DNA from: Mycobacterium kiyosense
GTDB lineage: Bacteria; Actinomycetota; Actinomycetes; Mycobacteriales; Mycobacteriaceae
Direction of reading: 5' to 3'
DNA length: 64,000 bases
Assembly: GCA_021654635.1 (NCBI GenBank)
Contig: AP025179.1
Location: forward strand, 6,200,001 to 6,264,000
Shown: piece after piece, positions 1-64,000 of the stretch
Position numbering within the stretch: position 1 is the stretch's first letter
How the letters are laid out: each line of letters opens with the position of its first letter
Program-made: the position numbers and the translations under genes
The notes under the pieces: generated by a model
Told to the model about the DNA's origin: nothing
What the model saw: the letters and a program-made list of their open reading frames with translations, nothing else
Database searches by the model: none

Positions 1-303
1 GCCAACCCGCTGGCCCAGTTCGACAAGCGGGCCGCCCAGATCGAGAGCTGGACGCAACTCAAAACCGCCGACGAGTTGATCCACGCGCTGGACAACCTGC
101 CGTGGCCGCCGCCGACCGTCTTCCTGATGCGCCGCGGCGCGAACAACACCTACACCCTGCGGCTGGCCGAGGACGTCTACCCCAACCAGCCCAACGTCCG
201 GCGCTACACGGTGGACTTCAAGGCGGCCCTGTTCGCCGACCCGCGCTTCGCCGTCGAGACCATCGGCCCCTTCGTGGTGGCCGTCCGCAAGCCGGGCGCC
301 TGA
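1..303 (+). CDS. aftA: AftA, arabinofuranosyltransferase, 3' end only
   Basis: This is the C-terminal 100 residues of a protein that begins before the window; frame 1 is open from the first base to TGA at 301-303. AftA adds the first arabinofuranose to the galactan of arabinogalactan, using decaprenyl-phosphoarabinose outside the membrane. The visible part is the soluble tail, with a [12 protein letters not shown] stretch near residue 37 of the fragment and no membrane helix. The call rests mainly on position directly in front of embC, as in other mycobacteria, and on resemblance of the tail to the AftA C-terminus. Its stop overlaps the embC start (ATGA), so the two are probably translationally coupled. 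Confidence 0.85.
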
Positions 304-3300
304 TGGCGACCGAAGCCTCGCCCCAGGCGGTCAACGAATTACCATCTACCTCCGTGAGCGACGCGGGAGCTAACTACCGGCTCGCCCGGCTCGTCGCCGT
401 CGTCGCCGGTCTGCTGGGGACGATTCTTGCGCTGGCCACGCCGTTGCTGCCGGTCCGGCAGACCACCGCCCAGCTCAACTGGCCGCAGAACGGCACCTTC
501 GGCAGCGTCGAAGCGCCGCTGATCTCCTATGTGGCCACCGACCTGAACATCAGCGTGCCCTGTCAGGCCGCGGCCGGGCCGGCCGGACCGCAGAACGCGG
601 CCAAGACGGTGTTGCTGTCCACGGTGCCCAAGCAGGCGCCGAAGGCCATCGACCGCGGATTGCTGTTGCAGCGGGTCAACGAGGACCTGGTGCTGATCGT
701 GCGCAACGTCCCGGTGGTCACGGCCCCGATGAGCGAGGTGCTGGGGCCGTCCTGCCAGCGCCTGACGTTCACCGCGCACGCCGACCGGGTGACCGGCGAA
801 TTCGTCGGGCTCAAACAGGGCCCCACCACCGAACACCCCGGGGAGCCGCTGCGCGGCGAGAAGAGCGGCTACGACTTCCGGCCGCAGATCGTGGGCGTGT
901 TCACCGACCTGTCCGGGCCGGCGCCGCCGGGCCTGAGCTTCTCGGCGACCGTCGACAGCCGCTACTCCAGCAGCCCCACCACGCTGAAGATGGCCGCGAT
1001 GATCCTCGGCCTGGTGCTGACGGCGGCCTCGCTGGTCGCGCTGCACGTGCTGGACACCGCCGACGGCACCCGGCACCGGCGGTTCCTGCCGTCGCGCTGG
1101 TGGTCGGTCGGCGGGCTGGACGCATTGGTGATCGCGGTGCTCACCTGGTGGCACTTCGTCGGCGCGAACACCTCCGACGACGGCTACATCCTGACCATGG
1201 CCCGGGTGTCCGAGCACGCCGGATACATGGCCAACTACTACCGCTGGTTCGGCACCCCCGAGGCGCCGTTCGGCTGGTACTACGACCTGCTGGCGCTGTG
1301 GGCGCACGTCAGCACCGCCAGCGTCTGGATGCGACTGCCCACTCTGGCGATGGCGCTGACCTGCTGGTGGGTGATCAGCCGGGAGGTCATCCCGCGGCTG
1401 GGTTACGCCGTCAAGAAGAGCCGCGCCGCGGCATGGACGGCGGCGGGCATGTTCCTGGCGGTGTGGCTGCCGCTGGACAACGGGCTGCGTCCCGAGCCGA
1501 TCATCGCCCTGGGCATCCTGCTGACCTGGTGCTCGATCGAACGCGCCGTGGCCACCAGCCGGCTGTTGCCGGTCGCGATGGCCTGCATCATCGGTGCCCT
1601 GACGCTGTTCTCCGGGCCGACCGGCATCGCCTCCATCGGCGCGCTGCTGGTCGCGATCGGCCCGCTGCGCACCATCCTGCACCGGCGCTCCAAACGGTTC
1701 GGCATCGTGGCGCTGGTCTCCCCGATCCTGGCCGCCGCCACCGTCACCGCGATCCTGATCTTCCGCGACCAGACGCTGGCCGGCGAGGCGCAGGCGAGCA
1801 TGCTCAAGCGGGCCGTGGGTCCCAGCCTGAAATGGTTCGACGAGCACATCCGCTACGAACGGTTGTTCATGCCCAGCCCGGACGGGTCGGTGGCGCGCCG
1901 CTTCGCGGTGCTGGCATTGCTCCTCGCGCTGGCGGTCGCGGTGGCGATGTCGTTGCGCAAGGGGCGGATTCCGGGCACCGCGGCCGGACCGAGCCGCCGC
2001 ATCATCGGCATCACCATCATCTCGTTCCTGGCGATGATGTTCACCCCCACCAAGTGGACGCACCACTTCGGGGTGTTCGCCGGGCTGGCCGGTTCGCTGG
2101 GCGCGCTGGCCGCGGTGGCGGTGACGGAGGCGGCGATGCGGTCCCGGCGCAACCGCACCGTGTTCGCGGCCGCGGTGATCTTCGTGATGGCGATGTCGTT
2201 CGCCAGCGTCAACGGCTGGTGGTACGTGTCGAATTTCGGTGTGCCCTGGTCGAATTCGTTCCCGAAGTGGCGGTGGTCGCTGACCACGGCCCTGCTCGAA
2301 CTCACCGTCGTGGTGCTGCTGATCGCCGCCTGGTTCCACTTCGTCGCCGACAACGACGACGGGCCCCCCAAGACGCGCTTCGGCGCCCGCATTACCCGGA
2401 TTCTGCAGTCGCCGTTGGCAATCGCCACCTGGCTGCTGGTGCTGATGGAGGTCGCGTCGCTGACGATGGCGATGATCTCCCAATACCCGGCGTGGTCGGT
2501 GGGCCGGTCCAACCTACAGGCGCTCACCGGCAAGACCTGCGGGCTGGCCGAGGACGTGCTGGTCGAGCTTGACCCCGACGCGGGCATGCTGGCGCCGGTG
2601 TCCGCCCCGGTGGGCGAGGCCCTGGGTGCGGGACTGTCGGAAGCGTTCACGCCCAACGGGATTCCCGCCGACGTGTCCGCCGACCCGGTGATGGAGCGCC
2701 CCGGTGACCGCAGCTTCGTCAACGACGACGGAATGATCACCGGCACCGAGGCCGGCACCGAAGGCGGTACCACCGCTGCGCCCGGAATCAACGGCTCGCG
2801 CGCCCGGTTGCCGTTCAACCTGGATCCGGCTCGGGTGCCGGTGCTGGGGAGCTGGCGATCGGGCATCCAGGTGCCGGCGATGTTGCGGTCCGGCTGGTAC
2901 CGGTTGCCCGCGAGTGGTGAGCGGAAGAACACACCGTTGTTGGTGGTCACCGCGGCCGGCCGGTTCGACGCGCGGGAGGTCCAGGTGCAGTGGGCCACCG
3001 ACGACGAGGCGGCAGCCGGAAAACACAGCGGCGCAATGTCGTTCGCCGACGTCGGAGCATCCCCGGCGTGGCGCAACCTGCGGGTTGCGTTGTCCGCGAT
3101 CCCCGACACGGCGACGCAGATCCGATTGGTGGCCGACGACAACGACCTGGCGCCGCAGCACTGGATCGGCCTGACGCCGCCGCGGATTCCCAAACTGCGG
3201 ACCTTGCAGGACGTGGTGGGCTCCAAGGATCCCGTCTTTCTCGATTGGCTGGTGGGGCTGGCGTTCCCCTGTCAGCGCCCGTTCGGCCATCAGAACGGTG

Positions 3301-3578
3301 TGGTCGAGCCGCCCAAGTGGCGCATCCTGCCGGACCGCTTCGGCGCCGAGGCCAACTCACCGGTGATGGACAACCTCGGCGGCGGGCCGCTGGGCATCAC
3401 CGAACTGCTGGTGCACGCGACCACGGTGGCCAGCTACCTGAAGGACGATTGGTCTCGGGATTGGGGTGCGCTGCAACGCTTTACGCCCTACTACCCCGAC
3501 GCGGTGCCGGCCCGACTGGAGCTGGGCACGGTGACCCGCAGCGGACTGTGGAATCCGGCGCCGCTGCGCAAGAGCTGA
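303..3578 (+). CDS. embC: EmbC arabinosyltransferase (lipoarabinomannan arabinan)
   Basis: 1091 residues, close to the 1094 of Mtb EmbC. EmbC is a polytopic GT-C enzyme that moves arabinofuranose from decaprenyl-phosphoarabinose onto lipomannan to make lipoarabinomannan, and it is an ethambutol target. Visible features: an N-terminal helix (LARLVAVVAGLLG) followed by a periplasmic jelly-roll-like domain; the GT-C motif SDDGY with the downstream HAGYMANYYRWFG; a WMRLP segment; many membrane helices; and a large soluble C-terminal carbohydrate-binding half ending DWSRDWGALQRF. The ATG at 303 overlaps the aftA stop. In-frame codons upstream of 303 lie inside aftA and do not look like Emb. First of three Emb paralogues here, but separated from embA by a GGDEF gene. 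Confidence 0.96.
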   Translation: MATEASPQAVNELPSTSVSDAGANYRLARLVAVVAGLLGTILALATPLLPVRQTTAQLNWPQNGTFGSVEAPLISYVATDLNISVPCQAAAGPAGPQNAAKTVLLSTVPKQAPKAIDRGLLLQRVNEDLVLIVRNVPVVTAPMSEVLGPSCQRLTFTAHADRVTGEFVGLKQGPTTEHPGEPLRGEKSGYDFRPQIVGVFTDLSGPAPPGLSFSATVDSRYSSSPTTLKMAAMILGLVLTAASLVALHVLDTADGTRHRRFLPSRWWSVGGLDALVIAVLTWWHFVGANTSDDGYILTMARVSEHAGYMANYYRWFGTPEAPFGWYYDLLALWAHVSTASVWMRLPTLAMALTCWWVISREVIPRLGYAVKKSRAAAWTAAGMFLAVWLPLDNGLRPEPIIALGILLTWCSIERAVATSRLLPVAMACIIGALTLFSGPTGIASIGALLVAIGPLRTILHRRSKRFGIVALVSPILAAATVTAILIFRDQTLAGEAQASMLKRAVGPSLKWFDEHIRYERLFMPSPDGSVARRFAVLALLLALAVAVAMSLRKGRIPGTAAGPSRRIIGITIISFLAMMFTPTKWTHHFGVFAGLAGSLGALAAVAVTEAAMRSRRNRTVFAAAVIFVMAMSFASVNGWWYVSNFGVPWSNSFPKWRWSLTTALLELTVVVLLIAAWFHFVADNDDGPPKTRFGARITRILQSPLAIATWLLVLMEVASLTMAMISQYPAWSVGRSNLQALTGKTCGLAEDVLVELDPDAGMLAPVSAPVGEALGAGLSEAFTPNGIPADVSADPVMERPGDRSFVNDDGMITGTEAGTEGGTTAAPGINGSRARLPFNLDPARVPVLGSWRSGIQVPAMLRSGWYRLPASGERKNTPLLVVTAAGRFDAREVQVQWATDDEAAAGKHSGAMSFADVGASPAWRNLRVALSAIPDTATQIRLVADDNDLAPQHWIGLTPPRIPKLRTLQDVVGSKDPVFLDWLVGLAFPCQRPFGHQNGVVEPPKWRILPDRFGAEANSPVMDNLGGGPLGITELLVHATTVASYLKDDWSRDWGALQRFTPYYPDAVPARLELGTVTRSGLWNPAPLRKS

Positions 3579-3585
3579 GCGCGTA

Positions 3586-4758
3586 TCACGCCATCGCGTT
3601 GTCCGGGGTGCCCGTCGATTCCGAACGGTGGCGTTGGTGAACTTTGAGGTTTGCACCGCCAGCCCGCTTCGCCTCGTACATAGCAGCATCGGCTTGCCGC
3701 AGCAGGTCGTCGAGGGAGAAGTACGGGTCGTCGACGGAGTGCGAAGCGACGCCGATGCTCGCAGTCAACGTGACCGTGTCGATGCGGGTGAACGTCAACG
3801 CCGACAGTCGGTTCAGCAGGTCGCCTGAGCCGTTCGTCTCGTTGCGAAAGACCACCAGCACCAGTTCGTCGCCACCGATGCGCGCGGTGATCTCCTCGGG
3901 GCACGCGATCGCCCGTAGCTTGACTGCCATCGCGATCAGGGCGGCATCGCCGACCGGATGCCCGTGGACATCGTTGAGCATCTTGAACCGGTCGATGTCG
4001 CACACCGCGATGACCACGGTAGTGCCTGGCCGCTGCCGCCGGATCGCGACCTCGAATGAGGCGTTCAGTCCGCGCCGGTTGCGCAGCCTGGTCAACGGGT
4101 CGTAGTGCGCGGAGCGGGCGGTTCGCCGGATCGCGCGCCGACCACCTTCGATCAGCGCCAGGCCCGCCAGCGGCACGGCGACCACCCAGGTCAGCGCGGG
4201 CATGAAATAGATGAACAAACCGAACGCACTGGCGTGGTCGACCAGCACCGCCCACGCGGTGATGCCCACGATCACCAAGGCGCCGAACGCGCAGTGCCAG
4301 GAGATCGTTTCCGCGCCCAGCAGGAAGGCGGCGAACACACCGACCAGGCCCAGATACAACGTCGCGCACAGTCGCGAGTCCGGCGTCGCCATCGTCGCGG
4401 CAGTCGCGGCGATGCCGACATCTCCCCACACGACGAAGGCCAGCGCGTAGCGGTACCTCGGCCATGGGCCGAGCAACCACACCATTCCGTAGATGACGCC
4501 GGTGCAGGCGATTCCGATCTGGACCCAGCGGGCCACTGGCCCCGCCGGGCCGCTCGGGTGAAACTGGACCGCGATAAGCAGCGCCGTCAAACCGAAGCAG
4601 CACGCCGCGGCGACCGCGCCGAACGCGCGCACCAAGCGTCCTTCGCGCAGCGCCTGCGTCGCGAAACGATATTCGCTCCTGCCCACATCGGCCCCCACGG
4701 TGCTGTTGAATTCATCCGGACGACAACCACCGGATGTCGAATGATAATTGCACGTCAA
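3586..4758 (-). CDS. Membrane-bound GGDEF protein, probable diguanylate cyclase
   Basis: 390 residues if the first ATG is used; a GTG giving VGADVGRSEY (from about residue 21) is an alternative start. About six hydrophobic helices fill residues 45-205 (MASE-like sensor), then a GGDEF domain from HYDPLTRLRNRRG. The domain has DIDRFK at 254-259, LNDVHGH, and the active loop GGDEL at 295-299. The loop variant GGDEL is still compatible with cyclic di-GMP synthesis. No RxxD product-inhibition site lies just before the loop, so feedback control may be absent. The gene runs against embC and embA and ends 7 bp from the embC stop. In Mtb, embC and embA are separated by under 100 bp, so this is an insertion into the emb cluster. 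Function beyond c-di-GMP synthesis is not known. Confidence 0.85.
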   Translation of the reverse strand: MTCNYHSTSGGCRPDEFNSTVGADVGRSEYRFATQALREGRLVRAFGAVAAACCFGLTALLIAVQFHPSGPAGPVARWVQIGIACTGVIYGMVWLLGPWPRYRYALAFVVWGDVGIAATAATMATPDSRLCATLYLGLVGVFAAFLLGAETISWHCAFGALVIVGITAWAVLVDHASAFGLFIYFMPALTWVVAVPLAGLALIEGGRRAIRRTARSAHYDPLTRLRNRRGLNASFEVAIRRQRPGTTVVIAVCDIDRFKMLNDVHGHPVGDAALIAMAVKLRAIACPEEITARIGGDELVLVVFRNETNGSGDLLNRLSALTFTRIDTVTLTASIGVASHSVDDPYFSLDDLLRQADAAMYEAKRAGGANLKVHQRHRSESTGTPDNAMA

Positions 4759-4852
4759 CGGCAGTCATCGTCGATCATCTACTGGTCTCTACCGACGGAC
4801 ATCCCGAAGCTGTCCCGATATTCGGCAATCGAGTGCCGGATGCGTACCCCGT

Positions 4853-5024
4853 CTCGTCCTCGCGCCCGCTACGCGGCCCCGCATCCTCAACGGACTTAAC
4901 CCGAATTGTCCGCCTCGTCCTCGCGCCCGCTACGCGGCCCCGCATCCTCAACGGACTTAACCCGAATTGTCCGCCTCGTCCTCGCGCCCGCTACGCGGCC
5001 CCGCATCCTCAACGGACTTAACCC
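4853..5024. repeat. 61-bp tandem repeat, 2.8 copies
   Basis: Three copies begin at 4853, 4914 and 4975 with an exact 61-bp period and appear identical over the aligned length; the third stops after about 50 bp. Each unit carries CCGCTACGCGG (a CCGC/GCGG inverted repeat) and ends in ACTTAACCCGAATTGTCCG. The array fills the space between the 5' end of the GGDEF gene and the embA promoter, ending 21 bp before the embA start codon. It resembles intergenic VNTR loci of mycobacteria but I do not recognise it as a named MIRU. Confidence 0.95.
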
Positions 5025-5031
5025 CGTCGCC

Positions 5032-5037
5032 TACGAT
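5032..5037 (+). promoter_or_regulatory. Candidate -10 element of embA (leaderless)
   Basis: TACGAT lies 8 bp before the GTG start of embA, with no purine-rich ribosome site in between. This fits a leaderless transcript starting at or next to the start codon. In Mtb, substitutions at roughly -8 to -16 from the embA start occur in ethambutol-resistant isolates, which is the same interval. The element directly follows the 61-bp repeat array. Confidence 0.5.
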
Positions 5038-5045
5038 CGAGCCTC

Positions 5046-8000
5046 GTGTCCCCCGACGGTAATGAGCGATCCCACCGGGTCGCCCGCTTACTAGCCGTCG
5101 TGTCCGGGATCGCCGGCCTGCTGTTGTGCCTGCTGGTCCCGCTGCTCCCGGTGCGCCAGACCACCGCAACCATCTTCTGGCCGCAGGGCGCCGACGCGGA
5201 CGGCAACATCAGCCAGATCACCGCGCCACTGGTGTCCGGGGCACCGCGGTCGCTGGACATCTCCCTGCCGTGCTCGGCGATCGCGACCCTGCCCGCCGAC
5301 GGCGGCCTGGTGCTGTCCACCCTGCCCACCGACGGCTTCGAAACCGGCAAGCACGGCCTGTTCGTCAGGGCGAACAAGGACAGCGTGGTCGTCGCGTTCC
5401 GCGACACAGTGGCGGCGGCCGCACCCCGTGCCGCGATCGCAGCCGGCACCTGCCAACGGCTGCACGTCTGGGCCGACGCGGGTGGCGCCGGCGCGGACTT
5501 CGAAGGCATCCCCAACGCCGCCGGCAAGCTCTCGCCCGAGAAAAAGCCGCAGGTCGGCGGCATCTTCACCGACCTGAAGGTGCGCGCCCAGCCCGGGCTG
5601 TCGGCACGGGTCGACGTCGACACCCGGTTCATCCTCGCGCCCACCACCCTCAAGACCCTCGCGATGGGCCTGGGCGTACTGGCGATCCTGGTGGCCATCG
5701 GCGCGCTGGGAGCGCTGGACCGGCTGAGCCGCGGCGAACAAGTGCGCAACTGGCGATCGCCCATCGCCTGGCTGGCCCGCTACCGTCCCCGGCTGCACCG
5801 ATCCAGGATCTGGCGGGTCGGCCTGGCCACCTGGCTCGCCGATGCCGGAGTGATCGCGACGCTGCTGGGCTGGCACGTCATCGGCGCCATCTCCTCCGAC
5901 GACGGCTACAACCTGACCATCGCCCGGGTCGCACCCAAAGCCGGATACGTCGCCAACTACTACCGCTACTTCGGCACTACGGACGCACCCTTCGACTGGT
6001 ACCTGAGCGTGCTGGCCAAGATGGCCGCGGTGAGCACGGCCGGCGTATGGATGCGGCTGCCCGCCACCCTGGCCGGGATCGCGTGCTGGCTGATCATCAG
6101 CCGCTGCGTACTGCGCCGGCTGGGTCCGGGAGTCAATGGCCTGGCGGCCAACCGCGTCGCGGTGTGGACGGCGGGCGCGGTGTTCGTGGCCGCCTGGCTG
6201 CCGTTCAACAACGGTCTGCGTCCCGAACCGCTGATCGCGCTGGGCGTGCTGGCCACCTGGATGATGGTGGAGCGCTCGATCGCGCTGGCCAGGCTGGCCG
6301 CCGCGGCGGTCGCCATCATCGTCGCCGTGTTCACCGTGACGCTGGCCCCGCAAGGACTGATCGCGGTCGCGCCGCTGCTGACCGGCGCGCGCGCCATCGC
6401 CCAGACGATCCGGCGCCGGCGCCCCACCGACGGGGTGCTCGCGCCGCTCGCGGTACTGGCGGCGTCGGGATCGCTCATCTTCGTGGTGGTGTTCCGCTCC
6501 CAGACCCTGGCCACCGTCGCCGAATCGGCCCGCATCAAGTACACGGTCGGCCCGACCATCGCCTGGTACCAGGATTTCCTGCGCTACTACTTCCTCACCG
6601 TGGAGAGCAACGCCGACGGCTCGATGGCGCGCCGGTTCGCCGCGCTGATCCTGCTGTTGTGCATGTTCGGGATGCTGTTCGTGCTGCTGCGCCGCGGCCG
6701 GGTGCCCGGACTGGCCACCGGGCCGGCCTGGCGGCTGATCGGTACCACCGCGATCGGCCTGCTGCTGCTGACGTTCACCCCGACCAAGTGGGCGATCCAA
6801 TTCGGCATCTTCGCCGGACTGGCCGGTGCGCTGGGCGCGGTCACCGGCTTCAGCGTGGCCCGGATCGGCCTGCACAGCCGACGCAACCTGGCGCTCTACG
6901 TCACCGCGCTGCTGTTCGTGCTGGCCTGGGCCACCTCCGGGATCAACGGCTGGTTCTACGTCGGCAACTACGGTGTCCCCTGGTACGACATCCAGCCCGT
7001 GGTCGCCAGCCACCCGGTGACGTCGATGTTCCTGATGCTGTCGATCCTCACCGGACTTCTGGCCGCCTGGTACCACTTCCGGATGGACTACGCCGGCCAC
7101 ACCGAGGTCAAGAACAACCGGCGCAACCGGGTACTGGCCTCCACCCCCCTGCTGGTGGTGGCGGTGATCATGGTGCTGGGCGAGGTCGGCTCGATGGCCA
7201 AGGGCGCGGTGTTCCGCTACCCGCTGTACACCACGGGCAAGGCCAACCTGCGCGCCATCGAATCCGGCCTGTCACCCAACAGCTGCGCGATGGCCGACGA
7301 CGTGCTGGCCGAACCCGACTCCAATGCCGGGATGCTGCAACCGGTTCCGGGTCAGCAGTTCGGCCCGGACGGCCCGCTCGGCGGCGTCAACCCGGTCGGC
7401 TTCAAGCCCGAGGGCGTCGGGGAGAACCTGCAGTCCGATCCCGTCATCAGCAAACCCGGCGTGGTCAACTCAGACGCCTCCCCCAACAAGCCCAACGCCG
7501 CCATCACCGACTCCGCCGGAACCGCCGGTGGCAAAGGCCCGGTCGGTGTGAACGGCTCGCACGCGGCGCTGCCGTTCGGGCTGGACCCCGCCCGCACACC
7601 GGTGATGGGCAGCTACGGCGAGAACGCCCTGGCCGCGCGGGCCACCTCGGCCTGGTACCAGTTGCCGCCGCGGCGACCGGACCGGCCGCTGGTGGTGGTC
7701 TCGGCCGCGGGCGCCATCTGGTCCTACAAGGAGGACGGCGACTTCATGTACGGCCAGTCGCTGAAACTGCAGTGGGGTGTGGCCAAACCCGACGGCAGCA
7801 TTGCGCCGCTCGGCGAGGTGTTCCCGATCGACCTCGGTCCGCAACCCGCGTGGCGCAACCTGCGGTTCCCGTTCCTGTGGGCCCCGCCGGAGGCCAACGT
7901 GGCCCGCATCGTCGCCTACGACCCGAACCTGAGCTCCGAGCAGTGGTTCGCCTTCACCCCGCCGCGGGTACCGGAGCTCGAGCCGCTGCAGCAGCTGATC

Positions 8001-8372
8001 GGGTCGCAGAACCCGGTCCTGATGGACATCGCGACCGCCGCGAACTTCCCGTGCCAGCGGCCGTTCACCGAGCATCTCGGCATCGCCGAACTGCCGCAGT
8101 ACCGGATCCTGCCCGACCACAAGCAGACCGCGGTGTCGTCGAACCTGTGGCAGTCGGCGGGCACCGGTGGGCCGTTCATGTTCACCCAGGCCCTGCTGTG
8201 GACGTCGACGATCTCGACGTACCTGTCGGGCGACTGGTATCGCGACTGGGGTTCGGTCGAGCAGTACCACCGGCTGGTGCCGGCCGACAAAGCGCCGGAG
8301 GCAACCGTGAACCAAGGCGTGGTGACCGTGCCCGGCTGGAGCCGGCAAGGACCGATCCGGGCGCTGCCATGA
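5046..8372 (+). CDS. embA: EmbA arabinosyltransferase (arabinogalactan)
   Basis: 1108 residues from the GTG at 5046 (family about 1094). With EmbB, EmbA forms the complex that adds the alpha-1,3 branch arabinose of arabinogalactan from decaprenyl-phosphoarabinose in the periplasm. Visible: N-terminal helix with [15 protein letters not shown] motif SSDDGY followed by [18 protein letters not shown]; conserved [14 protein letters not shown]; many helices; C-terminal carbohydrate-binding domain with [10 protein letters not shown]. It differs from EmbC and EmbB in AP instead of DH/EH before KAGYV, a typical EmbA trait. Its stop overlaps the embB start (ATGA), so the pair is co-translated. The leader carries a likely leaderless promoter next to tandem repeats. 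Confidence 0.96.
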
Positions 8373-11300
8373 CGACCAGCGAGGACACCGGCGCGGTTTC
8401 CGGCGCGAGCAGTCGCAAAAGGCCCCTAGATGGCGCTGATCCGGGGGCCTTTGCGTCTACTCGCGCAACGAGGTGGGTCGCCACCATCGCTGGGCTGGTC
8501 GGATTCCTGCTGTCTGTCGCCACGCCGCTGCTGCCGGTCGTGCAGACCACCGCCATGCTGAACTGGCCGCAGAACGGCCAGCTGAACAGCGTGACCTCGC
8601 CGCTGATCTCACTGACACCGGTGGACTTCAAGGCGTCGGTGCCGTGCAGCATCGAACGGGACATGCCCGCCGACGGCGGCGTCATCTTGGGCACCGCACC
8701 CAAGCAAGGCAAGGACGCCAACCTCAACGCGCTGTTCGTCGTCGTCAGCGCCAAGCGCGTCGACGTCACCGACCGCAACGTGGTGATCCTGTCGGTGCCG
8801 CGTGAACTGATGCGCTCCCCGAACTGCGAACGCATCGACGTCACCTCCACCCATGCCGGCACCTTCGCCGAATTCGTCGGGCTCAAGGACCCCCGTGGCG
8901 CCCCGCTACGCAGCGGCTTCCCCGACCCCAACCTGCGCCCGCAGATCGTCGGGGTGTTCACCGACCTCACCGGGCCCGCACCGCCCCAGCTCAAGCTCTC
9001 GGCGACCGTAGACACCCGCTTCTCCACCACCCCGACCACGCTGAAGCTGCTGGCCATGGTCGGCGCGATCGTGTCCACCGCCATCGCCCTGATCGCGCTG
9101 TGGCGGCTCGACCAGCTCGACGGTCACCGGATGCGGCGCTGGATCCCGGCCAACTGGCGCAAATTCACCCTGCTGGACGGCGTGATGATCGTCGCGTTCC
9201 TGCTCTGGCACGTGATCGGGGCCAACTCGTCGGACGACGGCTACATCCTGGGCATGGCGCGGGTGGCCGACCACGCCGGCTACATGTCCAACTACTTCCG
9301 CTGGTTCGGCAGTCCCGAGGACCCGTTCGGCTGGTACTACAACCTGCTGGCCCTGATGACCCACGTCAGCGACGCCAGCATCTGGATGCGGCTGCCCGAC
9401 CTGTTCGCCGGGCTGGTGTGCTGGTTGCTGCTGTCGCGGGAGGTGCTGCCCCGACTCGGCCCCGCAGTGACGGCCAGCAAGCCCGCCAACTGGGCCGCGG
9501 CGATGGTGCTGCTGACCGCGTGGATGCCGTTCAACAACGGGCTGCGGCCCGAGGGGATCATCGCGCTCGGCTCGCTGGTGACCTACGTGCTGATCGAGCG
9601 GTCGATGCGCTACAGCCGCCTGACGCCGGCGGCGCTGGCCATCATCACCGCGGCGTTCACCCTGGGTGTGCAGCCGACCGGCCTGATCGCGGTGGCCGCG
9701 CTGGTGGCCGGTGGCCGCCCGATCCTGCGGATCCTGGTCAAACGCCGTCGCATGGTCGGCGGCACGCTGCCGCTGCTGTCGCCGTTGCTGGCCGCCGGCA
9801 CGGTGATCCTGACCGTGGTGTTCGCCGACCAGACGTTGTCGACGGTGTTGGAGGCCACCAGAGTTCGCAGCAAGATCGGGCCCAGCCAGGCCTGGTACAC
9901 CGAGAACCTGCGCTACTACTACCTGTTCCTACCCACCGTCGACGGATCGCTGTCGCGCCGGTTCGGATTCTTGATCGCCGCGTTGTGCCTTTTCACCGGG
10001 GTGTTCATCATGTTGCGGCGCAAGCGGATTCCCGGCGTGGCCCGCGGGCCCGCGTGGCGGCTGATGGGCGTCATATTCGGCACCATGTTCTTCCTGATGT
10101 TCGCCCCCACCAAGTGGGTGCACCACTTCGGCCTGTTCGCCGCGGTGGGCGCCGCGATGGCCGCGTTGACCACGGTGCTGGTGTCGCCGGCGGTGCTGCG
10201 CTGGTCGCGCAACCGGATGGCTTTCCTGGCGGCGGTGTTGTTTGTGGTGGCCCTGTGCTTCGCCACCACCAACGGCTGGTGGTACGTGTCCAGCTACGGG
10301 GTGCCGTTCAACAGCACGATGCCCAAGATCGCCGGAATCACGGTCAGCACAATGTTTTTCGTGCTGTTCACGCTGGCTGCGGTGTACGCCGCGTGGCTGC
10401 ACTTCGCCCCGCGCGGCAGCGGGGAGGGGCGGATCACCACCTGGCTCACCACGGCGCCGGTGGCGCTGGCGGCCGGGTTCATGGCGCTGGTTTTCGTCGC
10501 CTCGATGGGGATCGGCATCGTGCGGCAGTACCCCACCTACTCCAATGGCTGGTCGAACCTGCGGGCGTTCACCGGCGGCTGCGGCCTGGCCGACGACGTG
10601 CTGGTCGAGCCGGACCCCAACGACGGCTTCATGGCGCCACTGCCGGGCGACTACGGTCCGCTCGGTCCGCTGGGCGGGTCCAACCCGGTCGGCTTCTCCC
10701 CGAACGGGGTGCCGGAGCACACCGTCGCCGAGGCGATGGTGATGAAGCCGAACCAGCCCGGCACCGACTACGACTGGGATGCGCCGACCAAGCTGAAAGC
10801 CCCTGGCGTCAACGGATCGACGGTGCCGCTGCCGTATCAGCTCGACCCGGCGCGGGTGCCGCTGGCCGGCACCTACACCACCGGCGCCCAGCAACAGAGC
10901 CGGCTGGCCTCGGCCTGGTACACGCTGCCCAAGGCCGACGACGGGCATCCGCTGGTGGTGATCACCGCGGCGGGCAAGATCACCGGCAACAGCGTGCTGC
11001 ACCACTACACCACCGGCCAGACGGTGGTATTGGAGTACGCCCGGCCCGGCGCCGGTCCGCTGGTGCCCGCCGGGCGCTTGATCCCCGACGACCTGTACGG
11101 GGAACAGCCCAAGGCGTGGCGCAACCTACGGTTCGCTCGCGACAAGATGCCGGCCGACGCCGTCGCCGTGCGGGTGGTGGCCGAAGACTTGTCGCTGACG
11201 CCGGAGGACTGGATCGCGATCACCCCGCCGCGGGTGCCCGAACTGCGGTCGCTGCAGGAGTACGTCGGGTCCACTCAGCCGGTGCTGCTGGACTGGGCGG

Positions 11301-11629
11301 TCGGGCTGGCCTTCCCGTGCCAGCGGCCGATGCTGCACACCAACGGCGTCACCGAGATCCCGCGGTTCCGCATCACACCGGACTACTCGGCCAAGAAGCT
11401 GGACACCGACACTTGGGAGGACGGCGTCAACGGCGGCCTGCTCGGGATCACCGACCTGCTGCTGCGTGCGCACGTGATGGCCACGTACCTGTCGCGGGAC
11501 TGGGCGCGGGATTGGGGGTCGCTGCGCAAGTTCGACACGCTGGTCGACGCCCCGCCCGCCCGGCTGGATCTGGGCGAGGCCACTCGCAGCGGACTCTGGT
11601 CACCGGGGCAGATCCGCATCAAGCCCTAG
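8369..11629 (+). CDS. embB: EmbB arabinosyltransferase, main ethambutol target
   Basis: 1086 residues (Mtb 1098). Partner of EmbA in arabinogalactan arabinan branching. The GT-C motif [20 protein letters not shown] is intact. The Met in YILGM is residue 296 and corresponds to Mtb Met306; Gly396 in RPEGIIALG corresponds to Gly406. Both are wild type, so the two commonest resistance positions are unchanged. Other landmarks: [25 protein letters not shown], and a soluble C-terminal half ending in RDWGSLRKF. The ATG at 8369 overlaps the embA stop by 4 bp. The 3' end overlaps the convergent oxidoreductase gene by 11 bp. The residue numbering offset of 10 relative to Mtb was derived from two aligned motifs. 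Confidence 0.96.
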
Positions 11630-12563
11630 GCAGGAACACGGTCCGCGGGCCGGCGCCGGTGTCGGCCCAGTTCCGCTCAACCTCGCTGAGTGGGACGGGG
11701 CGGGCCGCGATCTGCAACGCACCGGAGCAGACCGGCGTGATCAGCTCGGGCAACTCCGCTAGGAAATCGGCGTCCGGTATGGAGCCGAACCCGCTGCCGA
11801 CAATCTCAAACGGCCGCTTGCGCAGCACTGCCGCCGCAACGGCGGCCTCGGTGCCGGCCATCCCGCCGATCTGGACCCACCGCAGCGGCTGGTCGGGGTC
11901 GGCTCGGTGGACGGCAAGCGCGGTCATGACCTGCGCGGCGACCTCTCCCCACAGGTAGTCCAGCACGACGTCGACGGAGTCCGCGGCGGCGGCGATGTCG
12001 GCGGCGGACCGTTCGGCGCCGAGCGCAATGGTGGCGTCGGCGCCCAGCCGGGCGGCCTCGGCGAGCCGGTCCGGGTTGCGGCCCGCCCCGACCACCCGGC
12101 TCGCACCCAGCAGCTTGGCGACCTGCACGGCCATCAGGCCCGAGGACCCGGTGGCGCCGAGCACCAACACGCTGTTCCCGGCGGCGAAGGCGCTGCGTCG
12201 GCGCAGCGCCATCCATGCCGACATGGCCGGGTTCGTCGCGGCCGCGACCTGGACGGCGTCGGCGCCGGCGGGCAGTTCGAAGCTGCGGCGCGGGTCGATC
12301 ACCGCCCGCTGGGCCATCGCCCCGTCGGCCACGAAATAGCGCAGCGAGCCGTCCGGCATCCGCGCGACACCGTCGGCGCCGGCCACCTGCGGCAGCACCG
12401 CGGTGCTGCTGTAGTGCAGGCCGGCCGCTTTGGCGCGGACCAGCTGGTGCAGCCCCGCTGCGACGACGTCGACGACTATTTCGCCGTCGCGCTTGGGCAC
12501 GGGGTCGGGCACCTCGAGGTAGCCCGGCGGGGCATCGAAGCTGGTGACAACGGCAGCATGCAC
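11619..12563 (-). CDS. Medium-chain dehydrogenase/quinone oxidoreductase family protein
   Basis: 314 residues from GTG at 12563. It is an MDR-fold NAD(P)H oxidoreductase without the structural-zinc cysteines, so closest to the quinone-oxidoreductase branch. The N-terminal GroES-like part (to about residue 120) has VAGADGVAR; the Rossmann part has GATGSSGLMAVQVAKLLGA, the dinucleotide loop. The start was chosen because AAGGAG at 12570-12575 lies 6 bp upstream; an earlier in-frame TTG at 12578 overlaps that ribosome site and is unlikely. It runs convergently into embB and overlaps its last 11 bp. The substrate cannot be told from sequence. Confidence 0.85.
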   Translation of the reverse strand: MHAAVVTSFDAPPGYLEVPDPVPKRDGEIVVDVVAAGLHQLVRAKAAGLHYSSTAVLPQVAGADGVARMPDGSLRYFVADGAMAQRAVIDPRRSFELPAGADAVQVAAATNPAMSAWMALRRRSAFAAGNSVLVLGATGSSGLMAVQVAKLLGASRVVGAGRNPDRLAEAARLGADATIALGAERSAADIAAAADSVDVVLDYLWGEVAAQVMTALAVHRADPDQPLRWVQIGGMAGTEAAVAAAVLRKRPFEIVGSGFGSIPDADFLAELPELITPVCSGALQIAARPVPLSEVERNWADTGAGPRTVFLPRA

Positions 12564-12569
12564 GGCAAG

Positions 12570-12575
12570 CTCCTT
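12570..12575 (-). promoter_or_regulatory. Ribosome binding site deciding the oxidoreductase start
   Basis: AAGGAG on the minus strand, 6 bp before the GTG at 12563. It lies inside the longer reading frame that starts at TTG 12578, which argues for the shorter protein. Confidence 0.6.
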
Positions 12576-12601
12576 CAATTCAGTTCGATGAGCGGCGGCC
12601 G

Positions 12602-14086
12602 CTAGCGGGGCCGCGGCAGCGGCGGCGTCTGGTTCAGCACGGCGCCGCCGCCGTCCAGCGCCTGCACTTGGTAGTACCCGTCCGGCTTGTCCCGCAACGG
12701 AATTGGCGTGTCATAGCCCGACCAGTCGACAGTGGCCACCTCCGTCATCGCGTTGCTCAGCGTGCCGTGCAGCAGCCGCCACCGGGCCACCGTGGTGGCG
12801 CCGTTCCAGCTGGCGCGAATGCCGTTGTCGGTGAACATTAGTTGCGGCGGCAACACCGGGTCGCCCGTCCATTCGTCGAGGAACGCGCGATAGGTGCCGT
12901 CGGTCAGGGTGGCGTCGTAGAGCATGTCGCCGTCGGCGGCGAATTCGGCGATGTGCCCGGCGGTGCCCCAGCCGGAAAACGCGGTGCCGCCGGGAAGTTG
13001 CTGCAGGTTGCCCATCGCGCCCGCGCTCAGGTTGCCGGGGTGTGGCTGCGCGCGCACCAGGGTGGCGGTGCGGGCGGCGAAATCCAGTCGGATCCATTTC
13101 AGCCGGGTGGGGACGGATCCGCCGCCGGGTTGGGCACGGCTGCCTTCGAAATGGTTGTCGAACACCGTCAGCGTGGTGGGGTCCGGCATCTCGGCGTCGT
13201 GCTGGAACGCGAACTCGACACCGTCGCCGAGCTCGAATGTCGAGTGCTTGCCGCCCAGCTGCCAGTTGATCGCGCCGCTGCGCGGGTCGATGTTGAACAC
13301 CGTGGACACCGCCCGCAGGCTGATCAGCAAGTTGCCCGCGGGGTCCAGCGCGATCGAGTTCATGTGGTACGGGTCGAACACCTCGCCCGGGGCGTGCTTC
13401 TCCGGCGAGTCCGCCACCGGCACATGGCTGAGCGCATCCCACTGGAACAGTGTTTTGCGCGTCGCCACGTCGACCACTGTGGCGATACAGTTGAAGATCC
13501 GGCCGTCTTTGGGGCCGCCGACAGCGGTGAGGTCGGTTGTCACCTCCTGGTAGGCGGTGATTAGGGCGTGCCCATCGGGGGTGAGCCGGAACTCGTGGAT
13601 GTCCGAGGACAGGTCGCCGCCGGGAGTCAGGGTGGTGAGCACGTTGTAGTGCTGGTCGGCGATGCAGTTGAAGCCGATGCCGTGGCTGCCCATCCGCAGG
13701 CCCTGCCACCAGGTGAGCACCGGCCTGCCCTGATAGGTCTGCACGCGTAGGTTGCCGCCGACCTGGCCGGGCGGCAGTTCGCGCTGCCACACCACCCGGC
13801 CGGCCTTGTCGGCGATCACCAGGACCGAGACGCCGCCGCCTGCGGTGGGATTGGCCGCCGAGGTGCCGGAGACGAAGAACACGTAGCCGGGTGCGCCGCC
13901 GGGTTTGTCGACGTTGACGGTGTAGCCCAACGACTGCGCTGACACCGCGTTGTTGCCGGGCGGGGGCGGCGGCGAGGGTGCATTGGGCGCCGGTTTGTGG
14001 TCGGTCGAACTGCACGGCACCGCCGTTGCCGCCAAGGCGCCACCGGCCAGCATTCCGAATCGTCGCCTCGATATCCCGTTGGGCAC
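12602..14086 (-). CDS. Tat-exported arylsulfotransferase (ASST) family protein
   Basis: 494 residues. The N-terminus ISRRRFGMLAGGALAATAV is a twin-arginine signal peptide; the PCSS that follows could be a lipoprotein site. The mature part is a beta-propeller-like arylsulfotransferase family protein with DIHEFRLTPDGHALI and HAPGEVFDPYHMNSIALD, where the conserved histidines of the family sit. ASST enzymes move sulfate between phenolic compounds; in actinobacteria many relatives have no proven activity, so function is inferred from fold only. It starts 51 bp from the divergent SGNH hydrolase gene, so they may share a promoter region. Not present at this position in Mtb as far as I recall. Confidence 0.8.
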   Translation of the reverse strand: MPNGISRRRFGMLAGGALAATAVPCSSTDHKPAPNAPSPPPPPGNNAVSAQSLGYTVNVDKPGGAPGYVFFVSGTSAANPTAGGGVSVLVIADKAGRVVWQRELPPGQVGGNLRVQTYQGRPVLTWWQGLRMGSHGIGFNCIADQHYNVLTTLTPGGDLSSDIHEFRLTPDGHALITAYQEVTTDLTAVGGPKDGRIFNCIATVVDVATRKTLFQWDALSHVPVADSPEKHAPGEVFDPYHMNSIALDPAGNLLISLRAVSTVFNIDPRSGAINWQLGGKHSTFELGDGVEFAFQHDAEMPDPTTLTVFDNHFEGSRAQPGGGSVPTRLKWIRLDFAARTATLVRAQPHPGNLSAGAMGNLQQLPGGTAFSGWGTAGHIAEFAADGDMLYDATLTDGTYRAFLDEWTGDPVLPPQLMFTDNGIRASWNGATTVARWRLLHGTLSNAMTEVATVDWSGYDTPIPLRDKPDGYYQVQALDGGGAVLNQTPPLPRPR

Positions 14087-14137
14087 CTGGCCATTACATC
14101 AGGCGGCGCTGGGTGCCCGGATGAAACACTGAGCTGC

Positions 14138-15010
14138 ATGGTCTCGACGCGGCTGGGCATCGCCATGCTGGTGGGGTGCGTGTGCGTCGGATGCGCGGCG
14201 GCGCCGCCGGCGGGGCCCGGATCGGCGTCGCGACCGCGGTACGTCGCGATGGGTGATTCCTTCGCGGCCGCGCCTGGCGTGCCGGAGCGGGCCGCGCCCA
14301 GAAATTGCCACAAATCGACCAACAACTATCCGGCCATACTGGCGCGGCGCCTGGCGGCCACCACATTCCGCGACGTGACCTGCAGCGGCGCGACCACCGA
14401 CGACATCTACAGTCGCGCTCAGCAGACTGGCGACGGCCTGGTGCCGCGACAACTCGACGCGCTCGACGCAACCACGGAACTGATCACGATCACAGTCGGC
14501 GCCAATGACGTCGGACTGGCCGCCGACGCCGAATCCTGCGAGGTCAAAGGCTCGAATCCGAGGCCCTGCAGCGAAAAACTCGTCGTCGATCAGGTCGACA
14601 GCGTCTCCCGGCTGATCTCCGAGCAGGCGCCGGTATGGGCCGCGATGCTCGACGAGGTCCGCGCGCGGGCGCCGCACGCCCGAATCATCGTGGTGGGATA
14701 CGGGCTGTTCTTACGGACCGACGGCTGTTACCCCGAGCAGCCGATCCTGCCGGCCGACGCCAATTATCTGCAGGCGAAGATCGATGAGCTCGACGATCGG
14801 CAACGGCAGCTCGCGACGCAAAAGGGCGTCGAATTCTTCGACACCCGTGCGATGTCGCGGGACCACGACATGTGCGCACCGCCCGCGGAGCGATATGTGG
14901 AGGGCTATGCCACCAGGAATCGTGCGGTGCCACTGCATCCGACCGCATTGGGCGCGGCGGCCATTGGCAACGCGCTGACCGATTATTTGGTGCTCTCGGA
15001 GAACAGGTGA
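14138..15010 (+). CDS. Exported SGNH/GDSL hydrolase, possible lipoprotein
   Basis: 290 residues. The N-terminus has a hydrophobic stretch with LVGC at residues 11-14, a good lipobox, and a further Cys at 19. Block I is GDSF with Ser41 as nucleophile, block III is GANDVG, and the C-terminal LHPTALG supplies the catalytic His. The six or so cysteines in the mature part resemble secreted esterase/lipases of the Streptomyces scabies type. It is probably an esterase acting outside the membrane; the substrate is unknown. The start at ATG 14138 places the hydrophobic signal at the N-terminus; earlier in-frame codons lie in the divergent gene. Confidence 0.85.
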   Translation: MVSTRLGIAMLVGCVCVGCAAAPPAGPGSASRPRYVAMGDSFAAAPGVPERAAPRNCHKSTNNYPAILARRLAATTFRDVTCSGATTDDIYSRAQQTGDGLVPRQLDALDATTELITITVGANDVGLAADAESCEVKGSNPRPCSEKLVVDQVDSVSRLISEQAPVWAAMLDEVRARAPHARIIVVGYGLFLRTDGCYPEQPILPADANYLQAKIDELDDRQRQLATQKGVEFFDTRAMSRDHDMCAPPAERYVEGYATRNRAVPLHPTALGAAAIGNALTDYLVLSENR

Positions 15011-15263
15011 CGCGTAAAAGCGGCGCCAGTTGTGCCGAAAGCTCCCGCTCAACAGCGCTTTTCGCGACGTCGAACAGGTCGAGGCCGATGGCCGGATATT
15101 GACGTCCACTTGAATTCGTAATCCCGCATCGGAACGCAATCAAGATCAAATTGGTACTTAACCGAACAAACGGTCAATGCGGACGGGAACCGAATGTTTG
15201 GTTTCTTCGAATCGGGTCAATAGAAGAATCGCCATCAGTGCGCAATCAGAGATGGGTAGGCCA

Positions 15264-15761
15264 ATGCGTGCGATTCATCTGGGAATACCGGCAGCGACAA
15301 TCACCGTGCTCACCGCTTCGACGCTGCTCCTCGGAACGGGCGCGGCCGGCGCCACCGGAACGATACCGATCTACGCCGCGCTCCGAAACTGCGACTTCAG
15401 CCGAGTCCAGACCTCCGTGGAGGTGCCGCATCCCAACATGGGTCACGGCACCGCCCAGTTCACCAGTACCGGATCGAGCATCGCCGCCCACGTCCAACTG
15501 GTCGTCGCCGGCGAACCCGGCCACCACTTCGACGTCGGCCTGATCCAGGAACCGTTGCCGTCGTCGGCGAGCTGCGGTCCCGGCGCCCCGGGCAGCACAT
15601 TCACCGGTGCGGACACCGATGGGAGCGGCCAGCTGGACGTCACCCTGCAAGCGCCGATTCGGCAGGGCGCGACCGGCGCCTGGGTCGTGGTCGAGTCGCC
15701 CAACCCGCACAACAACGCCCCAGCCGAGTTCTACTCCACCGAATACTTGGCGCCCGTATAA
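15264..15761 (+). CDS. Small secreted protein of unknown function
   Basis: 165 residues. Signal peptide: MRAIHLGIPAATITVLTAST, a hydrophobic core and GAAGATG cleavage region near residue 30. The mature part is about 135 residues with two cysteines (in RNCDF and SASCGPG) that could form a disulfide, and is rich in beta-prone and polar residues. I recognise no domain. It lies 253 bp downstream of the SGNH hydrolase on the same strand and 30 bp before the fadE35-like gene. GGTAGG a few bases before the ATG may serve as a ribosome site. Confidence 0.75.
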   Translation: MRAIHLGIPAATITVLTASTLLLGTGAAGATGTIPIYAALRNCDFSRVQTSVEVPHPNMGHGTAQFTSTGSSIAAHVQLVVAGEPGHHFDVGLIQEPLPSSASCGPGAPGSTFTGADTDGSGQLDVTLQAPIRQGATGAWVVVESPNPHNNAPAEFYSTEYLAPV

Positions 15762-15791
15762 GCCGAAACGATCCGGCGTAGCGTCAGGTCC

Positions 15792-17566
15792 ATGACGGAG
15801 TACGCCCCCGAGTCCGTGGATCGGCTACCGTTCTCGACGCCGGACAAGTCGCAGCGCTACCGAACCGAAAACTACAGCGGCGCAACGGGTCTCAACTGGT
15901 ACCTGAGCGACCCCACGCTGCAGTTCACCATGGCCTACTATTTGCAGCCCGACGAGTTGGCCGTCGCGGAGCCACACCTGGCCGACATCGGCGCGCTGAT
16001 GGGCGGTCCGGTCACCCGCTGGGCCGACGAGACCGACCGCAACCCGCCCCGGCTGGAACGCTACGACCGGTGGGGCCACGACGTCAGCCGCGTCGTGTTG
16101 CCGGAGTCGTTCATCCAGTCAAAGCGCGCGGTGCTCGATGCGCAGCAGACGTTGCGCACCGCGATGCGGGACGCGGGTTTTCGTTCGACGCTGGCGCTGT
16201 TCGCGGCCAACTACCTGCTGGACGAGGCCGACATCGGGATGGCCTGCGCGCTGGGTACCGGCGGCGGCATGGTGCAGTCGCTGGTGGCCGCCTACGCACC
16301 GCCGGACGTGCGGGAGCATGTGCTGGCCAAGTTCGAGTCCGGGGGAGTGGGCGGGCGAGACCGCCCAGCTGCTCACCGAGCGCACCGGCGGCTCGGATCT
16401 GGGTGCGCTGGAGACGACGGCCACGCCCAACGGCGACTCGTGGCTGCTCAACGGCTTCAAGTGGTTCGCCTCCAACTGCGCCGGCGAGGCGTTCGTGGTG
16501 TTGGCCAAACCCGAAGGCGCCCCCGGATTCCAGCCGGGGCGTCGCCAACTTCCTGGTGCTGCGGACTCGCCGGGACGGCACCCGCAACGGGGTGCGGGTG
16601 CGCCGGCTCAAGGACAAACTTGGCACCCGCTCGGTGGCGTCGGGCGAGGTGGAGTTCGCCGACGCCGAAGCCTTCCTGCTGTCCGAGGAGCCCTCGGCGG
16701 ACGCGGGCCCGTCCGACGGCAAGGGCCTGGGCCGGATGATGGAACTGACCAACGCCGCACGACTTGGAATCGCGCTGTTCGCGCTCGGCAACGCGCGCCG
16801 GGCTCTGGTCGAATCGCTGTGCTACGCCCGACAGCGCCAGGCGTTCGGCGGTCCGCTGATCGACAAGCCGCTGATCCGCCGCAAGCTGGCCGAGATGATC
16901 GTCGACGTCGAAGCGGCCCAAGCACTGGTGTTCGACGGCACCGGCGCTCTCAACCATCGCCAGCCGCGCAACCTGCGCCAGCGCATCGCGGTGCCGGTCA
17001 CCAAGCTGCGGGTGGCCCGGCTGGGCATTACTGCTGCCTCTGACGCGATCGAGATTCACGGTGGGAACGGGTATATCGAAACCTGGCCGGTGGCAAGGCT
17101 GTTGCGTGATGCGCAGGTCAATACCATCTGGGAGGGCCCGGACAACATCCTGTGCCTGGACGTGCGGCGAGGTATCGAGAAGGTCCGTGCACACGAGACG
17201 CTGCTGGCCCGGCTCCGCGATGCGGTGTCGGTTTCCGACGACGACACCACCACCGGTCTGGTCGCCGAGCGGATCGACGATCTGGACGCGGCCGTGACCG
17301 CCTGGGAGAAGCTGGACGACGGAGTGGCCGAAGCACGGCTGTTCCCGCTGGCCCAGTTCATGGGCGACGTGTACGCCGGCGCGCTGCTCACCGAGCAGGC
17401 AGCCTGGGAGCGCGACGTCCGCGGCGACGAGCGCAAGGCGCTGGTGGCGCGGCTGTATGCGCAGCGCTACCTCGCCGACCGGGGGCGGTTGCGCGGGATC
17501 GACGCCCACGACGACGAAGCGCTGGAGCGGTTCGACGAACTCGCCGACGGCGCGCTGCTCCAGTAA
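15792..17566 (+). pseudogene. fadE35: FadE35-like acyl-CoA dehydrogenase, frameshifted twice
   Basis: Read with two corrections this is a 590-residue acyl-CoA dehydrogenase of the large AidB/FadE35 kind: N-terminal helical part, the flavin/substrate segments ERTGGSDLG and FKWFASNCAGEAFVV, and C-terminal ARQRQAFGGPLIDKPLIRRKLAEM with EIHGGNGYIETW. Frame 1 runs 15792 to about 16341, frame 2 to about 16537 and frame 3 to 17566. The breaks are at a run of five G (16341-16345) and a run of four G (16536-16539); removing one G from each restores the protein. FadE35 sits at this place in Mtb. Either a real pseudogene or, more likely given similar breaks elsewhere in the window, sequencing error. Confidence 0.85.
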
Positions 17567-17660
17567 CCCCGCCCGACTGTGCCCGGCACGGCGCTCAATC
17601 GGCGTGTCGCGCAGCCTAATTCACACTCGCGGAAGGCGGAAGAAGCGGAAGACGCAGGGG

Positions 17661-19235
17661 CTAGATCGGGATCAGGCCATGCTTACGCGCCAGCCGGGCC
17701 CAGTTCTGCTTGTCACGCAGCAGGTGCAGCGACCGGCGCAGCAGCAACCGCGTCTGGTGCGGGTCGATCACCGCGTCGATGAATCCGCGCTCGGCGGCGG
17801 TCCACGGGATCGCCATGTTGAGGTTGTAGCCCTCGATGAAGTCCTTCTTGATCTGCTGCGCCTCGGGCGTGGTGGGGTCGGGGAAGCGCTTCATCAGCAG
17901 CTGCGCGGCCCCCTCGGCCCCGATCACCGCGATGCGCGCAGTGGGCCACGCGTAGTTGAAGTCGGCGGTGAGCTGGCGCGAGCCCATCACCGCGTACGCG
18001 CCGCCGTAGGACTTGCGGATCGTGATGGTCACCTTCGGTACGTCGGCCTCCACCACGGAGTACAGGAACCGGCCGCCGCGCTTGATGATGCCGCGCTTCT
18101 CCTCCTCGGCGCCCGGCAGGAACCCCGGGGTGTCCACCACGAACACCAGCGGCAGCTGGAACGAATCGCAGAATCTGATAAAGCGTGCTGCCTTGTCCGA
18201 AGCCTCGTTGTCGATCGCGCCGGACAAGTGCATGGGCTGGTTGGCGATCACACCGATCGGGCGCCCGTCCACCCGGGCGAACCCGGTGATGATGGCCGGC
18301 CCGTGCTGCGCGGCGACATCCAGGAAGTCCCCGTCGTCGAATATCCGCAACAGGATCTCGTGCATGTCGTAGGCCATGTTGTCCGAGTCCGGCACGATCG
18401 CGTCGAGCTCGAGGTCGGTCGAGGTGACCTCCGGTTCCAGTCCGGGGTTGATCACCGGCGGATTGTCGAAGCAGTTCGACGGCAGGAACGACAGGAAGTC
18501 CCGCACGTACTGGAACGCCTCGGCCTCGGAGTTGACGACCTGGTGGATGTTGCCGTAGCGGGCCTGAGTGTCCGAGCCGCCGAGCTCGTCGAGGGTGACG
18601 TCCTCGCCGGTGACCTCCCGGATCACGTCAGGCCCCGTCACGAAGAAGTAGCCCTGGTCGCGCACCGAGATCAGCAGATCGTCCTGGATCGGCGAATACA
18701 CTGCTCCCCCAGCGCATTTGCCGAAGATCAGGGAGATCTGCGGCACCACGCCGGACAACGCCTCATGACGCTGGCCCAACTCGGCGTACCACGCCAGCGA
18801 GGTGACCGCGTCCTGGATCCGGGCGCCACCCGAGTCCTGGATACCGATGATCGGGCAACCGACCATTGCGCACCACTCCATCAGGCGCGCGACCTTGCGG
18901 CCGAACATCTCCCCGACGGTGCCCTGGAACACGGTCTGGTCGTGCGAGAACACCCCGACCGGGCGCCCGTCGATCAGGCCGTGGCCGGTGACCACGCCGT
19001 CGCCGTACAGCGCGTTCGGGTCGCCCGGGGTCTTGCACAGCGCACCGATCTCGAAGAAGGTGCCGGGGTCCAGCAGCGAGTGCACTCGGGCGCGGGCGCT
19101 CGGAATGCCCTTCTTCGCGCGCTTGGCGGCGGCCTTCTCGCCCCCGGGCTCCTTGGCCAGCTCCAGGCGTTCGCGAAGCTCGGCCAGCTTCTCCGCGGTG
19201 GAATGGATGACGGGGGCCGGGCCTGCTTCGGTCAC
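17661..19235 (-). CDS. accD4: AccD4, acyl-CoA carboxylase carboxyltransferase subunit
   Basis: 524 residues. AccD4, with the biotinylated AccA3 and AccD5/AccE5, carboxylates a C24-C26 acyl chain to the 2-carboxyacyl unit used by Pks13 in mycolic acid condensation. The sequence shows the crotonase-like carboxyltransferase pair: N-terminal half with [12 protein letters not shown] and [12 protein letters not shown] (oxyanion-hole glycines), C-terminal half with [18 protein letters not shown] and [10 protein letters not shown]. It lies 8 bp downstream of pks13 and is the last gene of the fadD32-pks13-accD4 operon. Downstream is a convergent fadE35-like gene, with no insertion sequence between, unlike Mtb. 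Confidence 0.96.
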
Positions 19236-19243
19236 TTGGCTAC

Positions 19244-22200
19244 CTAACTCGTCCGTGCGGCGTCGATGTTCTCCAAGGCGCGGCTCATGTGTTCGCCGAC
19301 CTTGGCGATGATCGGCTCGTCGATGGCCTGGATGTGCTCGCCACCGATCGGCACGACCTCGAGGTCGGAAACGTACTCGCCCCAGCCGCCGTCCGGTTTG
19401 CGGATGGCATACCGCGGCTCGAACATGATCGCGTCGTCATGGTAGCGATCGGCCATGTAGAGCGTGACATGCCCATCGAACGGCTGGATCTCAGCGGTGT
19501 CGATCGCCCGGTTGTCCAGGTACGACGTGCGCTGGTGCTCGATGATGCCGGCCGGGATCTGCACCCCGCTCTGACTGACCGCGTCGAGCACGAACCGGAC
19601 CTGACCCTCGTCGTCGAGCTCCTCGAGCTGCTCGTAGGGGATCGCCGGCACGGTAACGTTGAATGTCTTCTCGGCGAACTTGGCGTAGCGGTCCCAGCGT
19701 TTGCGGACCTCTTCCTTGGTCTGCGGGATTTCCTCACCGGCGCGCACCGCGTCGATCAGGCCGACGAATCGGACGTCCTTGCCGAGCCGCTTGAGGCCGA
19801 TCGCGCAGGCGTAGGCCAGCACCCCGCCCAGCGACCAGCCCACCAGGATGTAGGGCCCGTCGCCCTGCATCTCGATCAGCTTCGGTACGTACTGCTCGGC
19901 ACGCTCTTCGATCGACCCCTCGACTCGTTCGAAGCCGTACATCGGGGTGTCGGCCGGGAGCCGGGCCAGCAGCGGCTCGTAGACCACCGTGGAACCGCCG
20001 GCCGGGTGGAACACGAAGACGGGCGGCTTGGTGCTGCCTTCGGGACGCGCGCGCAAGGTGCGCACGAACCCGTCGATCACCCCGGCCTCCAGGTAGCCGC
20101 GCACCTTGTCGGCCAGCTCCTCGATGTTGTGCGAGCTCTGCACGTCTTCGACGGTGATCGGGCCTTCGGCGCGCTCGGACAGCCGTTGCGCCATCCTGGC
20201 CGCCTTCTCGTCGTCCAGCTTGGGCAGCGGGTTGAAGATGCCGCCCGCCGACTTTCCGGTGATGATCGCCCAGGTGGCGAAGACGACGCGCTCGGCCGCG
20301 TCGCGCGGAGGCACGTCGGAGTTCAGCGCCTTGGCGACGGCCTCTTGGTTGAGTGCCTCGGCAGCGCCCTTGAGGTCCGCCGACTTGGGCTGCTCGCCCT
20401 GGGAGCCGTTGGCGCCGTTGGCGCCGTTGGCGCCGTTGCTGCCGTTGGCTGCCGGTCCGGCGGGGTTCGTCGGCGGCGGCGGGATCGGCACGTCCGACGG
20501 CGGCGGCACGGCAGGTGCTGCAGGTCCGGCGGGTTCAACCGGGGCCTCGGTCCCGGCGGTCGCGGCGGTCGCGGCGGCCGGCTCGGCCGGAGCCGTCTCG
20601 GGCACCTTGCCGTGCAGCAATTCCGCCTGCATCCGGGCGATGTCCTCGGCCGTCTGCGTCTTCTGGTGCTCATGCAGCGCCTCGACCTCGTCGCGGTGCT
20701 CGATCGCGTACTCGATGAGCTTCTCGACGTTGTACAGGTTGGCGTCGCGCACCGCGGTCAGCTGGATCGGCGGCAGGTCGAAGTCGTACTCGACGCGGTT
20801 CTTGATCCGCACCGCCATCAGCGAGTCCAGGCCGAGCTCGATCAGCGGCACCTCCCACGGCAGGTCCTCGGGCTCGTAGCCCATCGCCGCACCGACGATG
20901 GCGCCCAGGCGTTCGGCGATAGTCTCGCCGGACTCCGGCGACCATCGGCCCATTCCGGCCGGCATGTACCGCGTGGTCAGGCTGTCCGTCAGCGTCTCGG
21001 CGTCGTCATCGGCCTCCGGCGGCGCCGCGGCGACATCCGGTAGGGCCTGCGCGGATGCGACCGCCGTTGCGGCCCCGATGGCGGCCGGCAGCACCGCCGC
21101 TTCGGTACCGCCCCGGGTCACCAGCGCGTCGTAAACCAGCGTGAACGACTCCTCGATGCGGGCGTGGACCTGCACCGCGGCGCCACCGGGGTGGCGCGTC
21201 AAGGTCGTCACCAGCCGGGCGCCCAGGCCGGGTACCGCGCGCTGCTCGGCGGCGGTCAGCACGGCGTCGGGCAGCACCGTCGTCGCGGCGGAGCGCACCA
21301 GGGCGGCAAGGTCGGTCTTCTCCCGGGGGGCGTACTCCCACACGTGCCGGCCGTCGGGCAGCGCGACGTGGTTACCGGGCATCAACACCGAGCTGTCGCC
21401 GGCGAAGTGCGCGTCGAGCCAGTGCTCCTTGCGCTTGAAGCGGGTCGGCGGGATGTTCGCGTAATCGTCCGGCCCGTTGGCGCGGGTGAACAGCGTCCGC
21501 ACGTCCAGGTCGTGGCCGTACACGTAGAGCTGGGCCATCGTCGAGATCATCGACTCGACTTCGTCCTGCTTGCGGGCCAGCGTCGCGATCAGCTGGGCGT
21601 CGTGCAGACCCGCGTCGGCGGTGGTCAAGCCGACCTGCATCAGGGCCACCGGGTTGGGCGCCAGCTCCAGGAATGTGGTGTAGCCGCTGTCCACCGCGTT
21701 GCGGATGCCGTGGGTGAAGTAGACCGAGTGCCGCATCCCCTTCATCCAGTACTCGACGTCGTGGATGGGGTCGCTGCCGGGCTTGACGAAGGTGCCTTCG
21801 TGCACGGTCGAGAAGATCCCGATCTGCGGCCGCAGCGGCTTGATGCCCTGCAGTTCGGCGGAGAACTCGCCGAGCAGCGGATCCATCTGCGAAGTGTGGC
21901 CGGCGCCCTTGGTCTGCAGCTTGCGGGCGAACTTGCCCTCGGACTCCGCGCGGGCGACGATCGCGTCGATCTGCTCGGGCGGCCCGCCGATCACGGTCTG
22001 GCTCGGCGCGGCGTAGACGCACACCTCCAGGTCGGGGAAGTCACCGAACACCGTCTTGAGTTCGTCGGCGGAGTACTCGACGATCGCCATGAACCGGATG
22101 TACTCGCCGAACAGCATCGCCTCGCCCTCGCCCATCAGGTGCGAGCGCGAGCAGATCACCCGGGTGGCGTCCGGCAGCGACAATCCGCCGGCGAAGTACG

Positions 22201-24673
22201 CCGACGCGGGCTCGCCCAGTGACTGGCCGATCACCGCGGCGGGTTTGGCGCCGTGGTGCTTGAGCAGCTCACCCAGCGCGATCTGGATCGCGAAGATGGT
22301 GACGTTGCTGGTTTCGATGCCGTACTCGTGCGAGTCGTCCAGGATCAGCTCGAGCACCGAGTAGCCGCGCTCGTCCTGGATCAGCGCGTCGACCTTCTCG
22401 ATCCACTCGGCGAAAACCTCGTTGCGCAGGTACAGGCTCTTGGCCATCTTGCGGTGCTGCGCACCGAAACCGGCCATCACCCAGACCGGGCCGCTGGTTA
22501 CCGGGCCGTCGACGCTGAACACGTTCGGTCGCTGCTTGCCCTCGGCGACCGCACGCAGACCCTTGACGGCTTCTTCGTGGTTGTGCGCCAGCACCACCGC
22601 GCGGGAGCGGCCGTGGTTGCGCCGCGACAGGGCGCGCCCGATCGACTCCAGCGACGACGACTGCCCCTCGGGGCTTTCCATCCAGTCGGCCAGCTCGGCG
22701 CCGCCGCCTTCTTGCGGGAAGGTCAGGAACGCCGACACCACCAACGGGATCAGCGGTTCTGAATGTTCTTGTGCCGCAAGCTCTTCCAGAGCAGCAGCCT
22801 TGAGGGCCAGCGCTTCTTCGGTGACACCGGGCAGCTCGTATGCCGACTCCGCGACAGGCACGGCGCCGTCGGCGATGATCTCGCCGTACTCGTCGAACCG
22901 CAGCGAGTGTCCTTCGCCTTCGGTCAGCTCGCCGCCGGCGGAGACCACCGCGGCCTGCGGCGTCGTCTCCACCTCGACCGCACGCTCCACCACGTCGCGC
23001 GGCAGCACCTCCCGCACCACCACGTGCGCGTTGGCCCCGCCGAAGCCGAAGCTGGACACCCCGGCCAGCGCGTAGCCGCCGTACCGCGGCCAGTCGGTCG
23101 GCTCGGTGATGACCTTCAGCCGCATCGCGTCGAAGTCGATGTAGGGGCTGGGGCCGGCGAAGTTGATCGACGGCGGCAGCTTGTCGTGCTGCAGGGCGAG
23201 CACCACCTTGGCCATGCTGGCCACCCCGGCGGCCGACTCGGTGTGCCCGATGTTGGTCTTGATCGCACCCAGCAGCGCGGGCCGATCGGCGGGACGGCCC
23301 TTGCCGACGACGCGGCCCAGCGCCTCGGCCTCGATCGGGTCACCCAGGATGGTGCCGGTGCCGTGCGCCTCGATGTAATCGACGGTGCGCGGGTCGATCC
23401 CGGCGTCCTTGTAGGCGCGGCGCAGCACGTCGGCCTGCGCGTCCTGATTGGGGGCGATCAGGCCGTTGGAGCGGCCGTCGTGGTTGACGGCGCTGCCGGC
23501 GATCACGGCCAGGATCTGGTCGCCGTCGCGGCGGGCGTCGTCGACCCGCTTGAGCACCAGCATCCCGGCTCCCTCGGAGCGGGTGTACCCGTCGGCGTCC
23601 GAGGAGAACGACTTGATCCGGCCGTCGGGTGCCAGCACCGCGCCGATCTCGTCGAACCCGAGTGTCACCGCCGGCGTGATCAACGCGTTGACGCCGCCGG
23701 CCACCGCCACGTCGGCCTCGCCGTTGCGCAGCGCCTGCACGGCCTGGTGGATGGCGACCAGTGAACTCGAGCACGCGGTGTCGACCATCACCGACGGGCC
23801 GCGGAAGTCGTAGAAGTAGGACACCCGGTTGGCGATGATCGCTCCGGAATTACCCGTGATCGCGTACGGGTGGGCCACGCTCGGGTCCGAGATGGCCAGG
23901 AAGCCGTAGTCGTTGTTGGTGACGCCGACGAACACGCCGACGGACTCACCGCGCAGGCTGGACGCCGGAATGCGGGCGTTCTCCAGCGCCTCCCAGGTCA
24001 GCTCCAGCGCCATCCGCTGCTGCGGGTCGATGTTGTCGGCCTCGGTCTTGGCCACCGCGAAGAACTCCGAGTCGAAGCCCTTGATGTCCTTCAGATAACC
24101 GCCGCGGGTACGCGCCTTGGCCACGCGTTCGGCCAGCCGCGGCTCAACCAGGAACTCCGACCAGCGCCCGTCCGGCAGATCGGTGATGGCGTCGCGGCCC
24201 TCCATCAGCGCCTGCCACGTCTCCTCCGGGGAGTTCATGTCACCCGGCAGCCGGGTGGACAGGCCCACCACCGCGATGTCGACCCGCTCGGCGGGGCCGT
24301 TGCGCGACCAATCCACCGCCTCGGCGTCGGCGTCCTCCGGCTGTTCGGGCTCGCCCTCGATGATCCGGGTCGCCAGCGACTCGATGGTCGGATGCTGGAA
24401 CGCCACCGCGACCGACAGCGTGACGCCGGTCAGGTCCTCGATGTCGGCGGCCATCGCCACCGCGTCGCGCGAGGCCAGGCCCAGTTCCACCATCGGCACC
24501 GACTCGTCGATCGAGTCCGGCGACTTCCCGACGGCCTTGCCCACCCACTCGCGCAGCCATCGACGCATCTCGGGGACCGTGGTGATGGCCCCGGTGGCGC
24601 CCTCGTTGCTTGTCGTTGTGGCGGGCAGGTTCTCCTGGGAATTCTCGATCTCAGACTTCTCGATCTCAGACAT
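19244..24673 (-). CDS. pks13: Pks13, mycolic acid condensing polyketide synthase
   Basis: 1809 residues, longer than the 1733 of Mtb. It joins the meromycoloyl chain (delivered by FadD32) to the carboxylated alpha chain and releases the product onto trehalose. Domain order: ACP1 (Ser68 in LGLASRD), KS (Cys301 in VDTACSSS), AT (Ser818 in IGQSLGE), ACP2 (Ser1284 in LGLDSLMAV), thioesterase (Ser1614 in GWSLGG). All catalytic residues are present. Compared with the Mtb active-site positions I recall (55, 287, 801, 1266, 1533), most of the extra length is about 60 residues between ACP2 and TE, where a Pro/Ala/Gly-rich linker with repeated NGA triplets lies. It follows fadD32 by 42 bp and precedes accD4 by 8 bp. 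Confidence 0.97.
20405..20450 (-). repeat. 9-bp tandem repeat in the Pks13 linker
   Basis: About five copies of GCCGTTGGC (plus strand), the fourth with a variant base, encoding Asn-Gly-Ala/Ser triplets. It lies in the disordered linker between ACP2 and the thioesterase, so copy number can change without breaking a domain. Confidence 0.85.
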
Positions 24674-24715
24674 AGTTACCTGTTCAGTCCTGTTTCAGGC
24701 CGGGGTCGGCCGATC

Positions 24716-26599
24716 CTAGGTGGCGAAGGCGGTCGGCGAGCTGATGCCGCTGCGCAGACTGCCGTCGATGTAGGCGGTCCGGCAGGCGCGGCGGCCGATC
24801 TTGCCGCTGGAGGTGCGGGGAATCGAGCCGGCCTGCACCAGCAGCACGTCGCGCACCGTCACCCCGTGCCCCACGGCGATCGCCGCCCGGATGTCGTCGG
24901 CAATCGGCTGGTATTCCAGCTTGTGCGCCCCGGCGGCCCGCTCGGCGACGATCACCAGTTGTTCGGAGGTGTCCTCGGGGTCGGCGGCCAGGCCGGCGTG
25001 CGGGTCGTCGAACACCTTCTGCGGCAGCTGGTTGGCAGGCACCGAGAAGGCCGCGACGTAACCGACCCGCAACGCCTTGCTGGCCTCCTGCGCGGTGAAC
25101 TCGAGGTCCTGCGGGTAGTGGTTGCGGCCGTCGATGATGACCAGGTCCTTGATCCGGCCCGCGATGTAGAGGTGGCCGTTGTGGTAGGTGCCGAAGTCAC
25201 CGGTGCGCACCCACATCCCGTCGTCCGGTGCTCCCTCGGCGTGCGACTCGGCGACCCGGGACTTCAGGATGTTCTTGAAGACGTGGTTGGTCTCTTCCTC
25301 TTTGCCCCAGTAGCCGACGCCGAGATTGTTGCCGTGCAGCCAGATCTCGCCGATCTGCCCGTCGGGCAGCTCGCTGGCCGAGTCGGGGTCGACGATGACC
25401 GCCCACTCGTCGACGCCGACCTTGCCGGCGGAGACCTGTGCGACGGCGTTGGGTGCGTCGGCGGCCACCTCGACGAAGTGCTGTTTGTTCAGTTCGTCCC
25501 GGTCGACGTGGATGATCCGGGGCTCTTCGTCCATCGGCGTGGTCGAGACGAACAGGGTCGCCTCCGCCAGCCCGTAGGACGGCTTGACCGCGGTGGGCTT
25601 GAGGCCGTAGGGCTCGAATGCCTTGAAGAACTTGCGCATCGAGGCCGGCGACACCGGCTCGCTGCCGTTGAGGATGCCCTTGACGTTGCTCAGGTCCAAC
25701 GGCGGCTCGCCGTCCTTGGGCACCCCGCGCACCGCGGCGTGCTCGAACGCGAAGTTGGGCGCGGCCGAGTACACACCGCCGGTCTCGCCGGGCTTGCGGG
25801 CGAGTTCGCGGATCCAGCGGCCGGGCCGGCGGACGAACGCCGCGGGAGTCATGAAGGTGAAGCTCTGACCGAGCACCGGGGCGCACAGCGCGGTGATCAG
25901 GCCCATGTCGTGGAAGAACGGCAGCCAGCTCAGGCCGCGGTCGCCTTCGTTGCCTTCCAGCGCGACCAGCGTCTGCAGCACGTTCGTGGGCAGGTTCAGG
26001 TGGGTGATCTGCACGCCGGTCGGGGTGCGGGTGGAGCCGGAGGTGTACTGCAGGTAGGCGATGGTGTTCTCGTCGGCGACCGTTTCCTGCCAGGTGGAGG
26101 CGACCTCGTTGGGTACCGCGTCGACCGCGATCACCCGCGGCCGCTCCTTGACCGACCGGGCGCGGATGAACTTGCGCACCCCTTCGGCGGATTCGGTGGT
26201 GGTCAGGATCGTCGACGGGGTGCAGTCGTCGAGCACCGCGTGCAGACGGCCGACGTGGCCGGGTTCGGCGGGGTCGAACAGCGGCACCGCGATCCGGCCC
26301 GAGTACAGCGCTCCGAAGAACGAGATCAGGTAGTCCAGGTTCTGCGGGCACAGGATGGCGATGCGGTCGCCGGGCTGGGTGACCTGCTGCAGTCGGGCGC
26401 CCACGGCACGGTTGCGGGCGCTGAACTCCGACCAGAGGATGTCGCGTTCGATGCCGTCGCGCTCGGTGGAGTAGTCCAGGAACCGGTACGCCAGCTTCTG
26501 GCCACGAACCTTCGCCCACTTCTCGACGTGCCGGACCAAGTTGGTGTTCTGCGGGAACTTGATCTTGCCGTTGACAACGAACGGGTTGTGGTAGGCCAT
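24716..26599 (-). CDS. fadD32: FadD32, long-chain fatty acyl-AMP ligase
   Basis: 627 residues. FadD32 activates the meromycolic acid as an acyl-adenylate and loads it on Pks13 ACP1. Adenylation motifs: [15 protein letters not shown] (phosphate loop), [32 protein letters not shown] and the C-terminal [11 protein letters not shown] with the catalytic Lys. The first ATG gives the [14 protein letters not shown]-terminus typical of FadD32, starting 274 bp from the culp6-like gene. Essential in Mtb. First gene of the fadD32-pks13-accD4 operon. Confidence 0.97.
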
Positions 26600-26873
26600 G
26601 CGCCCTCTCCTGTTACGAACTTCGCTGGTTTTCGGGCCGCACCTGGGCGGGTATTCCCGACTTGGTCAGCCCACGCCGACCGCAAATCCGCGCGCAACCC
26701 GACACCGACCCGTTCCCGGCTGGAACTTGTCGCTGTCGGCTTCGACGCGCGCGGGTCAACCACATGCTCTTAATTTTCTCTTAATGTTAAGGGCCGCTGG
26801 GCGGCAAACCAAATCACAAGGTACGCCTCATCGCAGCCGCAACCGCCGCACCAACCCGCTGTGTCCGGCGAAG
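26600..26873 (-). other. Intergenic space upstream of fadD32
   Basis: 274 bp without a gene, between the culp6-like gene and fadD32. An AT-rich patch around 26765-26795, including the inverted repeat CTTAATGTTAAG, stands out in otherwise GC-rich DNA. It is the likely promoter region of the mycolate operon, but I cannot place -10 and -35 boxes firmly. Confidence 0.35.
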
Positions 26874-27888
26874 TCACCCATGTTTGGGGTGCGGGGCCTT
26901 CTCCAACACCCCATGTGCCCAGTTCAACGTCCACTGGGTGGCCGACTGGCCGTCCGAGCTCCAGAAATCGGTTGTGGCATACATCGCATGAACCGGCTGC
27001 CCCGCGCCACCGGCGAGGGTGTTCAACGTGGTGGGCAGATTGGCCGGGCTGAACGCCTCCTTGGGCGCCGCGCAGATCAGGTCGCCCTCGGCGCAGATCT
27101 CGTTGGTGCGGGCGTCCAGCGCGCCGAATCCACCCGGCCGCGCGCCGGTCATGGTCAGGCCGAGCCCGGCCAGCACCGGTACCTCGTGCAGGGTCACCTC
27201 CGCGCCCACCCCGGGCGGAGTCGGCGGGATGTTGTTGCCCACTCCACCTTCGCGGCGGCCGTCGGCGATCAAGGTCACCCCCGAGCACCAGATCCTCGTC
27301 GACGGGTCCGCGGCCGTTGCCGATGTCGCTGGCGACGTCGCCGGCGATGACCGCGCCCTGCGAGAACCCGATGATCACGTAGCTGGTCAGCGGGCACTTG
27401 TTGTTCATGTCGGTGATGGCCTTGACGGTCGCGCGGGTGCCTTCGGCGCGGCTGTCGTTGTAGGTCATCTGGTCGTCAGCGCTCAGCGGGTTCCGGAACT
27501 GCGCCGTGTAGGGCACGGTGTAGGTCTGCACCCTGGCCTGGTCGAATTGCTGCCGGATCGGCCCGGTCACGTTGAGCAGCAACGCCTTCGGAAACTGCAC
27601 CGGGTTCAGCGGGTCGTCGGTGGGCCAAGATTCCCAGGTGCCCGGTACCGACACCAGCTGCACATCGGGGCAGGACGCGTCCTGCGAAGCGGGCCGCGGT
27701 TTCTTGTGTTGGGAGCTCGGCGACGGACCCGGCGGCAGTATGCCCGGCGGCACCGCGCTGGGCGCGGTGTTGTTGTTACGCAACAACGTCACCGCGGCGA
27801 TGATGACCATCGTCACCGCCAAGGCCATCGAGGCGGCTGCCAACCAGGCCAGACGTCGTTGGCGTTTGCGGCGGGTGGTGTTGGCCAT
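26874..27888 (-). pseudogene. culp6: Culp6-like cutinase family esterase/phospholipase, one frameshift
   Basis: With one G removed this reads as a 337-residue protein (Mtb Rv3802c 336). It has an N-terminal membrane anchor (residues about 13-36), a Pro/Ser linker, then a cutinase alpha/beta-hydrolase domain with Ser176 in IGFSQGAV. In Mtb the protein is an essential cell-wall-linked phospholipase/thioesterase beside the mycolate genes. The break is in a run of five C at 27278-27282 (plus strand): after DEDLVLG the sense continues in another frame as [12 protein letters not shown] and ends PHPKHG at 26874. Because the homologue is essential, sequencing error is the likely cause. Confidence 0.87.
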
Positions 27889-28084
27889 GCTCTCCTGCTA
27901 ACACAGTCCGGTAGGAGCCCGGAGGTCCCTGGTGAATGGGCTGGGCGACAAGCGCACCGTCGCGCCCTGACTCACCCCGCGCAGCCAGGCCTCGGAATCA
28001 TGGACCCGCTACTGCGCTCTCTACACGGTACCGGCCCGTGTCCGCGCACCATCCGCGCGCCTTACCGGACGATCGGGCCGCCGA

Positions 28085-28993
28085 TCAGCGGATGGCGCCG
28101 ACGATGTCCCCGGACATGGCGCCCAGCTGGCCCGCCCACGAGCCCCAGCCGTTGTCGCCGCCGCCCGGGAAATCGAAGTGGCCGTTGTGGCCACCGACCT
28201 CCCGATAGTGCTGGTAGAACATCCGGGCGTTGCCCATCGCCGAATCCCCGGCGCCCAGCATGGCGGCGGGATTGCTGGCCGCACCGGTGGTCGGGCTCCA
28301 GACCCAGACGCGGGTGTTGTTCTGCGCCAGCAGCGCCTCGTGCACAAACGGGTCGTGCCATTTCCACCGGCCCAGCTGTGGGGCTCCCCACATGCCGGCG
28401 CCGTCCACCCCACCGAACTGCTGCAGGCCGGCCATGATCGCGCCGTTGGTGGAGGTCTCCGACGGGTACAGGAAGCCGGACAACGAGCCGGCGAAACCGA
28501 AGCGGTCGGGGTGAAACGTGGCCAGCGCCATCGCGGCGTAGCCGCCCTGCGAGGCGCCGACGACGCCGTGTCCACCCGGGGCCAGACCCTTGTTGGCGGC
28601 CAGCCAGTCGGGCAGCTCGCTGGACAGGAAGGTGTCCCACTGCTTGCTGCCGTCCTGCTCCCAGTTGGTGTACATGCTGAACGCACCCCCGGCCGGGGCG
28701 ACCACCGAGATCCCCTTGCCGGCCAAGGTGTTCATCGCGTTGCCCGCGGTGACCCAGTTGCTGACGTCGGGGGCGGCGTCGGCGGCGTCCAGCAGGTACA
28801 CCGCGTGCGGCCCGCCCGCCAGGAACGCCACCGGGATGTCGCGGCCCATCGCGGCCGAGGGCACCATCAGGGTTTCGTACGGGGCTGCCTTCGCGGTGCC
28901 GGTCGACCCCGACGGGATTCCCGCGATCGCGCCCAACGTGATCGACAGCACGCCGACGCAGAGCAGTCGCAGCAGCACGGACAGACCCCTCAT
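28085..28993 (-). CDS. fbpD: MPT51/FbpD, antigen-85-like secreted protein
   Basis: 302 residues from ATG 28993, chosen because GGAGG at 28999-29003 lies 5 bp upstream; the earlier ATG at 29005 overlaps that site. A signal peptide covers about residues 1-36 (SVLLRLLCVGVLSITLGAIA). The mature part has the antigen 85 alpha/beta-hydrolase fold. The nucleophile region reads VVGASQGGYAAMA, so the Ser is kept, but the loop that holds the catalytic His in FbpA (GTHSWEYWG) reads GDNGWGSWA, so His is replaced by Asn. It should not be an active mycolyltransferase; MPT51 proteins bind cell-wall and host matrix components. Lies next to fbpA as in Mtb. Confidence 0.93.
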   Translation of the reverse strand: MRGLSVLLRLLCVGVLSITLGAIAGIPSGSTGTAKAAPYETLMVPSAAMGRDIPVAFLAGGPHAVYLLDAADAAPDVSNWVTAGNAMNTLAGKGISVVAPAGGAFSMYTNWEQDGSKQWDTFLSSELPDWLAANKGLAPGGHGVVGASQGGYAAMALATFHPDRFGFAGSLSGFLYPSETSTNGAIMAGLQQFGGVDGAGMWGAPQLGRWKWHDPFVHEALLAQNNTRVWVWSPTTGAASNPAAMLGAGDSAMGNARMFYQHYREVGGHNGHFDFPGGGDNGWGSWAGQLGAMSGDIVGAIR

Positions 28994-29113
28994 GTGCACC
29001 TCCATCGTGTCCGGCTACCGCCCCGGTGACAGGCCCCCGGTAACACCTGGCCCGGAAAGTAGCTAACCACACCGGTATCGGCGGGATAAAGAGGAGCTCA
29101 CGAGCTGATAACA

Positions 29114-29144
29114 ACGGCGGCGACCCGATATGGGTCGCCGCCGT
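29114..29144 (-). terminator. Strong hairpin terminator after fbpA
   Basis: A perfect 13-bp inverted repeat with a 5-base loop: arms 29114-29126 and 29132-29144 (ACGGCGGCGACCC and its complement). It lies 35 bp past the fbpA stop, and the minus strand continues with a T-rich TTGTTAT. It should separate fbpA from mpt51. Confidence 0.85.
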
Positions 29145-29178
29145 CGTTTGAGTTGCGTCAGTAACGCCTAGTGGTGAC

Positions 29179-30586
<1,408 letters not shown>

Positions 30587-32482
30587 TCAGTCGCGGGGCG
30601 GGGTGGGCGGTAACCGCGGAACCTCGAGCCCACATTTGATCAGCTCGTTGAGCGGAATCCGGTCGATCCGGTACTGGGTGAACTCGTAGGCGTGCAGCAC
30701 GTTGGACACGAACCGGCGCATGGTCAACGGTGCGCGAACCGAGTTGAGCACCGCCTGGGTGGCGGGGCATTTCAGGGCCGCCTCCGCCTCGGCCACCCAC
30801 TGCTGGTCGAGGTAGGCCGGGATGCCCGGCGGCCATTTCACCCACGGTCCGTCGGCCACCACCCAGTCGGGGAACAGGTTCTTGTCGTGGCCGATCCGGC
30901 CGTGTTTCAACCGTTCGGTGTGCGCGGCCAGCGGATTCGCCAGGCCGATCTGGTCGATCACCCGGACATTGAGGCCCACGTTCATGCCCACCATGCCCAG
31001 GTTGGTGAAGAACACCGTGTGCTGCGGCTTGAGGTCGGCCGGGATGCCCGGGGCGCTGCCCGGCGGGATCATCGGCACCAGGTCCCACTGGGTGTAGTTG
31101 CCCGACGGCAGCAGCAGGGCGCCCTGCGGGGTGTTGTCCAGGGCCACCAGCACGGCGGCCATCCGCGGGTAGTCCAGGTAGTCGGCGGCGGTCAGCGGAT
31201 GCGCCCGGCCGGTGGCCTGGGCATAGAAGCGGCGTTCGTCGACGATTCCGGTGTAGGTGACATGCGTGGCGTCGTCGCCCATGCCCGGCGAATTCGCCGC
31301 CCACAACGACCATCCCGCGACGCCGAGCCACAGCGCGCTGACCGCGCCGGCCAGCCAGTAACCGGTCTCGCGGCTGACGTCTTTCCCGTCCGGGATCAGC
31401 ACCGGGATCACGGCGACCGGCGCCAGCAAACAGAACAACGGCACCAGCAGCACCCGCCCGTGCATGAAGTCGCCGCCCTGACGGATCCAGTAAAGGGCCT
31501 GCAACAGTCCGCTGACCAGCATCCACAGCACCACCGCCGTCGGGCTCTGCACCGACCGGGCCACCCGACCGTAGTCGGGCGCCAGCGCGGGACGCAGGAA
31601 TGCCGGCCGCCGGCGCATCAGCATCAGCACGATTCCCAGCGGCACCAGCAGCACGAGCGGCACCCACAGCAGGTACGGCTGGTTGAAGTTGGACAGGTAG
31701 ATTAACCCCTGCGACCACTTGTCGCCCCCGGCGTCCTTGGCCAAGGCGGTACCGGGCACCAGCAGGCCGTAGTAACCCATCCGGAAGATCTGGTAGGCGA
31801 CCGGCAGCAGGCCACCGGCCAGCACGATCAGCGCCCGCCGTCGCCAGTTGCGCGCCGCGATCAGCATCATCACCAGCGCGGCCCCGCCGATCAGCGCCAG
31901 CTCCGGGCGCACCAACACGCTGCAGCCCGCGACGAACGCCAGCGCGACGATGAACGCCCGGTTTTCCGGACGGACCCGCAGCGGCTGCGCCCAGCAAACC
32001 ATCATCCACCAGAGCAGACCCAGATAGGCCAGCGCCAGCCCGCTTTCCAGGCCCGAGGTGGCGAAGTCGCGCGCGGGCGGCACCGCGATGTAGACCAACA
32101 CGCCGGCGGGCAGCATGACGGCACGGCGGCTGCGCAGGCTGGGTGCGTACAACCGACCGGTGCCCAGCATCAGCAGCACCACACCGAGCACCGACAACGT
32201 CAGGGCGACCGCCAGTGCCACATATTCCAACCGCAGCGGCCCACCCACCCAACTGCCGACGTAGAGCAGGTAGGTCCAGATGGTGGAGGTGTTGGCCTCC
32301 ACCCGCTCACCGGCGTTGAACACCGGCCCGTTGCCGGCCAACAGGTTGCGTACGGTGCGCAGCACGATCAGCCCGTCGTCGGCGATCCAGCGGCGTTGCC
32401 AGGCACCCCAGCCGAACAGCGCCGCGACGACGACCACGCTGACCCACAGGCTGACGCGGGTCGTCGTTCCGTAGGGGAACAC
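30587..32482 (-). CDS. aftB: AftB, terminal beta-1,2-arabinofuranosyltransferase
   Basis: 631 residues from GTG 32482, matching the roughly 627 of Mtb; the frame stays open to GTG 32584 (665 residues), which would overlap ubiA by 23 bp. AftB adds the terminal beta-1,2-arabinofuranose that later carries mycolates, from decaprenyl-phosphoarabinose. It is a GT-C protein: first helix RVSLWVSVVVVAALFGW, then the loop with ADDGLIVLRTVRNLLAGNG, where the catalytic Asp pair sits, some ten helices and a soluble C-terminal domain. Its neighbour ubiA makes its donor. I prefer the shorter start because the extra residues are hydrophilic and not conserved in the family I recall. Confidence 0.9.
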   Translation of the reverse strand: MFPYGTTTRVSLWVSVVVVAALFGWGAWQRRWIADDGLIVLRTVRNLLAGNGPVFNAGERVEANTSTIWTYLLYVGSWVGGPLRLEYVALAVALTLSVLGVVLLMLGTGRLYAPSLRSRRAVMLPAGVLVYIAVPPARDFATSGLESGLALAYLGLLWWMMVCWAQPLRVRPENRAFIVALAFVAGCSVLVRPELALIGGAALVMMLIAARNWRRRALIVLAGGLLPVAYQIFRMGYYGLLVPGTALAKDAGGDKWSQGLIYLSNFNQPYLLWVPLVLLVPLGIVLMLMRRRPAFLRPALAPDYGRVARSVQSPTAVVLWMLVSGLLQALYWIRQGGDFMHGRVLLVPLFCLLAPVAVIPVLIPDGKDVSRETGYWLAGAVSALWLGVAGWSLWAANSPGMGDDATHVTYTGIVDERRFYAQATGRAHPLTAADYLDYPRMAAVLVALDNTPQGALLLPSGNYTQWDLVPMIPPGSAPGIPADLKPQHTVFFTNLGMVGMNVGLNVRVIDQIGLANPLAAHTERLKHGRIGHDKNLFPDWVVADGPWVKWPPGIPAYLDQQWVAEAEAALKCPATQAVLNSVRAPLTMRRFVSNVLHAYEFTQYRIDRIPLNELIKCGLEVPRLPPTPPRD

Positions 32483-32561
32483 CGGCCACTTGATCCGACG
32501 GACCGCCGGTCGGCGGGTCCCTACCTGCAGTGCCGCCGCTTGCAGCGCCCTGAATCGTTGA

Positions 32562-33512
32562 CTAGCCGAAAGCAACAGCAGCACCCACTGTTGCGATCCA
32601 CGCCAGCGCCAGCAGTTGCAGCACCCGGTCGCGCAGCGCGATGTCCTCGGGCTCCCCGGCCAGCCCGCCGTCGACGTCCACGGCGTAGCGCAGGATCGCG
32701 ATGGTGAACGGGATCATCGACACCGCGTACCAGGATCCCTTGTCGCCGTCGCGCTCGAACGCCCACAGCCCGTAGCACAACACCACCGCGGTGGCCGACA
32801 TCGTCCAGACGAACCGCAGGTAGGTGCTGGTGTAGCTTTCCAGCGACTTGCGGATCTGGGCGCCGGTGCGCTCGGCCAGTTGCAGCTCGGCGTAGCGCTT
32901 ACCGGCCACCATGAACAACGACCCGAAGGCCGCCGTCAGCAGAAACCATTGGGACAGATGGGTGTTGGTGGCCGCGCCGCCGGCGATGGCGCGGATCAGA
33001 TAGGCCGACGACACGATGCAGACGTCGAGCACCGCCTGATGTTTGAGCCCGAAGCAGTAGGCCAGCTGCATGACGAGATAAACCGCCATCACCACCGCCA
33101 GGTTCGGTGTCAACCACCACGAAATACCCAGCGAAGCCGAGCCCAGCAGCACCGCCAGCAGATACGCCAGCCATTCGGGTACCACCCCGGCGGCGATCGG
33201 GCGGTACTTCTTGGTGGGATGCTCCCGATCGGCCTCGACGTCGCGGACGTCGTTGACGAGGTATATCGCCGACGCCGCCAGGCTGAACACGGCGAAGGCG
33301 ACCGCGACCTCGGTCGCCAGCTTGGCGAAGTCGTATTGGCTGCCGCGGCCGGCGGCGGCCAGCGGCGCGGCCAGCACCAGCACGTTCTTCACCCACTGCC
33401 GCGGGCGGATCGCCTTGATCAACCCGGTCACCAGGTTGGTCGGCGGTCCGGGCACCTTGGCGGGCTTCTCGTTGGCCGGCTTCTCGGCCCGTTCGACCAC
33501 GTCGCCACTCAT
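32562..33512 (-). CDS. ubiA: UbiA, decaprenyl-phosphate 5-phosphoribosyltransferase
   Basis: 316 residues from ATG 33512. In mycobacteria (Rv3806c) this UbiA-fold protein joins phosphoribosyl pyrophosphate to decaprenyl phosphate, the first step to decaprenyl-phosphoarabinose, the donor for all Emb and Aft enzymes. The Asp-rich motif NDVRDVEADREHPTKKYRP is intact at the cytoplasmic face, and about nine helices follow. The start codon overlaps the stop of the upstream PAP2 gene (ATGA), and that gene may supply the next step, 5-phosphate removal. Mutations in ubiA raise ethambutol resistance in Mtb. Confidence 0.95.
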   Translation of the reverse strand: MSGDVVERAEKPANEKPAKVPGPPTNLVTGLIKAIRPRQWVKNVLVLAAPLAAAGRGSQYDFAKLATEVAVAFAVFSLAASAIYLVNDVRDVEADREHPTKKYRPIAAGVVPEWLAYLLAVLLGSASLGISWWLTPNLAVVMAVYLVMQLAYCFGLKHQAVLDVCIVSSAYLIRAIAGGAATNTHLSQWFLLTAAFGSLFMVAGKRYAELQLAERTGAQIRKSLESYTSTYLRFVWTMSATAVVLCYGLWAFERDGDKGSWYAVSMIPFTIAILRYAVDVDGGLAGEPEDIALRDRVLQLLALAWIATVGAAVAFG

Positions 33513-34051
33513 CGCGTCCACCCCTTTCGGGCTGCGCCGTCCACCCGGACGGCTATCGCGGCCACACCCGCGCCCAGCGCGATCCCGGCCGCCACATCGC
33601 TGGGGTAGTGCACGCCCAGCAGGATCCGGGACAACGCCATGGGTGGAATCAGCGCCACGGGCAGGGGGGCTGCCGGTGGCCCTGCTCATCAAGAGGGCCG
33701 CGGCCGTCGTGGAGGTGGCATGCGCCGACGGGAAACTGAGCTGGCTGGGGGTGCCGACGTTGACCTCTACCGCCCGATGGTGGGGCCGTTTCCGGCGCAC
33801 CACGCGTTTGACCACCACGGCCGCCGCGTGGGCGGCGAACGCACCCGCACCTGCCACCAGCCACTCCCGGCGCCGCCGCGGCCACAGCAGCGCGCCCAGC
33901 AGGGCCACCGCGAGCCAGCCGATGCTGTGCTCACCGAAATGGGACAGCGCGCGCGCCACGGTCAGCGCCCCCCGGCCGATCGGCCAGCGCGGCTTGGACG
34001 GCCACCATCGCGGCGACTTCGCCGGACGGCGGTTCCTCCGCCGGGAGTGCG

Positions 34052-34059
<8 letters not shown>
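33509..34059 (-). pseudogene. PAP2-family phosphatase (Rv3807c-like), frameshifted twice
   Basis: With two bases removed, a 182-residue PAP2/PgpB-type membrane phosphatase emerges: MADALPAEEPPSGEVAA, helices, then KRVVRRKRPHHR, PSAHATST and SRILLGVHYPSDVAAG, the three phosphatase signature motifs. The extra bases lie in runs of six: C at 33968-33973 and G at 33664-33669 (plus strand). The ATG at 34059 overlaps the glfT2 stop, and the TGA overlaps the ubiA start. It has been proposed to remove the 5-phosphate from decaprenyl-phosphoryl-phosphoribose made by UbiA. Both breaks look like homopolymer sequencing errors. Confidence 0.85.
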
Positions 34060-37230
<3,171 letters not shown>

Positions 37231-37425
37231 TTAGGCGGGTCGCGCGGGGCCGGGTTTTAGCAGGTGCGAGAGGACCGGATCCCAATATGTCGGTGCAACG
37301 TCACACCTGTGAACCACTCCCCTCACGATTCGGTCTCGCCACACTAGTCACACCAATCTCACTCGTACCATCAGTCATGTGGGTCTCGCGCCCACACCCG
37401 AGTAGTCCAGATTGAGGAGACTTTC

Positions 37426-38454
37426 GTGCCGAACCGACGCCGACGCAAGCTGTCGACAGCCATGAGCGCGGTCGCCGCCCTGGCAGTCGCAAGTCCGTGC
37501 GCTTACTTTCTCGTTTACGACTCGACCGCAGACACCAAACCCGTGGAGCACCACGAGTTCAAACGGGCGGCCAGCGTCGCCGACCTGCCGAACGAGTTGA
37601 TCTCCGCCCTGTCGCAGGGGCTCTCGCAGTTCGGGGTCAACCTGCCGCCGGTTCCCGCCCTGGGCGGTACCAGCGCGAGCACCGGGTTGGGCACGACCGG
37701 CCTGGGCACCACCCCGAGCTTGGCCAGCCCCGGCCTCGGCGGCACCGGCTTGGGCACCACTCCGGGCCTGACCCCGTCCGTGCCCGGAGCGCTGACGTCG
37801 CCGGGCACCGCGTTGTCCCCGACGGGTGCCGGCGCGAATCCCGCGCTCAGCAATCCCGGACTCACCAGTCCGACGGGGGTGACTCCCGGAACGGCCGGGC
37901 TGACTCCGGCCGCCGGCACCGGCGAGGTTCCGATCACCGCCCCCGCCGGCTTGGACCCGGGCGCCGACGGCACCTACCCGATCCTGGGCGACACGTCCGG
38001 CCTCGGCGGCGGTGGCGGCACCGGATTGTCGCCGGTGGCGGCCGGGTCTGGCAGCGGCGGCGGCGGTGGCGGCGGACTGGTCAGCGACCTGATGCAGGCC
38101 GCCAACCAGCTGGGCGCCAGCCAGGCGATCGACCTGCTCAAGGGGCTGATCATGCCGGCGATCATGCAGGGCGTCCAAGGCGGGGCCGCGGGTGCTCCGG
38201 GCGCTGCTGCCGGCGCTACGCCCGCGCTCCCATCGATACCCGGAATCCCCGCCGCGGCGGCTCTGCCTGGTGCCGCGGCAGCCGTGCCTGGCGCGGCGGG
38301 AGCCCTGCCCGGCGCGGCGGCGGCCCTGCCCGGCGCGGCGGCGGCAATCCCGGGGGCGGCTGGGGCGGTGCCCGGCGCTGCCGCGGCAATCCCTGGTGCG
38401 GCGGCGGCCATCCCGGCTGCCACGGCGGCTGCCACCGAGGTGCCACCCGTCTAA
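37426..38454 (+). CDS. erp: Erp/PirG, secreted repeat-containing cell-wall protein
   Basis: 342 residues from GTG 37426, with GAGGAGA about 8 bp upstream. Erp is an exported, surface-linked protein needed for virulence in pathogenic mycobacteria. Signal peptide around residues 12-30 (AMSAVAALAVASPCAYF); a conserved N-terminal domain (VADLPNELISALSQGLSQFG); a central region of PGL(G/T)xT-type repeats; a conserved block VSDLMQAANQLGASQAIDLLKG; then an Ala-rich C-terminus of eight PGAAAA heptads. Repeat number and C-terminal make-up vary between species. It follows the divergent glf gene, as in Mtb. Confidence 0.93.
   Translation: MPNRRRRKLSTAMSAVAALAVASPCAYFLVYDSTADTKPVEHHEFKRAASVADLPNELISALSQGLSQFGVNLPPVPALGGTSASTGLGTTGLGTTPSLASPGLGGTGLGTTPGLTPSVPGALTSPGTALSPTGAGANPALSNPGLTSPTGVTPGTAGLTPAAGTGEVPITAPAGLDPGADGTYPILGDTSGLGGGGGTGLSPVAAGSGSGGGGGGGLVSDLMQAANQLGASQAIDLLKGLIMPAIMQGVQGGAAGAPGAAAGATPALPSIPGIPAAAALPGAAAAVPGAAGALPGAAAALPGAAAAIPGAAGAVPGAAAAIPGAAAAIPAATAAATEVPPV
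38263..38430 (+). repeat. Eight 21-bp repeats encoding (L/V/I)PGAA(A/G)A heptads in Erp
   Basis: Eight consecutive seven-residue units, each a bulky aliphatic residue followed by PGAAAA or PGAAGA, the last one degenerate (IPAATAA). At DNA level the 21-bp units differ at third positions, so they are not a recent expansion. The unit looks able to form a regular Ala-rich structure at the cell surface. Confidence 0.9.
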
Positions 38455-38609
38455 CCGGCACGAAAGCCTGTCACCTGACGGCACCGCAGAGTCACGCATC
38501 GGCCCCCGCAACCGGCCGGCGAACATTCTCTGCGGTGTCGTCGACGGGTTTCCAGGAGATTTCGGGCATTCGGGTCGTGTCGTCACACCAGAAACATTCG
38601 ACACACACG

Positions 38610-38615
38610 TAACAT
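38610..38615 (+). promoter_or_regulatory. Candidate leaderless -10 box of the amidase gene
   Basis: TAACAT sits 6 bp before the GTG at 38622, with no ribosome site between, as expected for a leaderless mycobacterial mRNA. Confidence 0.5.
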
Positions 38616-38621
38616 CGCCTC

Positions 38622-40256
38622 GTGTCCAGCAGTCGCGCCCCGACGACGCTGCTCACCGCTTTCGTCGCGACGGTGGTGATCATCTCGTGGCTGCTGGTGC
38701 ACCCGGGCTCCGCCACGCATCCGGTGTCGCCTGGCGGTGAAACCGAACTCGCCGAGCAGCCGCTGGTCGGCCTCGGCGGCGGGGTGACAGTCCGTGAACT
38801 GTCCCAAGCCACGCCGTTCTCCCTGGTCGCGCTCACCGGTGATCTGGCGGGGACGTCTGCCCGGGTCCGCGCGAGAAGGCCGGACGGTTCGTGGGGGCCG
38901 TGGTATCAGACCGAATACCAGACCTCGGCGCCCGACCCGGTCGGCGCGGGGACAGGCACGGCGTCGAAAGACCCGCGCAGCACCGAACCGGTGTTCGTCG
39001 GGACGACGACGTCGGTGCAGATTGCCGTCACGCGGCCACTGAATGCGCCGGTGACCCAGGCGCCGCCGGCGCCACCGGCGCACAGCGATCTCGGATACCG
39101 GCCCGCCTCCAAGGAACAGGCGTTCGGGCAGAACCTCAACGCGATACTCATCTCGCCGCCACGGGCGCCCGTCGAGACGCATTGGACACCGCCGGCCGGT
39201 GTCACCATGCCGGGCCAGGCGCCGCCCATCATCAGCCGAGCGGAGTGGGGCGCCGACGAATCGCTGCGCTGCGGCAGTCCGCAGTACGACCGCGCGGTCC
39301 GGGCCGGGGTGGTGCACCACACCGCCGGCAGCAACGACTACTCACCGCTGGAATCGGCCGGGATCGTCAAGGCGATCTACACCTATCACAGCAAAACCCT
39401 GGGCTGGTGCGACATCGCATACAACGCGCTGGTGGACAAGTACGGCCAGGTGTTCGAGGGCAGCTCCGGCGGGCTCACCAAACCGGTCGAGGCGTTCCAT
39501 ACCGGCGGGTTCAACCGCGAAACCTGGGGCGTGGCGATGATCGGCAACTTCGACGACGTACCGCCCACGCCGATCCAATTGCGCACCGTAGGGCGGCTGC
39601 TCGGATGGCGGCTCGGCATGGCCGACGTCGACCCACGCGGCACGGTGGAACTCGAGTCGGCGGGCAGCTCCTACACCGTCTACCCGGCCGGCGCGATCGC
39701 GAAGCTGCCTGCCATCTTCACCCACCGCGACGTCGGGAACACCGACTGCCCGGGCAATGCCGCGTACGCGCTGATGGACGAAATCCGGGACATTGCAGCA
39801 CATTTCAACGACCCGCCGGAGGAACTGATCAGAGCGCTGGAGGGCGGCGCGATCTATAAGCACTGGCAGGAAATGGGCGGCATGAGCAGTGTGCTCGGGG
39901 CTCCGACGTCCCCGGAGGGCGACGGGGCGAACGGATCGCGGTTCGTCACGTTCGCCAAGGGTGCGATGTACTGGTCGCCGGCCACCGGGGTGCAGCCGAT
40001 CACCGGCGCGATCTACGAGGCGTGGGCGTCGCAGAGCTACGAGCACGGCCCGCTGGGGCTGCCGACCAGCGCGGAGATCCAGGAGCCCCTGCAGGCCACG
40101 CAGAATTTTCAGCACGGAACACTGAACTTCGAGCGCCTCACCGGGAACATCACCCAGGTGCTGGACGGGATCGCCACGCCGCTGTCGACACAACCGCCGA
40201 GCGGCCCGAACGTACCGCCCGAACACTTCTCCATGCCGGCGCACCCGCCCAACTAG
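38622..40256 (+). CDS. Exported N-acetylmuramoyl-L-alanine amidase with LGFP repeats
   Basis: 544 residues, homologous by position to Rv3811. An N-terminal membrane anchor/signal (TLLTAFVATVVIISWLLVH), then a region with SWGPWYQTEY, then an Amidase_2/PGRP domain starting IISRAEWGADESLRCG. Zinc ligands are visible: His in VVHHTAGSNDYS and in the downstream FTHRDVGNTDCPG; YNALVDKYGQVFEG lies between. The C-terminus contains two or more LGFP-type repeats (VLGAPTSPEGDG, PLGLPTSAEI) that bind the wall. It should cut the peptide from glycan in peptidoglycan. Downstream gene starts 37 bp later on the same strand but with its own -10 box. Confidence 0.92.
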   Translation: MSSSRAPTTLLTAFVATVVIISWLLVHPGSATHPVSPGGETELAEQPLVGLGGGVTVRELSQATPFSLVALTGDLAGTSARVRARRPDGSWGPWYQTEYQTSAPDPVGAGTGTASKDPRSTEPVFVGTTTSVQIAVTRPLNAPVTQAPPAPPAHSDLGYRPASKEQAFGQNLNAILISPPRAPVETHWTPPAGVTMPGQAPPIISRAEWGADESLRCGSPQYDRAVRAGVVHHTAGSNDYSPLESAGIVKAIYTYHSKTLGWCDIAYNALVDKYGQVFEGSSGGLTKPVEAFHTGGFNRETWGVAMIGNFDDVPPTPIQLRTVGRLLGWRLGMADVDPRGTVELESAGSSYTVYPAGAIAKLPAIFTHRDVGNTDCPGNAAYALMDEIRDIAAHFNDPPEELIRALEGGAIYKHWQEMGGMSSVLGAPTSPEGDGANGSRFVTFAKGAMYWSPATGVQPITGAIYEAWASQSYEHGPLGLPTSAEIQEPLQATQNFQHGTLNFERLTGNITQVLDGIATPLSTQPPSGPNVPPEHFSMPAHPPN

Positions 40257-40281
40257 TCTGACGGTGGCAACCCGCCGCCAC

Positions 40282-40287
40282 TAGTCT
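40282..40287 (+). promoter_or_regulatory. Candidate leaderless -10 box of the ODC-SpdSyn fusion gene
   Basis: TAGTCT followed by 6 bp and GTG 40294; no ribosome site. The surrounding 10 bp, ACTAGTCTGA at 40280-40289, also occurs at 40252-40261, overlapping the stop of the amidase gene. Confidence 0.5.
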
Positions 40288-40293
40288 GATCGG

Positions 40294-42240
40294 GTGCAGG
40301 CCACCCCTTACCTGACGATCGATCTGGATCAGGTGCGGGCGAATCTGCGCGATTTGCGACTCGCGCTGCCCGATGCGCGGATTCGCTACGCCGTCAAGGC
40401 GAATCCGGCGGCACCGATCCTGCGGCTGCTCGCGGAGTGCGGCGCGGACTTCGACGTCGCGTCGATCGGCGAGGTCGACGCGTGCATTGCGGCCGGTATC
40501 GACGGCGCGCGGTTGGCGTTCGGCAACACGATCAAGACGGCTGCCGCCGTGGCGGCGGCGTACTCCCATGGCGTGCGGCTGTTCAGCTTCGACACCCCAG
40601 ACGGCGTGGATGTGATCGCCGCGAACGCACCGGGTTCGCGGGTGGAATGCCGCATCGCTGCGCCGGTTCCGTCGTCGGTGACGCCGTTCGGGGACAAGTT
40701 CGGCTGCTCGCCCGACGACGCCGTCGGCCTGTTGAGGCGCGCCAGGTCGGCGGGGCTGATTGCGGACGGGGTCAGCTTTCATGTGGGTTCCCAGCAATTG
40801 GACGTCAGTGCCTGGGAGATCGGTATCCGTTGTGCGGCAGCGATATTCGATGCTGTCGACGGACTCATCGTCGTCAATGCGGGCGGCGGCATACCGCTCC
40901 CCTATGCGGGTGCGGCCCCTTCCCTCGAGGCGATCGCCGACACCGTGACGGCTGCGCTGACGCGCTATTTCGGTTCCAGCGCACCGCAACTCGTGCTGGA
41001 GCCGGGCCGCGCGATCGTAGGCTCGGCCGGCACCATCGACTGCGCAGTCGTGTCGGTGCGCACCGCTACTGACGGCCGACGCTGGGTCTACCTCGACATC
41101 GGGCGTTACAGCGGCCTGGCTGAGACCGAGAACGAGTACATCCGGTACCGATTGCAGACCCCGCGTGCCGCCGACGCGGTTGCCGACGCCGTGGTCGCGG
41201 GACCCACCTGCGACGGCGACGACGTGCTCTATCGAAGTTATCCGCTTCCGGTCACACTGCGCGCGGGCGATCGCATCCGTATCGCGGATGCGGGTGCCTA
41301 CACCGCCAGCTATGCGTCCGTCGACTTCAACGGATTTGTGCCACTACCAACCGTTTTCATTCCTCCTGTCGTTCCGGCCGTGCGAACCATCGTTGAGCCG
41401 CTGGCACCGGGACTGTCTCGGAGCTGGCTCGTTTCGGAAGTGATCTGCGAGGCGCGCACCGACTTTCAGCATCTGGTGATCGGTCGCACCGGGCAGGGTG
41501 TCGCGTTGTTCAGCGACGACGAGCGCCAAAGCACCGAATTCAGCCAGCTCGTCTACCACGAGGCACTGCTCGTGCCGGCGCTGCTGTTGGCCGACAAAAT
41601 CGAACACGTGCTTGTCATCGGCTCCGGCGAGGGTGTGGTGAGCCAGATGGCGGTAGCCGCGGGCGCCAAGCGCGTCGATCACGTCGACATCGACGCCGAC
41701 GCTGTCCGGCTGTGCGCACAGCACCTGCCTTATGGATACACCGCCGATGAGTTGCTCAGGGCGGAACAAGGGTTCGGTGCAATCCAGGTCTATTACGGTG
41801 ACGGATGGGACTTCGTGGAGCGGGTCGCTGCCGGAGCACCCGATACCGGACACTACGACATCGTGGTCGTCGACCTGCCCGACGAACGCATCGAGTCTGC
41901 GCAGCACAACCGCCTGTACGACACCGGCTTTCTGCGGCGCTGCCGCCGTATTGGTCAGGTGGTGGTGGGCCAGGCCGGCTGCCCGACGTTGTGGCGCAAC
42001 GAGACATTGCGGTCATCTTTGCGCCGCTTCGATGAAACCTTCGACACGGTAGTTTATTTCGGCAGTGACGAGCACGAGTGGGCCTTTCTGTCCGGCTTGT
42101 CGGGCCGCGTCGCAGACGCGGAAGCCAGCGCGGTGGGCACAATGTCAGCCAGGCTGCACACGCTGGCCTACCGGCCGCGCACCATCGACGCCGCCTCATT
42201 GGTGGCGGGCACCATCCCGCCGAAGTCGTTGCGTACCTAG
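40294..42240 (+). CDS. Fused ornithine/lysine decarboxylase-like and spermidine synthase-like protein
   Basis: 648 residues, two enzymes in one chain. Residues 1-370 are a fold-III PLP decarboxylase: Lys35 in YAVKANP binds PLP, then FHVGSQ, NAGGGIP (195-201), [11 protein letters not shown] (from 236), and GPTCDGDD with Cys306, the ornithine/lysine-type signature rather than the CES of diaminopimelate decarboxylase; [16 protein letters not shown] closes the dimer site. Residues about 385-648 are an aminopropyltransferase/Rossmann domain: [21 protein letters not shown] (439-448; usual form GGGDGG), EID-like HVDIDADAV, and catalytic-type Asp527 in VVVDLPDER. It could make putrescine and transfer an aminopropyl group. 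No S-adenosylmethionine decarboxylase lies nearby. Not at this site in Mtb. Probably works with the ligase operon at 45.5-47.9 kb (inference). Confidence 0.85.
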
Positions 42241-43601
42241 GGATCGTCGTTGTCTTCGTCGGGGGCGAAGAGTCGTTCGGGGTGGTGGATGGTGTTGATG
42301 CGTGGTTGGCCTCGGTCGTGGTGTGCCGTGGGTAGCCATTCGATGAGGCCGCGGTGGTTGGTGCGGGTGGTCCAGCCTTTGTCGGCGAGGCGGTTGTGGA
42401 TGCCGCAGGCCAGGGCGAGGTTGGTGATGTGGGTGCTCAGGCAGGTGTGCCAGGCGGTGAGGTGATGGACCTCGGTGTGATACGCCGCAGCGGTGCAGCC
42501 GGGTCGGGTGCAGCCGCGATCGCGGGCATACAGCAGGAGGCGTTGGGCGCGGTTGGCCAGCCGTTTGGTGTGGTAGAGGGCCAGGGGTGTGGCGCCGTCG
42601 AACAGGGCGAGGTAGGGGTGCGCGGCGCCCGACCAGCGGATCACATCGGACATCGGCACTAGACTGCCGCCGCCGGTGCGGGCTGTGCCGGTGCCGGCTT
42701 CCAGTTCGGCCAGGGTGGTGGTGACCACGATGGTGACGGGCAGCCCGTGGTGGCGGCCCAGGTCCCCGGAGGCCAGTAGCGCCATCAGCCCGGCGTGCAG
42801 GCCGTCGTGGCGGCGTTGGGTGGTGCCGCGGGTGTCGCGGCGGACCGCTTTGGGGTCCGGCTCGTCCTCGTCGATGTGGGGCAGGTGGTCCTCGGGGTTG
42901 GCGATGCCGGGGGCGGCCAGTTTGGCCCAGGCGGCTTCCAGGGCGGCGCGCAGGGCGGGGGTGATCCAGCCGGTGAGTTTGGACATGCCGTCGGGGTCTT
43001 GTTTGCCCAGACTCAGGCCGCGCTTGCGGGCGCGTTCGTCGTCGGAGAATTCCCCGTCGGGGTGCAGGTAGGCCAGCAGCGTGAGGGCGTAGTCCTTGAG
43101 TTGGTCGGGGCGCATGGCGGCGGCTTTGCCAGCCAGGTCGGCTTCGGCCTGTTCCCGGGTGCCGGCATCCACTTCCGTCGGTAAGTGTTTGACGAAGTCG
43201 CGGATCTCGTTCACGTGGCCGCTACCGATACGGCCGCGGCGTTGGGCGGCGGCGGTGGCCTCCAACCGCGGCGCCAACGGCTCCCCCGTCAGCGACACCC
43301 GCTCGCCCAGGTCGGCGGCGTCGGCGATCCGCCGGCCAGCCTCCGAAGTCGTGATCCGCAGCCGATCGGCCAGCGCGTTACGCAGGGTGTCACCCAACTC
43401 CTCCTTGCTCACCGCGGCGAGCTGATTCAACAACTGATGCTGCGGCACCGGCAGCCGCCGCACCACCGTCTCCAAGCGCTCCAGGATCGCCATCCGCTCC
43501 GGGGTGCTCAGCACCTCAAACCGCAACTCACACACCCGCTCGACCGCCGCATCGAGCACGTCGAGAACCTCGACGATCTCCGCACGCGTGCTGGCTGTCA
43601 T
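42237..43601 (-). CDS. DUF222 / HNH endonuclease (13E12 family)
   Basis: 454 residues from ATG 43601; an upstream in-frame start at 43670 is less likely because [20 protein letters not shown] is the usual family N-terminus. Residues 1-300 form the helical DUF222 domain; the C-terminus has an HNH nuclease fold with [22 protein letters not shown] and [12 protein letters not shown]. These are numerous in mycobacteria (13E12 repeat family) and are tied to mobile elements, but no other mobile gene is seen here. The last 4 bp overlap the end of the ODC-SpdSyn gene. Function unproven. Confidence 0.88.
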
Positions 43602-43917
43602 ACCCCGGATTCTACGAACACCCACCGACAACCCGCGTCCCGCAAGGACGCTGAAGACGCAGCAGGGCAAGAACTTTCGAGAATGGAACCAAACACAGTC
43701 CCGGTGCGTCTAATGCCTTTGGGCACCTGTAGTGCGCGCGAGGGTCTTCGACTTACTCCACTTGGCCAATCATGGGGGTCGCATTAAACGGTGGCGTGAC
43801 GACGGCGGCAACGGCTAACCCGTCACGCCCTGAATTCCTCAATCCCCGTCATCGGCCGCCCGTTGCGTCATACGCTCACGAGGAGCAGCTCGGTGATCCA
43901 AGGGGAGGAAATCGACT
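43602..43917 (+). other. Intergenic region upstream of the PE gene
   Basis: 316 bp between two divergent genes (HNH and PE). It contains a perfect 9-bp inverted repeat (43793-43801 and 43821-43829, arm GGCGTGACG) with a 19-base loop, about 90 bp before the PE start, and the ribosome site GGGGAGGAAA just before ATG 43918. No coding sequence found. Confidence 0.5.
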
Positions 43918-45430
43918 ATGTCGTTTGTGGCTACCGCGCCGGACTTACTGACCACCGCGGCCAAGGATCTAACCGATATCGGCTCGACGCTGCGGGAGGC
44001 GACGACAGTCGCCTCGGCCCCTACCACCGCTCTCGCGGCGGCGGCCGCCGATGAGGTGTCGGACGCCGTCTCGCAGCTGTTCGCCAGCTTCGGCCGGGAG
44101 TTCCAAGCGGTCAACACCCAGGCGGCAGCCTTCCATGCCGAGTTCGTGCAGCTATTGAGTGGCAGCGCCGCGCAGTATCTGAATGCTGAGATCACCAATG
44201 CTGCAACGACTTTAGCTAACACACCGGTCCAATCCCTGCTGGCGGGCGGCCCGGCAGCCACGACAGTGCCGGGTGGCGCCTACGGGCAACTGGTCATTAA
44301 CACGGCCACCAACCTGCAGACCCTCGGGAATGCTTGGTCTGCTGACCCCTTCCCGCTGCTGCGTCAGATCGTCGTCAATCAACAGGGCTACGCCAAGCAG
44401 ATCGGGGCGACGTTCGCCGCCGCCATCCAGAGCTTTCCTGCCAACCTGGCGAACTTACCAGCCGGCATAGAGGCCTCCGTTCAACAGCTGATCACCTTCC
44501 CCGCGGCGTCTTACATCCAACAATTCGTCGCGACGCAACTCGGTTTCGCTCAGACGGCCGCGACAGCGGCTAACCACGGAATCACCGGCCTGGTGGCTGG
44601 GCTGCCGGCGTTCGGGACGGGATTGCAGACCACGTTTCAGACGCTGCTGACGGGCAATTACACCGGCGCCCTGGACGATCTGGGTCGGGCCTTCGCGAAT
44701 CTACTGGTCACTGGAATCTACCCCGGTCCGGTCACCGTTATCGTTGACCTCACGCATCTTACGCTGACAGCTTCCCCTCTACCCGAAACTGCTTGGCCCA
44801 CTTGGCGATTTGTTCACCATCATGAACCTCCCCGGCCAAGAGGCACAGTATCTCACCAACCTGATGCCCCCCCCTCAATCCTGCGTCAGATGTCGCAGAA
44901 CTTCACCAACGCAGTCAATACCCTTACGCTACCTAGCATTTCAGTGCTCCTCACGCAGCCGTTGACCGCAACAGGAAGTCTGGCCGCCAACTTCGGGATA
45001 CCGTTGGCCCTGACCTATGCGGCGGCCGGCGCACCGTTCTCGGCCTTGAACGCGCTGGCGACCAGCGCCGAAACAATCGGACACGCTGTGTCGACCGGCA
45101 ACCCACTAGGAGCCGTCGCTGCCGTAATCGATGCTCCGGCCAATGCGCTGAACGGATTTCTCAACGGTGACAATGCTTTTGATACCCTGATTCAGGTTCC
45201 GACCAACCTCCCGGTCGGGTACCCCCCAGGACGTGACGATCACGCTGCACCTGCCCGTCGACGGTATTCTCGTTCCACCCCAGCCTGTGACGGCAACCGT
45301 GGACCCCCATCTGCCACAATTCGTCAGTCCATTTGACGTGACCATCCTCGGCACGCCGTTCCCGGGCTTGGTGCCGTTGCTGGTCAATTACCTGCCCCAA
45401 CAGCTCGCCGCCGCAATCACGCCCGCGTAA
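43918..45430 (+). pseudogene. PE-family protein (position of Rv3812/PE_PGRS62), three frameshifts
   Basis: With +1, -1 and +1 corrections the gene codes for about 503 residues, the size of Mtb Rv3812. The N-terminal PE domain (MSFVATAPDLLTTAAKDLTDIG) has a possible type VII secretion motif YLNAE at 86-90. There is no Gly-rich PGRS part. The C-terminal 400 residues include LTHLTLTASPLP and a tail FDVTILGTPFPGLVPLLVNYLP. Breaks: an extra C near 44774-44784, a length change in the C8 run at 44867-44874, and an extra C in the C6 run at 45222-45227. Without correction the protein would end at 45336 with an unrelated tail. Likely exported by an ESX system. Confidence 0.8.
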
Positions 45431-45456
45431 CCGTTTCAGCAGCGACCAGACGCCAC

Positions 45457-45927
45457 TCAGAGAATCGCTACCGCCACCACGATGCCGAGTGCGAACTGCG
45501 CCGCCGCCACCATGAGCGCGTCGTAACTGAACTCCTCGGCGTAGAACAGCCTGTCCATATCGATGCCGAGCGCAACCGTCGCGATCCGCATCATCACTAC
45601 CTGGGCGACGATCCCGACCAGCCCGAAGATCGCCGAACCGGCCAAGCCCTCCAACAGTTTTCCCGAAGACGAGTAGATCGCCAGCACCACTATCAGAGCC
45701 ATGCTGATCATCCCGGCGGCCGCGACGATGATGGCATTCGGCTTGCCGGCCTCGACCATCTTGCGCAGTGGGCCCGGTGTGGTCAGGTCGATGGCGTAGA
45801 ACCCGACCAGCATCAGCACCAGCCCGACGATCGCATACAGCACGATGGCGCCCGCGCCACGACCGAGCACGGCCATATAGCCGGCGTCCCAATAGCCGGA
45901 ATTGGCTGCGACAGTGGATGTCGTCAT
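45457..45927 (-). CDS. DUF350 membrane protein
   Basis: 156 residues, four hydrophobic helices in the DUF350 pattern, with VLYAIVGLVLMLVGFYAIDLTTPGPL in the first repeat and a related second half. The family has no proven activity; in E. coli the homologue YjfL sits beside YjfM (DUF1190) and YjfC (glutathionylspermidine-synthase-like). Here it is the last gene of the same three-family operon, 22 bp after the ligase. Probably membrane partner of that system (inference). It converges on the PE gene with 26 bp between. Confidence 0.85.
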   Translation of the reverse strand: MTTSTVAANSGYWDAGYMAVLGRGAGAIVLYAIVGLVLMLVGFYAIDLTTPGPLRKMVEAGKPNAIIVAAAGMISMALIVVLAIYSSSGKLLEGLAGSAIFGLVGIVAQVVMMRIATVALGIDMDRLFYAEEFSYDALMVAAAQFALGIVVAVAIL

Positions 45928-45949
45928 CGAAGACCAACTTTCTTTTCGG

Positions 45950-47116
45950 TTACTTGAGTGGGATCCGGTGCGGGACGAATGCCGCGCCGTCGTCGGTGAT
46001 GAGTCCGGCCGTCTCGCGGATGCCGAGTCCCGCCGAGGTATCCCCGACCACCCACGCGCCCAGTGCGGGACGCATGCCGTCGAATTCCGGTAGCGGGTCC
46101 AGTAATTGGTAGACGAAGCCCTCTTCGCCGTAGAAACCGCCGGTGGCGGTCTCCAGGCCGGCGCCTACGACGGTGACGTTGGCGCCTTCCCGGCCCAACT
46201 TGGGTTTACGCACATATTCGGTGAGTTCGTGCGGATCGTCGAGATAAGCCGGTAGCAGGTTCGGGTGTCCTGGATACATTTCCCACAGCACCGCCAGAAT
46301 CGCCTTGTTCGACAACAGCGTCTTCCACAGTGGCTCGATCCACATCGTCTGCGGCAGAGTGGATACCACGCTCTTACCGAATTGGTCATCGAGCACCCAT
46401 TCCCACGGATGCAGCTTGAAGATCGCCTGGATCGGGTCCTCTTCGAGGTCCACGAACCGCTGCAGTGCGGAGTCCCATCCCACGTCCTCGATGAGCAGCC
46501 CGACGGTCGCAAACCCGGCTTCCGCCGCGGTCTCCTGCAGGTAGGTTGTGGTGATCTGATCCTCGCCGGTGGTCTCCACTCCGGACCAGGCGAAATGTAA
46601 CTCGTTGCTGGGCAATATATTACGGACCACTTTCCAGCGATCGACCAGCTGCTCGTGCAACGAGTTCCACTGGTCGTCGTCGGGAAACTTATCTTTGAGC
46701 CAATACCATTGCACGATGGCGGCTTCCAGCAGCGTCGTCGGCGTATCGGCGTTGTACTCGAGCAGCACCGCAGGTCGTTTCCCGTCGTAACGTAAATCGA
46801 AGCGGCCGTACACATGTGGGTCCGAACGGCGCCACGACTCGGCGATGTGTGGCCAACTCCATTCCGGCAGACCAAAATCGGCGTATCGCTCCATCAGGAC
46901 GATCTGCTCGACCGCGTTCAGGCACATCGAGTGCAGCAGCTCGACGTCGGCTTCCAGTGCCAGGATTTCGTCCATCTCGAACTCGTAGTAGACCGATTCG
47001 TCCCAGTACGGGCGGGCAGCACCGGTCGCGTCGCGCGCGGGTGTCCCGTAGACAAGTCCTTGCGATTCGACGATCGCCGGCCAGTTCGGCCGCGGCTGTG
47101 TCCGGCCACGTTTCAC
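45950..47116 (-). CDS. Glutathionylspermidine-synthase-like ATP-grasp ligase
   Basis: 388 residues from GTG 47116, which overlaps the upstream stop (GTGA). It matches the synthetase half of glutathionylspermidine synthase and the YgiC/YjfC group: YWDESVYYEFEMDEI at the start, RFDLRYDG, LLEYNADTPTTLLEAA, LLSNKAILAVLWEMYPGHPNLLPAY, and the ATP-grasp loop YVRKPKLGREGANV. No amidase half is present. Known members form an amide bond between a carboxylate and spermidine. Mycobacteria use mycothiol rather than glutathione, so the acceptor or donor must be something else, perhaps a peptide or the DUF1190 partner. Middle gene of an operon with DUF1190-like and DUF350 genes. Confidence 0.88.
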   Translation of the reverse strand: MKRGRTQPRPNWPAIVESQGLVYGTPARDATGAARPYWDESVYYEFEMDEILALEADVELLHSMCLNAVEQIVLMERYADFGLPEWSWPHIAESWRRSDPHVYGRFDLRYDGKRPAVLLEYNADTPTTLLEAAIVQWYWLKDKFPDDDQWNSLHEQLVDRWKVVRNILPSNELHFAWSGVETTGEDQITTTYLQETAAEAGFATVGLLIEDVGWDSALQRFVDLEEDPIQAIFKLHPWEWVLDDQFGKSVVSTLPQTMWIEPLWKTLLSNKAILAVLWEMYPGHPNLLPAYLDDPHELTEYVRKPKLGREGANVTVVGAGLETATGGFYGEEGFVYQLLDPLPEFDGMRPALGAWVVGDTSAGLGIRETAGLITDDGAAFVPHRIPLK

Positions 47117-47922
47117 GAGCCGCCGCTCCCGCCCTTGCCTCCGCTGCCACCCTTGCCCCCGCTGCCACCCAACCCACCGCGCTGAATGGTGGTGCCCGAC
47201 TTGGTGGTGACGGTGGCCCCCTTGGGGATCGAGGTTGAGCCGCCAATCGGCCGCTGGCCGACCGACCCGGAACTGCCGTAGTAGTAACGGTATTGGTGCC
47301 CGCCCCAGAAGAAGAATCCGTTCAGGCCCGGAGTGTGCCCGGTGCAATAACTGTCGGGGACGATCACCGGCTGACCGCTCGGGTCGTCCTGGACGCACTG
47401 CGCGGTGACGTGCTCGGGCGACAGCAACCAATACCCGACGCCCGCGACCAGACCGACCACCCCGACAGCGGCGGCGGAACCCATCAGGATGCGCTTCTGC
47501 CTCTTGCGTTTGGCCTCGGCGGCCAACCGCGCCTCCTCGGCCTCGCGCTGCTGATCCTCGTACTTCTGCCGAGCACGCAGCTCGGCCGGAGTGGGTGGTC
47601 GCGGCTTGGTGGTGGCCGCGTCCTGAAAATGGACGCTGCCGACGGGTTTGGTGGGCACGTCCGGCTTCGGCGGCTCGCTCGGCTGCAAAGGCCCGCCCGG
47701 CTGCAAAGGTTCGCTCGGCTGCAAAGACCCGCTCGGCTGCAAAGACCCGGTGCCCTCATCGTCCGGGTCGGCCTTCCCGTGCGGCATCACCCTGGGCGGC
47801 GGATCAGCCTTACCGGGTCCGCTCTTGTCGGGCCGGTTCGCCCCGAACGCACCCCGGCGGGGCCCACTTGGCGTGGCTCCGCCGTCCTCAGCGTCCTCAG
47901 GCGAACCTGGATCTGACCCCAC
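47113..47922 (-). CDS. DUF1190-like (YgiB/YjfM) membrane-anchored protein
   Basis: 269 residues from GTG 47922, chosen for GGAGGACA about 6 bp upstream; an ATG at 47988 would add 22 residues. Cytoplasmic N-terminal 140 residues are Pro/Lys-rich with LQP(S/G) repeats and a coiled stretch (LRARQKYEDQQREAEEARLA), then one membrane helix (MGSAAAVGVVGLVAGVGYWLL), then a C-terminal domain like DUF1190: CVQDD, DSYCTG, GGHQYRYYYG and a Gly-rich tail with QRGGLGGSGGKGG. The repeated Gly-Gly-Lys/Ser tail could be a site for ligation by the downstream ATP-grasp enzyme (inference). First gene of the operon. Confidence 0.75.
   Translation of the reverse strand: MGSDPGSPEDAEDGGATPSGPRRGAFGANRPDKSGPGKADPPPRVMPHGKADPDDEGTGSLQPSGSLQPSEPLQPGGPLQPSEPPKPDVPTKPVGSVHFQDAATTKPRPPTPAELRARQKYEDQQREAEEARLAAEAKRKRQKRILMGSAAAVGVVGLVAGVGYWLLSPEHVTAQCVQDDPSGQPVIVPDSYCTGHTPGLNGFFFWGGHQYRYYYGSSGSVGQRPIGGSTSIPKGATVTTKSGTTIQRGGLGGSGGKGGSGGKGGSGGS
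47681..47752 (-). repeat. Four 18-bp repeats encoding LQPxxP units
   Basis: Four consecutive 18-bp units beginning GGCTGCAAAG on the plus strand (47681, 47699, 47717, 47735). They code for six-residue Leu-Gln-Pro units in the cytoplasmic linker of the DUF1190-like protein. Near-identity of the units suggests recent duplication. Confidence 0.85.
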
Positions 47923-48006
47923 TACCTGTCCTCCGGCCCATTCCGGTCGCAATCCGGCCGATACGCGAACACGCGGGCAGTCTCCCACATCTCGGGAGCA
48001 AAATCG

Positions 48007-48837
48007 TCAAGTCCACCAACGCTCGAGCACGCGCGCCACACCGTCTTCGCTGTTGGGGGCCGTCACTTCGTCGGCGGCGGCCCGCGCGTCGGGGTGCGCG
48101 TTGCCCATCGCCACCCCCAAACCCGCCTTCAGCAGCATCGGGATGTCGTTGGGCATGTCGCCGAAGGTGACCGCATCGGCGATGTCGAGTCCCAGCGGTT
48201 CGGCGACCTCGCTCAGCCCGCTGGCCTTGCTGATGCCGCGCGGCACGATCTCGAGCAAACCGTTGTTGGTGGAGTACGTCAGGTCACCCTCATCGCCGAT
48301 GTGTCCGGCCATCGCGGCCGCCATTTCCGCGCTGGACGCGCCGGCCATGCGGATCAGCAGCTTGATCGCCGGCGCGCTGAGCAGGTCCTCGAAAGACACC
48401 TCGGTGTTGTCCGGGTTGAGCCAGGCGTGTTCGTAACCCGGCGAGCTGACGAACTGCGGGGTCGCCGAGTCGTGCGCGCGTTCCCCGATCCGCTCGACCG
48501 CCAACCCGGCACCCGGAATGACGCGCCGGGTGATGTCGGCCAGCGCAGCCAGCGTCTCGACGGACAGCGTGCGCGCGGCGACCACCCGGTCGTGCTGGGG
48601 GTCGTAGATGACGGCGCCATTGGCACAGACCGCCATCGGGGCGAACCCAAGGGCCTCGACGACCGGTCGGACCCAGCGCGGCGGACGGCCCGAGGCCAGC
48701 ACGAACTGTGCACCGTCGGCGACCGCGGCCAGCACCGCCGCGCGGGTACGCGGGGTGAGGGTCTCGTCCTCGTTGAACAGGGTGCCGTCGACGTCGCACC
48801 CGATGAGCGCAGGCTTACGGCCGGCGGGTGTCGTCAG
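48007..48837 (-). CDS. HAD-superfamily (Cof-type) phosphatase, Rv3813c-like
   Basis: 276 residues if read from CTG 48837. HAD motif I is GCDVDGTLFNEDETLT near residue 13, motif II in VLASGRPPRW, and motif IV in AVTFGDMPNDIPML; the cap insertion is of the Cof type. It likely removes phosphate from a small sugar or nucleotide phosphate. The first conventional start (GTG 48735) lies after motif I and would give an inactive protein. The frame before motif I has no ATG, GTG or TTG, but a CTG at 48837 overlaps the upstream stop as CTGA, mirroring the ATGA overlaps of this locus. So either a CTG start or a sequence error. Confidence 0.82.
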   Translation of the reverse strand: MTTPAGRKPALIGCDVDGTLFNEDETLTPRTRAAVLAAVADGAQFVLASGRPPRWVRPVVEALGFAPMAVCANGAVIYDPQHDRVVAARTLSVETLAALADITRRVIPGAGLAVERIGERAHDSATPQFVSSPGYEHAWLNPDNTEVSFEDLLSAPAIKLLIRMAGASSAEMAAAMAGHIGDEGDLTYSTNNGLLEIVPRGISKASGLSEVAEPLGLDIADAVTFGDMPNDIPMLLKAGLGVAMGNAHPDARAAADEVTAPNSEDGVARVLERWWT

Positions 48838-49619
48838 CTTGGTCCGCCCTTTTTCGGATTTTTCGAGGTGACGCCGTCGTAGCCGAGCTTTTGTGCGCGC
48901 TCGGCCAACTCGGCGATCCGGAACTCTTTGGACTCGTCCGGGGTCGGCGCGCTGCCGCCCAAGCGCCGCGGTACCCAGTACTCACCCTCCGGATGCGGAT
49001 ACTGCTCCTGCACCCAGTGCAGCATCGCCTCCATCGCCTGCCGCAGTACGGCGTTGAACTCCTCGGGAGTCCCCTGCGGCCACAGCGGCCGGCCGATCGC
49101 GGCGGTGATCGGCACCTTGCTGCGGAACAGCTTCTTCGGGTGGTCTTTGGGCCAGATCCGGTGCGCACCCCAGACGATCATCGGGATGATCGGCACTTGC
49201 GCCTCGATCGCCATCCGGGCCGCCCCGGTCTTGAATTCGCGGAGTTCGAAACTGCGGCTGATGGTCGCCTCCGGGTGGACTCCGACGAGTTCGCCCTCAC
49301 GCAGGCGTTGCACCGCCACCGCATAGGCCTCGGCGCCCATGGTCCGATCCACCGGGATGAGCTGAATGTGCTTGATCACGTAGTTGACGGCTTTCACGTC
49401 CGCCATCTCGGCTTTGATCATGAACCGCAGTCGCCTCTTGCGCTCCTTGGCGGCCAGCGACGCGGGAATCCAGTCCACGTAACTCGTGTGGTTGAGCGCG
49501 ATGATCGCCCCGCCGCGCTCGGGAATGTTTTCCAGACCCTGATAGGTGATCTTGTTGCCGTTCAACGCCACGACGGACGGAACGAGATATTCCAGCATTC
49601 GGAAGACCGGCTCAGCCAT
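48834..49619 (-). CDS. 1-acyl-glycerol-3-phosphate acyltransferase family (PlsC), Rv3814c-like
   Basis: 261 residues. HX4D motif in LNHTSYVDWIPASL, second block VDRTMGAEAYAVAV, third HPEATISRSFELREFK, fourth VPIIPMIVWGAHR. These are the four PlsC/LPLAT blocks, so it transfers an acyl chain to a lysophosphatidic acid or related acceptor at the membrane. One of three tandem paralogues that share about half of their residues by eye. Its stop overlaps the HAD gene start. Substrate differences among the three are unknown. Confidence 0.9.
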   Translation of the reverse strand: MAEPVFRMLEYLVPSVVALNGNKITYQGLENIPERGGAIIALNHTSYVDWIPASLAAKERKRRLRFMIKAEMADVKAVNYVIKHIQLIPVDRTMGAEAYAVAVQRLREGELVGVHPEATISRSFELREFKTGAARMAIEAQVPIIPMIVWGAHRIWPKDHPKKLFRSKVPITAAIGRPLWPQGTPEEFNAVLRQAMEAMLHWVQEQYPHPEGEYWVPRRLGGSAPTPDESKEFRIAELAERAQKLGYDGVTSKNPKKGGPS

Positions 49620-49640
49620 TGCTCGACTCTCCTTCTACCC

Positions 49641-50399
49641 CTAACTCGACCGATGCGGTGCCCGACCGGCGGCCCTCGCCGCGGTCTCCTCAGCGTCCAT
49701 CTGCGCAGCCTCCTCCAGCGTCGGCGCGGAACCGCCGAGACGGCACGGCACCCAATTTTCACCGGCGGGATGAGGATAGTTCTGCTGGACTTGGTGCAGC
49801 AGCGAAGTCATCGCGTCGTGCAGCTGTTGGTTCGTCACCGTGACGTCGGGATCGGGCAGCAGCGGCCGACCTATCGCGACGGTGATCGGCACCTTGTGGT
49901 GGCCGATGCGTCGCGGCAGGCCCTTGGTCCAGATGCGTTGGGAACCCCAGACGATCACCGGCACTATCGGCACGCCGGCTTCGACGGACATCCGGGCGGC
50001 GCCGGTCTTGAAGTCTTTGAGCTCGAAGCTGCGGCTGATCGTGGCTTCCGGGAAGACGGCGACCGCCTCTCCCTCCCGCAGTCGCTCGACCGCGGCGGCA
50101 TACGCGCCGGCGCCGGCGCTGCGGTCGACCGGAATCGCCCGGTTGTGTTTCATCATGAAGTTGACGATCTTCACCTGCTGCATCTCGACCTTGACCATGG
50201 GCCGCACCCGTCGGCCCCCCGGCCGGCGAAATGCCAGCGCGGCCAGTGCCCAGTCGATATAGCTGGTGTGGTTGATCGCGACCACGCAGCCGCCGTGGGC
50301 CGGGATGTTCTCCTCGCCGAGGTAGGTGACGCGGCTTCCGGTGAGACGGAGAAACATCCTCGAGACGAACTCACTGGCGCGGTAGACGGGTTCGGCCAC
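49641..50399 (-). CDS. PlsC-family acyltransferase, Rv3815c-like
   Basis: 252 residues. LPLAT blocks: INHTSYIDWALAAL (HX4D), VDRSAGAGAYAAAV, FPEATISRSFELKDFK, VPIVPVIVWGSQR. Middle copy of the three tandem acyltransferases, 21 bp before the next and 3 bp after the previous gene. Like its neighbours it ends in a charged tail with WVPCRLGGSAPTLEEA, a conserved mark of this mycobacterial group. Confidence 0.9.
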   Translation of the reverse strand: MAEPVYRASEFVSRMFLRLTGSRVTYLGEENIPAHGGCVVAINHTSYIDWALAALAFRRPGGRRVRPMVKVEMQQVKIVNFMMKHNRAIPVDRSAGAGAYAAAVERLREGEAVAVFPEATISRSFELKDFKTGAARMSVEAGVPIVPVIVWGSQRIWTKGLPRRIGHHKVPITVAIGRPLLPDPDVTVTNQQLHDAMTSLLHQVQQNYPHPAGENWVPCRLGGSAPTLEEAAQMDAEETAARAAGRAPHRSS

Positions 50400-50402
50400 G
50401 GG

Positions 50403-51182
50403 TCACTGCTCCGGTGATCTGGTGGGATGTGCCCGCTCGGCTCGCAACGCCGCTTTCTGCGCTGCTTCCTCGGCGTCCAGCTGCGCCGCCTCGGCCAGCG
50501 AGGGGGCACCGCCGCCCAGCCGGCGCGGCACCCAGAATTCGCCGGCCGGGTGTGGCCCGTACTGCTCTTGCGCGCGGATCAGCAAATGCTGCATCCGGGA
50601 ACGCAGCAGGCTGTTGAGTTCGGCGACGGGCAGTGTCGGGGCGATCGGCTCGCCGACGATGATCTGGATCGGCACCTTGGGTCGGTAGATCTTCTTGGGG
50701 TGATCCTTCGTCCAGATCCGCTGCGCGCCCCAGACGATGTGCGGGACGATGGGCACCCCGGCGTCGACGGCCATCCGCGCGGCCCCGGACTTGAATTCCT
50801 TGATCTCGAAGCTGCGACTGATCGTCGCTTCCGGGTAGACGCCGACCAGTTCACCGGCCTTGAGGTTCTCCACGGCAGCGCTGTAGGAAGCCGCCCCGCT
50901 GTCGCGGTCCACCGGAATATGCCGGAAAGCGCGCATCAGCGGCCCGGTTATCTTGTGATCGAATACCTCTTGCTTGGCCATGAACCGCACCTTGCGACCG
51001 AGGCCCTGGCGGTAGGCCGGCAGACCCGCCAGCATGAAGTCCAAATAGCCGGTGTGGTTGATTGCGACCACGGCGCCGCCGCTGGTCGGCAGGTTCTCCA
51101 CGCCGGTCACCGAGATCTTGAGGCCCTGCAGGCGAAAGATCATCCGGGCGAGCGTGATGGCAGTGCCGTATGCGGGTTCCAC
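50403..51182 (-). CDS. PlsC-family acyltransferase, Rv3816c-like
   Basis: 259 residues, first gene of the acyltransferase run. LPLAT blocks: INHTGYLDFMLAGL (HX4D), VDRDSGAASYSAAV, YPEATISRSFEIKEFK, VPIVPHIVWGAQR; C-terminal WVPRRLGGGAPSLAEA. The HTGYLDF variant keeps the catalytic His and Asp. It starts about 70 bp from the divergent truncated phosphotransferase. Confidence 0.9.
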   Translation of the reverse strand: MEPAYGTAITLARMIFRLQGLKISVTGVENLPTSGGAVVAINHTGYLDFMLAGLPAYRQGLGRKVRFMAKQEVFDHKITGPLMRAFRHIPVDRDSGAASYSAAVENLKAGELVGVYPEATISRSFEIKEFKSGAARMAVDAGVPIVPHIVWGAQRIWTKDHPKKIYRPKVPIQIIVGEPIAPTLPVAELNSLLRSRMQHLLIRAQEQYGPHPAGEFWVPRRLGGGAPSLAEAAQLDAEEAAQKAALRAERAHPTRSPEQ

Positions 51183-51251
51183 AGCAATTCAGCCTAGTGC
51201 TCCAACCCGACGAGCGGCCCAAGTGGCAAAGAAAGGCGGAGTGAAGCGCTG

Positions 51252-51614
51252 GTGTATCCCGAGTCCCCGCGTCCGTTCGACTGGTCGGTGCAGACCCGGT
51301 TGCCCCTCCTGCATCCCGCGCACCGGGCGAACCTGCCGGAGCCGCCGCCGGTCGATCGGCTGGTGGTCTGTCACGGCGACGCGTGCGCTCCCAACACCTT
51401 GATCGACGACGTCGGTCGCTATTGCCGGCAGGTGGACCTAGGCGAGCCCGGGGTGGCCGACCGGCGGGCCGATCTGGCGGTGGCAACGCTGTCGTTGGGC
51501 TGGAACTTTCCCGGCCGCGATTGGGAGCCGGACTTCTTCGCCGCCTACGGTGTGGACCCCGACCCGCTGCGGATCGACTACTACCGGCGGCTGTGCCAGG
51601 ACCCTGACCTCTGA
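51252..51614 (+). pseudogene. APH-family phosphotransferase remnant (C-terminal half of Rv3817-like)
   Basis: 120 residues from GTG 51252. It keeps the catalytic loop VVCHGDACAPNTLIDD (HGDxxxxN) and the following VDLGEPGVADRRADLAVA, but the N-terminal kinase lobe with the ATP-binding Lys is missing. Only 70 bp separate it from the divergent acyltransferase, too little for the lost 130 or so residues in any frame. So this is a 5'-truncated gene, not a frameshift. In Mtb the full gene (about 251 residues) lies here. The remnant should not bind ATP on its own. Confidence 0.75.
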
Positions 51615-51652
51615 ACCAAGCTAAGCTCAGGGCTGGTATTACAGCCACCCGG

Positions 51653-53236
51653 ATGGCTGAACGAAAGGTATTTGTGCAGGTCACCAGCGTCGGCCACGCC
51701 GGCTTTCTGATCCAGACCGCCGCGGGCAGCATTCTGTGCGACCCGTGGGTCAACCCCGCCTACTTCGCCTCGTGGGTGCCGTTCCCGGACAACCGCGAGC
51801 TGGACTGGGACGCCCTCGGCGACTGCGACTACCTCTACGTCTCGCACCTGCACAAGGACCACTTCGACGCCAAGCTGCTGGCCGAGCACGTCAACAAGGA
51901 TGCACTGGTGCTGCTGCCCGACTTCCCGGTGCCCGACCTGCGCCACGAGTTCGAGAAGCTGGGGTTTCACCGGTTCTTCGAAACCACCGACTCCGTCCGG
52001 CACCGGGTGTCGGGGCCCAAGGGCGACCTCGACGTGATGATCATCGCGCTGCGCGCGCCCGCCGACGGCCCGATCGGCGACTCGGCGCTGGTGGTGTCCG
52101 ACGGCGAGACCACCCTGTTCAACATGAACGACGCGCGACCTGTCGATCTGGACGTGCTGGCCGCCGATTTCGGCGCGATCGACGTGCACCTGCTGCAGTA
52201 TTCGGGCGCGATCTGGTACCCGATGGTCTACGACATGCCGGCCCGCGCCAAAGAGGCGTTCGGTATCCAGAAGCGGCAGCGACAGATGGACCGCGCCCGC
52301 CAGTACATCGCCCAGGTGGGTGCGACGTGGGTGGTGCCGTCGGCCGGGCCGCCCTGTTTCCTGGACGCCGAGTTGCGGCACCTCAACGACGACCACGGCG
52401 ACCCGGCCAACATCTTCCCCGACCAGCTGGTGTTCCTGGACCAGATGCGCAGCCACGCACACGACGGTGACCGGTCCAAAGGCCTGTTGATGATCCCGGG
52501 GTCGGTCGCCGACTTCACGGGCTCGACGCTGAATTCGCTGCACCACCCGCTGCCCACCGAGCAGGTCGAGGCTATCTTCACCACCGGTAAAGCCGCTTAC
52601 ATCGAGGACTTCGCGCAGCGGATGGCGCCGGTGCTGGCCGCCGAGAAGGCCACCTGGGCCCCCGCTACCGGCGAACCGCTGCTGGAGCCGTTGCGCGCCT
52701 TGTTCGAGCCGATCATGCTGCAGAGCGACGAGATCTGCGACGGCATCGGATACCCGGTGGAGTTGGTCATCGGCCCCGAAACAGTGGTCCTGGACTTTCC
52801 GAAACGTGCTGTGCGGGAAAGCATTCCCGACGAGAAGTTCCGCTACGGGTTCGCGATCGAGCCAGAGCTGGTGCGTACGGTGCTGCGCGACAAGGAGCCG
52901 GACTGGGTCAACACCATCTTCCTGTCGACTCGTTTCCGGGCCTGGCGCGTCGGCGGTTACAACGAATACCTGTACACCTTCTTCAAGTGCCTGACCGACG
53001 AGCGCATCGCCTACGCCGACGGCTGGTTCGCCGAATCGCACGACGATTCCGCGTCGATCACGTTGGACGGGTGGCAGATTCAGCGTCGCTGTCCGCACTT
53101 GAAAGCGGACTTGTCCAAATTCGGTGTGATCGAAGGTAATACGCTGACCTGCAATCTGCACGGCTGGCAGTGGCGCCTCGACGACGGCCGCTGCCTGACC
53201 ACCCGGGGGCACGAGCTGCGGAGCTGCCGGGCATGA
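51653..53236 (+). CDS. Metallo-beta-lactamase-fold / Rieske [2Fe-2S] protein, Rv3818-like
   Basis: 527 residues. N-terminal MBL-like domain with SHLHKDHFDAK (HxHxDH metal motif) after GHAGFLIQTAAGSILCDPW; C-terminal Rieske cluster motif CPHLKADLS then CNLHGW (CxH, CxxH). This order recalls CMP-N-acetylneuraminate hydroxylase-type enzymes, an oxygenase using a diiron MBL domain and a Rieske centre. The substrate in mycobacteria is unknown. It overlaps the next small gene by 4 bp (ATGA), so the two likely work together. Confidence 0.9.
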   Translation: MAERKVFVQVTSVGHAGFLIQTAAGSILCDPWVNPAYFASWVPFPDNRELDWDALGDCDYLYVSHLHKDHFDAKLLAEHVNKDALVLLPDFPVPDLRHEFEKLGFHRFFETTDSVRHRVSGPKGDLDVMIIALRAPADGPIGDSALVVSDGETTLFNMNDARPVDLDVLAADFGAIDVHLLQYSGAIWYPMVYDMPARAKEAFGIQKRQRQMDRARQYIAQVGATWVVPSAGPPCFLDAELRHLNDDHGDPANIFPDQLVFLDQMRSHAHDGDRSKGLLMIPGSVADFTGSTLNSLHHPLPTEQVEAIFTTGKAAYIEDFAQRMAPVLAAEKATWAPATGEPLLEPLRALFEPIMLQSDEICDGIGYPVELVIGPETVVLDFPKRAVRESIPDEKFRYGFAIEPELVRTVLRDKEPDWVNTIFLSTRFRAWRVGGYNEYLYTFFKCLTDERIAYADGWFAESHDDSASITLDGWQIQRRCPHLKADLSKFGVIEGNTLTCNLHGWQWRLDDGRCLTTRGHELRSCRA

Positions 53237-53571
53237 GCACGATGGCCGACCTGTGTTACGACGACGGCGTCGTCCAGTTGGACCGCGCGGCTCTGACGTT
53301 GCGCCGCTACCACTTTCCGTCCGGCACGGCGAAGGTGATCGGTTTGGACCAGATCCGTTCGTACAAGGCCGAAGACCTCGGCCTGTTCACCTGCCGGTTC
53401 AACATCTGGGGCAGCCCGGACCTGCGCCGCTGGCTACCGCTGGATCTCTACCGTCCGCTCAAGTCGACGCTGATCACCCTCGACATTCCCGGGTCGAAGC
53501 CCGCATTCACTCCGGCGCGGCCCGAGGAGTTCCTGGCCTGTCTGGACGAACTGCTGGCCGCCCGCGGTTGA
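53233..53571 (+). CDS. Small conserved protein, Rv3819-like
   Basis: 112 residues, starting at the ATG that overlaps the Rieske gene stop. Contains FPSGTAKVIGLDQIRSYKAE and a WGSPDLRRWLPLD segment; looks like a small PH-like beta barrel (my inference). No catalytic motif seen. Translational coupling suggests a role with the Rieske protein. It is followed directly by the convergent FAD dehydrogenase; in Mtb the sulfolipid cluster begins after this gene. Confidence 0.8.
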   Translation: MSTMADLCYDDGVVQLDRAALTLRRYHFPSGTAKVIGLDQIRSYKAEDLGLFTCRFNIWGSPDLRRWLPLDLYRPLKSTLITLDIPGSKPAFTPARPEEFLACLDELLAARG

Positions 53572-53673
53572 TTTCCCGTGGCCGGCCGGCTCGGCTCGCG
53601 TGAGCACAGGGCGATTTCCGGGCCCGATTTCCGCCCACATTTCACGCGAGGCGTGAGCTCGACGCCGGGGCGG

Positions 53674-55247
53674 CTAGCGGTCTTCCAGCGCGGCCCGTCC
53701 GGCGTTGTAGCCGGGCGTGAAGGTGATTCCCGGGCCACCGTGGCAGCCGGCACTGCCCAGGTACAGCCCTTTGATGGGAAGTGGTTGGCCGATATAGCCT
53801 TTGGGCCCCGGGCGGTTCTGTCCGATCTGGTCGGAGTGCAGCAGTCCGTGGCAGTAGTCGCCGCCCGGCGCCCCGAACATCACCCCCATGTGCTTGGGCG
53901 TGAACGTGGTGTGCCGGATGATGCTGCGCTCGAAATTCGGTGCCAGGCGGGTGATCTTGTCGATCACCCGTTGGCCCATCTCGACCTTGGCGGCACCGTA
54001 GCGGCCCTCCTCGTCCATGTTCCCTTCGACCGGGAACCACAGCGCGAAGGCCGACGCCGCGTGCTTGCCGGGTGGGGCGAGGGCGGGATCGTGCACCGAC
54101 GGGATCTGCAGCACCAGCGTCGGGTCGGCCGGAACGACGCCGCGGCGGCAGTCCTCCCACTGCTGCTGGACCTCTTCGGGTGTGCAGAAGATGCCGATTG
54201 AGGCCTGCAACGTCGGGTCGTTCAGCGCCTCGTACGGTGCCGCGAACTCCGGTGCTTCGGACAGCGCGAAGTGCATCTGCAGGTAGCTGCCGCGGTGGTC
54301 GGTGCGTGCGTAGCGGTCCCGGACGTCGGCGGGCAGCACCGACGGATCGATCAGGTCGTTGACGGTGACGTCGGGTGCGACGGCGGAGACGACGATCGGG
54401 GCGTGCAGCTCACCCGATTCCAGGCGTACCCCGCTCACTCGGTTGTCGGCGACCAGGATCTCGGTTACCTTGGCGCGCAACCGAACTTCGCCGCCGCTAC
54501 CCTGCAGTACTTCGGTGAGATGGGCGGTGAGCGCGCCGATCCCGCCGCGCAGTTTCTTCATCTGCACGAAGTCGCCCTCGGGGATGCCGAGCCCGAAGGC
54601 CAGCGCGGCGGCGCTGCCCCCGGCGTGGACGGACCGCGGTAGAGGGTGTTGACGGCCAGCATCGTCATCGATCCGCGGATGGCGCCGTGCTTTTCGCGGT
54701 CCGGGAAGTAGCGGTCGAGGACGTCGGTGACCGATCCGAATAGCATGTCGTCGATCGCGGAGCGCTCGAATTCGTTTGTGGCACAGGCATACATCTGGTC
54801 GAATGTCTTGGGCAACGTGCCCGCCTCGAAGCGGCCCAGCGCCCGCGTCGGCGCCTGCGCCCACATCAGCAGCCCACCCATGCCGGCGACGGCGTCGGCC
54901 CCGTGCACCTCGTTGAGGTGGGCGAACATCTTCATCGGGTCGGAGTACTGGACCAGCGGGTCGTCGCCGACGCCGCGCAGCGCAACCGACATCACCTCCA
55001 GGTCCACCGTCGGCAGTGCGTCCAGGCCCAGTTCGCTGATCACCTCCAGCGAGGTGGGGAACTGCACCGAGCCGGCGATCTCGAACTGGTAGCCGTCGAA
55101 CAGTTCCACGGTGGAAGCCATGCCCCCGGCGTAGAGCTTGCCGTCCAGGCACACCGTCGCAAGCCCGGCCCGCTGCAGCAACACCGCCGCGGTCAGTCCG
55201 TTGTGCCCGGCGCCGATGACGATCGCGTCGTACTGAGATTCAGACAT
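53674..55247 (-). pseudogene. FAD-dependent phytoene-desaturase-like dehydrogenase (Rv3829c-like), one frameshift
   Basis: With one base added this is a 524-residue amine-oxidase/CrtI-type flavoprotein. The N-terminal Rossmann loop is VIGAGHNGLTAAVLLQRAG; the C-terminal FAD motif is LYLGSAGCHGGPGITFTPGYN. The break lies in a run of five C (54617-54621, plus strand): the N-terminal frame ends its sense at YRGPSTPG and the other frame continues GSAAALAFGLGIPEGDF. A GGAGG site precedes ATG 55247. A 22-bp palindrome at 55285-55306, matched upstream of the TetR gene, suggests TetR control. Substrate unknown. Confidence 0.85.
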
Positions 55248-55284
55248 ACCGACCTCCCGTGAGGGAGGCTCGCACGCGGTCGAA

Positions 55285-55306
55285 GTTTTGTCAATTATGA
55301 CGAAAC
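55285..55306. promoter_or_regulatory. Probable TetR operator 1
   Basis: Inverted repeat: left arm GTTTTGTCA, spacer ATTA, right arm TGACGAAAC (8 of 9 positions match). It lies 38 bp before the FAD dehydrogenase start and overlaps the last 12 bp of the tetR gene. A related site lies upstream of tetR. Confidence 0.7.
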
Positions 55307-55915
55307 TGCGGTGCACCAGGTCCCGGCGACGCCGGCTCGCAGCGACTCCAGCGCCAACTGGCACACCCGCGCCAGTTCGCCCAGCGATCGGTCCGCTCCC
55401 AACATCCACACCTCCATTGCGCCGAACACCGCGGCCGCGATGCTCCGCGCGATCACCGCGGTGCGCACCCGGGCATCCGGCGTCTGCTCGGCCGGGCTAC
55501 GGCGCCGCAGCTGCGCGGCGATGGCGTCGGCGAAGTCGGCCTGCACGTCCTGCATGTGCCGCACGATGCGGCTGGGGTCCAGCTCGCCGCCGCGCAGCGC
55601 CGCGACCTTGGTCACCGCCTCGACGTCGTAGGGAAAGGCGAAGATCGCGGTCTGCACCGAATCGATGATCGGCTCGTCGGCGGGCCGGGCGTCCAGCGCC
55701 GCGCGAAACCAGTTCAGGCCGGTGTAGTCGGCGAACAGCAGATCGTGCTTGGACCGGAAGTGCCGGTAGAAGGTGCGCAGCGACACCCCGGCATCGGCGG
55801 CGATCTGCTCGGCCGAGGTCTCCTCGACACCCTGGGCCAGGAACCGGGCCAGCGCGGCTTGGCACAGCGCGTCCCGGGTGCGTTCGCTTCGCACCGTCTG
55901 CGCGGGCCTGACCAT
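55295..55915 (-). CDS. TetR-family regulator, Rv3830c-like
   Basis: 206 residues from ATG 55915. N-terminal helix-turn-helix: TSAEQIAADAGVSLRTFYRHFRSK, the family signature. The C-terminal ligand domain has no recognisable specificity. It sits upstream of, and in line with, the FAD dehydrogenase, and divergent from the DUF2834 gene. Two near-identical palindromes, one before each of these transcripts, indicate that it represses itself, the dehydrogenase and perhaps the DUF2834 gene. Confidence 0.92.
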   Translation of the reverse strand: MVRPAQTVRSERTRDALCQAALARFLAQGVEETSAEQIAADAGVSLRTFYRHFRSKHDLLFADYTGLNWFRAALDARPADEPIIDSVQTAIFAFPYDVEAVTKVAALRGGELDPSRIVRHMQDVQADFADAIAAQLRRRSPAEQTPDARVRTAVIARSIAAAVFGAMEVWMLGADRSLGELARVCQLALESLRAGVAGTWCTAVSS

Positions 55916-55957
55916 GGCAGACAACGTACCCCAGGACCGTCGCGGCGCCTTCCGCCG

Positions 55958-55979
55958 GTTATGACAATATTGACAAAAC
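55958..55979. promoter_or_regulatory. Probable TetR operator 2
   Basis: Left arm GTTATGACA, spacer ATAT, right arm TGACAAAAC (7 of 9 palindromic positions), same 9-4-9 layout as operator 1. It lies between the divergent tetR (43 bp away) and DUF2834 gene (26 bp away), so one regulator could act on both. Confidence 0.7.
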
Positions 55980-56005
55980 TTTGGCGCCGGGGTGAGACTT
56001 CGGCC

Positions 56006-56500
56006 ATGGTCTCGCTGCTCGCTCACGCCGTCCTCGGTATCGCCGTGATCGTCTGGATCGTCCGCTCGAACCCGGCGGTCTACGCCAAACCGGCGGAGGG
56101 GCCGATGTTCTCGCCGCTGGAAGTCGTCTACTACGTGGTGGGCATCGCCTCGATCGCGCTGGGCTGGTACTTCAACATCCGCTTCGTGCAGGGGTACGCC
56201 CCGCACGGAATCAGCGGGACGCACAACCCGATCTGGGGGCCCGGCAGCTGGACGCAGTACATCCAGTTGATGTTCGTCAATCCCGCGGCGGGCTCGGCCG
56301 GCCAGGACTACACCATCGCCAATGTCATTCTGCTGCCCCTGTTTTCAATCACGGACGGCTATCGCCGCGGGTTCAAGCGGCCGTGGCTGTTCTTCGTCAG
56401 CAGCCTGTTCACCAGCTTCGCGTTCGCCTTCGCGTTCTACTTCGCCACCATCGAGCGTCAGCGTCGCCACGAGCGGGCCCGGGCAGCGGTGCACGCCTAA
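56006..56500 (+). CDS. DUF2834 membrane protein, Rv3831-like
   Basis: 164 residues with four hydrophobic helices: [36 protein letters not shown], the middle region with [29 protein letters not shown], and [20 protein letters not shown]. The Asn/Asp-containing middle section is typical of DUF2834. An earlier ATG at 55961 overlaps the operator and is less likely. Function unknown; divergent from tetR and probably under its control. Its last three bases overlap the convergent serS stop. Confidence 0.8.
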
Positions 56501-57750
56501 GGTTCCAGCACCTCGGCGCCCACGAACGGCACCAGCGCGGCCGGCACCCGCACGCTGCCGTCGGGCTGCTGGTGGTTCTCCAGCACGGCGACCAGCCATC
56601 GGGTGGTGCCCAACGTGCCGTTCAGGGTCGCCGCAACCTGCGGTTTGCCGTTATCGTCTCGATACCGGGTGGAAAGCCGGCGGGCTTGGAACGTGGTGCA
56701 GTTCGACGTCGACGTCAGCTCGCGGTAGGTCTGCTGGGTGGGCACCCACGCCTCGCAGTCGAACTTGCGGGCGGCCGAGGAGCCCAAGTCGCCGGCGGCC
56801 ACGTCGATCACCCGGTAGGGCACCTCGATCAGGGCCAGCATTTGGCGCTGCCAGCCCAGCAGCCGCTGATGTTCGGCCTCGGCCTCCTCGGGGCGGCAGT
56901 AGACGAAGCCTTCGACCTTGTCGAACTGATGCACCCGGATGATGCCGCGGGTGTCCTTGCCGTAGCTGCCGGCCTCGCGCCGGAAGCACGACGACCAGCC
57001 CGCGTAGCGCAGCGGACCGGCGGACAGGTCCAGGATCTCCCCCGAGTGGTATCCGGCCAGCGGCACCTCCGAGGTGCCCACCAGGTAGAGGTCGTCGGCT
57101 TCGAGTCGGTACACCTCGTCGGCGTGCGCGCCCAGGAAGCCGGTGCCGCTCATCACCTCGGGACGGACCAGCACCGGCGGGATCATCGGGACGAAACCGT
57201 TCTCGACGGCCACTCGCAGCGCCAGCTGCAGCAGGCCGAGCTGCAACAAAGCACCGCGGCCGGTCAGGAAGTAGAACCGCGATCCCGACACTTTGGCGCC
57301 GCGCTGCATGTCGATCAGGCCCAGCGACTCACCGAGTTCGAGGTGGTCCTTGGGCGCGGTCAGCGCTGGTGGTTCACCCACCACGTCCAGGACTGCGTAG
57401 TCGTCTTCACCGCCGGCCGGGACGCCGTCGATGATGACGTTGGAGATGGCCAGGTGCGCGGCGGTGAAGGCCGCCTCCGCGGCTACCTGATCGGCCTCGG
57501 CGGCCTTGACCTGCTCGGCGAGCTCCTTGGCGCGCTGCAGCAACGCCGGGCGCTGCTCCGGCGAGGCCTTCCCGACGGATTTGCTGGCGGTCTTCTGTTC
57601 GGCGCGCAACGAATCCGCCGCCGAGATCGCAGCGCGGCGCGCGGCGTCGGCGCTCAACAGGGCGTCCACGGCTGCGGGGTCTTCGCCGCGGCTGAGTTGG
57701 GAACGCCGCACGGCGTCGGGGTCTTCCCGGAGCAGCTTCAGGTCGATCAC
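56497..57750 (-). CDS. serS: Seryl-tRNA synthetase
   Basis: 417 residues from GTG 57750 (Mtb 419). Class II enzyme that charges tRNA-Ser. The N-terminal coiled-coil arm (residues about 25-110) binds the long variable arm of the tRNA; the catalytic part has motif 2 [24 protein letters not shown] and motif 3 [20 protein letters not shown] leaderless-type -10 box (TAGTCT) lies 7 bp before the GTG. Readings starting further upstream run through a low-complexity stretch and can be ignored. Confidence 0.97.
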
Positions 57751-57757
57751 GGCCGCA

Positions 57758-57763
57758 AGACTA
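57758..57763 (-). promoter_or_regulatory. Candidate leaderless -10 box of serS
   Basis: TAGTCT on the minus strand, 7 bp before the GTG start at 57750; no ribosome site between. Same hexamer as before the ODC-SpdSyn fusion gene. Confidence 0.5.
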
Positions 57764-57859
57764 CTTTTGCGTCGCCGGACGGGTCGCGGCAGCCAGACCA
57801 CTCCGTCCCCGGTATCACATCTGCAACATTGGTAACACCGCTGGTCGGGTGCTGTCAGA

Positions 57860-59344
57860 ATGGAGCCGATGTTGGACGCGCCGGAGAAAGATCCGAAACC
57901 CGAGCACCCCGCCGACGGCGAGGTCGACGAGTCGACGACGGCCGTCGAGGGATCGGCGCTGGTTGACGCTCCCGACTCACTCGCCGGTGAGCCAGGTGAG
58001 CCAGGTGAGCCCGGCGAGCCCGGCGAGGCCGATGAACCGGAGGAATCGCATGACGAATCCGCCGAGGCTGCACCGACGACTCCGGGTTCGCCCGGGTTCC
58101 GCTGGCCGCGCGCTCTGCAGGCCTCGGCAACCAGGCGGGCCCTGCTGCTCATCGCCCTGGGCGCGCTGCTGATCGCGGGCCTGCTCACCGCGCTACCGGA
58201 CTTCGGCGCCGGACCGGATCGGCTGGCCGGTTACCTCAACAGCGACCCGGTACCCAGCACCGGCTCCAAGACCAACAGCGCCTTCAGCCGCGCCAACAGT
58301 GGTGACTGCCTGAACTGGCCGGACGGCACACCGGAATCCGCCAGCATCGTCAACTGCGCCGAGGACCACCGCTTCGAGGTCGCCGAGGCGGTGGACCTGC
58401 AGACCTTCCCCGGCTCGGAGTACGGACCCACCGCCGCTCCCCCTCCCCGGCCCGCATCCAGCAGATCAACACCGAGCAGTGCGAGCCCGCCGTCCGTCGC
58501 TACCTGGGCACCAAGTTCGACCCCAACAGCAAGTTCACCGTCAGCATGCTGTGGTCGGGCGATCATGCCTGGCACCAGGGCGGTGAGCGCCGGATGCTGT
58601 GCGGCCTGCAGTTGCCGGGGCCGAACAACCAGCAGGTCGCCTTCAAGGGCAAGGTCGCCGACATCGACCAGTCCAAGGTCTGGCCGGCCGGCACCTGCCT
58701 GGGCATCGATCCGGCGACCAACCAGCCCGTCGACGTTCCGGTCGACTGCGGGGCGCCGCACGCGATGGAAGTCACCGGCACCGTCAACCTGGCCGAGAAG
58801 TTTCCCAACGGGTTCCCTGCCGAGGCGGATCAGGACGGCTTCATCAAGGACGCCTGCACCAAGATGACCGACGCCTACCTGGCGCCGATCAAGCTGCGCA
58901 CCACCACGCTGACCCTGATCTACCCGACGGTGTCGTTGCCCAGCTGGGCGGCGGGCAGCCGCGAGGTCGCGTGCAGTATCGGCGCGACGCTGGGTAACGG
59001 GGGCTGGGCCACGCTGGTCAACAGCGCGAAGGGGCCGTTGCTGATCAACGGCCAGCAGCCGGTGCCGCCGCCCGACATTCCCGAGGAGCGGCTGAACATT
59101 CCGCAGCTGCCGGTTCAGCTGCCCACCCAACAACCCTCGGCTCCCGCCCCGCAGCAGACCCCCACCGCTCCACCGGGCAACCAGCATCTGCCCAACCAGC
59201 AGCCGGTGGTGACTCCCACCCGGGAACCGTCCTCGCCCGCCCCCAGGCCCCGGCCGCCCCGCCTGTGCAGGGGCCCCTGGCGGTGGCGCTCCGGCGCCGG
59301 CGCCGGCGCCGGAAGGTCCAGCGCCCGGCGAACCCCCGGCCTAG
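57860..59344 (+). pseudogene. Septum-formation-domain membrane protein (Rv3835-like), frameshifted
   Basis: Acidic N-terminal 75 residues with GEP repeats, one membrane helix ([19 protein letters not shown]), then an extracytoplasmic Septum_form-type domain with SGDCLNWPDGTPESASIVNCAEDHRFEVAE and more Cys pairs, and a Pro-rich tail. A base is missing at 58439-58448 (runs of C5 and C4): before it the protein reads EYGPTAAPP, after it the sense continues in another frame as RIQQINTEQCEPAVRRYLG. Two further missing C near 59235-59300 would give a Pro/Ala tail ending at TAG 59342-59344, 4 bp before the next gene; this last part is less certain. About 494 residues if corrected. Confidence 0.78.
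57986..58030 (+). repeat. Five 9-bp repeats encoding Gly-Glu-Pro
   Basis: Units GGTGAGCCA, GGTGAGCCA, GGTGAGCCC, GGCGAGCCC, GGCGAGGCC in a row, coding for a collagen-like GEP run in the cytoplasmic N-terminus of the septum-formation-type protein. Confidence 0.9.
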
Positions 59345-59348
59345 CGCC

Positions 59349-59699
59349 ATGGCCGTGCCGATGGACCCGCAGCGCTTCGACGAACTGGTCTCCGACGCAC
59401 TCGACCAGATCCCCTCCGAGCTGACCGCGGCCATGGACAACGTCGTGGTACTCGTTGCCGACCGCCATCCCGACGACGACGAGCTGCTCGGCCTGTACGA
59501 AGGGGTGGCGTTGACCGAGCGCGACTCCGACTATGCCGGGGCGCTGCCGGACGCGATCACGATCTACCGCGACGCCCTGCTGGATGTCTGCGGGTCCGAG
59601 GACGAGGTGGTGGAGCAGGTGGCGATCACGGTGATCCACGAGATCGCCCACCACTTCGGCATCGACGACGGCAAGCTCGACGAACTGGGCTGGGGCTGA
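59349..59699 (+). CDS. Mini-zincin metallopeptidase family protein, Rv3836-like
   Basis: 116 residues. The C-terminal motif VIHEIAHHFGIDDGKLDELGW is HExxHxxGxxD, the zinc site of the small metallopeptidase family (Zincin_1). The rest is a short alpha/beta part with FDELVSDALDQIPSELTAAMDNV, standard for the family. No signal peptide, so cytoplasmic. Peptidase activity has not been shown for these minimal proteins. It starts 4 bp after the probable end of the septum-formation gene, suggesting co-transcription. Confidence 0.9.
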   Translation: MAVPMDPQRFDELVSDALDQIPSELTAAMDNVVVLVADRHPDDDELLGLYEGVALTERDSDYAGALPDAITIYRDALLDVCGSEDEVVEQVAITVIHEIAHHFGIDDGKLDELGWG

Positions 59700-59783
59700 T
59701 CATTTCCGGCCCGCAGCGGTCAATTCCGGCCCCCAACGGCGGGGCAGCTCGGATTTGTCGGCGCCCGGTGTTATGAACGGGTT

Positions 59784-59999
59784 ATGAGCACAGGCTGCCG
59801 CGACTGCCGGGCAGGTTTTGACCACTGCCACGGCACCATGATCGTTCATTCGCTGAGCAGGCCGGAATGCACGGAGCCCGACTGCGCGGTTCCTGAGTTG
59901 TTCACGCACGCGTTCGTCATCGACTGCGACGTGGTCGGGTGCGAGTGCGCGCAGGCGGACGGCGAAGCGGGCTGGTCAGCCCATCGGGTCGGTGCCTAA
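59784..59999 (+). CDS. Small Cys/His-rich protein, unknown function
   Basis: 71 residues with eight Cys (5, 8, 15, 29, 34, 48, 53, 55) and four His, in a CxxC - DHCHG - ECTEPDC - CDVVGCEC layout that suggests zinc or other metal binding. The start codon ATG 59784 follows the AACGGGTT stretch; a clear ribosome site is not evident. The 3' end overlaps the convergent phosphoglycerate-mutase gene by 24 bp. I do not recognise a named family. The regular Cys spacing argues that it is real. Confidence 0.65.
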   Translation: MSTGCRDCRAGFDHCHGTMIVHSLSRPECTEPDCAVPELFTHAFVIDCDVVGCECAQADGEAGWSAHRVGA

Positions 60000-60674
60000 C
60001 GCGACGGCATCTTCGACCGGTGTGATGGCCGGTTCGGGGTAGAAGGGCGGGGTGAGCGCACCCCAGTGCACGCAGCTCCACCGCCCGTCGGTGGTCGGCG
60101 CCAGCACCACCGACTCGGCGTTGTTCAGCGGGTTGTCGAGCACGAAGGTGCCGTCCACGCCGGCCAGCACCGCCGAGGCCAGCCGGATCGCCGCGCCGTG
60201 GCTGACCACCACGATGTCGCCGTCCCATGCGGGGTCGTCGAGGTAGCGCATCCGCAGGTCGGTGAGCACCGGCACGTATCGATCCAGCACCTCCTGCGCG
60301 GACTCGCCACCGGGTAGCGGGATGCTCAGCTCGCCGAGATGCCAGCGCTTGTAGATGGCGTTGAATTCGGCGACCGCTTCGTCGTCGCTGCGATTCTCCA
60401 GCTCGCCCACCTGGACCTCGTGAATCCCGGCCAGCTCCCGGGCCGCCACACCGAGCTCCGCCCCGATCACCGCCGCCGTCTCCGACGCCCGGATGGCCAC
60501 CGAGTGCGCCAGGACGGCGGGCTTGCGCCGCGGCCCCAGTTGGCGTTGCGCGAAGGTTCGCGCCTGGTCGCGGCCCAGCGGAGTCAGCGCCGCCCCCGGC
60601 GGCACGGTGTCCAATCTGCGTTCGACGTTGCCGAACGACTGCCCGTGTCGCACTAACACCAATCGTCCGCTCAT
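59976..60674 (-). CDS. Histidine-phosphatase (phosphoglycerate mutase-like) protein, Rv3837c-like
   Basis: 232 residues. The RHG motif LVLVRHGQSFGNVERRLD supplies the catalytic His; the second His is in VVSHGAAIRLA. Such proteins are often phosphatases rather than mutases, so the annotation gpm2 is not proof of glycolytic activity. The start codon overlaps the stop of pheA (ATGA). Confidence 0.9.
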   Translation of the reverse strand: MSGRLVLVRHGQSFGNVERRLDTVPPGAALTPLGRDQARTFAQRQLGPRRKPAVLAHSVAIRASETAAVIGAELGVAARELAGIHEVQVGELENRSDDEAVAEFNAIYKRWHLGELSIPLPGGESAQEVLDRYVPVLTDLRMRYLDDPAWDGDIVVVSHGAAIRLASAVLAGVDGTFVLDNPLNNAESVVLAPTTDGRWSCVHWGALTPPFYPEPAITPVEDAVALGTDPMG

Positions 60675-61603
60675 CGCGGCCCCTCCCCCCGTCCGTCGCG
60701 CAGCCGTGCCAGCCAGCGCGACGCCTCCTCCGACACCGGAGGTAACGCGCCCGCGGGCTGGCCGGTCGGCCAGGAACCCAGGTAACGCACGTCGGCACAA
60801 CGACGGTGCAGCGCCTTGAGTGCCTCGGCGACGGCGTCGTCGTCGATGTGCCCTACACAGTCGACGAAGAACATGTAGGTGCCCAAACCGGTCCGGGTCG
60901 GTCTGGATTCGATTCGGGTCAGGTCGATACCGCGGATTCCGAATTCGGTGAGTACCAGCAGTAGTGCACCGGGTGCGTTTTCGATGCGCAGCACTACCGA
61001 CGTGCGGTCGGCGCCGGTCCGGGCCGGCGGGGGGGCCGGGCGGGCCGATCAGCACGAATCGGGTGCGCGCACCGGATTCGTCCACCACCCCTCTTCGGCG
61101 AGCGCCGGCAGCGCGTAGTGGGCGGCGGCCAGCGGTGACGTCACCGCTGCGTCGACACGCCCGTCGGCCACCTGCCGCGCCGCGTCGGCGTTGGAGTAGG
61201 CCGGGCACAGCTGCACCCCGGGTAACTGCGCGTTGAGCCACTGCCGCACTTGCGCCGCGGCCACCGGGAACGCGGCCACGGTGCGCACGTCGGTGACGGC
61301 GCGACCGGGTTGCGCGACGATGCTGAATGCCACGTCCAGCGTCGTCTCGGCGAATATCTGCAGCGGCGAGCCGATGGCCAGGCTGTCCAGGGTGGAAGCC
61401 AGCGATCCGTCGATCGAGTTCTCGATGGGCGCGCACGCAAATTCCGCGGCACCGGTTCGCACCGCGTCCAGGGCCGCCGGCGTGCTCTCCACCGACAGTC
61501 GGTCCACCGCGCCGTCGTTGGGAACCAGTCCGGCGTCGGCGATTTGAAGCAGCGCGGCCTCGGTGAAGGTCCCTGCCGGGCCGAGGTATGCGATGCGGGT
61601 CAC
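60671..61603 (-). pseudogene. pheA: Prephenate dehydratase PheA, two compensating frameshifts
   Basis: About 310 residues from GTG 61603 after correction (Mtb 321). Converts prephenate to phenylpyruvate in phenylalanine synthesis. Catalytic domain: VTRIAYLGPAGTFTEAAL and APIENSIDGS; regulatory ACT domain: GIRGIDLTRIESRPTRTGLGTYMFFVD, with the Phe-binding ESRP motif. A G is missing at 61088-61091 (plus strand C4), after ALAEEG, and an extra base lies in the G7 run at 61029-61035; between them the sense reads VVDESGARTRFVLIG. The net frame is restored before the ACT domain. An essential-type housekeeping gene, so sequencing error is likely. Confidence 0.85.
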
Positions 61604-61646
61604 ACGCACAACCCTAACGGCGCACCTCCACACGGACGCGCCTCTT

Positions 61647-61665
61647 GCGACCTAGCCTAGCCTAA
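61647..61665 (-). promoter_or_regulatory. Second, weaker IdeR-like box
   Basis: Minus strand TTAGGCTAGGCTAGGTCGC matches the IdeR consensus TTAGGTTAGGCTAACCTAA at 12 of 19 positions, all in the first 13. It lies 1 bp from the stronger box and nearer to pheA. Confidence 0.4.
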
Positions 61666-61666
61666 G

Positions 61667-61685
61667 TTACGTTAGGCTTACCTAA
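61667..61685 (+). promoter_or_regulatory. IdeR iron box
   Basis: TTACGTTAGGCTTACCTAA matches the mycobacterial iron-box consensus TTAGGTTAGGCTAACCTAA at 17 of 19 positions. It ends 16 bp before the GTG of the DUF2470-like gene. Iron-bound IdeR should repress that gene, as reported for Rv3839 in Mtb. Confidence 0.85.
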
Positions 61686-61701
61686 AAAGCTGGAGGTAAT
61701 C

Positions 61702-62487
61702 GTGCTACCGGTCACATATCCGACGCCGACGACAGCCGAGCGTATCCGCAGCGCGTGCGCGCGAGCGGGCGGCGCCCTGCTGGCGGTCGAGAGCGCCGAC
61801 CCGGTGGCCACCCCCGTACACCACCTGCTCTACGACGGCACCTTCGCGGTTGCGGTGCCCAGCGCAACAACGACCAGTGACATCGATTGCGGATCGCAGG
61901 CGCTGCTGGAGCTCACCGACTATGCGCCGCTGCCGGTGCGCGAGCCGGTCCGCTCCCTGGTGTGGGTGCGCGGCCGGCTGCACCGGGTTCCGCCCGGAGC
62001 GGTGGCCAAGTTGCTCGACCTGATCGCCACCGAGAACCCCGACCCGGCGTTGCTGCAGGTCGACACCCCGCGATCCGGGCCGGCCCGCGACGACGAGACG
62101 CGGTACACGCTGCTGCGGCTCGCGATCGACTCCGTGGTGGTGACCGACGCGACCGGCGCCGAACCGGTCAGTGTCGGCGACCTGCTCGCGGCGCGGCCCG
62201 ACCCCTTCTGCGAGATCGAGTCGACGCTGCTGTGGCACCTGGCCACCGCCCACAACGACGTGGTGGCGCGGCTGGTCTCGCGGCTGCCGGCACCGCTGCG
62301 CCGCGGACAGGTACGTCCGCTGGGCCTGGACCGCTACGGGGTGCGGTTCCGCGTCGAGGCGAACGACGGTGACCGTGACATCCGGCTGCCGTTCCATAAG
62401 CCGGTCGACGACATGAATGGCCTCAGCCAGGCCATCCGGGTGCTGATGGGTTGCCCGTTCGTCAACGGCCTGCGCGCGCGTCCGTAA
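61702..62487 (+). CDS. Iron-regulated DUF2470-like protein, Rv3839-like
   Basis: 261 residues from GTG 61702, with GGAGG 5 bp upstream. The N-terminus TTAERIRSACARAGGALLAVE and a flavin-reductase-like barrel (LLEL...PLPVREPVRSLVWVRGRLH) lead to a C-terminal DUF2470-type segment with LPFHKPVDDMNGLSQAIRVLMG. Such two-part proteins resemble HugZ/HutZ heme-handling proteins, so a role in heme iron use is possible but inferred. The IdeR box in front fits. Divergent from pheA by about 98 bp. Confidence 0.85.
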   Translation: MLPVTYPTPTTAERIRSACARAGGALLAVESADPVATPVHHLLYDGTFAVAVPSATTTSDIDCGSQALLELTDYAPLPVREPVRSLVWVRGRLHRVPPGAVAKLLDLIATENPDPALLQVDTPRSGPARDDETRYTLLRLAIDSVVVTDATGAEPVSVGDLLAARPDPFCEIESTLLWHLATAHNDVVARLVSRLPAPLRRGQVRPLGLDRYGVRFRVEANDGDRDIRLPFHKPVDDMNGLSQAIRVLMGCPFVNGLRARP

Positions 62488-62525
62488 TCGCACGTCATCG
62501 GCTACCCGTGTGGTGGTCCACCACG

Positions 62526-62531
62526 TAAATT
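62526..62531 (+). promoter_or_regulatory. Candidate leaderless -10 box of the LCP gene
   Basis: TAAATT followed by 6 bp and GTG 62538, with no ribosome site. The gene may also be read through from the iron-regulated gene 50 bp upstream. Confidence 0.5.
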
Positions 62532-62537
62532 GACCGG

Positions 62538-63731
62538 GTGGACGGCGAGCGGTCACCGCGACGACGGCCGGAGGCCGGTCGGTCTCGACGGCCGGTGCCG
62601 CGCCCGGTCCCGGAACCGCCGCCGGTGTTGCGCCGCCCGAACCGACCGCCGGCCGGAGCAGCCTTCGCCGCCGAGCCGACGGCACCGCTGCGGTCCCCGC
62701 CGGCGCAGCCCAGCCCCGCACCACCGGCCCGGCCCGTCGCCCCGCGGCCACGCCGTCACCGCGGCAGCCGCCGTCGGCTGCGCACACTGGCGCTGAGCCT
62801 GGTGGTCGTGCTGCTGCTGGCCGCGGCCGGCCTCCTGGGCCTGACGCTGTGGTTCGATTCGGTCATGCACCGCGCGACGGTGCTGGCCGACTATCCGGAT
62901 CGGCCGGCCCCCGGCCGCGGCACCACCTGGCTGCTGGTGGGCTCCGACAACCGCCAGGACTTGTCCGCCGCGCAACAGGAAGAGCTGTCCACCGGCGGCG
63001 ACGTCGGGTCCGCCCGCACCGACACGATCCTGCTGGTCCACCTCCCCGGGTTCGGGTCGGCCACCCCGACCACGCTGGTGTCGATACCGCGAGATTCCTA
63101 TGTGCCGATCCCCGGCCACGGCCGCGACAAGATCAACGCCGCGTTCGCCCTCGGTGGGGCGCCGCTGCTGGCGCAGACGGTCGAGCAGGCCACCGGGTTG
63201 CGTCTCGACCACTACGCCGAGGTCGGATTCGGCGGCTTCGCCGTGCTGGTCGACGCCCTGGGCGGCGTCACGGTGTGCCCGGCCGAGCCGATCCACGATC
63301 CGCTGGCGGGACTGGATCTGGCCGCCGGCTGTCAGCAGTTGGATGGTCGCCGGGCGCTGGGCTATGTCCGGACCCGGGCCACGCCGCGGGCGGACCTGGA
63401 CCGCATGGTCCACCAGCGACAGTTCATGTCGGCGCTGCTGAGTCGCGCCACCAGCCCGGCGGTGTGGCTCAACCCGTGGCGCTGGTATTCGGTGCCGCAT
63501 GCCGCGGCCGCCGCGCTGACGGTGGACCGCGGGGTGCGCGCCTGGGACCTGGCCCAACTGGGTTGGGCGCTGCGCGGTCACCCCACCGCCCTGACCGTGC
63601 CGATCGGCGAGTTCACCGACAACGGCGCCGGTTCGGTGGTGGTCTGGAATCACGATGCGGCCCGCGCGCTGTTCGAGGCGATTGCCGCCGACGCACCGGT
63701 TCCGGCCGCCGCGATGGACGAACAGCCGTAA
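62538..63731 (+). CDS. LytR-CpsA-Psr (LCP) family protein, Rv3840-like
   Basis: 397 residues from GTG 62538. The first 75 residues are Pro/Arg-rich and cytoplasmic, then one membrane helix (LALSLVVVLLLAAAGLLGL), then the LCP domain: LLVGSDNRQ, ARTDTILLVHLP, SIPRDSYVPIPG, DKINAAFALGG, and YVRTRATPRADLDRMVHQRQF, where the substrate-binding Arg/Asp residues lie. LCP proteins attach glycopolymers such as arabinogalactan to peptidoglycan, so the old label of transcriptional regulator is misleading. It fits the wall theme of the window. Confidence 0.92.
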   Translation: MDGERSPRRRPEAGRSRRPVPRPVPEPPPVLRRPNRPPAGAAFAAEPTAPLRSPPAQPSPAPPARPVAPRPRRHRGSRRRLRTLALSLVVVLLLAAAGLLGLTLWFDSVMHRATVLADYPDRPAPGRGTTWLLVGSDNRQDLSAAQQEELSTGGDVGSARTDTILLVHLPGFGSATPTTLVSIPRDSYVPIPGHGRDKINAAFALGGAPLLAQTVEQATGLRLDHYAEVGFGGFAVLVDALGGVTVCPAEPIHDPLAGLDLAAGCQQLDGRRALGYVRTRATPRADLDRMVHQRQFMSALLSRATSPAVWLNPWRWYSVPHAAAAALTVDRGVRAWDLAQLGWALRGHPTALTVPIGEFTDNGAGSVVVWNHDAARALFEAIAADAPVPAAAMDEQP

Positions 63732-63758
63732 CCGGCAAATGGCCGGGCAATTGGACGG

Positions 63759-63777
63759 ATAGCTTAGGTAATCCTTC
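63759..63777 (+). promoter_or_regulatory. IdeR-like box 1 upstream of bfrB
   Basis: ATAGCTTAGGTAATCCTTC matches the iron-box consensus at 12 of 19 positions, with an intact TTAGG core. It lies 131 bp before the bfrB start. In Mtb, IdeR activates bfrB from sites well upstream of the promoter. Confidence 0.45.
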
Positions 63778-63836
63778 GGCGATCTTTCGCCCGCCCGGCT
63801 GGGCCAAGGGAGAATATGATTATTGTGGGCCAACAG

Positions 63837-63855
63837 TTAGGAAACCCTTTCCTGA
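63837..63855 (+). promoter_or_regulatory. IdeR-like box 2 upstream of bfrB
   Basis: TTAGGAAACCCTTTCCTGA is itself an imperfect palindrome and matches the IdeR consensus at 12 of 19 positions, including TTAGG and CCT. It ends 52 bp before the bfrB start. Spacing from box 1 is 78 bp. Confidence 0.5.
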
Positions 63856-63907
63856 GTAAGTGATACCTTCGTTGCTGATGCCCCGTGAACTGGGATAACC
63901 TGCGCCC

Positions 63908-64000
63908 ATGACCGATTACGACGGAACGAAGACAAAATTCCATGCACTAATGCAGGAACAGATTTTCAACGAATTCACCGCCGCCCAGCAATATGTTGCC
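63908..64000 (+). CDS. bfrB: BfrB ferritin, 5' end only
   Basis: The first 31 residues, beginning MTDYDGTKTKFHALM, then EQIFNEFTAAQQYVA, run to the window end without a stop. They match the N-terminus of the iron-storage ferritin BfrB, with the Glu of NEFTAAQQY being a ferroxidase-centre position. Two IdeR-like boxes lie upstream, in accord with iron-induced expression. No ribosome site is visible; TAACCT at 63896-63901 could be a -10 box for a leaderless start. Confidence 0.9.
   Translation, partial: MTDYDGTKTKFHALMQEQIFNEFTAAQQYVA

Follow-up and report, generated by a model that had tools for sequence, protein, structure and literature searches.

Many mycobacteria carry a gene set that seems to build a small polyamine and couple it to a membrane protein's tail. 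In the window, a 64,000-nucleotide stretch of the Mycobacterium kiyosense genome, the set consists of an ODC-SpeE fusion and a trio of genes for a YgiC/YjfC-type ATP-grasp ligase, a DUF1190-related anchored protein and a DUF350 membrane protein (Table 1). We regard a dedicated protein-polyamination system as an evenly balanced proposition. What we observe is the gene set, its co-occurrence across genomes, one operon form, a tail motif, loss of AdoMetDC and continued selection. We infer the acceptor, the C-terminus of the anchored protein, and the identity of the polyamine.

Layout of the locus

The trio (45457-47988, minus strand) is an overlapping cluster. The GTG start of the ligase gene and the stop of the anchored-protein gene overlap by 4 bases, and the DUF350 start is 22 bases downstream of the ligase stop. 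The fusion and the trio are convergent and are therefore separate operons in the window. The fusion, ligase, DUF350, HNH (DUF222) and PE genes named in the initial annotation are all present. We take the DUF222 gene to be HNH-type; its protein has no HNH model match at E 0.01. Its stop and that of the fusion share 4 bases. The DUF222 and PE genes had been read as possible late insertions; in agreement, between SpeE and DUF350 the former is not found in 26/29 named loci and the latter in 18/29. The Amidase_2/LGFP gene on one flank, presumably Rv3811-like, is the same neighbour in most relatives with a direct fusion, and the HAD gene on the other, presumably Rv3813c-like, in relatives whose contig extends that far.

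Table 1 Features of the locus (positions in the window).
Feature	Position	Strand	Details
Amidase_2/LGFP protein (flank)	38622..40256	+	37 bases upstream of fusion
ODC-SpeE fusion	40294..42240	+	648 aa
DUF222 gene, later insertion	42237..43670	-	PF02720 3e-91
PE-family gene, later insertion into cassette	43918..45336	+	PF00934 2.3e-27
DUF350 (YjfL-type) membrane protein	45457..45927	-	156 aa; PF03994 2.3e-16
YgiC/YjfC-type ATP-grasp ligase	45950..47116	-	388 aa, GTG start 47116; PF03738 1.4e-146
DUF1190-related anchored protein	47113..47988	-	<=291 aa, start codon uncertain
C-terminal Gly-Gly-Ser of anchored protein, proposed acceptor carboxylate	47116..47124	-	
RGGLG motif of anchored protein	47167..47181	-	residues 270-274
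HAD hydrolase (flank)	48007..48735	-	

The ligase matches PF03738 (GSP_synth) over its full length (model 1-371; 488.9 bits, cut-off 29.3) and has no N-terminal amidase domain. It aligns with YgiC end to end (41% identity over 394 columns; 40% with YjfC). The TTG listed as its first start is too early, since the GTG at 47116 gives a protein that aligns from YgiC residue 1. YgiC and YjfC are reportedly peptide-spermidine ligases, to go by the title of Pederick 2023, and YgiC is named peptide--spermidine ligase in the MG1655 record. By analogy, the window ligase would join a polyamine to a peptide carboxylate. The DUF350 protein scores 60.5 bits against PF03994 (cut-off 26).

The fusion has lost AdoMetDC

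The N-terminal half of the fusion (residues ~4-355) is a PLP decarboxylase of the alanine-racemase fold and the ornithine/lysine type (PF02784 1e-40; PF00278 1.7e-13), and the C-terminal half (residues ~366-648) is an aminopropyltransferase (PF01564 Spermine_synth 6.3e-11; 42.6 bits, cut-off 22.9). There is no AdoMetDC domain between them. Relatives retain AdoMetDC at this position, and AdoMetDC-SpeE fusions are present in relatives L120, L122-L126 and L130; the direct fusion has lost AdoMetDC and kept the decarboxylase and SpeE domains. On the best form of the tree the label changes twice between direct fusion and AdoMetDC, but there may have been a single change. AdoMetDC (PF02675) is not found in the genome of the window (G000), in 33/33 named direct-fusion genomes (named loci being the best 79 of 228 relatives) or in 20/21 surveyed ones. 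The weak match in the remaining genome (G109) falls in an ORF of 170 aa; judged by eye, the catalytic Ser-His usual for AdoMetDC is missing from it. Eukaryotic-type AdoMetDC (PF01536) has no match in 18 genomes, and control genomes likewise gave none. The fusion had been inferred to make a polyamine. As no AdoMetDC that would feed SpeE is found in direct-fusion genomes, it cannot simply be called a complete polyamine maker.

In the decarboxylase half, K35, C306 (GPTCDG motif) and D307 are invariant in 34 direct-fusion rows. The nearest protein by sequence is the lysine/ornithine decarboxylase 5gjm (E 1.9e-61), and the best Foldseek match, 5gjo_B (1.1e-27), is the same enzyme; the AlphaFold model of the fusion has pLDDT <50 at 273-282 and 301-318, near the active site. 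The acid that binds the distal amine of the substrate in ODC is, we assume, Asp332 of mouse ODC. The position aligned with it is I/V/A/M in 79/79 rows, with the acid absent, so ornithine as the substrate is not certain.

The JGI name 'diaminopimelate decarboxylase', which came from a search giving the best 120 of 4126 homologues, was rejected: lysine/ornithine decarboxylases are nearest by sequence and fold, and NCBIfam lysA is far under its cut-off. DAP decarboxylases follow the lysine/ornithine decarboxylases in similarity to this half.

In the SpeE domain, Y421, H422, E446, D527 and D530, mapped by motif rather than superposition to the dcAdoMet/putrescine pocket of spermidine synthase (as given in excerpts of PMC6514230 and PMC4356361), are unchanged in 34/34 direct fusions. 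Direct fusions retain 80/88 invariant columns of the domain. Its dN/dS is 0.07-0.25 in 12 direct-fusion pairs versus 0.09-0.33 in 8 AdoMetDC-bearing pairs, the pairs being picked by us. For the decarboxylase, dN/dS in direct fusions is 0.15-0.34, somewhat above that of AdoMetDC-bearing relatives (0.08-0.17). Both fused domains remain under purifying selection. By a 90%/8% rule, no residue switch matches AdoMetDC loss in the SpeE domain (34 direct-fusion versus 47 AdoMetDC-bearing rows), and a single column, 63, does so in the decarboxylase half (34 versus 45 rows).

The fusion and the ligase co-occur

A functional link between the fusion and the ligase had been proposed, with absence of correlation named beforehand as its refutation. 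The correlation is strong. Within the genus (148 genomes), the ligase is present in 22/24 carriers, genomes with the fusion or parts of it, versus 19/124 other genomes (Fisher 5e-13, kinship ignored). Within the order (200 genomes), it is present in 29/33 carriers, defined as genomes with a SpeE-domain match, versus 52/167 others (Fisher 1e-9, kinship ignored); ten genomes with the decarboxylase half only sit among the 167, and one of the ten has the ligase. The fusion or its parts occur together with the ligase in 12 genera of 3 families in the order survey. An intact direct fusion is present in 21 of the 24 genus carriers; of the other three, G005 has the decarboxylase and AdoMetDC-SpeE in separate genes, G116 has AdoMetDC-SpeE alone and G088 is broken. 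The ligase is also present in 33/33 named direct-fusion genomes and 16/17 AdoMetDC-bearing ones (in the genome of L092 as a partial match, 1-266); named and survey genomes overlap (for example, L029 is L120), so these loci are not independent. In four genomes of the order, all from a single genus, the decarboxylase and SpeE are present with no ligase found, and M. kyorinense and G116 keep AdoMetDC-SpeE, again with no ligase found. G088 likewise has no ligase found, and its fusion has decayed. We do not count this decay as a sign of dependence, since G088 also has broken copies of the Rv3811-like gene and of an acyltransferase.

In the 148-genome survey, all 41 main ligase loci (39 loci, L078 and the window) have the trio on one strand. 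The fusion or its parts are convergent to it in 29/29 named loci with both and in 19/22 surveyed genomes, the other three having them on separate contigs. Outside Mycobacteriaceae, the ligase is located elsewhere in 10/10 tested genomes. A genome with the parts as one operon, which the initial annotation had asked for, does exist: in the distant genome G220 (locus L180), the decarboxylase, DUF1190-related, ligase and DUF350 genes run in the same direction with one 11-base gap and two overlaps.

The trio does not depend on the fusion, which is absent from 19/41 trio genomes, 17 of these 19 having no SpeE-family match at 1e-5. At 7 of the 19 loci, 16 flanking ORFs were considered and 10 of them scanned for families. 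The scan returned glycerate kinase, amidase, DUF6670, FMO-like, FhaA, alpha/beta hydrolase, F420 oxidoreductase and BrkB, and no polyamine family. Therefore, the ligase works in such genomes without the fusion as supplier.

The anchored protein has a conserved tail

In the anchored protein, an N-terminal part is followed by a single TM, predicted by eye at 167-189, and then by an outer part with conserved Cys 198 and 215. Its description as DUF1190-like stands by profile comparison (hhalign, 95% probability, E 4e-8, over 65 C-terminal columns) and fails by Pfam: it has no match to PF06693 at E up to 10, whereas YgiB and YjfM match.

RGG[LFI]G followed by a C-terminal GS, GG or SS is present in 70/70 loci (65 GS, 3 GG, 2 SS; species overlap among the loci). 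Row L186 (wrong frame) is left out of alignment A2. Among 120 mycobacterial homologues, an automated scan picked a later KGG/RGGG match in 29; another set holds the best 120 of 286 homologues. RGG[YF]G with a terminal GG is present in 12/12 DUF1190 proteins picked for alignment, and YgiB and YjfM carry RGGFG/RGGYG, also with a linker and then a small-residue C-terminus. The motif is present in 57/112 DUF1190 matches, 55 of which end in GG. The other 55/112 are left out of the full-length count; 40 of their tails were inspected and resemble fragments or frame-shifted ends. Ser is the usual last residue of the mycobacterial tail, Gly that of the E. coli tail. This recurrence of RGGxG and a small-residue C-terminus makes the Gly-rich tail, as first suggested, a plausible acceptor.

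The 20 residues before the TM contain 8 K/R and 4 D/E, and the 20 after it no K/R. These charges and the Cys pair predict that the tail is outside the membrane and the ligase inside. With the ligase using ATP inside, modification would be required before or during export.

Proposed mechanism and alternatives

Its family suggests that the N-terminal half of the fusion would turn ornithine, or a basic amino acid like it, into a diamine by decarboxylation. The fused SpeE domain would add an aminopropyl group, with a donor no longer from a known AdoMetDC. The ligase, like its E. coli homologues, for which others have reported this activity, would use ATP to activate a C-terminal carboxylate and join it to the polyamine. 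The acceptor would be the C-terminal Gly-Ser or Gly-Gly of the anchored protein, recognised via RGGxG. Modified before or during export, the tail would be displayed outside the membrane as a cationic tail, with DUF350 as a putative membrane partner. Counting against this mechanism are the trio genomes that have no fusion, the genomes with SpeE and no ligase found, the AdoMetDC that was not found, the absent substrate-binding acid and somewhat higher dN/dS of the decarboxylase half, the predicted outer position of the tail and its mostly terminal Ser. A bolder version, which we consider a long shot, has the fusion aminopropylate without AdoMetDC and its product committed to a ligase that caps an exported RGGxG...G[S/G] tail common to E. 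coli and actinobacteria. In one variant, the PLP domain would decarboxylate both the basic amino acid and AdoMet. In the other, SpeE would transfer the 3-amino-3-carboxypropyl group from AdoMet, after which the PLP domain would remove the carboxyl.

The ligase may instead act on a soluble peptide or small acid to give a free polyamine conjugate, which the anchored protein and DUF350 would handle or sense at the membrane. The predicted separation of ligase and tail fits this live if doubtful alternative, as do the naming of YgiC and YjfC as peptide-spermidine ligases and the use of free glutathione by the related Gss; glutathione itself is not known from the genus. However, the ligase gene lies directly 3' of the anchored-protein gene and overlaps it, and the profile region shared between E. 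coli and actinobacteria is the stretch up to RGGxG, both of which count against this alternative.

It is unlikely, in our view, that the fusion supplies only a putrescine-like diamine for the ligase to attach, with SpeE retained for binding, structure or regulation and no longer transferring aminopropyl. Although the missing AdoMetDC, the defective match in G109 and the report that M. smegmatis has no detectable polyamines (excerpt of PMC8503589) are consistent with this, SpeE is under purifying selection with its pocket residues unchanged. It is very improbable that the fusion and the trio are just neighbours with no common pathway, placed in a variable slot that the Rv3811-like and HAD genes flank. 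The two are convergent and not co-transcribed, and the slot also accepts PE and DUF222 genes, but co-occurrence persists without adjacency outside Mycobacteriaceae, and G220 carries the decarboxylase and the trio in one operon.

With polyamination of the tail as the preferred reading, the DUF350, DUF1190 and YgiC-type ligase genes, from E. coli to actinobacteria, gain a concrete candidate substrate, the RGGxG...G[S/G] C-terminus. The ligase genes also gain a candidate polyamine supplier in the genus of M. smegmatis, its laboratory model. A biochemical puzzle is the aminopropyltransferase domain, which is under selection in 33 named genomes after the donor-making enzyme disappeared from the gene and, within the reach of our searches, from the genome.

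Comparison with known systems

The E. coli YgiB-YgiC and YjfIJKLM-YjfC systems share with the window the ligase family, the order DUF1190-then-ligase and the RGGxG-linker-small-residue C-terminus; yjf also has a DUF350 partner (YjfL). The window differs in the long N-terminal part before the TM, tails that are mostly GS and polyamine genes of its own nearby. In contrast to E. coli, PspA, DUF2170 and DUF2491 are not among the 8 genes scanned (38622-48735), nor is a PspA/CesT neighbour. Operons of ATP-grasp, DUF350, DUF1190 and DUF2491 genes, some with AdoMetDC, are described in PMC11237479, where the ligase, DUF350 and DUF1190 are already linked to polyamine genes; their neighbours are PspA/CesT, a channel and AdoMetDC, and no ODC-SpeE fusion or loss of AdoMetDC is mentioned in the excerpt of that study. 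AdoMetDC-SpeE fusions, e.g. of Ca. Pelagibacter (excerpt of PMC11107197), also combine polyamine enzymes in one chain, whereas in the window it is AdoMetDC that is missing, and SpeE is fused to the decarboxylase. Our literature search, made partly on excerpts, found no published description of the ODC-SpeE fusion or the tail, which does not prove absence.

A mycobacterial DUF4178-DUF4247-DUF350-SpeE cluster (L085), presumably of the Rv2597-Rv2601 type, resembles the window in that DUF350 adjoins SpeE and no AdoMetDC is found in its genome (G063). It differs in that neither a ligase nor a PLP decarboxylase is among its four proteins scanned. Its SpeE ends a 517-aa protein, the first part of which looks membrane-bound by eye and is so described in the excerpt of PMC11237479.

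Organization of the locus

The window covers bases 6200001-6264000 of a 6.35 Mb genome on one contig, which its relatives place within Mycobacterium. The fusion gene, which joins a PLP decarboxylase half to an aminopropyltransferase (SpeE) half, is convergent with a trio of genes encoding a DUF350 protein, a GSP_synth ligase, and a DUF1190-related anchored protein. These three genes lie close together: the GTG of the ligase shares 4 bases with the stop of the preceding gene, and 22 bases lie between the ligase stop and the DUF350 start.

Genes of the fusion–trio locus (positions in the window)
Gene	Position	Strand	Remark
Amidase_2/LGFP	38622-40256	+	left border of locus
Fusion, 648 aa	40294-42240	+	
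DUF222	42237-43670	-	
PE	43918-45336	+	
DUF350	45457-45927	-	
GSP_synth ligase	45950-47116	-	GTG start
DUF1190-related anchored protein	47113-47988	-	
HAD hydrolase	48007-48735	-	right border of locus

YgiC and YjfC of E. coli are reportedly described as peptide–spermidine ligases in a primary paper. The window ligase is 41% identical to YgiC and 40% to YjfC, both of which carry the name peptide--spermidine ligase in the E. coli MG1655 record. Unlike Gss, it has no amidase domain. GSP_synth is present in 41/148 genomes of the genus and 81/200 genomes of the order. All 41 main loci (39 survey loci, a separately fetched locus, L078, and the window) have the DUF1190-related gene, the ligase, and DUF350 in this order on one strand. 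The trio is also seen in nine of 12 further ligase loci; the three loci without it belong to other families. One genome (G014) has an additional distant GSP copy without trio partners (L052). The ligase stretch at G031:C1:4131919-4133040 has one in-frame TAG, as read. At L113 9925-10390 (same genome as L030), DUF350 is covered by two separate tblastn hits, which looks like a frameshift and sets it apart from the remaining trio loci read.

Co-occurrence of the fusion and the ligase

With the full fusion as query at 1e-60, 24 of the 148 genus genomes give a match, and 22 of these have the ligase, compared with 19 of the 124 genomes without a match (Fisher 5e-13, kinship ignored). Since one of the 22 (G005) has the decarboxylase and AdoMetDC-SpeE in two genes, 21 have a direct fusion, without AdoMet decarboxylase (AdoMetDC) between the halves. 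In the two ligase-less carriers, the gene is broken (G088) or the SpeE half alone is matched, joined to AdoMetDC (G116). In the order, both halves are matched in 33/200 genomes, 29 of which have GSP_synth, versus 52 of the 167 others (Fisher 1e-9, kinship ignored). The four exceptions belong to a single genus, and the decarboxylase, AdoMetDC, and SpeE are consecutive in the two inspected. The correlation expected by the initial annotation is thus observed in both surveys. Among 50 genomes with named loci (the best 79 of 228 relatives), GSP_synth is present in 33/33 direct-fusion and 16/17 AdoMetDC-bearing genomes. Ten of the latter 17 lie outside Mycobacteriaceae; all ten have the ligase, which was not found within up to 8 kb on each side of their decarboxylase genes.

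The initial annotation proposed looking for genomes in which the parts form one operon, and G220, from another family, has such a form. Its decarboxylase gene is followed in the same direction by those for the DUF1190-related protein, the ligase, and DUF350 (5781-9077 on reversed L180). The AdoMetDC and SpeE matches are on a separate contig (L192), where the SpeE stretch has one stop, as read. Downstream of this run (10122-12340 on reversed L180) are genes for arginine deiminase (PF02274 9.5e-115) and ornithine carbamoyltransferase (PF00185 1e-51), possibly tied to ornithine.

The 19 trio genomes of the genus survey without the fusion speak against a tight dependence of the trio on it; 17 of them have no SpeE-family match at 1e-5. 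In the 3.2 Mb genome of G088, the fusion, an Rv3811-like gene, and an acyltransferase are all broken (L076) and no ligase was detected; decay affects the entire region. G116 (L074) and M. kyorinense (L130) retain AdoMetDC-SpeE, with the decarboxylase absent nearby and no GSP_synth match anywhere in the genome.

Loss of AdoMetDC and conservation of both halves

In the relatives without direct fusion among the 79 named loci, the same decarboxylase is its own gene beside those for AdoMetDC and SpeE. Most Pseudonocardiaceae loci have the latter two as separate genes; Mycolicibacterium loci and a few others have them joined. In a maximum-likelihood tree of 81 SpeE domains, the 34 AdoMetDC-less fusions, including that of the window, form one clade (100/91) with the AdoMetDC-bearing row L120, and AdoMetDC-bearing rows surround the direct-fusion clade. 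The simplest reading, although not a forced one, is that a single loss of AdoMetDC joined the decarboxylase to SpeE. The direct fusion occurs in slow-growing species.

AdoMet_dc (PF02675) was not found in any of the 33 named direct-fusion genomes; the same search detected it in 17/17 named relatives that carry the domain. It is likewise absent from 20/21 direct-fusion genomes of the genus survey, the remaining one (G109) having a weak match, non-catalytic by eye. This match lies in a 170-aa ORF (L077 5961-6473) in which the usual catalytic motif is absent by eye, adjoining ORFs that resemble a GNAT-type protein and a histidine kinase. No AdoMet_dc match is present in 63/67 genus genomes with a SpeE-family match; the control genomes of C. 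glutamicum and Haloferax likewise have the latter without the former.

The SpeE domain is not decaying: its dN/dS is 0.07-0.25 in 12 direct-fusion pairs versus 0.09-0.33 in eight AdoMetDC-bearing pairs. The decarboxylase (0.15-0.34 versus 0.08-0.17) is still under purifying selection, with somewhat higher dN/dS after fusion. In each domain, 80/88 invariant or nearly invariant columns are retained. A residue switch in the SpeE domain between direct-fusion and AdoMetDC-bearing rows was sought and none was found. Studies of plant and Plasmodium spermidine synthases name the residues that hold the diamine and the amine of decarboxylated AdoMet (dcAdoMet) (PMC6514230, PMC4356361). Their equivalents by motif (Y421, H422, E446, D527, and D530) are unchanged in 34/34 fusions, which favours dcAdoMet over AdoMet as the putative aminopropyl donor.

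The closest solved relative of the decarboxylase half is the Selenomonas lysine/ornithine decarboxylase (5gjm, E 1.9e-61), also the top Foldseek match (5gjo_B, 1.1e-27) of an AlphaFold model (mean pLDDT 77, pTM 0.56). The PLP lysine K35 and the CDG motif (C306-G308) are invariant across fused rows. The position equivalent to mouse ODC Asp332 is I/V/A/M in 79/79 rows, so any exact substrate of this lysine/ornithine-type half is putative. An additional decarboxylase half, 46% identical, lies elsewhere in one genome (G112:C134:45257-46345).

PE and DUF222 genes between SpeE and DUF350

SpeE and DUF350 are convergent in all 29 named loci that have both; they are <500 bases apart in 16 and separated by a PE gene in 11 and by a DUF222 gene in three. 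In the AdoMetDC-bearing outgroups L120 and L126, the gap is 30 and 17 bases, respectively. Judged by these outgroups, tight spacing looks like the older state and the PE and DUF222 genes like later inserts, in line with the initial annotation of the HNH (DUF222) and PE genes.

The C-terminal tail of the anchored protein

No Pfam model matches the anchored protein, but a profile built from it and its actinobacterial relatives (15 members) matches one of 12 DUF1190 proteins (hhalign probability 95%, E 4e-8) over 65 columns at the C-terminus. The motif RGG[LFI]G is present in 70/70 loci read, which end in GS (65), GG (3), or SS (2, one genome twice), with species overlap among the loci. Of 286 homologues of the window protein, 120 were listed, all with terminal GS. 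The nine additional loci with a trio have RGG[FL]G (8) or KGGFG (1) and end in GS (6), GG (2), or TS (1). The E. coli proteins YgiB and YjfM end in RGGFG...SMGG and RGGYG...HWGG; RGG[YF]G and terminal GG occur in 12/12 DUF1190 rows selected for alignment, and a YjfM homologue search gave the motif in 57/112 matches, 55 of them with terminal GG. The window protein is 21% identical to YgiB and 19% to YjfM, the chain diverging outside the tail.

A fixed motif, a variable linker, and a constant small end residue would be the look expected of a C-terminal ligation substrate. The proposed role of the Gly-rich tail as acceptor agrees with the motif and small C-terminal residue shared with YgiB and YjfM, but not readily with the tail's predicted position outside the membrane, which is suggested by the charges around the transmembrane segment (eight K/R before, none in the 20 residues after) and a conserved Cys pair. 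Because the ligase needs ATP, the tail would need to receive its polyamine no later than during export, unless the true acceptor is something else.

Relation to known systems

Operons that combine this ligase with DUF350, DUF1190, and polyamine genes have been described in a PSP study, which suggests that they act at the membrane (PMC11237479). As far as the literature was searched, three features are new: the link between the ligase and an actinobacterial decarboxylase-AdoMetDC-SpeE supplier, the disappearance of AdoMetDC while its neighbours became fused, and the RGGxG...G[S/G] tail common to the E. coli and actinobacterial proteins. A second system with DUF350 occurs in the genus; by Pfam matches it consists of DUF4178, DUF4247, DUF350, and SpeE (L085 6306-9890), and the genome that carries it has no AdoMet_dc match. 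The C-terminal tail of its DUF4247 protein is likewise Gly/Ser-rich (GGSGGSPGGPGGSK).
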